From contig JAAGOF010000307.1 in assembly GCA_010645155.1 (NCBI GenBank), forward strand, positions 1 to 64,000: a stretch of 64,000 nucleotides of DNA, in the 5' to 3' direction. The notes beneath the pieces are model-generated. The model saw only the letters and a program-made list of their open reading frames with translations. It did not search any database and was not told where the DNA came from. Shown here piece by piece: positions 1 through 64,000 of this stretch; within the stretch, counting starts at the first letter, position 1, and the number at the start of each line of letters is the position of its first letter. A program made the translations under genes and the position numbers. This stretch comes from Tigriopus japonicus. Lineage: Eukaryota; Arthropoda; Copepoda; Harpacticoida; Harpacticidae.

Positions 1-109
1 ATACATTGTAGGGGTGGGCAAGAAGTCGGTGTTGGTGTCGAAGTGTTGACACCCTTATTTATGTGGATCATGCTAGTAAGAATTGAAATAGTCATGGTAT
101 CGCAAAATG

Positions 110-275
110 CGATGTGTTCATGCCCTTGCATGGATATTTTATCGATTAAAGGCTCCTATTGGCTTTACTTTTTCTTGCACTTCTTGCTTTGTTTGGCTTT
201 TTTAAAGCTTTATGTTAAAGCCACTGTAGCTAGTGTTCTGATGATGCTTCTCTCTCATAAGCTTCTTCAGACAGT
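110..275 (+). repeat. dispersed repeat, partner at 49205-49365 (inverted)
   Basis: The segment around the words CATGGATATTTT, AAAGGCTCCT, TTCTTGCACTTC and GGCTTTTTTAAAGC is found again in reverse complement at about 49205-49365, with scattered substitutions. No coding sense was found in either copy, so it is an unclassified interspersed repeat. Confidence 0.55.
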
Positions 276-376
276 ATAGGGGCGATTTCTCCGGTTTTTC
301 CTATATCGTTATAGTTTTTCCACGTACTTGCAGAAAACTTCCATTTCTAAGCATGAATTTCCCTCCTCTTGGAGAT

Positions 377-422
377 AGAGATAACCCTTAAAAGGGTTAT
401 CTCTCTACGTAAGCTTACGTAG
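377..422. repeat. two adjacent perfect palindromes
   Basis: AGAGATAACCCTT is followed at once by its reverse complement (377-404). An 18-base palindrome around AAGCTT (405-422, CTACGT...ACGTAG) overlaps its edge. A third perfect palindrome of 30 bases lies at 676-705 (CCTACAATCGTCC and its complement). All have almost no loop, so they could extrude as cruciforms or be the cores of tiny MITEs. Confidence 0.7.
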
Positions 423-1994
423 ATTGTTCGGAAACGTGTCCATTCAAGGAAATCGTAAGACATGGAAGCCTCCGCTCAGGCGTTCACCTGTGGATTTTTT
501 ATAAATCGAATACCATTCAAGTAAGCGATTTTGCTTCGATAAGATTGATAAGACAAGCATTGAAGGATGTCATTTGCTGAATTTCAGCATGATATGTTCC
601 CCCGTTCACGAATAACAACGTTTCGAAATTTGCTACAGTGGCAATACATACGCACGGAAACGAGAGAAAATTTACCCTACAATCGTCCTTTTGGACGATT
701 GTAGGTGCAAATGTTCGGTCGGAAGAGCGCGCTATGCTCTATGCTTCAAATTACTCTAAATGCAATAAATTTCAGTCGATCAAGTAGAAATTGAGCAGGT
801 AAGCTTTATATTACCAGCTGGACAACTGGTTTAATTAGATATTTCTCTGTCTAACACAGAATTCGAAAGATTGATTTTGCCAGTAGCCGAGGCATCCAGG
901 TATTTAGTAATCCTTGGTCTTTTTTTTCGTCCTGTTTTTTCGGAAAGAGTATTATCGGAAAATGGCTAAAAGCACCTTAGACGGAAAAGTGGTTGTGCGG
1001 AAAACAAAATTCAGTAGTAGACTTAAATTTACCTTCTTCATACATCTTTTTGGGCTGTTCAGTTTTAACGTTCTAAGAAATTTGTTTTGAGTGTGAGTAT
1101 GCAAGTTTTTTTCCGAGTATCCTTTGACTACGGGACATAATCACTATGGCTGACAGTTGTCATTGTTTATGTGTCATTTCTTTTTGGAATTCTTGGACTT
1201 TTTCTTTTGAAAATATAAGTTATAGAATTCGTTGAAAAAACTCATTTGAGAATAGTAGAACAAGTATAAAGAAATGAGTTAAAAAACAATGACATCCAAA
1301 AGATAACTGACATCTGGAGTGAGGATTGATAGTTTTTACTGAAAACTTAAAGGTTTTGTTTAAGATTTTGGGCATGATACTTTCATGATTCACCCACATT
1401 TTTGTATGAAAAAAAAACATTATGTATGGAAATGGCTTTTCTTGATATTTCGCGTTAATTAAATTTCCTTAGCCTTTTCACTTGCCGTCAATTTTTACTG
1501 TTGAAGTTTTTGCGCAACTTATCTGTTGATTCGACAACCAAAGATAAAAAACCTTTTTAACTCCACAAACCCTGAGATTGGTTTTTCATTACAACTTTGG
1601 TCACATGATTGTCTGTTAAAAATACTTCATCATCATTGATGCAACTAATACTTGAAAATTAAAGGTTGTAGGTAGAAAACTGTTCTTTTGACTGTTCTCG
1701 CTGAAACAGTCTAAAAGAGGATATAAGAACATTTTTTATGCTTCTACGGAACATGAAATTAACTTTGTTTCAAATTTCTTTTTAAACCTAATCATGATTT
1801 ACGATTGAATAAGACAGTTGCTATTATAGGCAAACGATTTTTGACAAGTTATGGTTTAAGTGAGTGTACCCAATTATCTTAATTTTTGCCACGTATGTGA
1901 AACGGTCCAAAAACAAAATAACAAGGTTCATTAGTAAAGGCCAATTAGGGTTAATTAACAACATTTGAAAATTGGAATCGAATCAATTTTTATT

Positions 1995-2032
1995 GAATAA
2001 AAAGACGACAGGTTCGATTTGTTCATCCACTC
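1995..2032 (+). promoter_or_regulatory. possible TATA-like core promoter
   Basis: GAATAAAAAG at about 1995-2004 lies roughly 25-30 bases ahead of the pyrimidine-rich, initiator-like run CATCCACTCACTC, which precedes the signal-peptide ATG at 2074 by about 45 bases. Spacing fits a TATA/initiator pair, but the TATA match is weak. Confidence 0.25.
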
Positions 2033-2073
2033 ACTCACACTTTATCTTGTATTTATCAGCGAGACCTCAAGTG

Positions 2074-4327
2074 ATGGCTTCAAAAACGATCCTCTGCCTG
2101 ATAGCTCTCATATTTTTTGCCCAAAGATGCGAAGCCCAGTCCGGAACCCGTAAGTCTTTTTTACACATAAAAAAGTTTTTTTTCAATTTCACTTGCAAAA
2201 TTGATTTTTCAAATAATCGTTACAAAGTTTGGAAATGTTTCAAATGCTCTTAGGATGACTAAGCTTATCGAAATATTCAACACAGGATAATGGGGTACAA
2301 GGATAAATAGGGTACATCGGAAATGGTCAGTACGCGATAAACTAGGTTTGCAGGAATTAGCCGCATTGATATATTGCGGATAATGAAAATCTGGGTAAAG
2401 TGAGTTTTGCAAGAACCTAGCTACGTTTTAAAACAATCGATTGCAGTCGATCATGTCCTCTTATCACATTTGGTATCTCCTGTTGTGAAAAATGACATTT
2501 AAATACAATAAATCCTAACATGAGGAGTAAAAGCTCAAAGGGTGAATTTTTATGAGAGGCAGAAATCTGAAATTAAGATTTATCCTTATATTAAGCATTA
2601 CTTTAGGATTCTTCCTCATCAACATTGGTAGTATCCCGGCCATTTAGGGTGTACCCAAACCGATGTTTTGACAAAAAAAAGTCTTCCAATGCCTTGTGCC
2701 CAATTTTCCTTGTAGTTTTCTGTATCGAGTGTTCCTACATACCCAGGTAACCGCTGTCACCAGTTTTCCTGTGGCAAGATTTCCGATATTTTATTTTCTT
2801 TTTTTTTGGGGGGGGGCGGATTTTTTAATACCGCTACAAGGAATAGGATTCCCTGTAAAAATAATAATATAGTTATACCGTAAATTTTAATCTTAATGCT
2901 AGAAAAATCATTCTCCAAAGGTCATAGGTAGGGCTCGGATTAAGTAGGTCTTATTTCGGCCTGATGTTGCAATATCCTTTGTTAAAAGTTGCACTCAATT
3001 AGATGAAAGGTACTAAAAAGTTGCTATTTTCTGTCCTAGAAATGTCACTTTTTGACATCAAAACGTCAAATTTGGTCAAATATATGTCCCAATTTTGGGC
3101 AAAAGTTTGCAATCTTAAGTTTTTTTTTTTCTTTAACCTTTGGTGTCGGCGTGTTTAAGAACACAGATATGCTTTGTACTAAATTGTCCAGAATTTGAAA
3201 AGCAAAATGTTAATTCATTGGAAAAGTCTTAAAAAAGTGCGCATAAAATACTTATTGCGATCAATTTCCCCAGGGTTTAAGTGACCGAGACAAAAATGAC
3301 AAAAGTTGCCATTTGTTGCGAAAAAATCGGAATTTTGCAAAAATGAACTAACATGGCCAAAAGTTGCAGTTGTTGATGCAAGTATCATTTTGGCACTTCT
3401 TCCGAGTTCTAGCCATAAGTAATTGTATTTATAGTAGTAAATATAGTAGTAAAGTAAGTTCTTTCATTTCTGATTTCTGCCTCTCATAAAAAATTCACCC
3501 TCGGAGCTTTTACTCCTAATGTTAGGATATACTGTATTTAAACTTTCGGCTTTAACTCAAGGTTGTCTGGAATCCTATACTTATGTAAGTTGTTCCAAAA
3601 CCGTGATAAATATATGTTAATTACTCAGTATTTTGACAGCAATTCTTCAAAATGATCCTTTCACAGCATTTATGTCTCTTGGACGTTAAAATTTGTGCGC
3701 TTTTGTGTGATAGACCATCTGCAAGCCTTCGTAGATATGTTTGAAACAAATCACTTGCTCATTTTACTACTATGGGACAAAGAATTTGGCATTTCACATA
3801 AAAAATTACTGTCACAAACCTATGCCTGAGCAATCCATTACACAAGGAAAAATAAAAGTTAATATTAAATCAAAAATTGCACACTAATGTTTGTGAACTA
3901 AGTCTTATTTAATTATAAGGATGCAGTAAAGTGTGACGCGGATTTTCTTAATACCGAGGAGGCAATTAAAATGAAGCTTGTACATTTGTGATTTCGACAT
4001 CCATATTCAGCTCATTTGTGTCATGCTTTTTGAATTCAATTTGTGTAATGGTAACGTAATTTTTTTACAAAGTCTAGGAAAAGGTTTGAATTTAAAACAT
4101 GTTGGAGAGGAAAGTGAATTTTTGATTCGAAAGATTCAAAGAAGCTTAAGTTTATTTCAGTTCCTTGCCTTGAATGTGCCAACGGTCAACTTACTATTAA
4201 CATCCCGTTATGCAGCGGCACGACAAGAAGTGGATTTTTGGAATCAATTCATGATTACAATGACAAGGACGAATTGGACGACAATTCTCTTTCCAAAATC
4301 AACAGCAAAGAAGAATTTCCAAAATAG
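2074..4327 (+). CDS. small secreted protein, spliced, family not recognised
   Basis: Exon 1 (2074-2149) encodes a textbook signal peptide: MASK, a hydrophobic TILCLIALIFFA core, then cleavage near CEA-QSG. It ends at a consensus donor, GTAAGT, in phase 1. A frame-consistent model continues with exons 3927-3987 (KCDADFLNTEEAIKMK), 4073-4113 (LGKGLNLKHVGEE) and 4161-4327 (PCLECANGQLTINIPLC, then an acidic tail ending at TAG 4325). The product would have about 114 residues, about 90 after cleavage. Introns would be about 1777, 85 and 47 bases; the last is unusually short and the first acceptor (GGATGCAG) has a poor pyrimidine tract. If the 47-base intron is not used, the third exon runs on in another frame to 4346. 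A polyadenylation signal follows at 4503. Exon 1 is well supported; the downstream exons are inference. Function unknown. Confidence 0.42.
2795..2870 (-). mobile_element. LINE/SINE 3'-end fragment
   Basis: GGATTTTTTAATACCGCTACAAGGAATAGG and the following TTCCCTGTAAA are the reverse complement of the 3' end of the LINE at 6785-6835. A G-run replaces the expected poly-A-like tail. It lies in the first intron of the secreted-protein gene. Confidence 0.65.
3545..3800 (+). repeat. dispersed repeat, partner at 31890-32150
   Basis: Words such as GGAATCCTA, TTAATTACTCA, ATTTTGACA, CTCTTGGACGTT, GTGTGATAGACCATCTG and CTCATTTTACTACTATGG recur in the same order and strand at 31890-32150. At the second site a 69-codon frame stays open (31899-32108), at this one it does not. 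Origin unknown; a piece of an old transposon coding region is possible. Confidence 0.6.
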
Positions 4328-4502
4328 GTTGCGAAAATGTCTTTGACATGCCAATTACACCTCCATATACGACAACAAAGCCAAAAGCCAATGGGAAATC
4401 ACAGTGAAAAGCAAAATTTTGACAATTCTAATCCAGGAAAGGATTATTGTAAAGGTTTAATGCAAAAATATAAAGAAACACACTTTTAGACAAATGGAAT
4501 TA

Positions 4503-4508
4503 AATAAA
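4503..4508 (+). terminator. AATAAA polyadenylation signal
   Basis: AATAAA lies about 175 bases after the proposed stop of the secreted-protein gene and just before LINE sequence begins, which suits the 3' end of that transcript. Confidence 0.4.
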
Positions 4509-4519
4509 CTTTGACGACA

Positions 4520-6860
4520 TATGCTAAAGCAAGGACATCTTTATTTATTAAGACGAATTACAGAAAAAACAGCTCAAGGCCTGTCATTGTAATTAAGTCC
4601 AACCATAATATATAATCTCATTAAAGTACTTAAATGAGAGGCAATTTCAATCTTTGAGTTAGCCATCGATAGAGAGGTCTCCTTCATTTCTATCACAGAG
4701 ACTTGGCTTCGTCCAGGAGTTTTAGACGAAGAAGTAGCAATAGCTGGTTTTAGACTAGTTCGATGTGATAGAGTACGCCCTAATAATCCCACTTTCCCAC
4801 ATGGGGGCGTATGTCTATATGTCAGGAAAGACTTGCTTCTTAGTCATGTACGAATGTCGAATGGAGAAGTAGAAGTTTTGATTTGATAGTCAAGGCTCTT
4901 GATCTTACAATAGTAACAATGTATCGGCCACCTTCTTGTAGTTCTACCTCATAACTTTCGGCACTCGCTTTTACACGAAAGGAGCTAGATCGAGAGGTTT
5001 GTTCTCGCCTCATTGTGGTTGGTGACTTCAATTTTCCGGCTAGCATTGTTGAGTGGGAGGTTAGTCTGGATGGGTACATTCCCATTGCGAAAACGGCATC
5101 ACCTTCTTTCGAAAAATTAGAAGAGTTTGCGATCTTGCGTAATCTCGCTCAACACGTTGGTGTTGCAACCAGAGCAGAGAGTGTTCTGGACTTAGTTTTT
5201 TCCAATGACCCTAATCTGATCCAGTATGTCCATGTTGCCCCTTGTAGTCTTTCAGATCATCACATTCTTGAGATAGGGTCGACCATTACTCAAAAGCCGG
5301 CGAGCTCTAGAGTTAAACCTGCTCAAAAGGTGGGCGTGGCCAAGATTAGGTTGAAAGATTAGGCGAGTTGGACTTGATTTCCATTCTAAAGCAGGAACCA
5401 TCAATAGATAAAGCTATAAATAAGCTTTTTTTTCTTTTTGACGAGGTTTGTTTATCCATTGGTATTCCACAAATAGCGGCAAAAGGTAGGCCGGAATTGT
5501 CTGGAATTCCAAAGGTTAGAAAGAAGTTGTTCAAACGGAGTTGTCAGCTTTCGAATAGACTTCGACGTACTTCAAATCCATTTGTTGTAGCCAGCCTCCA
5601 AAGCAAATTGACCTTGGTTCAAGCTAAGATTAGGGCCTCTGTTGATTCTGATCAGATGGAAAAGGAAAGTAGAGTTGTCCAGGAGGTTAAGACTAATCCA
5701 AAGGCGTTTTTCTCGTTTGCAAATACAAAGAGGAAAATGAAGCATCCTGTAGGACCTTTTGAGGTCGGCGGTAAAACCGTCAATGATAGTGAGGTTATGG
5801 CCAGTATGCTTGGAGATCAGTTCTCAAGTGTATTTTCAATTCCAAAAAGGGTAGACAGAGCAGGCCATGACTGTAGCAATGTTTTTGATGAGACTGGCAT
5901 TGATAGTCAGGATAATCGATTGGAGGATCTGGTAGTCACAGATCAAGATGCTTTTGAGGCCATCAAGAGCTTAAAGCTCTCGAGTTCTCCTGGACCTGAT
6001 GGTGTGACATCTCAGTTTCTGATGAAATGCTCACATATTCTTGCCCCAGTTTTCTCCAACTTGATGCGTTGCATCTTAGATCAGGGCAAGTTCCCCTCTT
6101 CTCTAAAAGTAGCTCATGTCGTTCCAATTTTTAAGGGCGGAGATAAGTCACTCCCTAGTAATTATAGGCCCATTTCTCTGACCTCCAGCGTTGCAAAGGT
6201 TTTTGAGAAGATTATGAAGTCCAACCTTGTACATTATTTGCAAGTCCATGATTTAATTCCTTCTGGACAGCATGGGTTTCGAGCTCATTTTAGTACAGTA
6301 ACCCAATTGGTTGATCATATTGAGCAAATCATTGAAGGGCTCGAAAGTCACGAGTCAGTTGATGTAGTCTATCTTGACTTTGCCAAGGCTCGATCAACTC
6401 AAAGAGTTAGGGGTCCAGGGTAAGGTCCTGAATTGGATTGATAGTTTCATAAGCGAAAGGAAGCAAATAGTTAAAGTCGAAGGATCTTTTAGCGACATGT
6501 ATGATGTCAAGTCAGGTGTTCCGAAAGGTTCAATTTTAGGTCCGCTCTTGTTTATTCTCTTTGTTGCTCAATTCAATTTAATTTGTTGCCTATTTGCCAT
6601 CGTCGGGAATATGTAGGAGCTGATCCTCTAACAGCATTTAAGGCAGCATTGGACAAATTTTTAAAAACTATTCCTGACCAACCCACTATACAAGGGTTGT
6701 ATAGATCTGCCAACAGTAACTCATTGGTAGATCAAATTTCAAAAAAACATTAATTATTGAAACTATAATAATGATTAACTCTCTTTACAGGGAATCCTAT
6801 TCCTTGTAGCGGTATAGAAAAATCCGCCCCCCCCCGCCAAAAAACAAAAAAAAATCTTGA
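4520..6860 (+). mobile_element. CR1/L2-like non-LTR retrotransposon, internally deleted
   Basis: The copy keeps endonuclease, linker, part of the reverse transcriptase and the extreme C-terminus, followed by the family 3' end (TTTACAGGGAATCC... TTGTAGCGG) and a C-run then A-rich tail. Compared with the copy at 44158-46810 it has lost the stretch between the FAKA motif and the following helix and, further on, everything from the palm motif region to the last 60 or so residues. It starts immediately after the poly(A) signal of the gene upstream. Confidence 0.85.
4660..6753 (+). pseudogene. broken LINE ORF2 (endonuclease + reverse transcriptase)
   Basis: The product would be the LINE polyprotein that nicks target DNA and reverse-transcribes its own RNA. 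Visible pieces in order: endonuclease motifs (ISITETW near 4695, YRPPS near 4925, VVGDFNFP at 5018-5041, LDLVFSND and SLSDHH at 5190-5265), then linker and fingers/palm from 5368, with SSPGPDGV, NYRPISLTS and VYLDFAKA (to about 6390), then SGVPKGSILGPLLF after a frame change. The YADD active-site box is absent because the copy is deleted after LLFILF. The last coding bit (ADPLTAFKAALD to the TAA at 6751) follows directly. Frameshifts and deletions mean it is dead. Confidence 0.85.
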
Positions 6861-8720
6861 AACATGAATGAATTTTTAATGTGGAGAATCTTTTGATTGT
6901 TGGTGATTGAAGGTGAAAATTCACCTTTCAACCTCTAACGGTAAATATTTGCCAAGAATACCCCATTGTTGGTTTCCTATAAGTGTTAACATTCGTAAAA
7001 AATAGAGTTTCTTAGATCATCATTAATTGCCTGCCTTGCTCATTCACGCCACGTTTCGTGTTATTGGTCATTTTTGATGAACTAATTGGATTTAAGGGAA
7101 AACGAGACCAAAAAAACGAGAACAAAGAGTAGTATTGACCTTAAATTTTGGTTTGCTTTTACTTTAAAGTCTCGCGATTCAAAACGTGGAGTGTCCACAG
7201 TAGTAAGAGACTCGGTCTATGTAATAACTTCTTTTGCTTTTTATGCAAGTTTTATTAGTGTTTGGTGTTTCTTTTTCATTTCATTCTAGAGCCATTTATC
7301 CTAACTTCAAAAGTTGTGTTCTTGTAATGCACCAAAATTGCATTGGTTTGTCATAACGGTGTTCAAAAGTCCACAAGTCTGAAAGCTTCCCCAACTCCAT
7401 TTTGAATGTCTGAAATTGGTCGCTCTGATTTCGTTGACGGCCTTCTCTTGCCTTCTCCTTTTCCCCTTTTTCAACCAAAGTAAAAAACATGTTTCTAAAG
7501 TAATGACTAGACAGGAATGGGACATGGAAAAGCCATGGAATTTGTCATTTTATTTTTATCATTTGTCTAGTTCTTATTCTATTCAATTTTTTGGAAAACC
7601 AAGTTGATACACAAAAATGTTCTTTGCAATTGTTCAGATTTTTTGCTTTCTTCTCTTTGCTTTTGTTCTATGCCCAATTCATGATCCTGATAATACATCG
7701 CATCATTATTTTACTCAGTAACAAGTTACAATGGCATACTTCAAATCTCAAGCATCAAAAATGGTAAAAAAAATCATTTCCGAAACAAACAGAACAAGCT
7801 CTCACCTTTAATTTGCTTTCATTACGTGTTGTTTGGTTTTATCTCTTGACAGCCTTCATCAGATCCAATGATTGTTCACTAATTTTTAGTGATTTGTACA
7901 TTTCAATATTTGTTTCTCTGTTAATTTTCATAACACATGACAGAATGTCTCTCTTGGTCTTTTTCCCCATTTGGAAGCCCATTTAAATGTAATTTGTCAA
8001 AATGTGGCCCATTTTTTCCCCACAGTACACTTATTCAACCCTTGTTTTGAATTTTCAAGCGCTCTCGCGCCGGCCTGAAATCAGCTAGGGCAAGGACAAC
8101 TTAATTTCTCTGGACGAATTACAGAAATACAGCTTAAGGCCTGGCATTGTACTAAAATGAGAGGTTATTTCAAAGCAGTAAATGTTCCGTTGAATTTTCA
8201 TTGTTGTGACTCGGCCTTAAGTGGTATTCTGTAATATATCCTTCTTTGAGTAATCCTTGGTTAGGGCTACTTCAACTTGCCAATAAATGCCGCTTGAGGT
8301 CGCTTTTTTCGACTGTCTATTTGAAGTTGTTTAGTCATGTGCTAAGTGCCTACAAGTAAAACAAAAAGACAAATGATTTTGCAAAATCGTGGGAAAATTT
8401 TGTTTTATTGCAAATCTTGTCTTCTAACACTACTTATATGTGCGACAATAATCTTGAAAAAATCCTTTGTTCAACAAACTTTTTTCGGCTATTGGGAAAA
8501 AACAGGACCAAAACTGAATGAAATTAATTTCGTTTAGCCTTTGGGCAAAAACATTTTTCAGTTTTTTCGGTCATCTTATTTGCACAAAAAGTGCACTCCC
8601 GCTCTTGGTACAGTCCAAATCAAAGGTTCTTTTGACTTTAAAAAACTCAGCATCTTTATCTGGCATAAGCATTCATCTTGTTATGTGACAGCAATCTATC
8701 GTTTTTGCAAACCAAAGAGT
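6861..8720. other. intergenic, repeats only
   Basis: No gene was found. About 7195-7475 is a diverged copy of 10235-10512. About 8085-8170 resembles 4525-4640 next to the LINE (AAGGACA..., GACGAATTACAG, AGGCCTG, CATTGTA, AATGAGAGG). Confidence 0.45.
7195..7475 (+). repeat. dispersed repeat, second copy at 10235-10512
   Basis: The two share TCTGAAAGCTTCC, GGTCTGAAATTG/GTCTGAAATTGG, CTCTGATTT, TGCCTTCTCCTTTTCCC and other words in the same order and strand. About 3 kb apart; the second copy lies in an intron of the kelch gene. Confidence 0.6.
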
Positions 8721-11700
8721 TTATGGTTTAATGGTGAACCCGTCAGTGACATAAAATCCATATTTGTCGAACATATCAACTGAAAACACCTGCACCACGG
8801 TCCATGAGAGGGTACTTGCTGTCAAATTCATTTTCATTAATTGTTTGTGAGGCGTGAGTGGTTTGATCATAATTGACATACAATAGAGCTCATTCCTCAA
8901 TCTCAAGATAGATCCGTACAAGAGAGGTTGCGTTGGCGCGTACTTTGGCGATTGAATCCATTGTGAATTTACTGAGGAAAGGTTTAGTTCAAACGTTCTC
9001 GTACTGTCTGTGGAGCCCCCAAAGCAGACAATTTCATTCACTTCCACAAGGCCGCAAATTAGAGCATGGGCTGCCAATGGTAAATCTGCCAATGGTCGCC
9101 ATATCAGGTCTTCGGATCTCAAGATCTGTACCGATCTAATGTTACCACGATCATCTGTGTAGCCTCCAATAACCACTAAAGCTGTTTGATTCACAACCAC
9201 GGTTGAATGAACCCTTCGACCCTGTTGAAGGGTTGGACCTTGAACCCAAATATTGGCTGATTTATTGAAGATATCAACAAATCCGTGATTGGGACTAATT
9301 GCATTCTTGCCTCCAATAGCGATGAGTTGGTCGTTCAGAACATCTAATGTACCTTCAGTGTGGGTTGTGGTCATGGAAGGCATATCGGCCCATTCATTGG
9401 TACCTTAGTGATGAAACTTTATTTTTAGTGTACAATACATTTTGATTATACCTAGATGACACCAAATGTTTTTATTCCAATGACAAAAATTTGTCCCTTT
9501 ACAATTGTCTCCTGATTCAAAGCTTTAATAATGAAAAGTAACGTTGCGGGTCGTGTTATTTTTTTATAATGATTGAGAACAAAAAATGTCCATTAGGCCC
9601 GAAAATCTTCACCAACTTTTAAAAAGTTTGTTGGAGGGCGAGTCTGAGCTCTGACATATCCCTAACCATTTTTTAACCAACGCTGAACCCATCACAGACT
9701 TTTGTTTTCAGCAATTTTGAAATTTTTGGCCAAGAAAATTGCTAGAGTGGGAGGCTAATGGTAAGAATTATGATTTCCAAAAGGATTCAAACAATTGCGT
9801 TCTACTGCAAACCAGACCTTGCTTGTATTCAATAGACTAAGGATTTCAAATTTCAGCCCAATCAAACAACGGAGTGAAAAGTTATGCCTTCTCAAACTAA
9901 TGTACTGCAGAGAGCATAGAATGAATAAGCTCACTCTTTTGTAGAAAAACAATATCCCGTGGAGATCGTTATAACCAAAAGAGGGGTAGTTCATTCATTC
10001 TCAGTAGGATTTGCACTGAACTTTGAGAGAGCATAACTTTTGAATCCAACGTTTGATTAAGCTGAAAATTGAAATACAAATTTAAGTCAACCAATACAAG
10101 GTCTCATTTGCAGAAGAACGTGATTGCTTCATTCCTACAAGAGATCATGATTCTTTTCATAAGCCTCCGAGTCCAGACAAATCCAGTGTTTCTTGATCTA
10201 GCTTGGACTCTCGCAGTTCTAGAAGTGGAGTGCATGCTAGTACTTAGAGACCCAGTAAATGTTGTATGTTCTTTTACTTTTTATGCAAATGCTAAAAAAA
10301 TATTTGCTGTTCCTTCTTCAAATAATTCTGTAGCCATTTATTCAAACTTAAAAAAGTTGCGTACTTTCAAAACACCAAAATTACTTGTGTTTGTCACTTC
10401 AGTGTTCAAAAATCCATAAGTCTGAAAGCTTCCCAATATTCTTTTTGAAGGTCTGAAATTGATCACTCTGATTTGGTCGACAGTGCTGCTTGCCTTCTCC
10501 TTTTCCCTTTTTTCTCTTTCCTCATAAGTAGAGGGTGACTAATTTTGAAACTTAAGTTGAACTCTTAGATCTGCAATAACTTCAAAATGAGTCAAAAATT
10601 ATGATGTCCCTAAAAATTAACACTGTTTCTTCATACAGTAATGAATAACTTGCAGTTGACTGCCACCAATTTCAAATTATTGGGGATGTATGAGGGGCAT
10701 TCAAACTTAGCAAAGTGAGGGCTGCTTTAAGGAATTTCTCTACATCTGCACTCCAAAAAGTGTGATAAATGCCACTTGAGGTCGCTTTTGTCAGACGCGT
10801 TGCTTCTTTTGTGTGTAAAAAGGTCTCCTACGCAGGGTTGGTTTAATCCCGTCTCTAGGATCCTAGGGACGGGATAAACCGGGATTTTCGGGATTTTTGA
10901 TTATTATTTTAGGGTATGAATATCGTGATTTAGATCTGTGTCCTAGTAAGTCTAGTCTTTATAAACAGATGTTTTGATGAAGTTACAATACCATAGCCAG
11001 ATATTTCTTTCACTTACACAATTTTGATTTCTTGAAAGCTTTCAAATTTTGGAAAATCCCGTTTTCAGCTGGAAAATCCCGTCCCGGGATCCCGGAAATA
11101 ATGCCCTGACCAACCCTGCTCCTAAACGAGGTTCCAAATCTAAACAGATGTGACGACAAGTCCATCTAGAACTTTGTCAAAAACTTTGTCGTGATATAAC
11201 AAATAGAAATTGACAAAAGATAGATATCTCTAGAGACTAGATAAAGTCTGTTAGATTCTTTGTCATTTGACCAGGAAATTGGTCTCTTAGCCATCCACTC
11301 ACTTTGTCGCCACATTTTGCATTCTGTTGACGACTCTGAACAGACCACATAGGTCTGTCCCATTTGGATTTGCAAAGTAGATGAAGCCACAATAGGAATC
11401 TGGTATGGATTCACGCCTTGGATTGAAGCTGAGATGAGTTTGCCTTGGCCCAAATCAACCACAGTCAGCTCTAATAAACAAGAAATCTAAAGTTATGAGT
11501 TTACACTTTTATCTACATTTCTAAATAATTGTTGTTCAGATTATTTCTCATCGACTTGATTTCTTCATGCAATGTAAATTTTTTGAAATCGATTTCATGT
11601 AATACAATTGTCTAACGAAATTAAACTAACTTAATTCTCTAACATCATTAATCCTGTAACAGCATTTAAGGCAGGATTGGACAAATTTTTAAATACTATT

Positions 11701-14700
11701 ACCCACTATTCAAGGGTTGTACAGATCTACCAACAGTAACTCATGGGTAGATTAAATTTCATATAAACATTAATTATATAAACTATTTCAATTCATTTAC
11801 TCTCTTTACACGGAATCCCATNNNNNNNNNNNNNNNNNNNNNNNNNNNNNNNNNNNNNNNNNNNNNNNNNNNNNNNNNNNNNNNNNNNNNNNNNNNNNNN
11901 NNNNNNNNNNNNNNNNNNNNNNNNNNNNNNNNNNNNNNNNNNNNNNNNNNNNNNNNNNNNNNNNNNNNNNNNNNNNNNNNNNNNNNNNNNNNNNNNNNNN
12001 NNNNNNNNNNNNNNNNNNNNNNNNNNNNNNNNNNNNNNNNNNNNNNNNNNNNNNNNNNNNNNNNNNNNNNNNNNNNNNNNNNNNNNNNNNNNNNNNNNNN
12101 NNNNNNNNNNNNNNNNNNNNNNNNNNNNNNNNNNNNNNNNNNNNNNNNNNNNNNNNNNNNNNNNNNNNNNNNNNNNNNNNNNNNNNNNNNNNNNNNNNNN
12201 NNNNNNNNNNNNNNNNNNNNNNNNNNNNNNNNNNNNNNNNNNNNNNNNNNNNNNNNNNNNNNNNNNNNNNNNNNNNNNNNNNNNNNNNNNNNNNNNNNNN
12301 NNNNNNNNNNNNNNNNNNNNNNNNNNNNNNNNNNNNNNNNNNNNNNNNNNNNNNNNNNNNNNNNNNNNNNNNNNNNNNNNNNNNNNNNNNNNNNNNNNNN
12401 NNNNNNNNNNNNNNNNNNNNNNNNNNNNNNNNNNNNNNNNNNNNNNNNNNNNNNNNNNNNNNNNNNNNNNNNNNNNNNNNNNNNNNNNNNNNNNNNNNNN
12501 NNNNNNNNNNNNNNNNNNNNNNNNNNNNNNNNNNNNNNNNNNNNNNNNNNNNNNNNNNNNNNNNNNNNNNNNNNNNNNNNNNNNNNNNNNNNNNNNNNNN
12601 NNNNNNNNNNNNNNNNNNNNNNNNNNNNNNNNNNNNNNNNNNNNNNNNNNNNNNNNNNNNNNNNNNNNNNNNNNNNNNNNNNNNNNNNNNNNNNNNNNNN
12701 NNNNNNNNNNNNNNNNTTGACCGGTTAAACGAAAAAAGACGAATAAAGTTGACCGGTTAAACGAAAAAAGAGGAATAAAAGTTCCAATTAGACGAAAAAA
12801 CCGAAAAAATACTTGCAAATCGTAAAAAATCGAATCAATTTCCCAAAAAGGCGAATAAAACTGACTTATAACAAAGAAGACAAATTAAGTGTCCATACGG
12901 ACAAAAAAGACGTTTGAAACTTCAAAACTACTCTCACACAATAGACGAATATGTTCCTCTTGACAGGACTGCTTGTGTAAAAACGGAGAAATCTAGAAAA
13001 TTTGAAATATGAAGTACCTAACGGGCAAGAATTAGTAAGCAGTACGTATGTCAAATAAATACCAAGAGTTCAAAAATGCCTCTTTTTAGGAAACGTTTTC
13101 AGTAGAGCTAAATTTAAAATCAGATTTCCAAATACATTAATTGTTCTGATGGCCAGAGAGTTTTTTGAACCCAAAAGAAATATTTTCTTTCTACGTCCGT
13201 CGAGCAACTCTACAAGTATAAGTTAATATTTAGTGTGGATTGTATTTTCTTCACGTAAAACCGCAACTGACAACCAAATTATTACATTGGCTTGTAATTG
13301 GTGGGGTTGAACTTTCTTCGAAGTTTTTATTTGCTTGGAAAATTGAAAATTGAATGCTTAAAGAGCTTGAAATCCAAGAAATTCCAAATTTTTGGCCTAT
13401 TAGCCGAGAAAAGACTAACAAAATTGTCTGATTAAACAAAAACAGACGAATAAAATCCAAATTACACAAAAACAATTTCGCCACGAATAAAGGTCAAAAA
13501 GACGAAAAAAGATGAAAAAAGACGAATAAGTTTATTCGTCTAAGGTTCCTGTCCCTATTGATGTGATTAATTTTTTTTCTTTTGCTCGTTTGTTAATGGT
13601 CAACTTTTTGTCTGTATTTTCCTTTTTCTTTTGAAATTTTGATCTTGTTTAGGGTTCAAAGGTGTCCAGGTTCTCTTTCTGGTTCACCAAGTTCCATCTT
13701 GTTTATTATGCCCTTATGGATGTTTGAAGTTAAAAATAGCAAATCACTGAAAAGCACTTAGGAAAAAAGTGGTTAATGAATGTTTAGAACTTGCAACAAA
13801 ATTTTTGACAAGATGAACAAAATTTGGGAGGTATAGAATGTATAGAAATATACCCTACATACATACTTCCTTTTTAACTATAAACTTTTTTTTGATAGAA
13901 ATTGGCAACCCCTTATACTAACGTTGAAAATAATTAACAAAGATCAGATATTTCGAATGTATGTATTTACCCTTTTGAAAGACAGTCTTCGTACTCTTTC
14001 GTAGATATATCTTTTTGTCGGTTGTGTTAGATGTGACCAAACATCTTGGAATAGTGTGTGGATGGCCAATCATTTCGCAATTTAATCCAGACTTCTCACA
14101 ACGGACTCCAAGGCTCCTCGTTAGGTTATTAGAACCAGCACAAATACCCGCAAGGACCAAAACGCTAGAGCTTTAATCAAGCATTATATAAAAATTAGAT
14201 TAGTATGGTAAAAATCAGTAATGAACCTTCCCGTAGACATCTAGACAACTGGATGTCAGACCACCTGGTACCCTGACAATTCAAAAACATGCCAGGTCTT
14301 GGTCAAAGAGCCATGGATTTTTTTAGGAACTACCATCACTTATTCTTAAAATGTTGGCACACGGAGTTTAATTGACAAATCACAAATAAGAAAAATATGC
14401 AAGTCATATTTCAGCATTATTTGAAATTCCCAAGCAAAAATGCATTCCCACGCGCAAAACATTTTTTTGCCTAAACCTTTAAAAAGCCTGTTCATTAGCA
14501 TTCTAATAATCAGTTTCAAGTGTAGTAGAAAGTGCTCCGAAAATATTACAAAAGCTGAATCAAATGGAAGCCAGAGTGGCCACGCGTACTAGCGCGTTCT
14601 TAAAAGTGCCGAGTGTAAGTGCTTCCCCAGACGGCATAGGTTCGAATCCTGCTGGGGGTCGGATTGAAGCTGTCGGGAGAAATCCTTCAATTTACAGGGA

Positions 14701-15324
14701 ATCGCATTCCTTGTAGCGGTAATAAAAAATCCGCAAAAAAAAAATGCCAGAGCATGCAAATGTATGTACTGAAGAGAGTGTAAAATAAATGAGCTCGCCC
14801 TTTTGCAGTAAAACAATAATCATAAAAGGGCAAGCTCATTCATTCTTAGTAGGATTTGTACTGAACTTTGAGAGATTGACTCTGGCGTTCAATTGAGCTG
14901 AATACTAAAATACATATTTTAGTCAACATAGACAAAGTCTTGCTTGCTGAAGAACTTAATTGGTTGTTCCTACTGGAAACTGATTCTTTTCATTGGCCTC
15001 TCAGGCCATAGAAATTCAGTGGTTCTTGGTACGAGTACTGACTTTAGGGTGACATTTCTATCGGTTGGTAAAACAGCAAAAAAAACCACTGTGTAATCAA
15101 CTCCAAACAGACCATAAAACTGTTTAAACATCCAAGTGGTCGATTGTCCGACATCCAATAATCTAGAAATCTATGCCTTACGCATTGTTCACTCCGATCT
15201 GACGCGGTTCCCATTCCAAATCACAATTCGAGGGTGAAGGAACAAAATAATGAGTTGTCATGATTTCGGATGATGATTGACGTGTTGTGATCAGAAAGAT
15301 GAAAACGGATCTAATTGTAGCCAT
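8721..15324 (-). CDS. kelch-repeat protein, probably secreted
   Basis: Four exons splice in frame: 15324-15182, 14164-13971, 11470-11303, 9403-8721, about 395 residues, all junctions GT-AG with matching phases (2, 1, 1). The last junction joins CKMWRQ to STNEWADMPSM, which is exactly the start of a kelch blade. The C-terminal half (from about residue 169) shows several blades: LIAIGGKN, IWVQGP with RRVHSTVVV, LVVIGGYTDDRGN, WRPLADLP, IVCFGG. Kelch blades form a beta-propeller used for binding. The N-terminal half has spaced cysteines (CDLEW, GVRCEKSGLNC, PRC, VVCSESSTEC) and a short hydrophobic start (SVFIFLI), suggesting an extracellular Cys-rich domain; the signal peptide is weak. The stop is TAA at 8721. 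Introns hold two MITEs, a LINE tail and the 895-base gap, so a missing exon inside the gap cannot be excluded. Confidence 0.72.
9744..10175. mobile_element. palindromic MITE (CACTGAATTTCT family), copy 1
   Basis: The two halves are inverted copies: GATTTCCAAAAGGATTCAA... GCGTTCTACTGCAAA at the left, and TTTGCAGAAGAACGTGATTG... ATGATTC at the right, meeting around GAATGAATAAGCTC/GTAGTTCATTCATTC. Outer ends resemble CAAGAANCACTGAATTT of the copies near 15020 and 20740. No coding region. It sits in the last intron of the kelch gene. Confidence 0.6.
10833..11118. mobile_element. hAT-type MITE with CAGGGTTGG ends
   Basis: Terminal inverted repeats CAGGGTTGG and CCAACCCTG bound 286 bases; inner arms repeat the word GGGATTTT and its relatives (ATCCCGTC, AATCCCG). 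The flanks CTCCTACG (10825-10832) and CTCCTAAA (11119-11126) match at 6 of 8 bases, compatible with an aged 8-bp target duplication. Confidence 0.65.
11646..11821 (+). mobile_element. LINE 3' end, cut by assembly gap
   Basis: Homologous to 6620-6800: ACAGCATTTAAGGCAGG, TTGGACAAATTTTTAAA, CAAGGGTTGTA, AGATCTACCAACAG, then TACTCTCTTTACACGGAATCCC, where the N run begins. Stop codons and short deletions are present. Within an intron of the kelch gene. Confidence 0.75.
11822..12716. other. assembly gap (895 N)
   Basis: Run of N in the third exon-to-second exon interval of the kelch gene. Repeats lie on both sides (LINE tail before, tandem repeat after), the likely reason for the break. Confidence 0.95.
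12717..12860. repeat. tandem repeat, about 32-base unit
   Basis: TTGACCGGTTAAACGAAAAA followed by AGACGAATAAAG is repeated from the gap edge onward with decreasing fidelity. Related words (GATTAAACAAAAACAGACG, GACGAATAAGTTTATTCGTC) recur at 13425-13545. The array probably fills part of the gap. Confidence 0.65.
14566..14745 (+). mobile_element. tRNA-derived SINE with LINE 3' tail
   Basis: The head looks like a class II (Leu/Ser-type) tRNA: CCAGAGTGGCCACGCG as A-box arm, a long variable arm, and a perfect B box GGTTCGAATCC at 14639-14649. After a GGGAGAAATCC linker the body ends with TTTACAGGGAATCG... TTGTAGCGG and an A-run, which is the 3' end of the LINE in this window. It is therefore a SINE, transcribed by RNA polymerase III and very likely mobilised by that LINE. 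It lies in the first intron of the kelch gene. Confidence 0.75.
14750..15025. mobile_element. palindromic MITE (CACTGAATTTCT family), copy 2, partial
   Basis: Shares with the copies at 9744 and 20740: GAGCTCGCCCTTTTG and its inverted partner AAAGGGCAAGCTCATTC, TAGTAGGATTTG, CTGAACTTTGAGAGA, GAAGAAC and GAAATTCAGTGGTTCTTGG at the right end. The left arm is truncated next to the SINE tail. Confidence 0.55.
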
Positions 15325-16321
15325 AATTTTGCAACAATATAGGTAAGAAGTGCACTTGTTGGTTCTTTGTGAGTTGTGGGCCAATCCAAAGACCAAAATG
15401 GAGTGCAAAACATATTCCTGGCACACCGGATATTTAATTGAAATGTAAAAACTGTTGTTGGGCGAGCAATTTCAATTTAGATAAAAATTGAGCAAAGCTA
15501 GAGTCAAGGCGAAATAGGTGCACACATACTCTGCAAATCTTTGTGAAGAAGAAGTGAATTTATAGTCATTTTTGAAACACTCAATTCAATCTCTTCATAC
15601 AAATCAAGGGCATGCAAATGTTCAATACCAAATCAATGATGAGTTTTACCCTAAAAGACTTTAATGATAGCTATTTGGGTAAGTTTGACCTGGCCGTTGC
15701 AAAGAATCTTAAAAGCAATTTGATCTTTGCAGGGTTGGTCACTTCAAAACGGACAAGGAAAAATGTTAGTTCCCAACAATCAAAGCTCTGAATCAAAAAG
15801 TCATATGGTACAAATAGTTCACGAAATACTATCATCTAGAACGCTTGTCATTAAAAAATTTCTTTAAGGGGCCTCTTTTTTGAAAGGGTCTTGAATTCAA
15901 TTAGCGATAAGAGGAGGGATTCGCCGTCAACACGTTCCTCATGAAGTTGTTATCATGGAGTTGATAAATTTCAGTAACAGTAGTCATATTTTTGTTATTG
16001 TTACCTTCAACATTTATCCCCCAATTTATTTTGATTGAAATACTTGCTTTTTTCTCACAAGTCCATGGGATTGGACTTCAAGAGGAAAGGAAGAAAGTTG
16101 ATCTCGAAATTGACATCTCATTGTTTCTCACCCTTCGCGGTTAAAAATGGCAGAAATCAACAAAACTTTGAGAATGTTGCCCTGATTTGTGATAATCTGA
16201 ACGCCAAAAATTTATTTAATTATTTAAAAATCTTGAGACTAAACACTGTAACCAGACAACACAGAAAAAGTGATTCTTCGGTCTTTTTCAAATTGGTTAG
16301 GTGCGCATCTGAACGGGTTCT
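15325..16321. other. intergenic, upstream of kelch gene
   Basis: Would contain the promoter of the - strand kelch gene. No convincing TATA box or other gene was recognised. Confidence 0.4.
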
Positions 16322-16421
16322 GAGGCTAGTTTTTTAGACGCAAAAGATCGATCTCAAGATCTTACTACAGTACTTTAAGGCCGATCTTGAGATCGATCTT
16401 TGCGTCTAAAAAACTAGCCTC
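16322..16421. mobile_element. 100-bp hairpin element, copy 1
   Basis: GAGGCTAGTTTTTTAGACGC and its reverse complement bound a nearly complete palindrome with inner arms around GATCGATCTCAAGATC. The same element occurs at 51875-51974. Confidence 0.75.
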
Positions 16422-16859
16422 TGATTTCTGAAAAATAAATTTAAAATAAGAAGCTTTTTTATGGCAAAAAATACAGAACTGTTCAATAAAGACCTGATGG
16501 TATCAAGACAAATGGCGATTGAACTGAAATTTCTCGTGTTTTAAGGTCAAAAAATATTTGCCCCAGTTTTTGTTTGAAAAATAAAACCAGTTTCGGTTTT
16601 TGTGGTCGATTTTTAGGTCTTGTGAGTCCATTTTACCAAAAATGGCACCAGAACGAAACTCGGCCAAATAAATCGCCGAAATTCTTTTTTGGTCAGAAAC
16701 TTACAGGGCTGCTACTTCTAATTGTCGCTCCACAGAATCGTGAAAACAACCATGATGAAATGATTTTTTAATTCATGCTTGATATTGACTGAGTCTTAAA
16801 ACAATTATCAAACATTCAGTAATCATAAATCAAAGATGAATTCCTCATACCACCAACTA

Positions 16860-17480
16860 GAGATGGTTGAATTCCATGAGGAGCAACTACGTTGCGCCGT
16901 TGAGATGGCCCTTGTGAATTAACCAACAGAGACATTGCCAACACGCTTGGATTGTACATATGATTCATTCAAAGGACCAAAAAGAGGTTAGATGAGAAAA
17001 AGAAGCACCCTGGTTCAAAGATAGTATGTGGAGTGATCTTGAGTGATGGCCATGCCTCCACACATCACCGAAACACGACTCAGGATCAACACAAGCATTC
17101 TATTTAAGGATGTGGTTATACCTATTACCAAGGAGACAATTGGTAACCGTCCTCTGGGTATGGCAAAAAGACGATACACCCTGTCATGTATCCAAAAAGT
17201 CTCTCCTGTGGCTCAAGGAGAACAGCTATGACTTCACCTCCAAGGATACATGGCCATCTAGCTCTCTAGATTGAAGTCCAATGGATTAGTCATCCTTTGG
17301 CGTGTTGAAAGAATAGACCAACATAAGAGCTGACAACATGAAGACCTCCCAAATCAGTGCCATCAACGAGAAGGGCAACAAGATAGACGAGGCAAGAGTA
17401 AAAGCTCCAACTACGTGGTTTAATGTCCGCGCAAAGACCGTGGTGGTGGCTGAGGGCAATGAGATGGGCAGATTCGAAAT
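16860..17480 (+). pseudogene. mariner-family transposase remnant
   Basis: In shifting frames the + strand gives IVCGVILSDGHAMPPH (near 17020-17065), RLRIN, then WLKENSYDFTSKDTWPSSS, LD-stop-SPMD, FGVLKE, TNIRADNM and finally VVVAEGNEMG. These match the order of mariner transposase landmarks (GVxSxxGHxMPPHF, LRVN, WPPSSPDLNPMD, FWGVLE, VIxAEG). Several stops and frameshifts show it is inactive. Mariner enzymes cut and paste DNA at TA dinucleotides. No terminal repeats were identified. Confidence 0.75.
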
Positions 17481-17994
17481 GAGATCGAATGAATTCTATT
17501 CTAAACCATAGACCTTAGATGTCACTTTTTTCAATTTTAAAAGTTCGTGTTTTAGGGCTGAGATACACTAGTTTTTGTGATTTTGATGATACGGCGACAA
17601 GTAGAAGTAACACTGCCTGAAAGCTGCACTTTTTCTTATTTATTTGCAGTAGTGAAAAAGAAATTTCAAATTCAATTCTGCATTGCATTTACCTAGTCAT
17701 CGGTTCAAGTTATGGTAAAAGCCTCTTTAAACTACAAGTTCCAGCTCTTTTCAAGGAAGTCTTTGCCTCTTTTGTTACATGAAAGCATTCAAAATTTGAA
17801 TATTTAGGACTTAAGGTCATTTTTCCAAAAATCTGCTAGCCAGTCCATATCAAAGGAATTGAGCTCCAAAAATGAAGTTTCAAACAAAAAAAAGAGTCCT
17901 TTTTTGTGACAAAATGGAACAATTCAGTTTCTCTTCCAACAAAATTTATTTTCCGTTACGGTCCTTTAACGAACACCTGACTGGCAAACCTGTT

Positions 17995-18510
17995 CAAGAT
18001 ACTTTGAAAAAATATCTAGATAAAATAGTATTTTCCGCATAGTATCTAGATAAACATAGTTTAAGATACTTCTCAAAAAATGTATCTACATAAAGATAGT
18101 TCAAGATATTTTCCTGAAAAGGTACAGTATCTAGATAAAGATAGTTCAAGATAGCTTCCCGAAAAAACTATCTAGATAAGATACTTCAAGATATTTTTCA
18201 CAAAACGTATCTGTATAAGATACTTCTAGATACTTTTCTTCATAATGCATAATGCACAAATACTTTGAAATGATGCATTATGAAGAAAAGTATCTAGAAG
18301 TATCTTATCTAGATACTTTTTGGGAAAATGCATAATGCATACTAAACAATGCATAATGAATGCTTTAACACAAAAGATTGGAAGAACACATTATCTTGAT
18401 AAAGATAGTTTAAGATAGTTTCCCGAAAAAAAGTATCTAGATAAAGATACTTCAACATACTTTCACGAAACAATTATCTAGATAAAGAAACTTTAAGATA
18501 CTTTCCCGAA
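17995..18510. repeat. degenerate tandem repeat, TATCTAGATAAAGATA type
   Basis: About 35-40-base units built on TATCTAGATAAAGATAGTTC and AAGATACTTTCCCGAAAA run for about 500 bases. Because the core word is self-complementary, parts also form inverted repeats (for example TAGAAGTATCT near 18210 and 18290). Confidence 0.65.
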
Positions 18511-18785
18511 AAACTCGGTTTCGGTTTCGGTTATCCCTACCGAAATCGAATATAAAAAATGAAGTTTGACAACAAAATTGAAATTTCTTGGTCCAAACAC
18601 CTCTGAAATTGAAGTTTTCCGATTTTTCATAATTTGCGACTACCCAACATCGAACAGATTAGCAATATGAATTTTTAAGGTAAATTTTGCATTTATACTA
18701 TTATAATATATAATATCATGCAACTGACTACAATGAGCTGCTTTCGGTTTCGGTTTTGAGCCCTTTCGGTCCCTCACTACTGGGA
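18509..18785 (-). mobile_element. CCGAAA-ended MITE, copy 1
   Basis: Both ends are rich in CGGTTTCGGTTTCGG/CCGAAACC, the right end closes with CCCTTTCGGTCCCTCACTA. The interior (AAATTTTGCATTTATAC, GCGACTACCCAACATCGAAC, TTTTTCATAATTTGCGAC) is shared, in opposite orientation, with 32587-32885 and 58276-58608. Confidence 0.65.
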
Positions 18786-19406
18786 GGTCAAAGTCCATAA
18801 GACTGTGAGGTCATCCTACCAAAACAGCTCCCAAAAATTGCTTTTTGACACAAAAGTTTGACCTATTTTTGAACTTCTCAATGTTCATTGGATACGTAAG
18901 AATTGAAATTTTGTTTAATATCGCTCAAAGGTTGCACGGTTTTTCTATTTTAGTGGTTGCGCTTAAAGGGCTCTTGTGGCAGACTTCATAACTTGAAATT
19001 TGATTACCTACCATTTAGCTGAAGTTGACATTTCAACAATCAATGCGCGATTAGGATTAAAAGCACACTCAATGTATAATTAGTACGCCTGGATCAATCT
19101 TAAATTCCATCAGTTTAGTCAATTATTTGTTTACACAATGAAGGCTATTCTTTGAAAATTGAAATACAATGTTTTAAGCTTAAGTTTCAAAGCAAGGAAA
19201 TATAATTTCGACAACCTCCATTTTCGTCAACTTTGTTAAGGATATTCCAAATTAAAAAATATAGGCAAAAAACCCTCAAACAAAAGACTTTTTTATTTCG
19301 TCTTTTGAAAGCAATCCCCAATATTTTTGCAATATCAACAATTTGAATAATAAACTTTTTTTCCTTTCTTCCAAGCTTCGGATTTGAATATACTATCGAT
19401 TGCAAT

Positions 19407-19412
19407 TTTATT
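19407..19412 (-). terminator. AATAAA overlapping the stop codon of gene 1
   Basis: The - strand reads CCA AAA TAA AAT, so AATAAA spans the TAA stop. A second AATAAA on the - strand lies at 19292-19297, about 110 bases downstream, and is the more likely working signal. Confidence 0.4.
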
Positions 19413-22400
19413 TTGGATCCAGGAAAGGATCGATTCCTTTCACAAATTCCAGAAGCTTTTCACTATGGTCAGGTTCATCAGATTTCCCATGATTTAATCT
19501 TGCTTCCTCAAAAACAATCCATTGAGGTTGATATTTCTTCAGAAATGGCAGGATATTTTCTGGACTAGGTTTTTTCAAATCGGGCAATTTGTGACCATTA
19601 AACGTAAGAAAGAGGATCTTGGCAATAATGAGAATATGATGAGAAGATTGTTGTTTGGCAGTGACAACGTGCTTTAAATGTCTTCGAAGAATATGCTTTC
19701 GCAATATTTGGCTCATTGTGTCTGTCTTGGCATCAAAATCCAAAACATTGATTTTTGGATTAAAAAAGATGGGCAGCCCATTTTCGTGTTTGTAACTCTC
19801 CCTGAGCAACATTAAGCATCTCAAAAGCATCCCTTCTTTTGCAAGGTCCTCTTTGGGAGGTTCCTCATTTGTTCCTGGGGGAATAGGTTTTTGGAACACA
19901 TCCATCAAATCCCGACCACATGAAAGGCACTCATGGACCCAGAAAATGGCTTGAATCAATACGTTTGATTTCACTTTGGGGCGATCCTTGGAAGTTTGGG
20001 AGAATGAAATGAGCAAGGATTTGAGCAAACTCAAGATTGAGATCCCATTGGGAATGCTTTTAAGTAGGATGTCTTGCTCAAAAGTGGGACAGAAATCTCG
20101 GTCCATTTTCCCATCTTTGGGAGAACATCTTGGAGAGAGGAGCACATGAGCCGCTTTTAGTTTGTCAATCAAGGATTTGGGAGGCCAACATTTGGGAGGC
20201 GTTCGAGTTGTCCATTCTTGCCATTCTTGCGGAATGCTTGAGAATGGAACTTTGACTAGAATGGACAGGTCCACATCGATGAAGAGGTCTTTGTGAAGTT
20301 CCCATAAGGGGAGACCCAATTCAAGAAAATTTAAGCTTGGAAACTCCCAGAGGCGACTGTGTCTTTTCCTATATTTTAATATATTCATAAACCTTTCCGC
20401 TGAGGACTGCTTTTCTCCCACCCTAAAAAGATAACTTGCTGAGGAATGTGTGCAAGAAAAAAAGGATTTAATGATGGTTCTACATATGTGATCATGTGTA
20501 GAGGGCGTAAAAATAAGTTGAATGAAACGGCAAAAGAGTTTTTAAGTTAAACATTTTGCCATTTATCATAATGGTCAGGGTTAGTTTAGTAAATCCACGT
20601 TGGAGAAAAACAATAAACGGAATATACATTTTTGAAACAAGTGAATGCATGTTTGTAACTCAAACACTGAGGAGAACATGTTGAAACAAATCAATTTTTC
20701 CGAGCAATTTCGTTTATTTTGGCTAAACTAACCTACATAGGTCAAGAAGCACTGAATTTCTCCGGACTCAGAGGCTAACGAGAGGAATCATGATTTCCAG
20801 TAAGAGCTATTCAATTACGTTCTTCTGCAAATGAGACCTTGCTTATGTTGATAAGAATACATATTTCAATTATCAGCTCAATCGAACGTCGGAGTCAGTA
20901 ATTAAGCTCTCTCCAAGTTCAGTGCAAATCCTACCGGGAATGAATGAATTAGCCCTTTTCTGGTAATTTTTTTACCACAAAAGGGCGAGTTCATTCATTC
21001 TATGCTCTCTTCAATACATAAGTTTGAGAAGGCATAACTTTTTACTCCAGCATTCGTTTGAGCTGAAAATTGAAATACGTCGTCTACTGAATGCAAGCCA
21101 GGTTTTGTTGGCAGAAGAACGCAATTGAATTAGTCCTTCTGGAAATCATTATTCTCACTTCTAGTCGTCCACTCCAGAAATTTTGTTGTTCTTGTATTTA
21201 TGTTTATCACCCTACCAAATAATATTTGTTTTTTTACGTCAAGTAACGGTTACATTTTTTAATGAAAAATACTGCAAAATAATTCAGGGCGAACATAACA
21301 ATTGTCAAATGGCTATTTCACAAAAAAAGTCATATTGTAAAGTACTTTTTGCCTTACCTGGGATTGACATCAAATGTAAAAGATAATGATCCACCAGATG
21401 ACGGAATTTTAGCTGGAATAATAGGATGACACATAATTTATGGGCAATTTAATTTTTTGATCGATTTATTTATAATACATCCACTATTTGGTAATCAACA
21501 ACAGGCTCTTGCTGACCTTGCGGACGTAATTTTACTACAAATTATTGCTAACAATGGTTATTGTCTTCTTTTGCGCATTTACTGATGGTTCATAGAAACG
21601 CAACAAGAAACCATGTCCGTAACTCGGTAATGGTTGATCTAAAAAAATTATATCTCAAAAGATAACTTTTTATAAGATACCTGTGGTTTTTGGAATTTAC
21701 GATTTTAACCAAATTTCGGAAGGCAAAGAAAAGTCATGAACGCTTTGTTTTCAGAAATGGTCCTTCACGGGAAACATCGTCGTCGCTTAAATATTGAACT
21801 TGGGTGAAATAGCTTTTCTGCCTCTGCAAGACAAGTTTTTGGCCAATCATATCCAATGAAAGTGAGGATCATTTAAAGTTTCGATCACGATTCATCGACG
21901 ATATAATTAGGTAATCCGTTTCTTTTGAAACACCCGGCACTCTGGCGGCAAAATTAGCCAATCAACTTACCTCCAATCAAACCAAATTTGTTTTTCCACT
22001 CCATTAACATAATTCGTAGAGATGAGGCATTCAAGCACCATTGTCCATGTTTTTCCTTGAAGATGGTGCACTTATCTTTTATTTTAGAACCTTGGATGGA
22101 AAACCACAAAATATATAGGACCCAAAGTTATGTGAAAACGTCAAAAAAAAATCACATTAATGGGATTGACTATTTTTGGGAGAAAAAAATAACCCCATTT
22201 TTGTAGGAAACAACAAAATTTGACCTTTTTTACGACATTTCTACCGAAATTTTTGATAGATCATTTGATGAAATATTGTCAGTTTAGACTAGCTATTGGA
22301 AAATTTGAAGGATTCTTTCGCATACTTGAACTCAAAGTCGTTTTTTTACATTTTAATGTAGGTTTATCACACGACCACGACGTTGCCAAAATTCGGAAAA

Positions 22401-25400
22401 CGGGCCATGTTTAGTAAGACCCATTAAAAATGACTTTAATGGTACAAACATGTTACATTAAAACTATTTCTATGATCAAAAAATGATTGATGAAAGTAAA
22501 ATCCTTTAACATGAAGAAAATAAGTAAGAAAGTAGCTAATCAAAAACAAAATAGGCTTTACTTCTTCATCACATAAAACGGGAAAGAAAAAAGTTTCTTT
22601 TTCAGGCCTCCAAATACCTCATATTTTCCCCCTTTAGATTTTTTCCTTACATATTACTACGGCTCAGATTTGAAGTTGATTGCTTATTTTTCGAATTTAT
22701 GGCGCAAAATTTGGCAAAATTGAAGTTTTTGAGCTTATGGGATAATTTCCATTTTTTGACATTTTGTTTTCCAAATTGGAGTCAATCAATTATTTTATGG
22801 TTTAAATCGATTATTTTCAAATACAATCTTGAGCATTTTTTAATGATTTTTTTGGCCAAATCTGGACCCTCATTATTGCACTCACTTTTTCCCCCATCAC
22901 TCTCATAAACGAAAAAGGAAATGGTCAGGAATTATTCGATGTGACGTACATTTTTCTAGTCAGATCAATTGAAAGTGTGGATTGATTTCAAATAAAAAGC
23001 TCTCTTTTGAAAAACTTTTGTGTTATCTTCGGAGTTTTAGATGTAATTTTCATTCCCCGAGAATCGATATCCCATGAAAAATGGAATGGTCACATGCTTA
23101 CTTGTAAAATTTTCGACCAAGAAACGGGCTAGATTCAACTGATGCCGTTTTACGTACTCTCCATTCTTCAGTGTTCCACAGATGTATCCGTTCTCCACCA
23201 TATGTAATTCCAAAATATCTTTGAAATCGCCTTCGGCAAAATCCATCACAAAGGCCATGTCCAGGTCCGGTAGTTTTAGAGGCGAGTATGAACAAGTCAA
23301 CAGAGAACCATAATATTTGTAATAGAAGTTCTCATTGTGACCTTAAACCACACAACACAAAGTATTAGAATCTCAATGGTTAAAACGTTGCTATCCAAAT
23401 AAAGAAATATTTAATTAGTATTAGGAAGTTCAGAAGAATAAAAACAAAATTAAGTTGAGTTGTTGAAGGGAACCAGCAAGAATTTTGAGAGTTAAAAGAA
23501 TCACAAATACCCAACAGTCGCTAAACTTGGTGTTGTGGCCACTCTTGGACACACTTTGAGACAAAGCCGAGGACAAGACGAAAGAGACCAGAAAAAGAGA
23601 TCTATTACGAAGCCAAGGAGGCACTTAAAATTGGTAATATTTATTTATCTGCTTGTATTCATTTGAAATATGGGCTGGCCTAGAGCGCTATAATAAAAGA
23701 GTACGCGCATGTGCCATTTTGGTCCCAAGACGTCGGTTCCATTGTACTGTGGTTCTTGGGTTCGACCTGCTTGAGGCAACTTTACCTATGCACTATTTAC
23801 TACCAAATTGACGCTCATGATCTCAGCTTACCTTTGAAAGCATAATGCTTGACCTTACTAGCCTTTGAAGGCCAAGGCTGGCCAAAACCGTGGGTGCCGG
23901 AAGATAACCTTCTCGTTCTCCTTAAACCTCGATGCGCGTTCAAGCCCAGTGCTGCTGTGAATTGACTCGGTAATGTCATCTCTTGATGAATCTCCACGCT
24001 GATTTGCATTGAGTTTCTTACTTTTTAGGAAAACTTAATCTAACTATGTACGAAATTGATTGGTAAATATTTAGAACGTCACTTGAAGCCATTAGAGCGT
24101 TTCCTCGTGCACATTATGACATTGTCATGTGAAATGACTTTTTTTGTTGAACAATTATCTGGCAGCCCTGGTGAAGTTGCGCATTCGTAGCAGTCGTCAG
24201 GCTGACAGTGCTACAGACTGTTATGCCTAACTTTGTAAAAAGTTTTGATATTTGTACTCATAATATATATAGCAGAAGCTATTTAAGAAAGTTTTTGCAA
24301 TTCACCTATCAATTTTTTACTTTGTCACTAATTACATAAAACTAAAGAAGCTCATGGGAAGGAGGTATCATTTCAACTATTGGACTTGATAAAAAGCAAA
24401 TTGTAATGGTTCTTTCTTTACATCAAGTGTTTCAAACTTATGAATAGGGCCCGGAAAAATATTTGCAAAAAAAGTGACAAAATATCCAAAATATATTTTC
24501 TTCAAAAGGCCAAAACATCTGGAAAAAGCCGAATATTTAAGAAATATTTTTTTTTCACAAGGTCATTATTTGGTATTTTTGCCTGTGTGCGCCGATTTTC
24601 CAAATTCGTTTCTGGTGAATTTGATGCATTTGGCCGTTTTTGGAGGCATCCTTGAATGTAAATTGATTCAAAAATATAATATTCAACTTGCCTCAATAGA
24701 TGGTGCAGTTTTTTTTGTGGATGACAGTAGTTTTGGTTGTGAATGTCTATAATCTCAGTACAAATGCCATTTTGTAGAGGTTTTTAAATTTTTGGTGCAT
24801 TTTTGTTAAGCCCTATTGAGCATTGGTCTTTTTTTTTTACAAAGTTAGGCATAACAGTTTGTAGCACTGTCAGCCTGACGACTGCCACGAATGCGCAACT
24901 TCACCAGGGCTGCCATACAATTGTTCAACAAAAAAGTCATTTCAGATGGCAATGCAAAACGTAGTGTGCACAAGGAAAACGCTCAAATGGCTTCAGTTGA
25001 CGTTTTAAGTATTCACCAATCAATTTCGTATCTAGCCAGATTAAGTTTTCCTAAAAACTAAGAAACTCAATGCAAATCAGCGTGGAGATTCATCAAGAGC
25101 TGACATTACCGAGTCAATTCACAGCAGCACTGGGCTTGAATGCGCATCGAGGTTTAAGGAGAACGAGAAGGTTATCTTCCGGCACCCACGGTTTTGGCCA
25201 GCCTTGGCCTTCAAAGGCTATTAAGGTCAAACATTATGCTTTCAAAGGTAAGCTGAGATCATGAGCGTCAATTTGGTAGTAAATAGTGCATAGGTAAAGT
25301 TGCCTCAAACAGGTCGAACCCAAGAACCACAGTACAATGGAACCGACGTCTTGGGACCAAAATGGCACATGTGCGTACTCTTTTATTATAGCGCTCTAGG

Positions 25401-26968
25401 CTGGCCTAAGTTTTTTTTTCTTTACCAAATCAGCCTGACTAAAGCTCGCACGCTATCTAGTGATTAATAAACGATCTATGGGGACCTTCATGAAAAATCC
25501 GGTCTATGAAGATAGGTAGACAAAAGGAATTACGATATCACGAAGATTGATTGGCGACCCCAGCTTACGACCTCACGTAAAAATGGCTTGCCCAAGTACC
25601 AAGTCACATCACTAACATTTATCACTACTTGTTGCTATAATTATTGTTTTACGTTTCTTATATTGACAGAAACTTGTTTAAAAAGTAATAGTCGATCGAA
25701 GGTTGAGACTACTTGAGAATGAGGTTGAAAAAATGTTCAAACAAATGTCTTTAAGCATGGTTTAACTGACCTTAAAACATATTTTTGCCCGTGACCTAAT
25801 TATCAGACATCAAATTCATATGCAGTATTGCATTAAAACCTTAAATGCAGTTTCAAAAGTTTTTGGAATTTCAAATGACTTCTTGAGCTCAAATACATAC
25901 CGTGTCTAGGAAAGGCTATGTGGCTCATCATTTTGGTCTTTCCACATAGTTCCTGTGCCCGTCCAAATTCATCAGTGGGCCCATGTGTGGGCTCCGGCCT
26001 ATTTGATGCCGACCTTTGATCTTGACTGCCTTTTTTTCTTACACTTACCATATCTTCTGGTGCCTTTAACAACCGGACTTATAACAAACTTTTGTGCGCT
26101 TATCATTAATCCAGGATTTGCATGCATTTTTGCGAGAAGCACTAAATTTCCTGGAGGATGAGGCAAACGTTGAAAATTATAATTTCCAGTAGGATCAAAT
26201 CAAGTACTTTCTCTGCTCCGTGATCGTAATTTGTGGGCCCCTGAACCTACCAACGTCCGTTTGGTGGGCCACAGACAACATGTAATCAAATGTAGAGGGC
26301 CTTAACCCAAAGGCGGTTGCCGATCCCAATACTTTAGTTTTATACTTTTACAGCAACTTACATACTGATTTCTATGGATGAATCCGGATCGGCCATGAGC
26401 TGACTCAGTATTGGATGGGACCAGTTCTGGTGCCGGGTCGTTATGAGTCGCATCCAAAACATTGAAACCGATCCGGAGTCGAAACCGACCTCTGAGGAGT
26501 AAATTCTTCAAATTGATGTTATTTGGAAACTTAATTTTATCGTTACTCACAAAGTTTTCTTTTCTTTTTCTTTCAAAATATACTAATTATAGAAAAAAAA
26601 TCCACTCGAAAATCGTCAATGATCTAAAAATCCGCGATAATAAGTGCAATGATGCCGGAAAATCTTTCTATTATCAGGAACGATCCGGATCGAAAATCTT
26701 GATTTTGGTACCAATCCGATCCGGCAAGTCGCAGAACCGGCTCACGGGACCAAAACTTCTTGGCTTGACCCGTTCTAACTAATTTTAACAAGGGTGTCTT
26801 ACTTCGACTTCTGAATTTCTCAAGGCAATACACCATAGAGTTCGTTAAGGCGTTATGCAATGAGATATTTGACTGCCAAGAGGCCACCAGCTCCTTCACC
26901 TCTTGCATGTCGGAAGAATTCGTCTTGAGTATTGTCTCAGGCTCAAAGGATGCTTGGAATGAGGTCAT
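19408..26968 (-). CDS. Mab-21/cGAS-like nucleotidyltransferase, gene 1 of 3
   Basis: Five exons: 26968-26803, 23341-23102, 22090-21971, 21412-21358, 20422-19408. All junctions are GT-AG and in phase, giving an unbroken 531-residue protein. Residues 20-55 form a helical spine (EVKELVASWQSNISLHNAL). Exon 2 carries the nucleotidyltransferase signature YYGSLLTCSYSPLKLPDLDM: Gly67-Ser68, Asp81, Asp83. The third acid is Asp245 in FIDVDLSILV. The rest is the Mab-21 helical half: WPPKSLIDKLKAAHVLLSP, then FEQDILL, KSLL, HECHSC-like HECLSC and LPIFFNPKINVL. Mab-21 enzymes of this type include cGAS and the cGLR sensors, which make cyclic dinucleotides after binding nucleic acid; activity here is inferred. 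Unlike genes 2 and 3 the first exon has only 55 codons and no AT-hooks. No Zn-thumb motif of vertebrate cGAS was seen. Intron 1 holds a large foldback transposon. Confidence 0.87.
20738..21198. mobile_element. palindromic MITE (CACTGAATTTCT family), copy 3
   Basis: The left end CAAGAAGCACTGAATTTCTC and right end CCAGAAATTTTGTTGTTCTTG are inverted relatives. The arms meet around GAATGAATTAGCCCTTTT and AAAAGGGCGAGTTCATTC. It is the most complete copy, about 460 bases, non-coding, in intron 4 of gene 1. Confidence 0.65.
23681..25398. mobile_element. hAT-type foldback element with 560-bp arms
   Basis: The element begins TAGAGCGCTATAAT and ends ATTATAGCGCTCTA. Left arm 23681-24240 and right arm 24837-25398 are inverted copies with few differences. 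The same 64-codon frame (MQISVEIHQE... GKLRS) is open in both arms, an effect of the duplication rather than evidence of a gene. Direct flanks are GGCTGGCC at 23673-23680 and 25399-25406, an exact 8-bp target duplication, and the ends fit the hAT YARNG consensus. The loop (24241-24836) contains a nested GGGCCCGG element. It lies in intron 1 of gene 1, so the pre-mRNA could fold into a long hairpin. Confidence 0.85.
24445..24836 (+). mobile_element. GGGCCCGG-ended MITE, nested copy
   Basis: Starts GGGCCCGGAAAAATATTTGC and carries the family interior (AATATCCAAAATATATTTTC, AAAGCCGAATATTT, TTGAATTTTGATGCATT-like words, ATAGATGGTGCAGTTTTTTT, GCCCTATTGAGCATTGGTC). The right terminal repeat is missing. 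Occupies the loop of the foldback element. Confidence 0.6.
26225..26790. repeat. two old MITE fragments next to exon 1 of gene 1
   Basis: 26225-26330 is a one-ended relative of the CAGGGGTCGGCAACC elements (GTGGGCCCCTGAACC, TTGGTGGGCC, GCGGTTGCCGATCCC). 26340-26780 is rich in GATCCGGATCGG words and resembles about 61300-61640 (AAGTGCAATGATGC, GATCCGATCCGG). Confidence 0.5.
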
Positions 26969-27864
26969 GATCAGTCAAATGCGGCCTTTCTCTTGAATAA
27001 AGAGTTCTGAAAATGAAAAAAAAAAAATCGCCATCAGGGCAAATTTGGTGAAGCTAAGTTGAGCTTCAATCATTTGAGTACAAGTGATAATCACGCCATC
27101 TTGTGGGAAAATTCTAAGATTGAAGCTAAAGCTTAACCAAAAAAAAGAACTTTTCACAACCAAACTTGAACTTAGTAAGTTTCAAAAAAAGGTCGGCTTT
27201 ACTTACCATCCTTCGATTCACTCAAATTTCCTCACCCAATTAAAAATTCGTTGGAAGAAGGAGCATTGAAATGTTCAGAGAGATATGCTTGCTCCTTGTT
27301 TACGACTGGCAGACGTTATGACGTCATCTTATGCAAGTGATACAATACAAGTAAAGTTCCTGTTGTTTTAAGTTGAAGACTAACCAATGAGAAACGTTAA
27401 CAAAGAACGCATTGTTGAGAATGTCGAGAACAAGATATGCATTTGAGTCAGGGAAATATTATTTTGAGATTTCAAAATCCTTTTTTGTATTGTGAGAGGC
27501 TCTTTCATTTCATTTTAAATAATTCCATTTGCGTTGTAGTTTAGATGAAGTTGGATACAAAAACACTTAATATTTTTTATGATACTTTTTTCCATTAACA
27601 ACAATTTATTTTTAGTTCATAACTCCCCATGATTGAATAATTGCTGTTGAATAATTTTGGCTTGTGGGTGCTAGGTACTGATGGTGTCGCAACCTTGATG
27701 TCTGTGAAGCTATCGGAGGAATACGGAGGAGGTCGATTCTACATTTATGGTTAGCTAGGTTATCTTATTCACCCAACCTATTTATGCCTTACGATCAATA
27801 AAGCTTCCTCTTCCGGCGAGTCAGTCGAGTAGAGACTACCAAACCACAAACACGTTGTAAGTTC

Positions 27865-28247
27865 ATTCCTATAGAGGTTGTAAAGAATTGATTGTTGTCT
27901 TTCGCTATCGACTCTGCCAAGACCTGCCGCGTAGACATCGCTGTAGGCCAGCCAGCACTGTCCAGGCACTTAGAAAGAGACAAATTACCTAATATTTCAA
28001 GTAAGTTTGCCAACAATGTCACCAACCAATGTCCTTTTCCATCGGTAAACAATTATGATACTTATTTATAAGTACAATATCACACATATTGCAAAATAGT
28101 TAGAATTATGTTGAGTTTTGTCTCTTCCCGAGTGCACGAACAACGCTGGCTGGCCTTTAGGATGTCTACGCGGCATGCTGGTGGGGCGGGAATAGAGGGG
28201 GACAACAAACAATTCTTTACAACCTCTATTTCAATAGGTTAGAATAC
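27865..28247. mobile_element. palindromic MITE (CGTAGACATC family)
   Basis: Left arm ATAGAGGTTGTAAAGAATTG, TGCCGCGTAGACATC, AGGCCAGCCAGC, GAAAGAGACAAA returns inverted at the right (TTTTGTCTCTTCCC, GCTGGCTGGCC, GATGTCTACGCGGC, CAATTCTTTACAACCTCTAT). Arms about 150 bases. It is related to 62921-63261. It lies upstream of gene 1. Confidence 0.65.
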
Positions 28248-28775
28248 TTGGACATTTATCCTCCAAAGGTACTATCATCCATTAGCTAGATTAGGGACAA
28301 GTCAGCACAGATGGTAAGCAAACAAATATAACAAATAACAGACAAAGACAAACAAACAACAGCACACTCAAACAAATGAAAATCGCAAATAAAAAACAAA
28401 CGAATCGGAACAAGAATTCAACAGATGTTAAATGTTTTTGTCTCCCAACAAATTAGGGCTGCCAAAAGTGCCACCCCTTAGGCGAGGAAAAAAGTCAAAA
28501 CTAACTTATGGTCTTAAAAGCCCTCTACGAAGAGAACGAAGAGCTTTGCTTGTATGAAATATCTCTTTTGAACCAATCAATTCTCTCACAAGCACAAATA
28601 ATTGTAGTGAAAATGATCTTTAGGTACTTGTGCTTACAAATCACCACAAATCATGATGGCAACACTGGTTTATTTGGGATGGTAGAAATTTATTCCAAAC
28701 AAACAAGCATTCTAAAAACCCAAACAAATATACAAACAAACAAATAAACGGCCAATTTGTTCACATCAATAGTGC

Positions 28776-29035
28776 GGCGCGCGGTAAATAGGTCACAAGG
28801 TTAGAAGGTCACAGTAAATAAGTCACAGCAAAAAGGTCACAGCAAAAAGGTCACAGTAAATAGGTCATAGCAAAAAGGTCACCCTAAAACGGTCACGGTA
28901 AAAAGGTCACGGTAAAAAGGTCACGGACCCACGCACCTCTGGAGGTAGCCAAGAGCGTGAACCCACTGGCCCTGGTATGTTCCATGGGACCCTAAAATTT
29001 ACCGGTTGGAACACAATGGAACAGTGTAATCCAGG
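28776..29035 (+). mobile_element. GGTCAC-repeat element, copy 1
   Basis: Begins GGCGCGCGGTAAATAGGTCACAAGG and continues with about ten 15-base units AAAAAGGTCACGGT/AGC to 28925, then a unique body (ACCTCTGGAGGTAGCC, GAACCCACTGGCCCTGG). The same end and body occur inverted at 56560-56772. Confidence 0.6.
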
Positions 29036-29439
29036 TGTGTAGCCGCTTTTTTAAATGTTGCGCTGGGACCTCGCTCCCAGTTTTTCCGCCTGCCTGTGGT
29101 AGCTTGGAAGAAGTGCGAGTGGTTCAGTTAAAAAGTGATTAATCAGACCTGTGTTAAACCTATTGTCAAAATGAGTACAGAATTGACTAGGGTAGAGACA
29201 TATGTAAGTCATAAAACAACCGATTTTAAAATTGGTTGATGAAATGTTGAGCATTTTGGGATCTAAAATGATGATCTCCAGTTCTTGACTACATTCAGTG
29301 ATGGCAAATGAATGAATGTCGTGCTTCTGTCACCAGGCAAAAATACTTGCAGAAAATGGCAGAACTTCATGCAAAAAAGGGGAAGACCTTCCAACTAATC
29401 AACTGAACTTTTTAAGTCCCAACCATTCCTTCTCAAACT

Positions 29440-30065
29440 AATTTTGGATCTTCAACATAAGATGAAATACTGGCGTTTGTACCAAGGTTATTAAGAGGGG
29501 CAATGAAAATGATGGAAAAGAGCAGACCTAAAATAGAACTTTGTAGAATCAAGAATTTTAAATGAAGGTTCCAAAAATCGCCACTATATGGAGCCAAAAC
29601 AGGGCCAAATTCTCTTGATTGCAGATCTATCCTCAACTTACACTTGTTGCTAAAATTGTAGCTTCCATCTGAAAGTGGATTTCTCTTCATATTTCAAGTC
29701 TTTTAGAGCTCACCTACAATAATATTGTGTTCAAAAATCAAAAAGCCATGCTGAGTAATCACAATTTAAGGCCAAAGACTAAATATTTAGGAAGCACCCA
29801 CAACCGTTTCTACCTCAAGATGGCACTGATTGTCATTTTCTCTTTGATTGAAGCTTAACTGCAGGCCAGGGAAATGTGCCCATAATTACACGCAAAAACA
29901 TATCTCTGTTTTAAAAATGCAACAACATGAGCTAAATTTAATGCGGAGGGAAATTTGCCCTGATCCAGGATTCAAGAGATTGAGTAGGAGAAACAAGGAA
30001 CAAGAATCTGTCAAATGGCAAGAAATGACAAATTCATCCAAAGACAAAATTTGCCATCTCTGTTT
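29440..30065 (-). pseudogene. decayed LINE reverse transcriptase fragment
   Basis: On the - strand, SSILGLLFSIIFIAPL and ASISSYVEDPKLV (29440-29540) are a mutated form of the SILGPLLFILFIAPL...SSYADDTKLV palm region of the LINE at 44158-46810; YADD has become YVED. The piece near 29900-30030 matches LMRCILDQGKFPSSL of the same ORF. The two are separated by unrelated sequence. Confidence 0.65.
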
Positions 30066-30229
30066 CTGAAAAGCTCTGTGCGCCAGAATGCGAAAACAGA
30101 AGCGAACATGTCATGAAACAAAACGTCTGATGTTGAGGACGCACGTACTGCTTGTTTGATGGAGTTGTAATATACCCTTGTAGCAGACAGCATCTGTCAG
30201 ATTGCAGCTGCAAAACTTCTTGCTGTTGT

Positions 30230-30830
30230 GTTTGATAAAGGTCTTATAACAACACCCCATCGCAACCACATGGCCAAGACTGCCAGGGAAAGGGCAGGTG
30301 TGATTGCTCACTTGGCCAATCATTCACCAAGGGGGGATTACTTGCGCCAATTGATCAATGGACTTGTCATTGGAAAAATAGGCCATGCCCTTGCATCAAT
30401 TGTTGCACCCTGCTGAACAAATGCCGCTCCCAAGGAGAAGTACAAGTCAAGTGGCCCTAAATGTTGTGCCCAGGTCTATCAGCGAACTCAAGAGGAAGGA
30501 CCATTTTTAGATTCCTGATCTCTTAGACCAGGTGGGCATTCAGTCTTTCAATGAAATAGTGGTTAGAGTCATGGCGGTTGAAACGTTGAAGACCAACTGG
30601 AGCACGGGTGGTGGTAAAGGAGGATGAAACCCCATTGGCCGCTTTGTGTTTCCTCCAATTCCCCTGTCAGATGCAAATTGAACAAATTTGACAAGATCCA
30701 AGACTGCTGGTGAGGTCCATATCCCCCTTTATGAGGTCTATGCAGCCAAAATGTGGAACAATTCTTCAGCTCTGAACGCTGTTCCCACAAAACTTGTTGT
30801 AACTGAGATCTCTAAATTACAAGGAAGATT
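30230..30830 (+). pseudogene. decayed LINE ORF2 C-terminus, second lineage
   Basis: The + strand opens with ARERAGVIAHLANHSPRGDY, LRQLINGLVIGKIGHALASI and VAPC, then in broken frames PKEKYKSS, a HIPDLL-like stretch, VGRFVFPPIP-like WPLCVSSNSP and WNNSSALNAV. Such RT-tail sequence (loss of helices before a final aromatic-rich domain) is usual in non-LTR elements, but it does not match the other LINE here, so I treat it as another family. Stops and frame changes are frequent. Confidence 0.45.
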
Positions 30831-31019
30831 AGTACCTATGTGAGACAAATAATGCTTGACATGTTGAAATTTTTAGTAACTTTTTCTTTTTTTACCTTAT
30901 TTGTCCTTTCACTGTTCAACTAGCAACCTTTTTTGTTAAAGTGCATGTCTCCGTGATGAAATGTGCCTTAGACTAAAACGAACAGATCTTTTACATTCTA
31001 CGTGGGAGATGATGTAATC

Positions 31020-31350
31020 TCATCTTGAAAATACTTCCCCCATTTGGGATCCAATGAGTTCGGCAGGTTTGCAAAAGGTCGCACAGGTCCAAAGATTTTT
31101 TTTTTCTTGGAACATTACAGGAATGAGAGAACTCTCGTATTGGGAGAGGCTCCAGAAATTAGGGCTGTACAGTACTCAGAGAAGGTATGAAAGGTATCTG
31201 ATACTGTATGTTTTCAAGAGCGTTCATGGGCTCTGTCCTAACCCAGGCTCTGAGATCAGTTGTAGCGATCACAGAGGTTTTACGTACCTTCTGAGAACAC
31301 CTCCAAACCCAAGGAAATCGAGGCTAGTTCGTACCACTAAGTACCACTAA
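31020..31350 (+). pseudogene. LINE ORF2 C-terminal fragment
   Basis: PIWDPMSSAGLQKVAQVQRF, SYWERLQKLGLYSTQRR, YERYLILYVFKSVHGLCPNP and FTYLLRTPPNPRKSRLVRTT are the typical tail of CR1/L2-like ORF2. The last part matches SHRRGFTCVLRAPPNPRES of the copy at 44158-46810. That copy lacks the preceding segment, so this fragment shows what was deleted there. Confidence 0.75.
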
Positions 31351-31889
31351 TATTTGTTTTCAACTTTGTAAAAAAGGTCTATTGCAACTTGTGTTGAATT
31401 TGCATCAAATATAAGTATAATGCAGAGTTTAAAAATAGAAAGACCTATTTACATACCTATCTTATGTGATATATTTGTTTTCCTTCAAAATGTTTCTGTA
31501 AATCAAATTGATATTTTGAAGACTACGTAGATGGGCTCTTGTCTAACCCTTGGTGTAAGCTGTCCCTAACAGGAGAAATTCTCTGGACAACTAGCATGGA
31601 GGATAGGAGAGTCGCCTATCAAGTTTTCAAAATGTCTAGCTGATTTCAAAAATATTCTGATGGACGTCAAATGTTTCTTATGACAATTAGGAAATCTTGA
31701 ATATAGTATAGTTAACAAACGATCAAAACTATTAAAAAGTAAAAAAATGTTACTTTTTACATGATTTAACAGTTCTTTTCACATCCTAGTTTTCTGCATC
31801 AAGCTCTTATTTTGTGCAAATTGAATGCAATAAAGTTTTTTAAATATTCAGTATGAGTTTACCCAGATCTTAATCCCTTTGTTCACTTT

Positions 31890-32150
31890 AATCATTATGT
31901 GAACTATCTGGAACCATGGCGGACTGGAATCCTACCCTCATGTAAGGTGTTCCAAAACTCTGATGAGTGTGTTAAATCGTTAATTACTCAATATTTTGAC
32001 AACAATTCTTCAAATGATTCTTTCGCAGCATGTCTCTGTCTCTTGGACGTTCGAATTTGTGCTCATTTGTGTGATAGACCATCTGTAAGTCTTCGTAGAC
32101 ATGTTTGAAACAAAGCACTCGCTCATTTTACTACTATGGAGACAGGGAAG
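31890..32150 (+). repeat. dispersed repeat, partner of 3545-3800
   Basis: The better-preserved copy: a frame from 31899 to 32108 (69 codons) ends in RICAHLCDRPSVSLRRHV. Shared words with the first copy are listed there. Could be an exon-like relic of a transposon protein; unidentified. Confidence 0.5.
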
Positions 32151-32282
32151 ATGGCCCCAGCGGAAAGAAAAAAAGTTGTCACAAAACTGGGCCTGACTAA
32201 TCCATTTTTTACAAAACTCACTGATTTTATTATCATGATATTTGGAATTACATTGTAAAATGTCATTTACAACTGTCTAGCG

Positions 32283-32531
32283 CAGGGGTCGGCAACCACT
32301 TTTAGGTCAAGTCCCACAAATCTGTTTGCATGTTGTCAGGGGCCCACCATTTAGACGTTGGTAGGGTTAGCGGCCCACAAATTAGCGATTAAAGAGCTTT
32401 GGGCCCACGAGGACAGTACTATGGATGGCTCACAGGCCCACTATTTTAGACTTTCCCCATGGCTCCTGGGCCCACCAAACACCACCCTTGGGCCCACATT
32501 TGGGCCGCGGCCCACCGGTTGCCGACCCCTG
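32283..32531. mobile_element. hAT-type MITE, CAGGGGTCGGCAACC ends, copy 1
   Basis: 249 bases bounded by CAGGGGTCGGCAACC and GGTTGCCGACCCCTG. Exact 8-bp flanking duplication GTCTAGCG at 32275-32282 and 32532-32539. Interior is rich in GGCCCAC words. These ends are widespread in hAT non-autonomous elements. Confidence 0.9.
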
Positions 32532-32586
32532 GTCTAGCGGGTCCGAGGATCAACTAAAGGTGCTTAGAAAATAGAATTTATATAAG

Positions 32587-32885
32587 GGATGGACCGAAAG
32601 GGCTCATAACCGAAACCGAAAGTTTCGGCCGAAAGAGGGCTTAACCGAAACCGAAACCGAAAACAGCTAAGTACAAAATTGTATAAATGCCAAATCCACC
32701 TTAAAAATTTAATTGCTCATGTGTCTAAAGTTAAATAGTCGCAAATTTTGAAAAATTGGAAAACTTAAATTTTAGAGTTGCTTGGACCAAACATTTTTCA
32801 ATTTTGATGTCAAACTCCATCTTTTAAGTGCTTGTCTGATTTCGGTGTCGGTAGGCATAACCGAAACCGAAACCAAAATTTCATC
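32587..32885 (+). mobile_element. CCGAAA-ended MITE, copy 2
   Basis: Starts GATGGACCGAAAGGGCTCAT and carries ACCGAAACCGAAAGTTTCGG, ends in CCGAAACCGAAACC. Same family as 18509-18785 (inverted) and 58276-58608 (same orientation). Confidence 0.7.
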
Positions 32886-33121
32886 CGTAATTTAAAGACC
32901 CCTAAATCACTCAAAATCATTTCTTCTTTAACTTGAATTTGACGAAAATATAAACATTTTTCTATACAATGAAACAGGCAATTTTCCCAAATTTTGTTTT
33001 AAGCCCCCATTTATGTAATTTTGGAGAAAATTTGTAGATTTTACTAATTACTTTGTAAAATGTAATTTATTAGTGTCTTGTGACCCTGGTCATGATACTT
33101 CAACTAGAGATTAGCGGTATA

Positions 33122-34946
33122 ACCTGGGGCCCATGTTACGAAACACGTTGTCCGACCGGACGAACGCAATTTTGGTGACCTCCGCACAATTTGTGCGGAT
33201 CCGCCGAGGTTTCAATGTTACGAACAAAGTTACGAGTGTCCGACTCGCAAATGTCCGAAGAAAATTTATGCAAGGAGGTGCGTAAATTTTGTGCGCACTA
33301 GACATTTTGAGATAGGAGGCTTCCGAAAGTGTCGGTTTTTGTTTAAATTTGTCAAAAAAAAAATGCCAATTTTACACGAGATGAATTGTTCTGAAGTCGG
33401 CAAATAAGCCCATTTTTGCCAATTTGCCCTAAAAAGTTCATCACAAAAATATTTTTCATCAAAAGAACACAACGAAATCGGACACTTCTCAATCTCAAGA
33501 AAAGAATGAAAATTCAATTTTTATAGGAAATACTGTTCTGATAATTTTGAATTATAAACACTTTTCATTTGCAATTTGGGATTTGGAATCTTAGGTGATG
33601 AGAAAAAGGCGGATCTGACATACGTTTTCACTTTTTGAGTCGATTTTTTCCAAAAATGACATTTTGGGGCGTTTTATACTACTTATTCCGGCTTTAAGAG
33701 GCTTTTTACTTTTAGAGGCATTTTCCTAAATATCACTTATTCTCTGTTTGTTGACTTCGAAGAGTGGCCATCTTTGTGGAAAAATTGATGATGAGTAGGG
33801 ATCTGAAATAAAGTTTTTTAAATATAAAATGTTTTAAAAATATTTGTTTGCTCGATTTTTTAAACATTTGGGTGTTTCAAGAATAGAATAAATATTTTCG
33901 CGAATATTTAAGTCTGAATTTTTTTTTCGGGCAAAATTGAGGAAAATAAATGAATGATCAATGCTCTAGAGGGCTTAACCAAAGCGAAACAAAAATACAA
34001 AATGATATTTGTACCAAGATTCGACATTGACGACCAAAACTAATGTCATATGCGGAAAAACTGCGCCATCCATTGAGGCAAATTGAAAATTGTATTTTTA
34101 AAATCATTTACATGTCAGGAATGCCTCTAAACACGGTAAAATGCATCAAATTCACCAAAAACTCTGAAATTTTTGTCAAAAATTCTTTTTGTAGTTTGAG
34201 AAATAATGTGTCCTAGTTCTTGCCGAAAAAGTGATATATCTTTAAACTAAAACCATTCCTCAAATATGGCAACACTAGCTCGCTTGTGTGCAGGATGGCC
34301 AAATTTACTTGCCTATTTTAGTTTTCATTAGTCTAATTACAAATTGTGCAGAACTTTCTTGTTGTTTAAATATTAAGGTCTGTTTATACTCTCTCTCTGT
34401 AATAGCTCACATTTAAGCTCAATATTTGTTACACCGTACAAGCAATCTTGGCTCTTTTTGACCTTGAAAAGTTTGTCACGTTGTTTTCAGGGTAGGTTGG
34501 TCACACTCGTAAACGCCCTGGTCACATTCGGCGAAGGTCCAGTCCGGAGAAGTACATACGAAAGTTTCGTAACATTGACTTTACACACAAACTAGCCCTA
34601 GACTTCTCAGTTCGAGCTAAGCAGGCAGACGACGGCGACAGTTGTTTGATCCGTGACCTCTAGATGACTCAGGCTGTATTTTCGGGATTGACTACAAGAA
34701 CCAAACTTGTAGAAGGATATTTGCGTTACAAACAAGGTAGCGCACTCTATGACGTTCCTTATGAAACTATTATCATTTTTAACCATGTGGTTAGGTAATC
34801 CCTCATAGAGGGTGGTTTTGGCGACGTCAAAATTGAGACATCTCTATTTTATTTATCTATGCTTTACACCATCCAAAGTCCGACTGGACAGTCCAGTTGG
34901 ACATCAGACATTTTTGGCGGACGTTTCGTAACATAGGCCCCTGGTA
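33122..34946. mobile_element. 1.8-kb TIR element without coding capacity
   Basis: The left end GGGGCCCATGTTACGAAACA and right end (TTTCGTAACATAGGCCCC) are inverted repeats of about 20 bases. Variants of the end (CAATGTTACGAAC, GTTTCGTAACATTG) recur inside, and subterminal GTCCGAC/GTCCGG words are frequent. 33900-34200 carries a stretch like the interior of the GGGCCCGG MITEs (GCGCCATCCATTGAGGCAA), so insertions are nested. No transposase was found. It ends about 85 bases from the 3' end of gene 2. Confidence 0.55.
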
Positions 34947-35031
34947 TGGGGTAACACGTGAGTTTAAGCACCCCTGCTCAAACCAAATGGAGAAATACAC
35001 AAGAAATTAACAAATCATAATCTCAGTATAT

Positions 35032-38000
35032 TTACATGTTGAAAATGCAAGTGGGCTTTATACTTTTGACAAAGACAAGGAGTTGATCGCTTTGGTCAGG
35101 TTGGTCAGAATTCCCATTGTCTAATCTGGCTTCCTCAATAGCAATCCATTTAGGTTGATGCTTCTTCACAAATGCATCAACCATTTCGGGACTAGGTGTT
35201 TTCAAATCAGGTAATTTTTCATACTTTAGCGTCATATATAGAATTTTGGCAATGGTAAGAATGTGATAAGAGGTCTGTTGCTTGGCAGTGACAATTTTCT
35301 TCAGTTGAGCTTTTAAAACATTTTTGCTAACCAGTTGTATGATTGTGTCTGTGTCGACGTCAAAATCTAGGACATTGATTTTTGGATTGAAAAAGTTGGG
35401 AAGACCATTTTCGTGTTTGTAACTCTCTTTGAGAAGTGATAAGCATCTCAAAAGCATCACTTCTTTTGGAAGGTCTTCTTTGGGAGGTACCTTATTTGTT
35501 CCTCGGGGAATAGGTTTTTGGAACACATCCATCAAATCCCGACCACATGAATGGCACTCATGGACCCAGAAAATGGCTTGAATCAATGAGTTTGATTTCA
35601 CTTTTGGGCGATCCTTGGAAGTTTGGGCAAATGAAATGAGCAAGGATTTGAGCAAGCCCAAGGTTGAGATCCCATTGGGAATGCTTTTGAGTAGGATGTC
35701 TTGCTCAAAAGTGGGACAGAAATCTCGGTCCATTTTCCCATCTTTGGGAGAACATCTTGGAGAGAGGAGCACATGAGCCGCTTTTAGTTTGTCAATCAAG
35801 GATTTGGGAGGCCAACATTTGGGAGGCGTTCGAGTTGTCCATTTTTGCCATTCTGGCGGAATCCTTGAGAATGGAACTTTGACTAGAATGGAGAGGTCCA
35901 CATCGATGAAGAGGTCTTTGTGAAGTTGCCACAAGGGGAGACCGCATTTACAAAAATCTTTTTGCAGAGATTTCGTAAATATGTCTTTGAAACTCATGTC
36001 TTTCAGGAACTTTTCTGCAGATGAAATTTTTCTATCTGGTCTGAAATGTAACAAATGTCTTTGTTAAATTACTCATCCAAGTTATTTCTTTTCAATATAG
36101 AGTCTATGTTTTTTTGGTCAGCATTAAAATCCTCAATGAAATCAGTGCAATAAATCAAGAAAAAGGCCTTTGTATGTTACATTTTTTGTCACATTGTCAC
36201 CTTGATTATCAAACAAAATTGTCATCATTACTCCACTTGTCATGTGGATTTCGTGAAGTAAGTGCAATCAATTCAAGCTAGAATATCTTTCAAAATACTG
36301 TTATGCTCAACAGTGCAATCAAAACTCCCTGGAATGATATTTTTTCCCCTCAAAAACCTCATTATTTATTATTGTCATTGGCCCTAAGACGTATTTCTTG
36401 AAATCCATTCTGTTATGTATTGAAAAACGCAGATTTTCTTGTCAAATTTCAAAGGAGTTATTAGAATCATGAGTGACCATTCTTGCAATATTTCAATGAA
36501 ACACGGGGAAGTTCCTTTAATTTTGGAAGAAGAAACCAATATTAAAAGTCTAAAAGATGCTTAAGTTGAATATATGATCAAATATGTTCAGTCGCTCTTA
36601 CGATTAATCATTGCAAATTACAATGGAATTTAATCCATCTTTTAGGCTTTTTTCATTTTTAGTTTTGGCCTTTTTGTCGAAATTTTGTGTTTTTTACAAT
36701 TTCTTGAGAAATAGAAATATGTCCCAAGTACAGACGTTTCAAACCCAAATTGCAAAATTGTATTACAGAAACATCAAATAAATTTGCAACCCTTTTCTTT
36801 ACTTGATACGTTTTTTTTATAAAAACCAAGAGGTATGAAATTTTGTGGTCGTTATAGCCTCATATTGTGATTGATTCATAAAAATGCTTGCATTTTTTGT
36901 GTTTTTTTTGTGTGTTGTGTTTATTTTTGCATCTTAATGCATTTTTGCATTTTAATGCATTTTTGCATTTTAATGCATTTTTGCATTTTAATGCATTTTT
37001 GCATTTTAATGCATTTTTGCATTTTAATGCATTTTTAATGCAATTTAATGCGTTTTTGCATTTTAATGCATTTTTGACATTTTTCAATGCATTTTTGGTA
37101 CTTTAATGCATTTTTGGCACTTTAATGCATTCTTGGCGATTTGATTCGCATCCCTAAGAGTGATATTGGTGTTTCATTTGATGTGTCAGATATCATTGGA
37201 CACATTTTTACCCTTTTGGGGAATTCTGAACGGTCTCGAGGATATACATACAATGAGGCTATTTTAAGGTTAGCTTCAAAGTAGAAGACGTTTGATCAAA
37301 ACTCTGGTTAAATATTGCTATAACAGGCTTAAAAAACGATTGAAGTCGATATTGAAAGCATGCTTTTTGCAAGCCTTGGCGCAGACAAAACATACGAGCT
37401 TTTTTTCAAGACCTAAACTTTTGAACAGGAGATTCCATTAATTAGATTTGAATAGTTTCAAGCATCTATTAAGCTTCGTGACACTTTTTAATGTTTACTT
37501 TGGATTTATTTTTATGTTTGGACATCTACTGTTTAATTTGGCAATCATTTGGCAATGAAGACTTGCCTTACCTGACATTGGCATCAAATGAAAATGATAA
37601 TGAGGCTCCTGATGAAGGAACTTTCGCTGTAAGACAAAATAAGAAGCATTGAAACTTAAAACTCTACATCAGGGGTCGGCAACCTGTGGGCCCAAGGGTG
37701 TTTTTGGGTGGGCCCAGGAGCTTTTGGGGAGTTCCAAAATGGTGGGCCCGAGAGCCATTCATGGTATATACTCGTGAGCCCCGAGCTCTTTGATCTATGA
37801 ATTGTGGGCCCACGAACCTTCCAGCATCTGTTTGGATGGGCCTTGACCTTAAAGAGGTTGCCGACCCCTGCTCTACATCAAAAACCTCGTCATCAAAGGA
37901 CGCGAACGTGAAAAGAATGTTACTTTTACGGAGACACTTGTGTCGTTAAATAAACCAAATTTAGCCTTGAACAGAGCCGCTCTTTGTGGCGTTGTCAATA

Positions 38001-41000
38001 GCGGACATTTTCGCGACTTAGCTACTTCATCGCCAAACTGTTTGACAATATGATCCGGCCAATTTTGTTTGAAGTTGGTTCGAATCTTTGAACCAGATTG
38101 GCAGGAGAATAAGGAAAAGCGGTCAAATAGTCATGCAATAAAAGGCACGAAAACATCCGCTTTGGTCTATATTGTACAAAACCGTCCATTTTTTTTGTTT
38201 CAACCACCAACCAAGCAACACCCAACTTCAAGATTGATATTTACTCACCATCAATCAAACCAAATCTGTCCTTCCATTCTTGGAGCATAATTCGCAAAGA
38301 GGCTGGGTTCAACCACAATTTACCATCAGTTTCCTTGAAAATATTGCATTCGTCTTTGTTCTTAGCGTCTGTTAGGCAAAAAATGTGCAAAATGAATAAT
38401 ATGAATACCTGGATAAGAAGTCAACTTACTTCGAGTCTTTCTGCCAAGAAACTGTGCGAGTTTCGACTGATAATTTGAAATATCGTCTCGATTCTGAACT
38501 TTGGCGCAGACAAATCCATTGTCTACTAAATGTATTGCCAAAACATCTGCATATTCTCCATTGGCAAAATTCAGGACAAAAGCCATGTCAAGGTCCGGTA
38601 GTTTCAATGGTGAATATGAACATGTCAACAAGGAACCATAATATTTGTAATGAAAACAATCATCTTCGCCTAAACGAGAACACTGAATGGTATTTGAGAT
38701 CATCATACTATTAAGTTTGTTTTTGAATTACCTGATTCTTTAAGTAAAGGCACGCAGATTAGGGTACAAATACTTACTAGATTGACCTTTTTTCACAGGT
38801 TTGCATAAAAACTATTTTCGTCAACTTAAAACTTGTTGATTTATTCTACGTACAACTTTTCTGCACTTTTCAAAAAATGTGTATTCTTGGTAGCAGAATT
38901 CTAGAGTTTGATTAAAGAGTCTGATTAAAAATTTCAGGTGTAAGGACTACTGATGGAAAAAAGCAATCTTTCAATCTTTCTCAAGCGAGGTTGCTAGCGT
39001 TAGGTTTGCCATCACCCCTTACATACTTCACCGTCTTGCAAAATCAGGAGACAAGCTCCCTTTACATAGCGCTCCTGATCCAAAGACGAATAAAGCAAGG
39101 GTTGCCACTAGCGTTCACCTTCAGAAGAAAGCCTATTTCCTCATAGCATTCAACACACAAATGATAGACCCTGAGGGCTAATTAGCAGACCTAATTGGGC
39201 AACCTATCGTGAATATGATTGGAGATTGGATTGTTTCCATCACTAGTCAGGACTCAAGTGGTTGATTCCTGACTTTGTTTCAAGAGTTTGATTTAAGAAT
39301 TTGTTTCAGAGTTTGTTTTAAGAGTTTATTTCAGAGTTTAATTCAAGAATTTATTTCAGTGTTCGATTCAAGAATTTATTTCAGAGTTTGATTCAAGAAT
39401 TTATTTCAGAGTTTGATTCAAGAATTTATTTCAGAGTTTGATTCAAGAATTTATTTCAGAGTTTGATTCAAGAATTTATTTCAGAGTTTGATTCAAGAGT
39501 GTGATACAAAAGTTTGATTAAAGAATGTGAATCAAAAGTTTGATTCAAGAGTGTGATACAAAAGTTTGATTCAAGAGTGTGATACAAAAGTTTGATTCAA
39601 GAGTGTGATACAAAAGTTTGATTCAAGAATGTGATACAAAAGTTTGATTCAAGAGTGTGATACAAAAGTTTGATTCAAGTTTTCAGGTGTCAGAACTCCA
39701 TTGTTCATTCCAGTCTTTGATAAGAGTTTGATTCAAGAGTTTGGCTCCAGATTTTGATTCAAGGGTTTGTTTCAGGAGTTTGATTCAAGAGTTTGATTTA
39801 AGAGTTTGGGGTCAATGTGAATATTAGGTCATATGTTTTTTGTTTAGAGTTGCATGCTTGAAGCATACTTCATCAATTGACTTCCACTCTTTTTTTTAAT
39901 TTCTTTAACGTTTTCAGGCTTTTACGAGGGAAATCCAGACTAGAGGTAGACTGGGCTTATAACTCGTTTAAATGCACGATATTTGGATTTATGAAATTAT
40001 CGAATTAAAGACTTATCTCTTGTGAGCGGTTGTTGTTTTTACAAATTTTGTTCTTAGACAAACTTACTCGAAGCTATGATTTAATTATGCCAGGTATGTT
40101 GGTTGACCCATGTATAATAAGAAAATAAGCGCCGAGAGCGAGTAACATGACAAAAATGATGTACCTTTCGAGGCTAAGCTGTCTCAAATCGAAATTGAGC
40201 ATTTGCTTTGGACAAATGTTCACCAAACATAGAAATATAATAATGAGCAACATATTTACTTTACAAAATGTTGGATTTTAACGAGTTTCTCACTCTAGAC
40301 GTCCATTTTTTGAAACGTGCAGGGGTCACCCAACATACATTGTCTAATTAAATCATAGCTTCGAACAAGTTTGTGTGGCAAAAAAGTTTGTGAAATAACA
40401 TGTGCTCACAAGAGGTAAATCTTTATTTCGATTTTTGGCGTAAATCCAAAACGGTGCAATTTAACGAAATACAGGCCCAGTCTACCCATAGTCTGGATAC
40501 CCCACGTAAAACAACGCCACATTAACGACATTTTCATCCTAATGGATTTTCAACCCAAAATTTCGTTTGAAATGCTCGAGCAGGTTTAAAATACGCTTGA
40601 AGTCAATGATGGGAGCATGCGTTCTGCGTGCTTTGGTGCAGAAAAAAGCATATGAGCTACTATTTTCCAATTCAAAGGTCGCAAAACACCTTTCTATCAA
40701 ACTGAAATAAGAATTTGTATTTGTTTTTGCACTTGTAGCCTGAAGATGTCAAGCACATCTTTGTTATGAAGAATTTAATTTGAGTTATATTGGCCACCTA
40801 CAGTTTTGCACGTGTTTTGTCCTGATGTAACAAGACGGTGCTACTTGCATAACCTGTGGCAAATGTCAACCATATTCTTGTTATTCTAGGGTTTTGTTTT
40901 TTCTTTATCTTCCAAAATCATTCATTATGAGGAAAAATTCATTCCTTTTTTTTTTTATAAATCATTAATTTTCGAACCGTGCTACCAAACGCAGTGATGT

Positions 41001-43602
41001 TATATAATCTTGACATAGGCCCCGTAAATACAAAAATTTGATTTTGAGAAACCTTGAGAGGCATCATAACCAGGGCCACCAAATTTATGTCAAAAAATTG
41101 CTGAAAAATGTATTATTTTTGGTAGTTCTTTATGGATATTATGTAACAAAATCGGATTTTTTTTGGCATTTTTTTGGTATTTTGGTCACATGTTGCCTTA
41201 AAAACTAACCTTTTTCATACTTGCATTATCTAAATTTTGTTTCATAGGTAGGAAAGATGCTAAAATAGTTTTATTTTGTCACAATTTTAGCAAATTTCAT
41301 CGCTTCTATTCGTATTTTGATTTTGACATCCTTTTTGTAGATCATTTTCAACATAACAGGCATTTTTCCACATTTTTTTCGAAATTTTCACAATTTTTTT
41401 AGCTTTGGAAAAAAATTGTACATTTTGTAACTACAATGTAAAATGTCATTTACAACTATCTAGCGGGCCTGATGATAAACTAGATATTCCTAGAGGGCTA
41501 ACAGAGAAATGTCACTTCAGTTCAGTCAGTGGAGATTTGTTTTGAACACACTTCATTGATCCGGAAGCAAGGGTGTCAAGTGCCTAAATGCATCATGCAT
41601 TGCTCTTGTTTGACCAAAGCAGTTGAATGAGCCATTTCGCTACTGACTCCCTGAAAACGCAAGTTCTGGTTTTGAATCACGTAACTTAGCGTGTTCAACG
41701 TCAAATCCCATCGCACACACAGTGCAGGCTGGGTGACTCATAAATATTTTTGGAGTCTCATTTCTCTGTTAGCCCTCTATCTAGATATTCCTAGAGATGC
41801 TTTATTGTCAGAGATAGGCGAGGTTCCGACTCAAGCGCCATGGAGAAAAGTAAACGATTTTTTGAACTAAAAACATTTCCAAATAAACAGGGTCTCCATG
41901 CTTTGGATGTAGAAAAATTGTCAAATGAAATGTCCAATAAAACCTTTTCCAGGGGATTTCCCCAATGTTCAGAGTCTTAAATTGCAAACTTTCAAGTTGG
42001 TTTTTGAGAAGAAAAATATAAGTTGGAAGCATCAATTCATTTAGAGCACATTAGGTTGGGCTCTAGGAAAATGCAAACGTTCTACTTCAGAGTAAAATGC
42101 GGAGACACTGGATTGAGGGACAGCTTGTCGAGACTTTGGTTTGTTTGGAAATGTTGAAAACGGCGCCCAAAAGGGCATCAGCCAATCACATGATGAGAAT
42201 TAGATGACGTCATTGACGCCGGTCTCAACCTCGCCCGTCTCTGGCAATAAAGTGTCTCTAGATATTCCTAGTGACAAAAGTAATGCTCTGTATATTCTTG
42301 CTTTCTTATCTTGACTTTGTCATAAAATTAAACATTTTTCCATGTCAAGTTCATTGAAACAGGCAATTTAACCACATTTATGTAAAACTTTTGCCATTTA
42401 TGTAATTTTGGACAAAAATCGCAAATGTTGGTAATTACTAGGGCCCGGAATTTTTTTTTTAATATGAAATATTTTAAAAATAGTTCTCCACTTCTCCTTG
42501 ATTTTTTTAAATATTTTAGCTGTTTCTTGGAAAAATAAGTATTTTCTAGAATTTTCTAGTCAAAAAACATATTTCGGACAAAATTGAGGAAAGTAAATGA
42601 ATGACCAATGCTCAATAGAGCTTACCCAAAATGAACCCAAAATACAAAAATCTCAACAAAATGGCATTTGTTCAAAGATTAGACATTCAAAACCAAGACT
42701 ACCGTCAAATACGAAAAAAACTGCGCCATCTATTGAGGCAAATTGAAAATTGTATTGTTTAAATCAATTACATGTCAAGTTTGCCCCCAATACCGGCCAA
42801 AGGCATCAATTTCACCAGAAACAAATTTGTAAAATCGGTGCACACAGACAAAAATACAAAAATATGGCCTTGTCAAAAATAAGATTTCTTAAACATCCGG
42901 CTTTTTTCCAAATATTTTGGGCTTTTGAAGAAAATATATATTGGATATTTTGTCACTTTTTTGCAAATATTTTTCCGGGCCCTAGTAATAACATTGTAAA
43001 ATGTAATTTACAACTAACTGGCGGCCTTGATCATAACATTTTAACTTGATAAAAATAGTATGATAGTCTTTTCTTGATGGGGTGACTAGAATCATGATAA
43101 AATGATAAAAGCTTTTCTTACTTTTGTTCCCAAGTGTTTCAATACAGAACATCACTGATTCCGTAAAAGCCTTATGCAATGGAATATCAGACTTCCAAGA
43201 TTCAACCAGCTCCTTCACTTCTTTCATTTCACTGGGCTTCATATTGAAGAATGACTCCAAAGCACTAGTTTCATTTCTAGACTGTTGAGATGAAACCTCA
43301 GATGGAGAATGTTTTTTAGGCCTTCCTCTTCCTCTTTCGGTCATTTGGAGGTTGTCCTTTGGATTATTAGAAACTTTGTCAAATTCTCCTTCATTTTCAC
43401 GATTTTGTAGGTCATCAGGTTGGGGATCCTTCTTCGGCCTTCCTCTTCCTCTTTTGGTCATTTGGAGGTTGTCCTTTGGATTATTGGCAGCACTGTCCAA
43501 TTCTTCTTTGGAGCCATGATTTTGTAAGGTATCATGTTGAGGATCCTTTTTTGGCTCCCCTTTTCCTCTTTTGGTGGGTTGGTTAACTTTTTCACTTGCC
43601 AT
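35032..43602 (-). CDS. AT-hook Mab-21/cGAS-like nucleotidyltransferase, gene 2 of 3
   Basis: Exons 43602-43122, 38669-38430, 38368-38249, 37626-37572, 36040-35032 join in phase to 634 residues. The ATG at 43602 is used because the codon before it is GTG. The N-terminal tail has a degenerate AT-hook (RGKGEPKK, 12-19) and two intact ones (51-58, 90-97), spaced 39 residues. A helical spine (MKEVKELVESWKSDIPLHKA) leads to the nucleotidyltransferase core: Gly172-Ser173, Asp186, Asp188 (PDLDMAFV) and Asp347 (FIDVDL). Exon 3 (LWLNPASLRIMLQEWKDRF) matches the strand-helix of Mab-21 proteins; exon 5 is the Mab-21 C-terminal half with HECHSCGRDL and LPNFFNPKINVL. Predicted role: nucleic-acid-activated cyclic dinucleotide synthesis; the AT-hooks predict minor-groove binding of AT-rich DNA. 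Intron 1 (4.45 kb) holds three MITEs and a tandem repeat; intron 2 is only 61 bases. Confidence 0.88.
36935..37135. repeat. 18-base tandem repeat
   Basis: TGCATTTTTGCATTTTAA is repeated about six times exactly, then degenerates. It lies in intron 4 of gene 2. Long frames on both strands here are products of the repeat. Confidence 0.9.
37670..37870. mobile_element. hAT-type MITE, CAGGGGTCGGCAACC ends, copy 2
   Basis: 201 bases with ends CAGGGGTCGGCAACC and GGTTGCCGACCCCTG. The 8-bp duplication CTCTACAT is exact at 37662-37669 and 37871-37878. It lies in intron 3 of gene 2, only 44 bases upstream of the exon 4 acceptor. Confidence 0.9.
39285..39830. repeat. tandem repeats, 25- and 26-base units
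   Basis: First block: GAGTTTGATTCAAGAATTTATTTCA units (39290-39490). Second block: GTGTGATACAAAAGTTTGATTCAAGA units (39490-39680). Then looser GAGTTTGATTCAAG words. The common word GTTTGATTCAAGA shows that one unit gave rise to the other. Intron 1 of gene 2. Confidence 0.85.
39935..40496. mobile_element. palindromic MITE, CCAGACTA ends
   Basis: CCAGACTAGAGGTAGACTGG at the left and CCAGTCTACCCATAGTCTGG at the right are inverted. Inner arms continue (GAAGCTATGATTTAATTA and TAATTAAATCATAGCTTC; ATGTTGGTTGACCC and GGGTCACCCAACAT). About 562 bases. No clear target duplication. Intron 1 of gene 2. Confidence 0.7.
41491..41783. mobile_element. hAT-type MITE, TAGAGGGCTAACAG ends
   Basis: Left end TAGAGGGCTAACAGAGAAATG; right end CATTTCTCTGTTAGCCCTCTA followed by a 4-base TCTA. 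The flanks are GATATTCC at 41483-41490 and 41784-41791. The right copy is shared with the next element. Interior has no gene. Intron 1 of gene 2. Confidence 0.75.
41792..42260. mobile_element. hAT-type MITE, TAGAGAYRCTTTATTG ends
   Basis: 469 bases between TAGAGATGCTTTATTGTCAG and GGCAATAAAGTGTCTCTA. Subterminal inverted words GGCGAGGTT and AACCTCGCC continue the repeat. Flanks GATATTCC at 41784-41791 and 42261-42268 are an exact 8-bp duplication. Intron 1 of gene 2. Confidence 0.85.
42441..42990. mobile_element. GGGCCCGG-ended MITE, full copy
   Basis: Left end CTAGGGCCCGGAATTTTTTT, right end AAATATTTTTCCGGGCCCTAG. Interior has GCGCCATCTATTGAGGCAA, shared with 24445-24836 (inverted), 33900-34200 and, at one end, 63903-64000. 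Lies 130 bases downstream of exon 1 of gene 2. Confidence 0.75.
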
Positions 43603-43663
43603 CACTAGTTTTGCATTCTGGTTAACGCAGCCTCATTAAACTAACTACTTTCCTTAATCAGGT

Positions 43664-43925
43664 ACGAATCTTGGAGCAGCGTGTGGAGTTTTTTTGGGGG
43701 GGTAAGGGTGAGGGAAGGAAGGGAAGGGGTACTAAATTCTTCTTGCTCCCTCCCAAAAGTCTTTCTAAAGGCTTGTTATTAGGAAGTGCTCTGACAACTC
43801 AAAAACCCGGCTTTTAAAGGATTGAGGAGAATTACGTCTTTTTCGGCTGAGAGCACCATAGATACAGTATATTTATATAAGAAAATTGGATGCACCTTTG
43901 AGTTCAAAACTGCACTTTTAACCGT
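43664..43925 (-). repeat. dispersed repeat, inverted partner at 52075-52340
   Basis: GGTGCAxxxxxGAATTCAAA, CCTCAATGCTTTGAAAACC, GGGCTTTTGAGTTGTCAGAG, AAGACTTTTTGGAGGGAGCA and a C-rich run match 52075-52340 in reverse complement. It lies just upstream of gene 2, and its partner downstream of gene 3. Confidence 0.7.
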
Positions 43926-44157
43926 CACCTTCAGTCTTAAAAAATACTAAAAGTGATTCACGATTCTCTCATTCAAGTCGTTTTTTACTCTGAAATATGT
44001 GAGGATGATATTTCGGCCCTTCCAGTCTACAAAATCTGATGATGCGAGGTTTGCTAAAAATAAAGGCCCAATGTTCAAGAGGAGGTGCTGATAACTTGTG
44101 GGGCTACTACGTAGAAAGGTAAGAGTGCTATCAATATGTTTTATGGAAGATTAGCTA

Positions 44158-46810
44158 CAAGGAATGGGATTCCCTGTAAAGAGAGTTAATCATTAATATA
44201 CTTTCAATAATTAATGTTTATATGAAATTTGATCTACCAATGAGTTACTGTTGGCAGATCTATACAACCCTTGTATAGTGGGTTGGTCAGGAATAGTATT
44301 CAAAAATTTGTCCAATCCTGCCTTAAATGCTGTTAGAGGATCAGCTCCTACATTTTCCCGACGAAGACTAATGGGTAACAAATTGAACAATGAAGGAGCC
44401 CGATGAAGAAGAGAGGAGGACTTCATTGTTCGAACTAGCCTCGATTCCCTTGGATTTGGAGGTGCTCTCAGAACGCACGTAAACCCTCTACGATGGCTAA
44501 AATTGTCCAAGTCTCTTTCTCCAAGTCTTCTACTAAACATTTCGAGTCCTGACCATTCCTTCCACAAACTAATTTTGTGTCATCAGCATAAGAAGAAATA
44601 CTGGCTTTTGTTCTAAACTTCTGGAGAGGAGCAATGAAGAGAATAAATAGGAGTGGACCTAAAATTGAACCTTGTGGAACACCTGACTTGACATCATACA
44701 TGCCGCTAAAGGATCCTTCAACTTTAACTATCTGCTTCCTTTCGCTTATAAAACTATCAATCCAAGTCAGGACCTTACCCTGGACCCCAAACTCTTTGAG
44801 TTGATCGAGCAAAAGACCATGATCTACCTTATCAAAGGCCTTGGCAAAGTCAAGATAGACTACTTCAACTGACTCGTGACTTTCGAGCCCTTCAATGATT
44901 TGCTCAATATGATCAACCAATTGGGTTACTGTACTAAAATGAGCTCGAAACCCATGTTGTCCAGAAGGAATTAAATCATGGACTTCCAAAAAATCTACAA
45001 GCTTGGACTTCATAATCTTCTCAAAAACCTTTGCAACGCTGGAGGTAAGAGAAATGGGCCTATAATTACTAGGGAGTGACTTATCTCCGCCCTTAAAAAT
45101 TGGAACGACATGAGCTACTTTTAGAGAAGAGGGAAACTTGCCCTGATCTAAGATGCAACGCATCAAGTAGGAGAAAACAGGGGCAAGAATCTGTGAACAT
45201 TTCATCAGAAACTGAGATGTCACACCATCAGGTCCAGGAGAACTCGAGAGCTTTAAGCTCTTTATGGCCTCAAAAGCATCTTGATCTGTGACTACCAGAT
45301 CCTCCAATCGATTATCCTGACTATCAATGCCAGTCTCATCAACAACACTGCTGCAGTCATAGCCTACTCATTCTACACTTTTTGGAATTGAAAATACACT
45401 TGAGAACTGATCTCCAAGCATATTGGCCATAACCTAACTATCATTGACGGTTTTACCGTCGACCTCAAAAGGTCCTACTGGATGCTTCATTTTTCTCTTT
45501 GTGTTTGCAAAAGAGAAAAACGCCTTTGGATTAGTCTTAACATCCTGGATCACTCTACTTTCCTTCTCTAACTGATCGGAATCAATAGAGGCCCTAATCT
45601 TTGATTGGACCACATCCATTTTGCTTTGGAGGCTGGCTACAACAAATGGATTTGAAGTACGTCGAAGTCTATTTGAAATCTGACAACTCCTTTTGAACAA
45701 CTTCCTTCTAACCTTTGGAATTCTAGACAATGGCCCACCTTTTGCCACTACTTCTGGAATACCGATGGACAAACAAACCTCGTCCAAAAGGGAAATAAGC
45801 TTATTTATGGCGTCATCTATGGATGGTTCCTGCTTTAGAATGGAAATCAAGTCCAACTCGCCTAATCTTTCAACAATAAGAGGCCAATGTTCCTCTTTGA
45901 ACTTGAACTTTGCCACACCGACCTTTTGTGCGGGTTTAACTCTAGAGCTCGCCGGCTTTTGAGTAATGGTCGACCCTATCTCAAGAATGTGATGATCTGA
46001 AAGACTACATGGGGCAACATGGACACACTGGATCAGATCAGGGTCGTTGGAAAAAACTAAGTCTAAAACACTCTCTGCTCTGGTTGCAACACCAACGTGT
46101 TGAGAGAGATTAAGCAAGATCGCAAACTCTTCCTATTTTTCGAAAGACAGCGATGCTGTTTTCGAAATGGGAATGTACCCATCCGGACTAACCTCCCACT
46201 CTACAATGCTAGCCGGAAAATTGAAGTCACCAACCACAATGAGGCGAGAACAAACCTCTCGATCTAGCTCCTTTCGTGTAAAATCAAGTGCCGAAAGAAA
46301 TGACGAAGAACTACAAGAAGGTGGCCGATACATTGTTACTATTGTAAGATGAAGAGCCTTGACGTGGCTAATCAAAACTTCTACTTCTCCATTCGACCTA
46401 TGAACATGACTAAAATGTAAGTCTTTCCTGACATATACAGTAGACATACGCCCCCATGTGGGAAAATGGGATTTTCAGGGCGTACTCTATCACATCGAAC
46501 TAGCCTAAAACCAGCTATTGCTACTTCTTCATCTAAAACTCCTGGACGAAACCAAGTCTCTGTAATGGAGATGAAGGAGACCTCTCTATCAATGGCTAGC
46601 TCCTCCAGTACTCTGACCTTTGTGCAGTCTTTTTTGGAAATAAGACAATGCACAATGCACGTTCAAATAGAGCCCTTTTATGGGCTTAAGGTCTTCCGAT
46701 GGACCAAGTCTATTAGTTCTTGGACCTTCCTGTCTAACCTTAAAAAATCCTGCTTACTAACAAAATTTTGCCCTACAGGAAGGGATTGTTGAGGAGGGGG
46801 AGGGGCGACT
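44158..46810 (-). mobile_element. CR1/L2-like LINE, longest copy
   Basis: On the - strand the order is a leader with LRLDRKVQELIDLVH, endonuclease, linker, reverse transcriptase, and the 3' end with TACAGGGAATCCC... TTGTAGC at 44158-44185. About 2.65 kb. The upstream side is interrupted by an LTR element (46818-47669) beyond which tRNA-like sequence follows. Confidence 0.85.
44211..46653 (-). pseudogene. LINE ORF2 with frameshifts and a deletion
   Basis: Segments in order: 46653-46381 and 46447-46133 (endonuclease: ISITETWFRPG, MYRPPS, VVGDFNFPAS), 46117-45434 (LDLVFSND, SLSDHHILEIGS, then linker, ending at a nonsense codon after VNDS), 45307-44468 (reverse transcriptase with SSPGPDGVTSQF, NYRPISLTSS, DFAKAFDKVDHGL, SGVPQGSILGPLL, and SSYADDTKL), 44567-44211 (C-terminal domain, LLPISLRREN... 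DQISYKH). The YADD box and GVPQGS motif are kept, so the RT core is fairly young, but the join after EDLEKETW skips about 100 residues present at 31020-31350. The frame breaks make it non-functional as it stands. Confidence 0.87.
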
Positions 46811-46817
46811 ACATTGG

Positions 46818-47669
46818 TGTTGCATTCTGGTTCTTTCTCTTCTCTCGTTCGATATCTATGTTGTCATAAGCTGAATAAAGGGCACTTGAACTTGGAATGT
46901 CGATCTAACAAGTCCTATCAAAGAATGGGGATTCGACATTCCAAGTTCAAGTCCAAGTTCTAGTGTTGCATGAGGAGATGTTGGTAAATGACTCACAATA
47001 AAGAGACTCTGGCAAAACCAACTAAGGGAACAAGGTCCTTCAAGAAAAAACATCAAATCAACTGAATATGCGGATCAAACCTAACTGTTCGTTGTTTATT
47101 ACGAATGCGGCGGCTGCGACGAGGACCAGACCGGACGGGTTGGAATGGCTCCTCGTCCTTCTGCGGTCGTTGTCGTCGTCGTTCCGATTGGGAAGTGGTG
47201 ATCGTCGAGGAATCCCGCCGGAGAAAGCGATGATTTCTTCTATATAGACCTCCCGGCGTGTCAATCCAATAAGATCTCCCATGGTGTAGTTTCTCCACCA
47301 CAACTCCCCCCACTGACCAGTTCTTATCCAGAGGTGATTGGAACAGAACACGATCACCTGGAGAAAAGGGAGAATGCTGGATGCCACCTGCGGCCTTGGC
47401 TTTAACCTTTTGCGTGCCCCTTTCTTCGCTTGATCCTATTAGTGACTAATTCAATCTGTTGTGCATTTATGTTCATTGAAGCGGGAATTTCGAATTGTTT
47501 TCCTGTCTAATCCGTTCTCCCAAACCTAGTTCGAACGTGGGGGGGAGATGTTGCATTCTGGTTCTTTCTCTTCTCTCGTTCGATGTCTATGTTGTCATAA
47601 GCTGAATAAAGGGCACTTGAACTTGGAATGTCGAACTAACAAGTCCTATCAAAGAATGGGGATTCGACA
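46818..47669. mobile_element. short LTR retrotransposon, 121-bp LTRs, ATTGG duplication
   Basis: Direct repeats 46818-46938 and 47549-47669 are both 121 bases, begin TGTTGCATTCTGG and end GGATTCGACA, and differ at about two positions. The 5-bp flanks ATTGG at 46813-46817 and 47670-47674 are an exact target duplication. A purine run GTGGGGGGGAGA just before the right LTR and an AATAAA inside the LTR imply a + strand element, yet the only coding remnant (below) is on the - strand. Internal region only 610 bases, so the element is non-autonomous. Confidence 0.87.
47053..47420 (-). pseudogene. Ty3/gypsy-like integrase C-terminus remnant
   Basis: The - strand reads KAAGGIQHSPFSPGDRVLFQ, SPLDKNWSVGGVVVEKLHHG, RSYWIDTPGGLYRRNHRFLR and then RSGPRRSRRIRNKQRTVRFD before TAG. 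GDRVLFQ...W..GVVVEKL...Y.I....G..YRRN.RFLR is the SH3-like GPY/F-type integrase end of Ty3/gypsy elements, followed by the usual basic tail. No protease, RT or RNase H is left. Confidence 0.8.
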
Positions 47670-47674
47670 ATTGG

Positions 47675-47777
47675 CAACGGATTTCTCCCAACAGGATTCG
47701 AACCTACGCCGTCTGGGGAAGCACTTACACTCGGCACTTTTAAGAACGCGCTAGTACGCGTGGCCACTCTGGCTTCT
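47675..47777 (-). repeat. tRNA-like promoter module beside the LINE, unit 1
   Basis: The - strand reads GCCAGAGTGGCCACGCGTAC, a long variable arm, then the B box GGTTCGAATCC (47694-47704), then GGGAGAAATCC. It is almost the same as the head of the SINE at 14566. The LTR element was inserted between it and the LINE leader. Confidence 0.75.
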
Positions 47778-47784
47778 TTAACAA

Positions 47785-47908
47785 GATTTCTCCCGACAAC
47801 GTTCATTCTATCCCCAACAGGACTCGAACTTGCGCCGTCTGGGGAAGCTCTTATTCTCGGCCCTTAATAACACTTAATAAGCGCGGCCATTCTGGCTTCC
47901 TTTGGCTT
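47785..47908 (-). repeat. tRNA-like promoter module, unit 2
   Basis: A diverged second unit: GCCAGAATGGCCGCGCTTAT, B box AGTTCGAGTCC (one or two bases off consensus), GGGATAGAATG and GGGAGAAATC, ending 8 bases from unit 1. Together they form a head-to-tail tRNA-like dimer on the LINE strand. Confidence 0.65.
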
Positions 47909-49564
47909 TTCTTTGTTAATTTGCTGTTAATCCAAATAGTTGCTTTTTTCGTTAATTTTCTTGCTCGAGGTTGACTTGAAATAGGTAAAAAATAGAGAGA
48001 ACGAAAAATTCAACATGACAAAGGCAGTCAAGAAAAATGTGCAAGCATGTTGGAATTGAGCGATAAGATTTACGGTTGTCAATAAAAACGTAAGTTGCTC
48101 TATTTGTCATGACTCATGAGTTAATCTTTGTCAGGATTTACTTTCATGTTTTAGGAATTTGCACATTTCAACATGACTTGAATTAAAAGGGTTTCATTCT
48201 GGGTTTTGAGCAGGTTGTAATTTATGACTGTTTTTTGTAAATCTTCAGTAGATAATTTTTGTTTTGTTTTCTTTGGGTTTGGGTTTGCTTTCATTTTGAA
48301 ACAAGACATCTGGCTCAAAAAGGCTATCATGGAAATATTTGCCAAACTTCACTCCACTTGTTTTCACTATTTCTAAGTTCAATGACAAATTTAGGTGCCA
48401 AGAAACATTCATCTATTTTTTTGAGCCGAATCCTCAGCGGTCGGTTCTAATTCTAACCATGGAAAAAAACCTAACTCAGGAGTGGACATTTTACTTTCTT
48501 TTAATCGTTTCTCTTTGTGGGAAGACTAGTACCAAAAGTTGATATTTTCATGCTCTAGTGTATTTTCCATTTTTCTATGCAATCGTCTTATCAGCGGTTA
48601 TTAAACTGGGACTCAGGGCTCCCTAAGGATCCTTCGGTGGGGCTCAAGTGTTTTTTATGTCTGAAACGGCAAAGCTGAGAAATCCACACCACCAATTTAT
48701 AGAAACAGTCCTCACGTAAAATTTCAGTTTTTGACCCAATTTGACGCCGTCAAAAAAATGGAATGGGCTACCCTCCTGAAATTTTGCCAAACGGTCATGG
48801 AGACCGGGTCGCACATGGAGCGCGACCTCCTTATTACTTTTAACAAGGCCAAAAATATCATCAATGATGGAAAAACACTTTGAATGATACCTACGGAGTC
48901 AAGGCTCTCCATTTCAGCCAAGTTGGACAAATTTGACCAAAAGCTGGGAAGGATGTGGGCGTAAAAAGTCAATGAAGTTAAGGTTTGAAGAAATGTTCGT
49001 CATGGGTTGACATTGTTGAGTCAAAAAGGCAAGTCACCATTTTGTTGGTTTCATCAAGGAGTGCCCTTTCCTAAAGCATAGTTTAAAGGATCCTTAAGCC
49101 TTATTCTCACATGATTGCTTACCAAGGTCTTTGTGATCCACAAAAGGTTTCAAATTGTGGACTGATCACCATGTAATTCAGATATAGTATTTTGCAACTG
49201 TTGGATGTTCCTAAAGAAGCTCATGTGAAAGAAGCGTCGTCAGAACACTAGCGCCAGCGGCTTTGTCATGAAGCTTTAAAAAAGCCAAACAAGCCAGGAA
49301 GTGCAAGAGAAAAAAATACTGCAAAAAGGAGCCTTTGACCGAAAAATATCCATGGAAGGGCTTGAATCTATCTTATTTTGTGATCCAATGACTGGATCCA
49401 TCTTTATTGGCATGATCTGTGTAAGTTGATTGCAAATTCGACTTTCGTTTTAACTTGAACTTCCTAATTGATGGTGGCGACAACAACGGCAAATGTTTGA
49501 ACTTTCAAAAAAGCCAAACAACTTGACTGTGACGATACTTCTTTCCCATGAGCTTCTGTTCCCA
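47909..49564. other. intergenic, no gene seen
   Basis: AT-rich, with only the dispersed repeat at 49205-49365 recognised. Open frames are short and look random. Confidence 0.45.
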
Positions 49565-50428
49565 TTGAGGAAAAACAAGTGGAAAAAATTACATCCAAGC
49601 CCTGGAGGGACTCGAGAAAACTCCGGTAGGGGTTAGCAAAAACAACCCAACATATTCCTTTGCTACCAGGTACAAGGTTTGCTTCAAGGTACTGTTGCAC
49701 CTTTGGAAAACGGCTAAATCTCGAGACTATGATCATGTCCCAAAATAGCTTCAGATGATAGAAAATCTTNNNNNNNNNNNNNNNNNNNNNNNNNNNNNNN
49801 NNNNNNNNNNNNNNNNNNNNNNNNNNNNNNNNNNNNNNNNNNNNNNNNNNNNNNNNNNNNNNNNNNNNNNNNNNNNNNNNNNNNNNNNNNNNNNNNNNNN
49901 NNNNNNNNNNNNNNNNNNNNNNNNNNNNNNNNNNNNNNNNNNNNNNNNNNNNNNNNNNNNNNNNNNNNNNNNNNNNNNNNNNNNNNNNNNNNNNNNNNNN
50001 NNNNNNNNNNNNNNNNNNNNNNNNNNNNNNNNNNNNNNNNNNNNNNNNNNNNNNNNNNNNNNNNNNNNNNNNNNNNNNNNNNNNNNNNNNNNNNNNNNNN
50101 NNNNNNNNNNNNNNNNNNNNNNNNNNNNNNNNNNNNNNNNNNNNNNNNNNNNNNNNNNNNNNNNNNNNNNNNNNNNNNNNNNNNNNNNNNNNNNNNNNNN
50201 NNNNNNNNNNNNNNNNNNNNNNNTTGAGGAAAAACAAGTGGAAAAAATAACATCCAAGCCCTGGAGGGACTCGAGAAAACTCCGGTAGGGGTTAGCAAAA
50301 ACAACCCAAAATATTCCTTTGCTACCAGGTACAAGGTTTGCTTCAAGGTACTGTTGCACCTTTGGAAAACGGCTAAATCTCGAGACTGTGATCATGTCCC
50401 AAAATAGCTTCAGATGATAGAAAATCTT
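49565..50428. repeat. 205-bp direct repeat on both sides of a gap
   Basis: 49565-49769 and 50224-50428 are the same 205 bases (starting TTGAGGAAAAACAAGTGG, ending GATAGAAAATCTT) with only a few substitutions, separated by the 454-base N run 49770-50223. Either a tandem repeat longer than the reads or an assembly duplication. Frames running through the N run have no meaning. Confidence 0.9.
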
Positions 50429-50514
50429 ACTATTCTCAAGTTATTCAGCCATTTGCATTCTTTTTGGTACGCCCCTTGTCTGGCACTTGAAGTGCAATGA
50501 CTACGGAAGTCATT

Positions 50515-50645
50515 CTATTGCACAAAAATTGGCCTTAATTGCGCAAAAAATTGCACAAAAACGACAAAAATTGCACAAAACGGCAAAAATTGCACAAAAC
50601 GGCAAAAATTGCACAAAAAACAGCAAAAATTGCACCGAAAATGCC
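50515..50645 (+). repeat. short tandem repeat, CAAAAATTGCACAAAA
   Basis: CGGCAAAAATTGCACAAAA units of 19-20 bases repeat about six times with variation. Similar words (AAAATTGCAAAAA) recur at 51590-51655. Confidence 0.75.
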
Positions 50646-51874
50646 AGAACCGTCATTCTGGAAAAGACCTTTTTGAATGGCCTTAAATGGGGCTTGCAAA
50701 GTTTATTTGATGTTACATCTTAACAATGAAGTGTTCCATTGAAATTTGGGAAACCATCTATGAACAAAGGTGGATGGGTGCTTGTTTGCAAGCAAAATCA
50801 TTTTTTGTTGTTTAGCTTTTCTAAGAATCTTTCGTTGCACAAGCCTTTGAACGTTTCACACGAGTTTGAGGAAAGTACAAAAAGAAGAGAGAAGAAAATG
50901 AGAAAAGAATAGATGGCGTAAGGAGTAAATTATGGCTTTTGACTCGAATTATTCATTGCTCGAAAATTTGATATTGAAGCCAAATCAACATTTCATTTTA
51001 TAAATGAAATCAACAAATGCATAAGTATCAACTACTGAAAGAGTTCAATCTGATTTTCAATTTGCTCAATCATTTTTGCGCGCGCTAATTCGTTGTGACT
51101 GCCAATTCACGTAAACTGTACATTTGTCACTTCTGCGAAAAATCCGTTCGTTTATAGAGAATATCCAAAAAGTGACCCTGTTATTGAAGACTTTGGGCCT
51201 AGGGTGCCATCAAGATCAATGGCATTGGGGGCAGTCCCACAAGATTGAACAGATTGAAATCAAATTAAATCCATCGCTAGGATCAACTTGAGGCAAACTT
51301 TAATGACTCAGTGAAAAGTTTTAACTCCAAGATAACTCGGAATGCACTTTCCAATGTGCTGCCATCAAACTGCGGTCAGATATATTTATCATTATTCAAT
51401 GTAAGGACTACAAAAGCCGTCCTAAAGGTTGTCTCTGTTAAAATAATAAAAAATAATAAAGTTGTCGTCTGCTTTCCTATACGACTGAAATATTTTAGCC
51501 ACATTGAATAATTGTTGTACTCAAAACCAGTTTTTGCGCAAATGGAACATTTTTCTGCCGGGAATCTCGGGAAAATGGATGAAAATTGCAAAAAATTGTA
51601 CAAAACTTGAAAAATTGCAAAAATTGAAAATAAACGGGAAAATTGCAAAAAGTTGCATTTACTAAAAAAATGACATCCTTAGTATGACTGAGTTTTTGTG
51701 CACTTGAAGAATAAATGTACTTGAACTACAATTCAGTGTAATTCAATTACATTTGAAAGTAACTGTAATTTTCATTGATTAAATTTGAAAAAGCAAGTGC
51801 AATTCTATTTAGTTACATTTACGGACAAAGTAATTGTAATTAGTTATATTTAAAAAATAATTGACACAGGTCTC

Positions 51875-51974
51875 AGGCTAGTTTTTTAAGACGCAAAGAT
51901 CGATCTTAAGATCGTACTTTAGTACTGTAAGTTAGATCTTGAGATCGATCTTTGCGCTTAAAAAACTAGCCTCT
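51875..51974. mobile_element. 100-bp hairpin element, copy 2
   Basis: AGGCTAGTTTTTTAAGACGC and its inverted partner GCGCTTAAAAAACTAGCCT bound the same palindrome as 16322-16421. GGTCTC stands on both sides (51869-51874 and 51975-51980), a possible 6-base target duplication. Confidence 0.75.
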
Positions 51975-52689
51975 GGTCTCAATCTTAGCATTGGTTGGAA
52001 TCTATTGTTCTTAGTTCCTCAGAATAGTTAATCACTATTATGTTTTTTTTTAAACACTGATGTTGTTGAAAATGACGATTATACAGGTGCAGTGTGAAAT
52101 TCAAACAATGCGTCCAATTTCCTCAGATAAATTATATTTGTGGGACTGTCAGCCGAGAAAACGTAACTCTCCTCAATGCTTTGAAAACCGGGCTTTTGAG
52201 TTGTCAGAGCACGTCTTAACAAGCCTTTGGAAAGACTTTTTGGAGGGAGCAAGAAGAATTCAGTACCCCCCTCCCTTCCTTCCCCCACCCCCACCCCAAA
52301 ACAAACCTCCACACGCTACTCCAAGATACGTGTCTGGTTAACGCAGAAACTAGTTTATTGGGGTTGCGTGACCCCCGAGGGCAAAAAACCCAAAATGAGG
52401 CAAACTCTTTGATTTTTGATTAGTTCGAAGAGATTTTCTACGGAAACGGAAACCAATTGGATTCATACAAACTCATACTCAAAGATGTCAGGATTACCTC
52501 GCATTCTTATTGTGAGGCATTAATTGGTGTTGTTTGAACTCCACACTAATTAATATCACTTTTTACGTAACACGAAATTACTTCAGACACATTTGCAGCA
52601 GAAGTGAGATTTGTTACCTACCAAACTTCACTATCAAATGAGCTAAGTAATTTAGTTCTACTTCTGATAAGAAAAGTTCTGATAACAAA

Positions 52690-53025
52690 AATGTAATTTA
52701 TTACAATTACTTGGCCCAAAAAATTAATTAATTACAACGAATCGGCCCAAAGATGTAATTATTTACAAGTACTTGGCCCAAGAATGTAATTAATTACAAG
52801 TACTTGGCCCAAAAATGTAATTAACAATTACTTGGCCCAAAAAGTAACTGATTACAATTACTTGGCCCAAAACGTAATTAATTACAATTACTTGGCCCAA
52901 AAATGTAATTAATTACAATTACTAGCCCAAAAATGTAATTATTTACAATTACTTGGCCCAAAAATGGAATTATTTACAATTACTTGGCCTAAAAATGTAG
53001 TTAATTACAATTACTCCCCATTCCT
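52690..53025. repeat. 31-base tandem repeat near the 3' end of gene 3
   Basis: CTTGGCCCAAAAATGTAATT plus AATTACAATTA repeats about ten times. Because TGTAATT and AATTACA are complementary, each unit also forms a small hairpin. Related TGTAATT-rich sequence is at 51720-51860 and 55065-55215. Confidence 0.85.
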
Positions 53026-53127
53026 GCCCACTAGGTCGTCTCGATCTTTGATAGAGAACGTGTTGTGATACTGTAACTATAATCTGTAGTAGAAAAAGCT
53101 AACACACAAGAAATTTACGCAATAATC

Positions 53128-56100
53128 TCATTGGTTTTGTATTTTGGAAATTTCACTTTTGACAAAAGCCAGAAGCTGTTCACTCTGGTCAGGTTGGTCA
53201 GATTTTCCACTATCTAATCTGGCTTCCTCAATAGCAATCCATTTAGGTTGATGTTTCTTCACAAATGCATCAACCATTTCGGGACTAGGTGCTTTCAAAT
53301 AAGGCAATTTTTCAAACTTTAGCGTCAGAAATAGGATTTTGGCAATGGTAAGAATGTGATAAGAGGACTGTTGCCTGGCAGTGACAATTTTCTTCAATTG
53401 AGCTTTAAAAACATTTTTGCGCACCAGTTGTATGATTGTGTCCGTGTCGACGTCAAAATCTAGGACATTGATTTTTGGATTGAAAAAGTTGGGAAGACCA
53501 TTTTCGTGTTTGTAACTCTCTTTGAGAAGTGATGAGCATCTCAAAAGCATCACTTCCTTGGGAAGGTCTTCTTTGGGAGGTACCTTATTTGTTCCTGGGG
53601 GAATGGGTGGTTTTTGGAACACATCCATCAAATCCCGACCACATGAATGGCACTCATGGACCCAGAAAATGGCTTGAATCAATACGTTTGATTTCACTTT
53701 GGGGCGATCCTTGGAAGTTTGGGCAAATGAAATGAGCAAGGATTTGAGCAAGCCCAAGGTTGAGATCCCATTGGGAATGCTTTTGAGTAGGATGTCTTGC
53801 TCAAAAGTGGGACAGAAATCTCGGTCCATTTTCCCATCTTTGGGAGAACATCTTGGAGAGAGGAGCACATGAGCCGCTTTTAGTTCGTCAATCAAGGATT
53901 TGGGAGGCCAACATTTGGGAGGCGTTCGAGTTGTCCATTCTTGCCATTCTTGCGGAATGCTTGAGAATGGAACTTTGACTAGAATGGACAGGTCCACATC
54001 GATGAAGAGGTCTTTGTGAAGTTCCCATAAGGGGAGACCATATTCAAGAAAACCAGCGTTCAGGAATTGCCATTGTAGATTGTACTGCTTTTTGTAACTC
54101 ATGTCTCTCAAGAATTTTTCCGCAGATGAAATTTTGTCACCTGGTCTGAAAAAACAACAACCAAATTATTTAAGATTCTTGCAGAGGTTGTGAAAAACAC
54201 AGCATTTTGTTAATCAATTTTAGGAATCTTTGAAGGTCACATGCTTTGTGTTTGGGAATGGATGCTTCAAGCATACTTCATTAATTGACTTCTGCCCTTT
54301 TTTGGGTCTTTTTAACGCTCTCGTGCTTCCAAAATGACGCTATATTTCTGGTAGCCTGTTCGTACTGAAGGTTTAACAAAAAAATTATCAAAGTAATGCC
54401 CTAAAAGTTTTAAGATACGCTTGAAGTCAATATCGGAAGCATGTTTGTCATGTGCCTTGACGCAGACAAAACATACAAGCTATTGGTCGATGGCTTTCAT
54501 TTGCTTTACGTACCCTAGTGAACGGCTCAAATTGCTTGTGAGACCAGCTTGTGTATACCAAGAAAAAGCAACCTACCAGTGGATCTTACAAAGTGCTATT
54601 ATAACCATTCATTATCGTATTCATTATCGTATGTTCAAATGGGTAACGTTTCATTCAAGGACACATAATGCAATGGTATATTCTTTATGACTATGGACAG
54701 ACCTGTGATGTATTTTTTGGCCATCTTTTTATTCAAAGTCAGGCATACCTGATTTGAAAGTACGGAAGAACCCTCTCAATTTCAGTAGCAAAAGTTTAAT
54801 GATAATGATCTTTAGATAAGATGAATCACCAAACATTTTTAAGATTGTTAAGGATTCCTTTTCCAACTTCAGATTGTGCAGATGAGAAAGGAATTGTTGC
54901 AAAACCAGGTTTAAATCTCCGCTTTATCTAACTCTCGCGCTCATCAGAAACAAATGTCTTCCGATCTTTTTTACGCCAAAATAAGCGTATGGAAATAGGG
55001 CAAAAAGCTGAAGAAGGCAAAATCAGATTTTGAAACAAAAGATCTATCATCCATAGTGAGACCTGTGTCAATTACATTTATTTTATTAAGTTACAATTAC
55101 TTTTGTTTCAAAAGTAATCAGCTACAATTACATACTTTATTTTCAGTGTAATTAGTTGCAATAAAAATTGCTTTCAAAAAATAATTGAATTACATTGAAT
55201 TACATTGTAATTGATTGAGTAACAAGCCTGTATTTACACTACTCATTAATGGCTCAAGCAAGAATTACTTTCAAAATACACCTTTGGTCCAATCAGTTCA
55301 ATCAAAATTCGACGGAACAAAATGTATGTTTGTTGCAAAAAACCTAACATTTAAGTTCAATGACCTGATAACCTGACCCAAGGTGTACTTTTGAAATCCG
55401 TTCCGAAGTTCAGTAATTCCTGCGCTATTCCGTTGGAGCATCTCTGGGTGCATCAGGTTTGTATTACCTTGGATTGGCATCAAATGAAAATGACAAGGAA
55501 CCACCAGAGGAAGGAATTTTCGCTAAAAAAGAGATTAGAAGCAATCAAAACTCTCTTCTCTCCATCATGAACCTCATCAAGACTCAATGAAAATGATGAA
55601 ATTTTATTTGAATCAAGCTACTGCGTTCCAAGTTTGTCTTTCACGGACGATGTGTATCAAATTTCAGATCATTTGGAAGTCTGAGTCAAAAGGTCGTGAA
55701 GACTTGCCATCAAATGAAGTCAGAAATGTGGTAATGGGGTAATTGGCATGGTGTCAAAATCCATTACAAGTAACGTAACTATCTAATGGTAACAACGAAC
55801 AAACTACGTTTGAAATCAGTGACAATGGGCAGGCTAGGTTTCTTGCTAAATTCACTCTAGGTTTCCTCCTTAGCCAATCATACAGTAATTTGAAATGTAA
55901 TAAATCAGATAGAAATGTGTGACAAGTTGAACTAACCCCAATCTGCTTTCAGGTTTGGCGTTTTTTTTTTTGTAAATAAAAAATAATGGCATACATCAAA
56001 TTAAACATTAGAGGAACACAACTTCAGTGTCAGTGTCATTGCCAGACAACTAATTTCAGGGAAAATAGACGTAAAGTTACAAAATCATGAAATCTGCCGG

Positions 56101-59100
56101 TTGGACCGTGCGTTGTTCTAAGCGATTGTAGGTAAAAAGATCACAAATAAAAAGTTCACAGTAAAATGGTCAACCGGTAAAAAGGTGACGGCAAAAAGGT
56201 CACACGGTAAAAAGGTGACGGTAAAGAGGTCACACGGTAAAAAGGTGACGGCAAAAAGGTCATACGGCAAAAAGGTGACGTTAAAACGGTCACCCGATAA
56301 AAAAGTGACGGTAAAAAGGTCACACGGTAGAAAGGTCACAATGAAAGCTCACTCCCACGAACATAAATGTATTCCACCCGCAATATTTCTACAGCCCATG
56401 GGCAGATCGTAAAAGAAGGGTATACTCTTGACTACTAAGGGGTGAGGGAACACCTTCCTTCAAGGTCTGCCGGATCTAGAGCGTGTTGTGACCATGGTCC
56501 TAAAAAATATTTGCAATGACTTCGTGTTGACTTTACTTATGAGACCTTTACCTTAGCATAATTGTGTTCCCCCGGTTAATTTTGGGGTACCAATGGGCAA
56601 TCTTCAACTAGGGAAGATCTCAGGGTCCCTGGGTTCACCCCTTTGGCTACCTCCAGAGCTGTCCGGGTCTGTGACCTTTTTAATGTGACCTCTTTACCGT
56701 GTGTCCTTCTTACCACGGCCGTTTTACGGTGACCCTTTTACCTTGTGACCTATTTAACGCGCGCCGTCCTAAGCTTGGCATGTCAAAATGTCGAAATGAT
56801 TCCTATTACGCCTGCTCTAGACTGAGATTCACTGAGATACCCAAAACTAGAGCTCTATAATAGAAAGAGTACAATCATATCCAACGCCATCTAGTTCATT
56901 CTACTCGCAACTGCTCGCCGTTCCCAAAAGGATGCACCCTCTAAGCTGAACAAATTTTCCAAATTATCAGACCAAGATAGCACCTTTTGAAAAACTAAAG
57001 GGCCTAGAACCTTAATGAAGGGGTCCAAAATGAACAATTAGTGTGTTTCAAATGATTTACAGGCAATTCAGCTTTCAATCATTTGAAACACACTAATAGT
57101 TCATTTTGGACCCCTTCATTAAGGTTATAGGCCCTTTAGTTTCTCAAAAGGTGCTATCTTGGTTTGATAATTTGGTAAACTTGTTCAGCTTAGAGGGTAC
57201 TTGTGCATCCTTTCGGGAACGGCGAGCAGTTGTGAGCAGAATGAACTAGATGGCGTTGGATATGATTGTACTCTTTCTAATATAGAGCTCTACCCAAAAC
57301 CACAACTTTCGTCTCATTCATTATATTGATTTGAAAAATTATTCATGATGATTATGATTGGAATTCAAAAGCCAAGTTTTACCCTTAGCAGAGCCGTGGA
57401 CAACCCGTCTTAAGTTGTATTGTTTACTGTTTGTTTTATTTATACAAAGAGCAGACCAAGCGACACCCGCTTTCAAAAATGGACTCACCCTCTATTAAAC
57501 CAAATCTGTTCTTCCATTCTGACAGCATAAGTCGCAAAGCCGCTGGATTCAAGCACAATTTGCTATCAACTTCCTTGAAAATATTGCATTCGTTTTTGTT
57601 CTTAGTATCTGTTAAGGAAGAAATAATGAAAATCAACAACTAGAATGCCTGGATGAGAAATATATCCCTTACTTCGAATCTTTTTGCCGAGAAAATCTGC
57701 GAGTTTCAACTGATGATTTTTTATGGAGTCTTCATTCTTTATCTCGCCACAGATATATCCATTCTCTACTAATTGTAGTGCCAAAACATCTTTAAATTCT
57801 CCATTGGCAAAATCCATAACGAATGCCAGGTCGAGGTCAGGTAATTGTAATGGCGAGTAAGAACAAGTCAACAAGGAACCATAATATTTGTAATCAAAAC
57901 ATCCATCTTCGCCTAAAACATAACGATAAAAATGATTTGAGGTCACAAAACCTAACAGTTTTTTAAGAACAAAATTGCAAACATTTTTGAGGCTTGGAAA
58001 TCTGTGAACAAATGCTGCATTAGATATGTCATTTTTTTCTAAAACTTCAAAAATTTAAAAGTACCTTTTCGTGATGGCAAAAATATTTTCAGCATAATCT
58101 CATGAGCCTTTTTTAATCCTATACAAAAAGGGCGTGGACGCTCATTTAGAAAAAAGGCCATAAGTTCATTGTTAATTTAATCAATTCTTTTTTTTTGGTT
58201 GGTTGCAGATTTTTTAGTACCGACACAAGGAATGAGATTCCCTGCAGAGAAAATTAATCATGAAAACATTTATTAACTAGTGATGGACCGAAAGGGCTCA
58301 TAACCAAAACCGAAAGTTTCGGCCGAAAGGGCTCACAATCGAAACCGACACCGAAACCAGACTTCAAAATTGTATCAATGCAAAATTCACCTTAAATATT
58401 AAATTGCGTTCGATGTTGGGAAATCGCAAATTTTGAAAAATCGGGAAACGTAAATTTCAGAGGTTTTTGAACGAATTTTTTTTCGATTTTGTTGTCAAAC
58501 TCCATCCTTTGTTGTGCATGTCTGCTTTCGGTTTCAGTGGGCTAAATCGAAGCCGAAAACGAAACCGAAATTTCGGCAAAAAGCGCTTTCGGTCTATCAC
58601 TAGTTTACACACGTAAAGCAAAAATATTTAGCAATATCAGTGCACATGCGCCTTTTTGGAAACCCATGTTTCACGTAGGAAACACAAAAAAAATACATTT
58701 TTTTCAAATCAGAGCATGTACAAAGGATTCAGTCATTCGATGATTTTTTTGCCCATAGATCATTCCCTCGCATCCTTGTCTTCCAAGATCTTAGGTGCAA
58801 TTCTTACTGGAAATTGAAGCAAAGGAGACTTCCTCCTTCTTTCTTGATCTTGAACTGCAAATGGAAAGTGTCTTTTCAATGAGAACAAGAATATGAAAAG
58901 CATTATTGTCTTGAGTTAAATTTCCTGGGTTTATTGGCCAGGAAATCCGTGTGGTCTTTCAGGGCATGAAGGCCCGGAAATTTCAATTAATAGGCTTGAT
59001 TGCTATTCTGGTCATCAAAAGGACACTTTCCCTTCTTGGTTCAAGATCGAGATAAATGGAAAAGAAAGAAGACTCTTCTTTGCTGCAATTTCATTCAGAA

Positions 59101-60271
59101 AATCACCTATTTAGTGAAATGATGGATTGAAATGTTAATGGAAATTAGAGGAACTTAGAGAAAAATGTCCTCTTCATCTGGATGTTCAGAAGAACACAAA
59201 GCTTCTCGTATTCATTTAAATTTTTTAAATAGAAGGCCAAAAGTCAACAGAAAGCAAATGAACGATAAGATTAGCTTCTTCTTTCTTATGTTAAAAAGCT
59301 TTTGGTATTTGAAACCTTAAATTGAACCTTGCTCAGTTACTATTTGATGTTTTTATAATTATCTGAACACCTAATTAAACTCAAAACTCAAAATTGATAA
59401 TCTTTGCAAAACAACATGTTATAAAAGAAAAAAAAATATTTTTCGCCCTTTCCTCGTTATTTCATAAAAAACAGAAAAAAATATGAAAAAATCGTGGAAG
59501 CTTTGTGACATATTCCAATACAAAAAAAAGTTCACTGCTGTCATGGAAAAAAGGAGTTCACCTTGCACCATAAATGAAATGTTGAGTAGCTTTTCGTAGC
59601 ATTTCTACTTGACGGTAAATGTTAATCATAAAAACCTTAGTCTTACGCTTGTTCCTAAGTGTTTCAATACAGTACATCACTGATTCCGTAAAAGCCTTAT
59701 GCAATGGAATATCAGACTTCCAAGATGCAACCAGCTCCTTCACTGCTTCCATCTCACTAGGATCCATATTGAAAAATGACTCCAAAGCACTAGTTTCATT
59801 TCTAAATTGTTGAGATGAAACCGCAGATGGAGAATGTTTTTTAGGCCTTCCTCTTCCTCTTTTGATCAATTGGAGGTTGTCCTTTGGATTATTGGAAACT
59901 TTGTCAAATTCTCCTTCATTTTCACGATTTTGTAGGTCATCAGGTTGGGGATCCTTTTTTGGCCTTCCTCTTCCTCTTTTGGTCAATTGAAGGTTGTCCT
60001 TTGGATTATTAGAAACTTTGTCAAATTCTCCTTCATTTTCACGATTTTGTAGGTCATCAGGTTGGGGATCCTTCTTCGGCCTTCCTCTTCCTCTTTTGGT
60101 CAATTGAAGGTTGTCCTTTGGATTATTAGAAACTTTGTCAAATTCTCCTTCATTTTCACGATTTTGTAGGTCATCAGGTTGAGGATCCTTTTTTGGCCTT
60201 CCTCTTCCTCTTTTGACGGGTTGGTTGCTTTTTTCATTTTTCCTCAATTCACTTTGGTCTGGTGTTTCCAT
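53128..60271 (-). CDS. AT-hook Mab-21/cGAS-like nucleotidyltransferase, gene 3 of 3
   Basis: Exons 60271-59647, 57912-57673, 57608-57489, 55522-55468, 54145-53128 join in phase to an intact 685-residue protein. Residues 20-28, 59-67, 98-106 and 137-145 are four AT-hooks (KRGRGRPKK), the spacer being acidic and polar (DPQPDDLQNRENEGEFDK). A helical spine follows at about 173-208. The catalytic signature is Gly220-Ser221, Asp234 and Asp236 (PDLDLAFV), with Asp398 as third acid (FIDVDL). Exon 3 gives LCLNPAALRLMLSEWKNRF, exon 4 AKIPSSGGSLSFSFDANP, exon 5 the Mab-21 C-terminal half ending in VKSEISKIQNQ. AT-hooks in this position resemble, in role at least, the DNA-binding basic tail of cGAS. Product and ligand are not shown by sequence. 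Intron 3 carries a foldback MITE and a GGTCAC element, intron 1 a CCGAAA MITE and a LINE tail; intron 2 is 64 bases. Confidence 0.9.
56110..56772 (-). mobile_element. GGTCAC-repeat element, copy 2
   Basis: 56150-56345 is an array of about 15-base units (GGTAAAAAGGTGACG, GCAAAAAGGTCACAC). 56675-56772 has the same units inverted and ends CCTTGTGACCTATTTAACGC, GCGCC, the complement of the start of the copy at 28776. The body shares GGCTACCTCCAGAG and GGTTCACCC. The element has tandem units in opposite orientation at its two ends. Intron 3 of gene 3. Confidence 0.65.
56848..57292. mobile_element. hAT-type foldback MITE, TAGAGCTCTATAAT ends
   Basis: 445 bases, arms of about 215 bases with a loop of about 15. 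Ends TAGAGCTCTATAATAGAAAG and CTTTCTAATATAGAGCTCTA. The 8-bp duplication CCCAAAAC is exact at 56840-56847 and 57293-57300. The ends are close to those of the 1.7-kb foldback in gene 1 (TAGAGCGCTATAATAAAAG). Intron 3 of gene 3. Confidence 0.9.
58195..58265 (-). mobile_element. LINE/SINE 3'-end fragment
   Basis: GATTTTTTAGTACCGACACAAGG then AATGAGATTCCCTGCAGAGA is a diverged reverse complement of the LINE 3' end at 6785-6835. Intron 1 of gene 3. Confidence 0.6.
58276..58608 (+). mobile_element. CCGAAA-ended MITE, copy 3
   Basis: Left end ACTAGTGATGGACCGAAAG and right end CTTTCGGTCTATCACTAGT are inverted repeats of 19 bases, so this is the most complete copy. Interior as in the other two. Intron 1 of gene 3. 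Confidence 0.8.
59840..60215 (-). repeat. 117-bp coding repeat (AT-hook units)
   Basis: The word GGCCTTCCTCTTCCTCTTTT starts at 59844, 59961, 60078 and 60195, exactly 117 bases apart. The repeat therefore keeps the frame, each unit being one 39-residue AT-hook plus spacer of gene 3. Units are almost identical, with one hook differing in its last residues (KKHSP). Confidence 0.95.
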
Positions 60272-62007
60272 ATTTGAAAGATCTTTGGACCTTATAACAC
60301 GTCAATGATTTAATACGCAGGTTGATAGCCGAATGCACAGCTGGAAGAAGTTGGATTGGAAAGTATTATCATTCCTCTGTTTTAGCTTTATTGTTATAGA
60401 CTCCTTTTAACGCAATCAACGAAATAGAAAATTGGTATAACCTCTAAGCTTTGCAGCACAAAATTTTTATTCTGCCGTGTCCAATACACACAAAGAAGTT
60501 CAAAGTAGATCAAAATTTTGTTTTAGGATGCAATTTTGTTTTTTGAGTATTGTGACCTTCAAATCCCAATTTTTGTTAGTCTTTCATATTGCAACAACGT
60601 GTAAATGAAGACAAGCGGAGGTAGTTTGAACAAATGATGTATGAAAATTAAAGCATCTACATCATAAGGAGGGGTGCTGATTTCAGCCAAATGAAATTTT
60701 ATGCTCAAAAACATGTTTATTTGCCAGCTTTTAAAGGTTATTTGCCATTTTTGGGCAAATAAATACAAAATTTGTCCTTTTTTGGCCAAATAATGGAAAA
60801 TGAATTTTTGCCCAAAATCCCTTGTGTAAAGGATGATTGATTATTCATCGGAATAAAACTATTTTCTCTTAAATGTTCATACACTTTATGGTTGGGGAAA
60901 CGTAATGCTCATTTTCCAAATTTAGTGACCAGTTTTGCTAAACTTTGATAAATTTTCGGGTCTTTTGCCATTTCTTTGTTCATTTGCCAATTTATTTGCT
61001 ATTTCTTTGTTTATTTGCCATTTCGGACGCTTTTATTTGCCAATTCTTGGACCTTAAAGGCATGATTTATTTGCCAGAAATCCGCACCCCTAATTAAAAG
61101 CAGAAAACAAACAGAAAAATACTATTTGATTAGAACAGTCATCAAACGTCCTTTAGCTGTGTAGTAGTTTCTATTCTTCTCTTGAAATCTTAAACAAAAA
61201 AACTAAGATCATTATTTTTGTATTGAAATAAAGACTATGAGCTCAAAATTTTGTTCAAATTTATGTAAGTAATAAAACCAATAATTTGCTATTTGGATAG
61301 CTCACTAAAACCCGTGGCTCAATCTTGAATCCAATGGGTTTTGAGGTCGGATCCTAAACCCCAAAAACTTATTCAGAGTTAAAATCAAGTCGACCATAAA
61401 ATTTGGAGAAATATAAATCATTTTCTACAGTTTTTTTTAACTTTTTCATCCAAAAGCTATTCATTTACTAGAATGTATTCGATCCAAAAAAATATTAACA
61501 AGTGCAGTGATGCTAAGAAATGTTCTCAGGCGAATTTTGATCCCATTCGATCCGGATTCGCATCGATCCAGATCTGAGCTGGATCCAACATTTTGATCTC
61601 AATCTTAACTTCACCGATCCGATCCAAAAACTTGTTCCCAGGTTATTTTGTATTAGAGACTCATTGATTGAAGTAACTTGCTTTTTTCTGACAACAATTT
61701 CATGTAATACACTTTTTGTGCCTTCCTTGTAACTTAGGTTGAAACTGCCGGCCTCTCAATTTTGATCAGCCAAAAATTCAGAAAACAAATAATCCGTTAA
61801 TCCATATCCCATGATAAGATATTGTAAGAATTGTCTTACCTCTCCTGCGTGCATTCTTGATGTGTTTATCAGCATTTCCTTTGCAACTCTACACCCTTCT
61901 TTTCAGTGCTGATCGCTTCAGTGGCATTGCAGCTGTTGTTTATAGCATCAGCTGGCCTCGTAGGAGCAACTTGCTGACTAAGCTCACGGAGAGTGCTCCT
62001 GATTTAT
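60272..62007. other. intergenic upstream of gene 3
   Basis: Must contain the promoter of gene 3. TTATAAGG and ATTAAATC on the - strand, 20-45 bases before the ATG, are possible TATA-like words but weak. 60780-61080 has loosely repeated TATTTGCCATTT words. 61300-61640 resembles 26340-26780. No gene found. Confidence 0.4.
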
Positions 62008-62015
62008 CTCCAGCC

Positions 62016-62329
62016 CACAGACCATATAATGGCTAGACCTCGCTTCGTGCGAGAAAAAGGTGGACAACTTTGCTTCATCAGCTGGTACATAACACTACAC
62101 CCCAAAATGGTGGGAATTTCGAACTTTTCAAAATTTTGCCAGCGTGGCCAAATCCTGAACAAACTCAACGTATCGTACGTACTTTGTTCTTGACGCGAGC
62201 GAACGTCGTTACTTCTGAGCACGCGGTCGCCCTGAGATTTTGAAGCTAGCGCAGCTGGGCCAAGTGGTGTCACTTTTCTCTCGCCGACGGTACGGGCCAA
62301 TGCGACATCTAGTCATTATATGATCTGTG
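62016..62329. mobile_element. MITE with CACAGACCATATAATG ends, 8-bp duplication
   Basis: 314 bases. Left end CACAGACCATATAATGGCTA, right end TAGTCATTATATGATCTGTG. The flanks CTCCAGCC at 62008-62015 and 62330-62337 are an exact 8-bp duplication, compatible with hAT or P-type transposition. No gene inside. Confidence 0.88.
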
Positions 62330-62375
62330 CTCCAGCCTCTCACCATACTAAGGACGAGATTGGTGACACGGCGTT

Positions 62376-62928
62376 TAATTGCAATGGAGAAGTCATTTTT
62401 GAGTTCCAAAGATATTTGAGACCAGTTTTGAGGTGGAGAGACAATGCCGCACATGAAAGTGAGTTCTGTTAGTTAGGTCACGGGCCAAAATTTGATATAA
62501 TGTCGCTTAAAACATGCTTAAAACACATTTTCTGATATTTTCTTTTCACCTATTACTAAAGTGGTCTCATGGTTGTCCGGACCAAAAATATTAACGAAAT
62601 CTATAGAGCCCTTGTCATAATGTGGATGAACAAAAGTCCGATTGTGTCCTTCGAGAACGGTGTTCTAAAATAGCCATTTAAAATTGAACGGCAAAATAGA
62701 TTTCACCAACATTTCGAACAATTATTGACCTAAGTGTGCCTAACAGATATCATAGAGAAAATTTTCATAAATTTGTTTTTAAGCCTGTTTTAAGTGACTT
62801 AATATACATTTTTGGCCCGTGACCTAACTAACAGAATTTACTTTCTTACGCGGCAGTGTCTCTTCATTTCAAAACTGGTCTCAAATGTCTTTGGGACTCA
62901 AACATAGGGCAATTGAAGTGTGACTATG
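62376..62928. repeat. inverted repeat, arms about 145 bases
   Basis: GAGACCAGTTTTGAGGTGGA... TCTGTTAGTTAGGTCACGGG at the left returns inverted at 62780-62925 (CCCGTGACCTAACTAACAGA... TTCAAAACTGGTCTC). Spacer about 260 bases. Probably a MITE; no target duplication identified. Confidence 0.7.
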
Positions 62929-63261
62929 TTGGGCCTTTTCATGGAGCAAGAACGTAGACAAGTGCCACAGCTAGCTTGCCCTGTGCATGCACTTGGAAAG
63001 AGACAAAAATCAACATAGCTCAAGCAAATGTGCCAAAATTGTGACATAATGTCTAATTTGATGTAGCCAAAGCATTGCTAACAAGCTATTGCTAGAATAA
63101 GTCATTTTAATAACTAATAATAATAAGTAACATATTTTGAACAATTTCTTGAATTATTCCAAGTTTTGTCTCTGTGCAAGTGCAGGCACAGGAAGGGCTA
63201 GCCGTGAGGCTTGTCTACGCTCTCGCTCCATGAAAAGGCAAAATAAAGCCACACTTCAATA
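62921..63261. mobile_element. palindromic MITE (CGTAGACAAG family)
   Basis: ATTGAAGTGTGACTATG, CCTTTTCATGGAGC, CGTAGACAAG and GAGACAAAA at the left return inverted at the right (TTTTGTCTC, CTTGTCTACGCTC, GCTCCATGAAAAGG, CCACACTTCAAT). It is related to 27865-28247 and abuts the preceding inverted repeat. Confidence 0.7.
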
Positions 63262-64000
63262 GGACAAGCACAGTGAGAAAAAGGTTGTTGATTTTATGCT
63301 CCGTAGTGTTAAGCCGCCCTTTTCTGGTGACTCTGTTCTTTCCTGTTCTGCGCTCGATCAAATATTTCAAACGGTCAGTTGCTCCGCAACAAACGGTCGA
63401 GAATGAGATGCGATCGTAGAATTTTAGTGAAGCAATGAGACACCAGAGGCCACGACGGTGCTACCGGGTAAACAAACAGGCCCAGCTGATGTTTACTGAG
63501 CTTGCCGTATTGCCTTATGACTTCTCAAGCTCAATTAAACGCCGTGGTGAGTCAAAGACCTCGCTACTGCTGGACTGCGATGTTTGCTTCTAATTTTATC
63601 ATCTTTTTCTCATTCAAGATAATGTTTTAGATTGTACGGGAGCAATTCTTGATATCAAAAAGTTTTTTTTTCAATAAATTTTCAGCTCAATCGAACGACG
63701 AAGTTAACAATTATGCGTCTTTGAAGCTCTTGCAAGGGTAGGCAGAAAATGAACTCGTTTTACCTCTTGATGCAAGATCTTGCAAAACTATTTACTTATT
63801 CATGCAATGATCAACTACTTCCATTTGACTGCCACTAATTTCAAATCATTGGGGATGTATGAGAGGCAATTAAACTAAGCAAAGTGAGGAAAAGTTATGA
63901 GCAAGGCCCGGAAAAATATTTGCAACAAAGTGCCAAAATATCCAATACATACTTTATTCAAAAGCCCTAAATATTTGCTACATATGTGAAAAAAGCCGGA
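63262..64000. other. window edge, repeats only
   Basis: 63790-63895 repeats 10625-10720 (TTGACTGCCACTAATTTCAA, ATTGGGGATGTATGAG). 63903-64000 is the start of another GGGCCCGG-type MITE (GGCCCGGAAAAATATTTGCA). No gene. Confidence 0.5.

Follow-up and report, generated by a model that had tools for sequence, protein, structure and literature searches.

Vertebrate cGAS has an N-terminal DNA-binding tail, irregular and basic, ahead of its nucleotidyltransferase, and it carries a zinc thumb. How enzymes of the cGAS type tell reportable DNA from other DNA is an open question, and the role of their N-terminal tails is debated. AT-hooks, for their part, bind the minor groove of AT-rich DNA. The HMGA proteins have several hooks with an RGRP core and flexible linkers between them; to our knowledge they lack an enzyme domain and any strict repeat of 39 residues.

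According to the available text of PMC9980059, an extra signalling domain is absent from 87% of cGLRs, and the fusions named there are of the ankyrin, TPR, death-domain and multi-cGLR kinds. The words "AT-hook", "copepod" and "Tigriopus" have no occurrence in the main text of that paper (as distinct from its supplementary Table S2 of fused domains) and none in the available text of PMC10732462. Among the matches listed in a full-text literature search, taken by title and start of abstract, there was no described Mab-21, cGLR or cGAS protein with AT-hooks, and nothing in the full-text literature searched joined cGLR with AT-hook, cGAS-like with "AT hook", or cGLR with copepod. Three shrimp Mab21 proteins are described, in the available part of PMC12928593, as binding neither dsDNA nor dsRNA and making no cGAMP; they activate IKK-epsilon.

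Here we describe three tandem paralogs on the minus strand of a 64,000-nucleotide stretch of the Tigriopus japonicus genome (contig JAAGOF010000307.1, positions 1 to 64,000; hereafter the window). In two of them AT-hooks precede a core that is probably a Mab-21/cGLR-like enzyme. The architecture of AT-hooks plus core is real and, as far as the literature was searched, undescribed. The sequences are best read as Mab-21/cGLR-like nucleotidyltransferases of a copepod lineage whose AT-hook tail is extensible and would likely be a DNA tether; this lineage likely adds a new variant, with a putative function, to the Mab-21/cGLR-like group. The sequence-only reading had proposed a new domain architecture. 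No described equivalent appeared among the literature matches listed; the Mab-21/cGLR identity of the core is probable only.

The gene models come from gene prediction with the protein LOC131891861 of Tigriopus californicus as guide. All three fit one five-exon plan, in which exons 2, 3 and 4 measure 240, 120 and 55 bp in every gene. GT-AG borders stand at 12 of 12 introns, the frames are open, and the splice phases agree. The predicted proteins have 685 (gene 3), 634 (gene 2) and 531 (gene 1) amino acids. The exons are as follows.

59647..60271, minus strand: gene 3 exon 1, with ATG, four AT-hooks, then a predicted helix preceding the catalytic motif
57673..57912, minus strand: gene 3 exon 2, 240 bp, with the putative catalytic motif YYGS-x12-DLD
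57489..57608, minus strand: gene 3 exon 3, 120 bp
55468..55522, minus strand: gene 3 exon 4, a 55-bp micro-exon, AKIPSSGGSLSFSFDANP
53128..54145, minus strand: gene 3 exon 5, with the IDVDLSI segment (candidate third acid) and a putative C-lobe of helices, ending with the stop codon
43122..43602, minus strand: gene 2 exon 1, with a decayed AT-hook, two intact ones, then a predicted helix
38430..38669, minus strand: gene 2 exon 2, 240 bp, with the putative catalytic motif
38249..38368, minus strand: gene 2 exon 3, 120 bp
37572..37626, minus strand: gene 2 exon 4, 55 bp
35032..36040, minus strand: gene 2 exon 5
26803..26968, minus strand: gene 1 exon 1, with ATG and the predicted helix only, no AT-hook
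23102..23341, minus strand: gene 1 exon 2, 240 bp, with the putative catalytic motif
21971..22090, minus strand: gene 1 exon 3, 120 bp
21358..21412, minus strand: gene 1 exon 4, 55 bp
19408..20422, minus strand: gene 1 exon 5

A fusion of AT-hook arrays with a cGAS-like enzyme had been proposed from the letters of this DNA. The borders given for it (59647, 57912 and 57673 in gene 3; 43122, 38669 and 38430 in gene 2) coincide with GT-AG borders of the full five-exon models, in which the core also takes in exons 3 and 4 (the latter of 55 bp) and is complete. The AT-hook exon and the core are very likely parts of one gene, because the hooks are in frame with the pre-core segment in exon 1, exon 1 of the hook-less gene 1 is that segment alone, the splice phases agree across the three genes, and the annotated LOC131891861 has hook and core together. 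The possibility that exon 1 belongs to another gene was rejected as unlikely, since the exon phase, the common segment and the T. californicus protein agree. The joining of hook exon to core, in the predicted models, is the very likely half of the proposed fusion; the half that is probable only is the assignment of the core to the Mab-21/cGLR enzymes. The ATG of gene 1 lies directly ahead of the segment that in genes 2 and 3 comes after the hooks. That this gene has a hidden exon with hooks was also considered and rejected: the exon 1 protein and LOC131891861 match nothing hook-like upstream, and an in-frame stop lies just before the ATG.

The hooks were located by motif scan and, for all sites but the decayed one, by genome-wide pattern count as well.

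60188..60211, minus strand: gene 3 AT-hook 1, RGRGRPKK
60071..60094, minus strand: gene 3 AT-hook 2, RGRGRPKK
59954..59977, minus strand: gene 3 AT-hook 3, RGRGRPKK
59837..59860, minus strand: gene 3 AT-hook 4, RGRGRPKK
43546..43569, minus strand: gene 2 decayed AT-hook, RGKGEPKK (motif scan)
43429..43452, minus strand: gene 2 first intact AT-hook, RGRGRPKK
43312..43335, minus strand: gene 2 second intact AT-hook, RGRGRPKK

In the protein of gene 3 exon 1, RGRGRPKK stands at residues 21, 60, 99 and 138 (spacing 39, 39 and 39); in that of gene 2, the decayed RGKGEPKK at residue 12 is followed by intact copies at 51 and 90 (spacing 39 and 39). Each array lies inside one open exon. At the DNA level Tandem Repeats Finder gave a 117-bp unit, with 3.2 copies in gene 3 and 2.2 in gene 2, and the six frames of the window hold RGRGRPKK six times versus none in 20 Markov-simulated windows. 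Motif positions, repeat unit and Markov control thus bear out the earlier count of two and four intact hooks spaced exactly 39 residues. The Pfam AT_hook profile (PF02178) recognized four stretches of gene 3 exon 1 with 25 bits, above the cut-off of 17.4. It gave 13.5 bits (two stretches) for gene 2 exon 1 and 12.6 bits for LOC131891861, both below the cut-off, though RGRGRP is intact in each.

In the whole genome, 194.85 Mb in 158 contigs, nine sites coding for RGRGRPKK were found, six of them in this cluster and three on other contigs. This share, together with the fact that the exon 1 protein matches this cluster only (3 of 3 places), led us to reject the view that the hooks are a genome-wide repeat or mobile motif. 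The six intact hooks differ at three bases, all synonymous. The linkers between them are acidic, and the tail has 28 acidic versus 37 basic residues in gene 3 and 18 versus 23 in gene 2. One further profile, Hid1 (PF12722), matched gene 2 exon 1 (E 0.0017; 17.1 bits, below its cut-off of 22.5), which we put down to chance in the disordered tail, because gene 3 reaches E 0.57 only.

With HMGA-type AT-hook proteins genes 2 and 3 have in common the multiple RGRP-core hooks, and they differ from them by the putative enzyme core and the 39-residue repeat. With vertebrate cGAS they may share a common design, an N-terminal DNA-binding tail ahead of a nucleotidyltransferase, but the tail here is a periodic AT-hook array.

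Protein-database searches, one of which scored the 7991 candidates sharing most words, found a sole homolog, the uncharacterized protein LOC131891861 of T. californicus. It is an annotated protein and forms one database cluster with two member sequences on one contig. As in genes 2 and 3, the core stands behind an AT-hook (RGRGRPRK, residues 15-22); the protein aligns with all five exon blocks, and its identity to gene 3 exon 5 is 65%. Unlike those genes, with two plus one decayed hook and with four, it has a single hook, and where their last hook stands it reads KGQRAKKQTPS, perhaps a decayed hook. The hook-and-core architecture is therefore present in two genomes, in both by gene prediction.

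How much in the core speaks for a nucleotidyltransferase? Pol-beta-type enzymes of this class have the motif hG[GS]-x9-13-[DE]h[DE]h. It is present at one site in each of the four proteins (those of the three genes and LOC131891861), and it turned up in 22 to 34 of 2000 shuffles per protein. The site reads YYGS or FYGS, 12 residues and DLD, with G, S and both D invariant. Of the 20-column blocks ahead of the IDVDLSI segment, the one with GS is the best conserved (80% invariant versus 48% overall); the next block, with DLD, is 55% invariant, and blocks of the C-half reach 90%. The later invariant IDVDLSI resembles, by eye, the third-acid strand, for which an earlier invariant FSFD or FTFD is the alternative. 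No zinc-thumb H-C-C-C cluster was seen by eye in the C-terminal part.

The strict cGLR motif of Li et al. (2023) is h[QT]GS-x8-20-[DE]h[DE]h-x50-90-h[DE]h. Its first spacing (12 residues here) and both first acids fit, but in 4 of 4 proteins Y takes the Q/T place and 159-162 residues, not 50-90, lead to the candidate third acid; the earlier invariant D of FSFD/FTFD, about 107 residues on, is outside the x50-90 spacing too. The core is not filed as a cGLR by the published definition (Li et al. 2023), which also asks for homology in sequence over the nucleotidyltransferase core as well as the C-terminal helical lobe, for a homologous predicted structure, and for production of a nucleotide second messenger. 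Set against the cGLRs in the available text of PMC9980059, it resembles them in the GS...[DE]h[DE]h motif, the candidate third acid, a weak Mab-21_C match C-terminally, a pI above 8.5 and clustered copies, which are reported there for cGLRs in insects. It differs in the Y before GS, in the far longer spacing, in homology that is unconfirmed across the whole core, and in the AT-hook tail. The pI of the whole protein is 8.81-9.04 in all four; for nucleic-acid-sensing cGLRs values above 8.5 are given, by another pI algorithm than ours (Li et al., PMC9980059, available text).

Our profile searches ran in Pfam at E up to 10. Besides AT_hook, Mab-21_C was the only family reported for LOC131891861 (E 0.088); it was also the only one for the core of that protein (E 0.065). 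A typed consensus likewise matched this family only (E 0.12 for the whole, 0.016 for the C-lobe piece), and its N-half had no Pfam match. One of the four natural cores gave Mab-21_C, whereas the exon 5 pieces, each scanned by itself, gave it in 0 of 3 cases. Ten scrambled or reversed controls never gave Mab-21_C; three of them gave other families (E 0.004, 0.12 and 0.17), and since one of these reached E 0.004, the E-value alone is no proof of Mab-21_C. The Pfam family Mab-21 (PF03281) matched nothing in the exons, gene models, LOC131891861 or consensus, and no core match lay above any Pfam cut-off. Genome-wide searches with PF03281 and PF20266 found other loci, not this cluster, PF03281 on one other contig only. 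NCBIfam had no match for LOC131891861, and PDB sequence searches returned chance-like rows only, the best of them (E 0.023) pairing 42 residues of exon 5 with a thioesterase.

A further comparison was with the Mab-21 protein of the same genome. By hhalign the WP...LLS segments of the two were aligned over 33 columns (E 0.098, probability only 0.6%). Shuffled versions of the C-half aligned as well in 14 to 103 of 1000 cases locally and in 20 to 518 globally, and the reversed sequences gave 225 to 836; for the N-half, the corresponding number was 589 to 977 of 1000, which is chance. The likeness of the C-half to the genome's own Mab-21 is thus borderline. Structure models were unusable, probably because of the few relatives: AlphaFold gave a pLDDT of 36.0 for LOC131891861 (alignment of 10 rows, nine of them exon fragments) and 46.6 for most of exon 5 (4 rows). 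None of the best 50 rows each from Foldseek and VIA-align, uninformative at this pLDDT, was named cGAS or Mab-21, and a few were other nucleotidyltransferases (AadA, MntA). Scans of viral contigs, in which the core and the Mab-21 of this genome served as queries, gave no relative. PF15009 (STING) had no match in the genome; control genomes gave none either.

Taken as sequences, the core proteins are probably Mab-21/cGLR-like enzymes, and a Mab-21-type fold is in our judgement quite likely. The opposite view, that the core lies outside the Mab-21 family, as another nucleotidyltransferase or an unrelated copepod-specific fold with a chance likeness to cGAS, is in keeping with the absence of any Pfam match above cut-off, of any credible PDB sequence match and of a usable structure from either model. 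We hold it improbable, given the motif, how well its block is conserved, and a Mab-21_C match that lies C-terminally of the motif, as the order in the family would have it. The function is less certain. We tentatively favour, at a little under an even chance, tandem copepod genes in which an AT-hook array before a divergent Mab-21/cGLR-like nucleotidyltransferase serves as a DNA tether controlling nucleotide-signal synthesis. The whole-protein pI, the purifying selection on tail and core and the synonymous variation of the hooks speak for this reading; the acidic linkers and the hook-less gene 1 speak against it. The hooks would bind the minor groove of AT-rich DNA, several in a row making multiple contacts; the tail would tether the enzyme to such DNA, be it foreign and cytosolic or the animal's own chromatin, and the tethering would place nucleotide-signal synthesis under DNA control, with DNA contact as the switch of a putative catalysis. 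That these are innate immune enzymes reading DNA through an AT-hook antenna, built in 39-residue steps, whose 0, 1, 2 or 4 hooks would decide which DNA triggers signalling and in what amount, is conceivable and rather doubtful.

Two other explanations keep the Mab-21 likeness and change the role of the tail or of the core. The hooks may hold the protein on its own AT-rich nuclear chromatin as a restrained enzyme, controlled by release or damage and not by foreign DNA. AT-hooks are typical of nuclear architectural proteins, KRGRGRPKK resembles by eye a nuclear localisation signal, and the GC content of the window is 32-39%, so the animal's own DNA is AT-rich; yet in gene 1 this core comes with no hook at all, and we consider this explanation unlikely. 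In the mode of tail binding it overlaps the best one. It is also quite unlikely that the core makes no nucleotide signals and the protein is a non-catalytic Mab-21-like adaptor, a DNA-bound scaffold or transcription cofactor. Such a role would agree with the departure from the strict cGLR active-site motif and with the shrimp Mab21 trio, which in the available part of PMC12928593 activates IKK-epsilon and, as a difference from the enzyme reading, is reported not to sense nucleic acids; the likeness between the two sets, both crustacean and of three paralogs, is one of description, not of sequence. Against it, 4 of 4 proteins keep G, S and both D of GS-DLD unchanged, and no other block of the N-half is as well conserved as the one with GS. 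If the enzyme reading is true, these genes would code for a nucleotide-making enzyme with a DNA-binding tail of copy-dependent length.

The sequence-only reading had called the tail extensible, and the hook numbers agree: none in gene 1, two plus one decayed in gene 2, four in gene 3 and one in the T. californicus relative. Not every member needs the tail, as the hook-less gene 1 shows. For genes 2 and 3, dN/dS (NG86) is 0.46 in the tail (109 codons) and 0.41 in the core (524 codons), by which both are under purifying selection. The DNA of the last hook of gene 2 is identical to that of the last hook of gene 3, and its other intact hook to the second of gene 3, so the two arrays have units in common and differ by whole units. 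Array length appears to change by gain or loss of the 117-bp coding unit, and each gene could therefore have its own tuned binding strength. A common core with 0, 2 or 4 hooks in the paralogs, plus a one-hook relative, would make a natural dose series for the effect of a DNA-binding tail on such an enzyme.

The similarity of the paralogs is uneven. Some 90-nt blocks of exon 5 match at 97-100%, part of the tail matches at 96% between genes 2 and 3, and other blocks drop to 60-67%; this suggests gene conversion among the paralogs. The pI of the core alone is 7.90 in the four-hook protein, 8.77 in the two-hook, 8.87 in the no-hook and 8.55 in the one-hook relative, at most a hint, with no clean trend in four sequences, that the tail may supply positive charge where the core has less.

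Sequence comparison of the last exon (exon 5) of the three tandem paralogs (53128-54145 in gene 3, 35032-36040 in gene 2 and 19408-20422 in gene 1) revealed blocks with 97-100% identity between paralogs; for example, 35513-35812 of gene 2 is 99% identical to 53609-53908 of gene 3. In other coding blocks the identity between paralogs falls to as low as 60-67%. This uneven distribution of similarity suggests gene conversion.

Outside this contig, genome-wide profile searches detected a clear Mab-21 gene (locus L013, G000:C23:289009-289551) and, on a further contig, an additional Mab-21_C match (locus L015, G000:C8:511842-512024).

Repeats lie close to or inside genes 2 and 3; the two tandem arrays were found by a repeat search of the window and the inverted repeat in the window sequence:

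52686-53015, AT-rich tandem array, unit 31 bp, 10.8 copies; about 110 bp past the gene 3 stop codon
39254-39808, long tandem array, unit 13/25 bp; in the first intron of gene 2
56936-57198, inverted repeat, 127 nt, 94% complementary, 9-nt loop; within the gene 3 intron between exons 3 and 4

Other candidate elements in the window were recognized by eye, the LINE-like pieces from endonuclease- and reverse-transcriptase-like stretches in several frames:

44211-46662, minus strand, LINE-like element pieces; between genes 3 and 2
4955-6423, plus strand, LINE-like element pieces
47053-47445, minus strand, open frame resembling the final part of the polyprotein of a gypsy-type retroelement
8721-9404, minus strand, Kelch-repeat-like open frame
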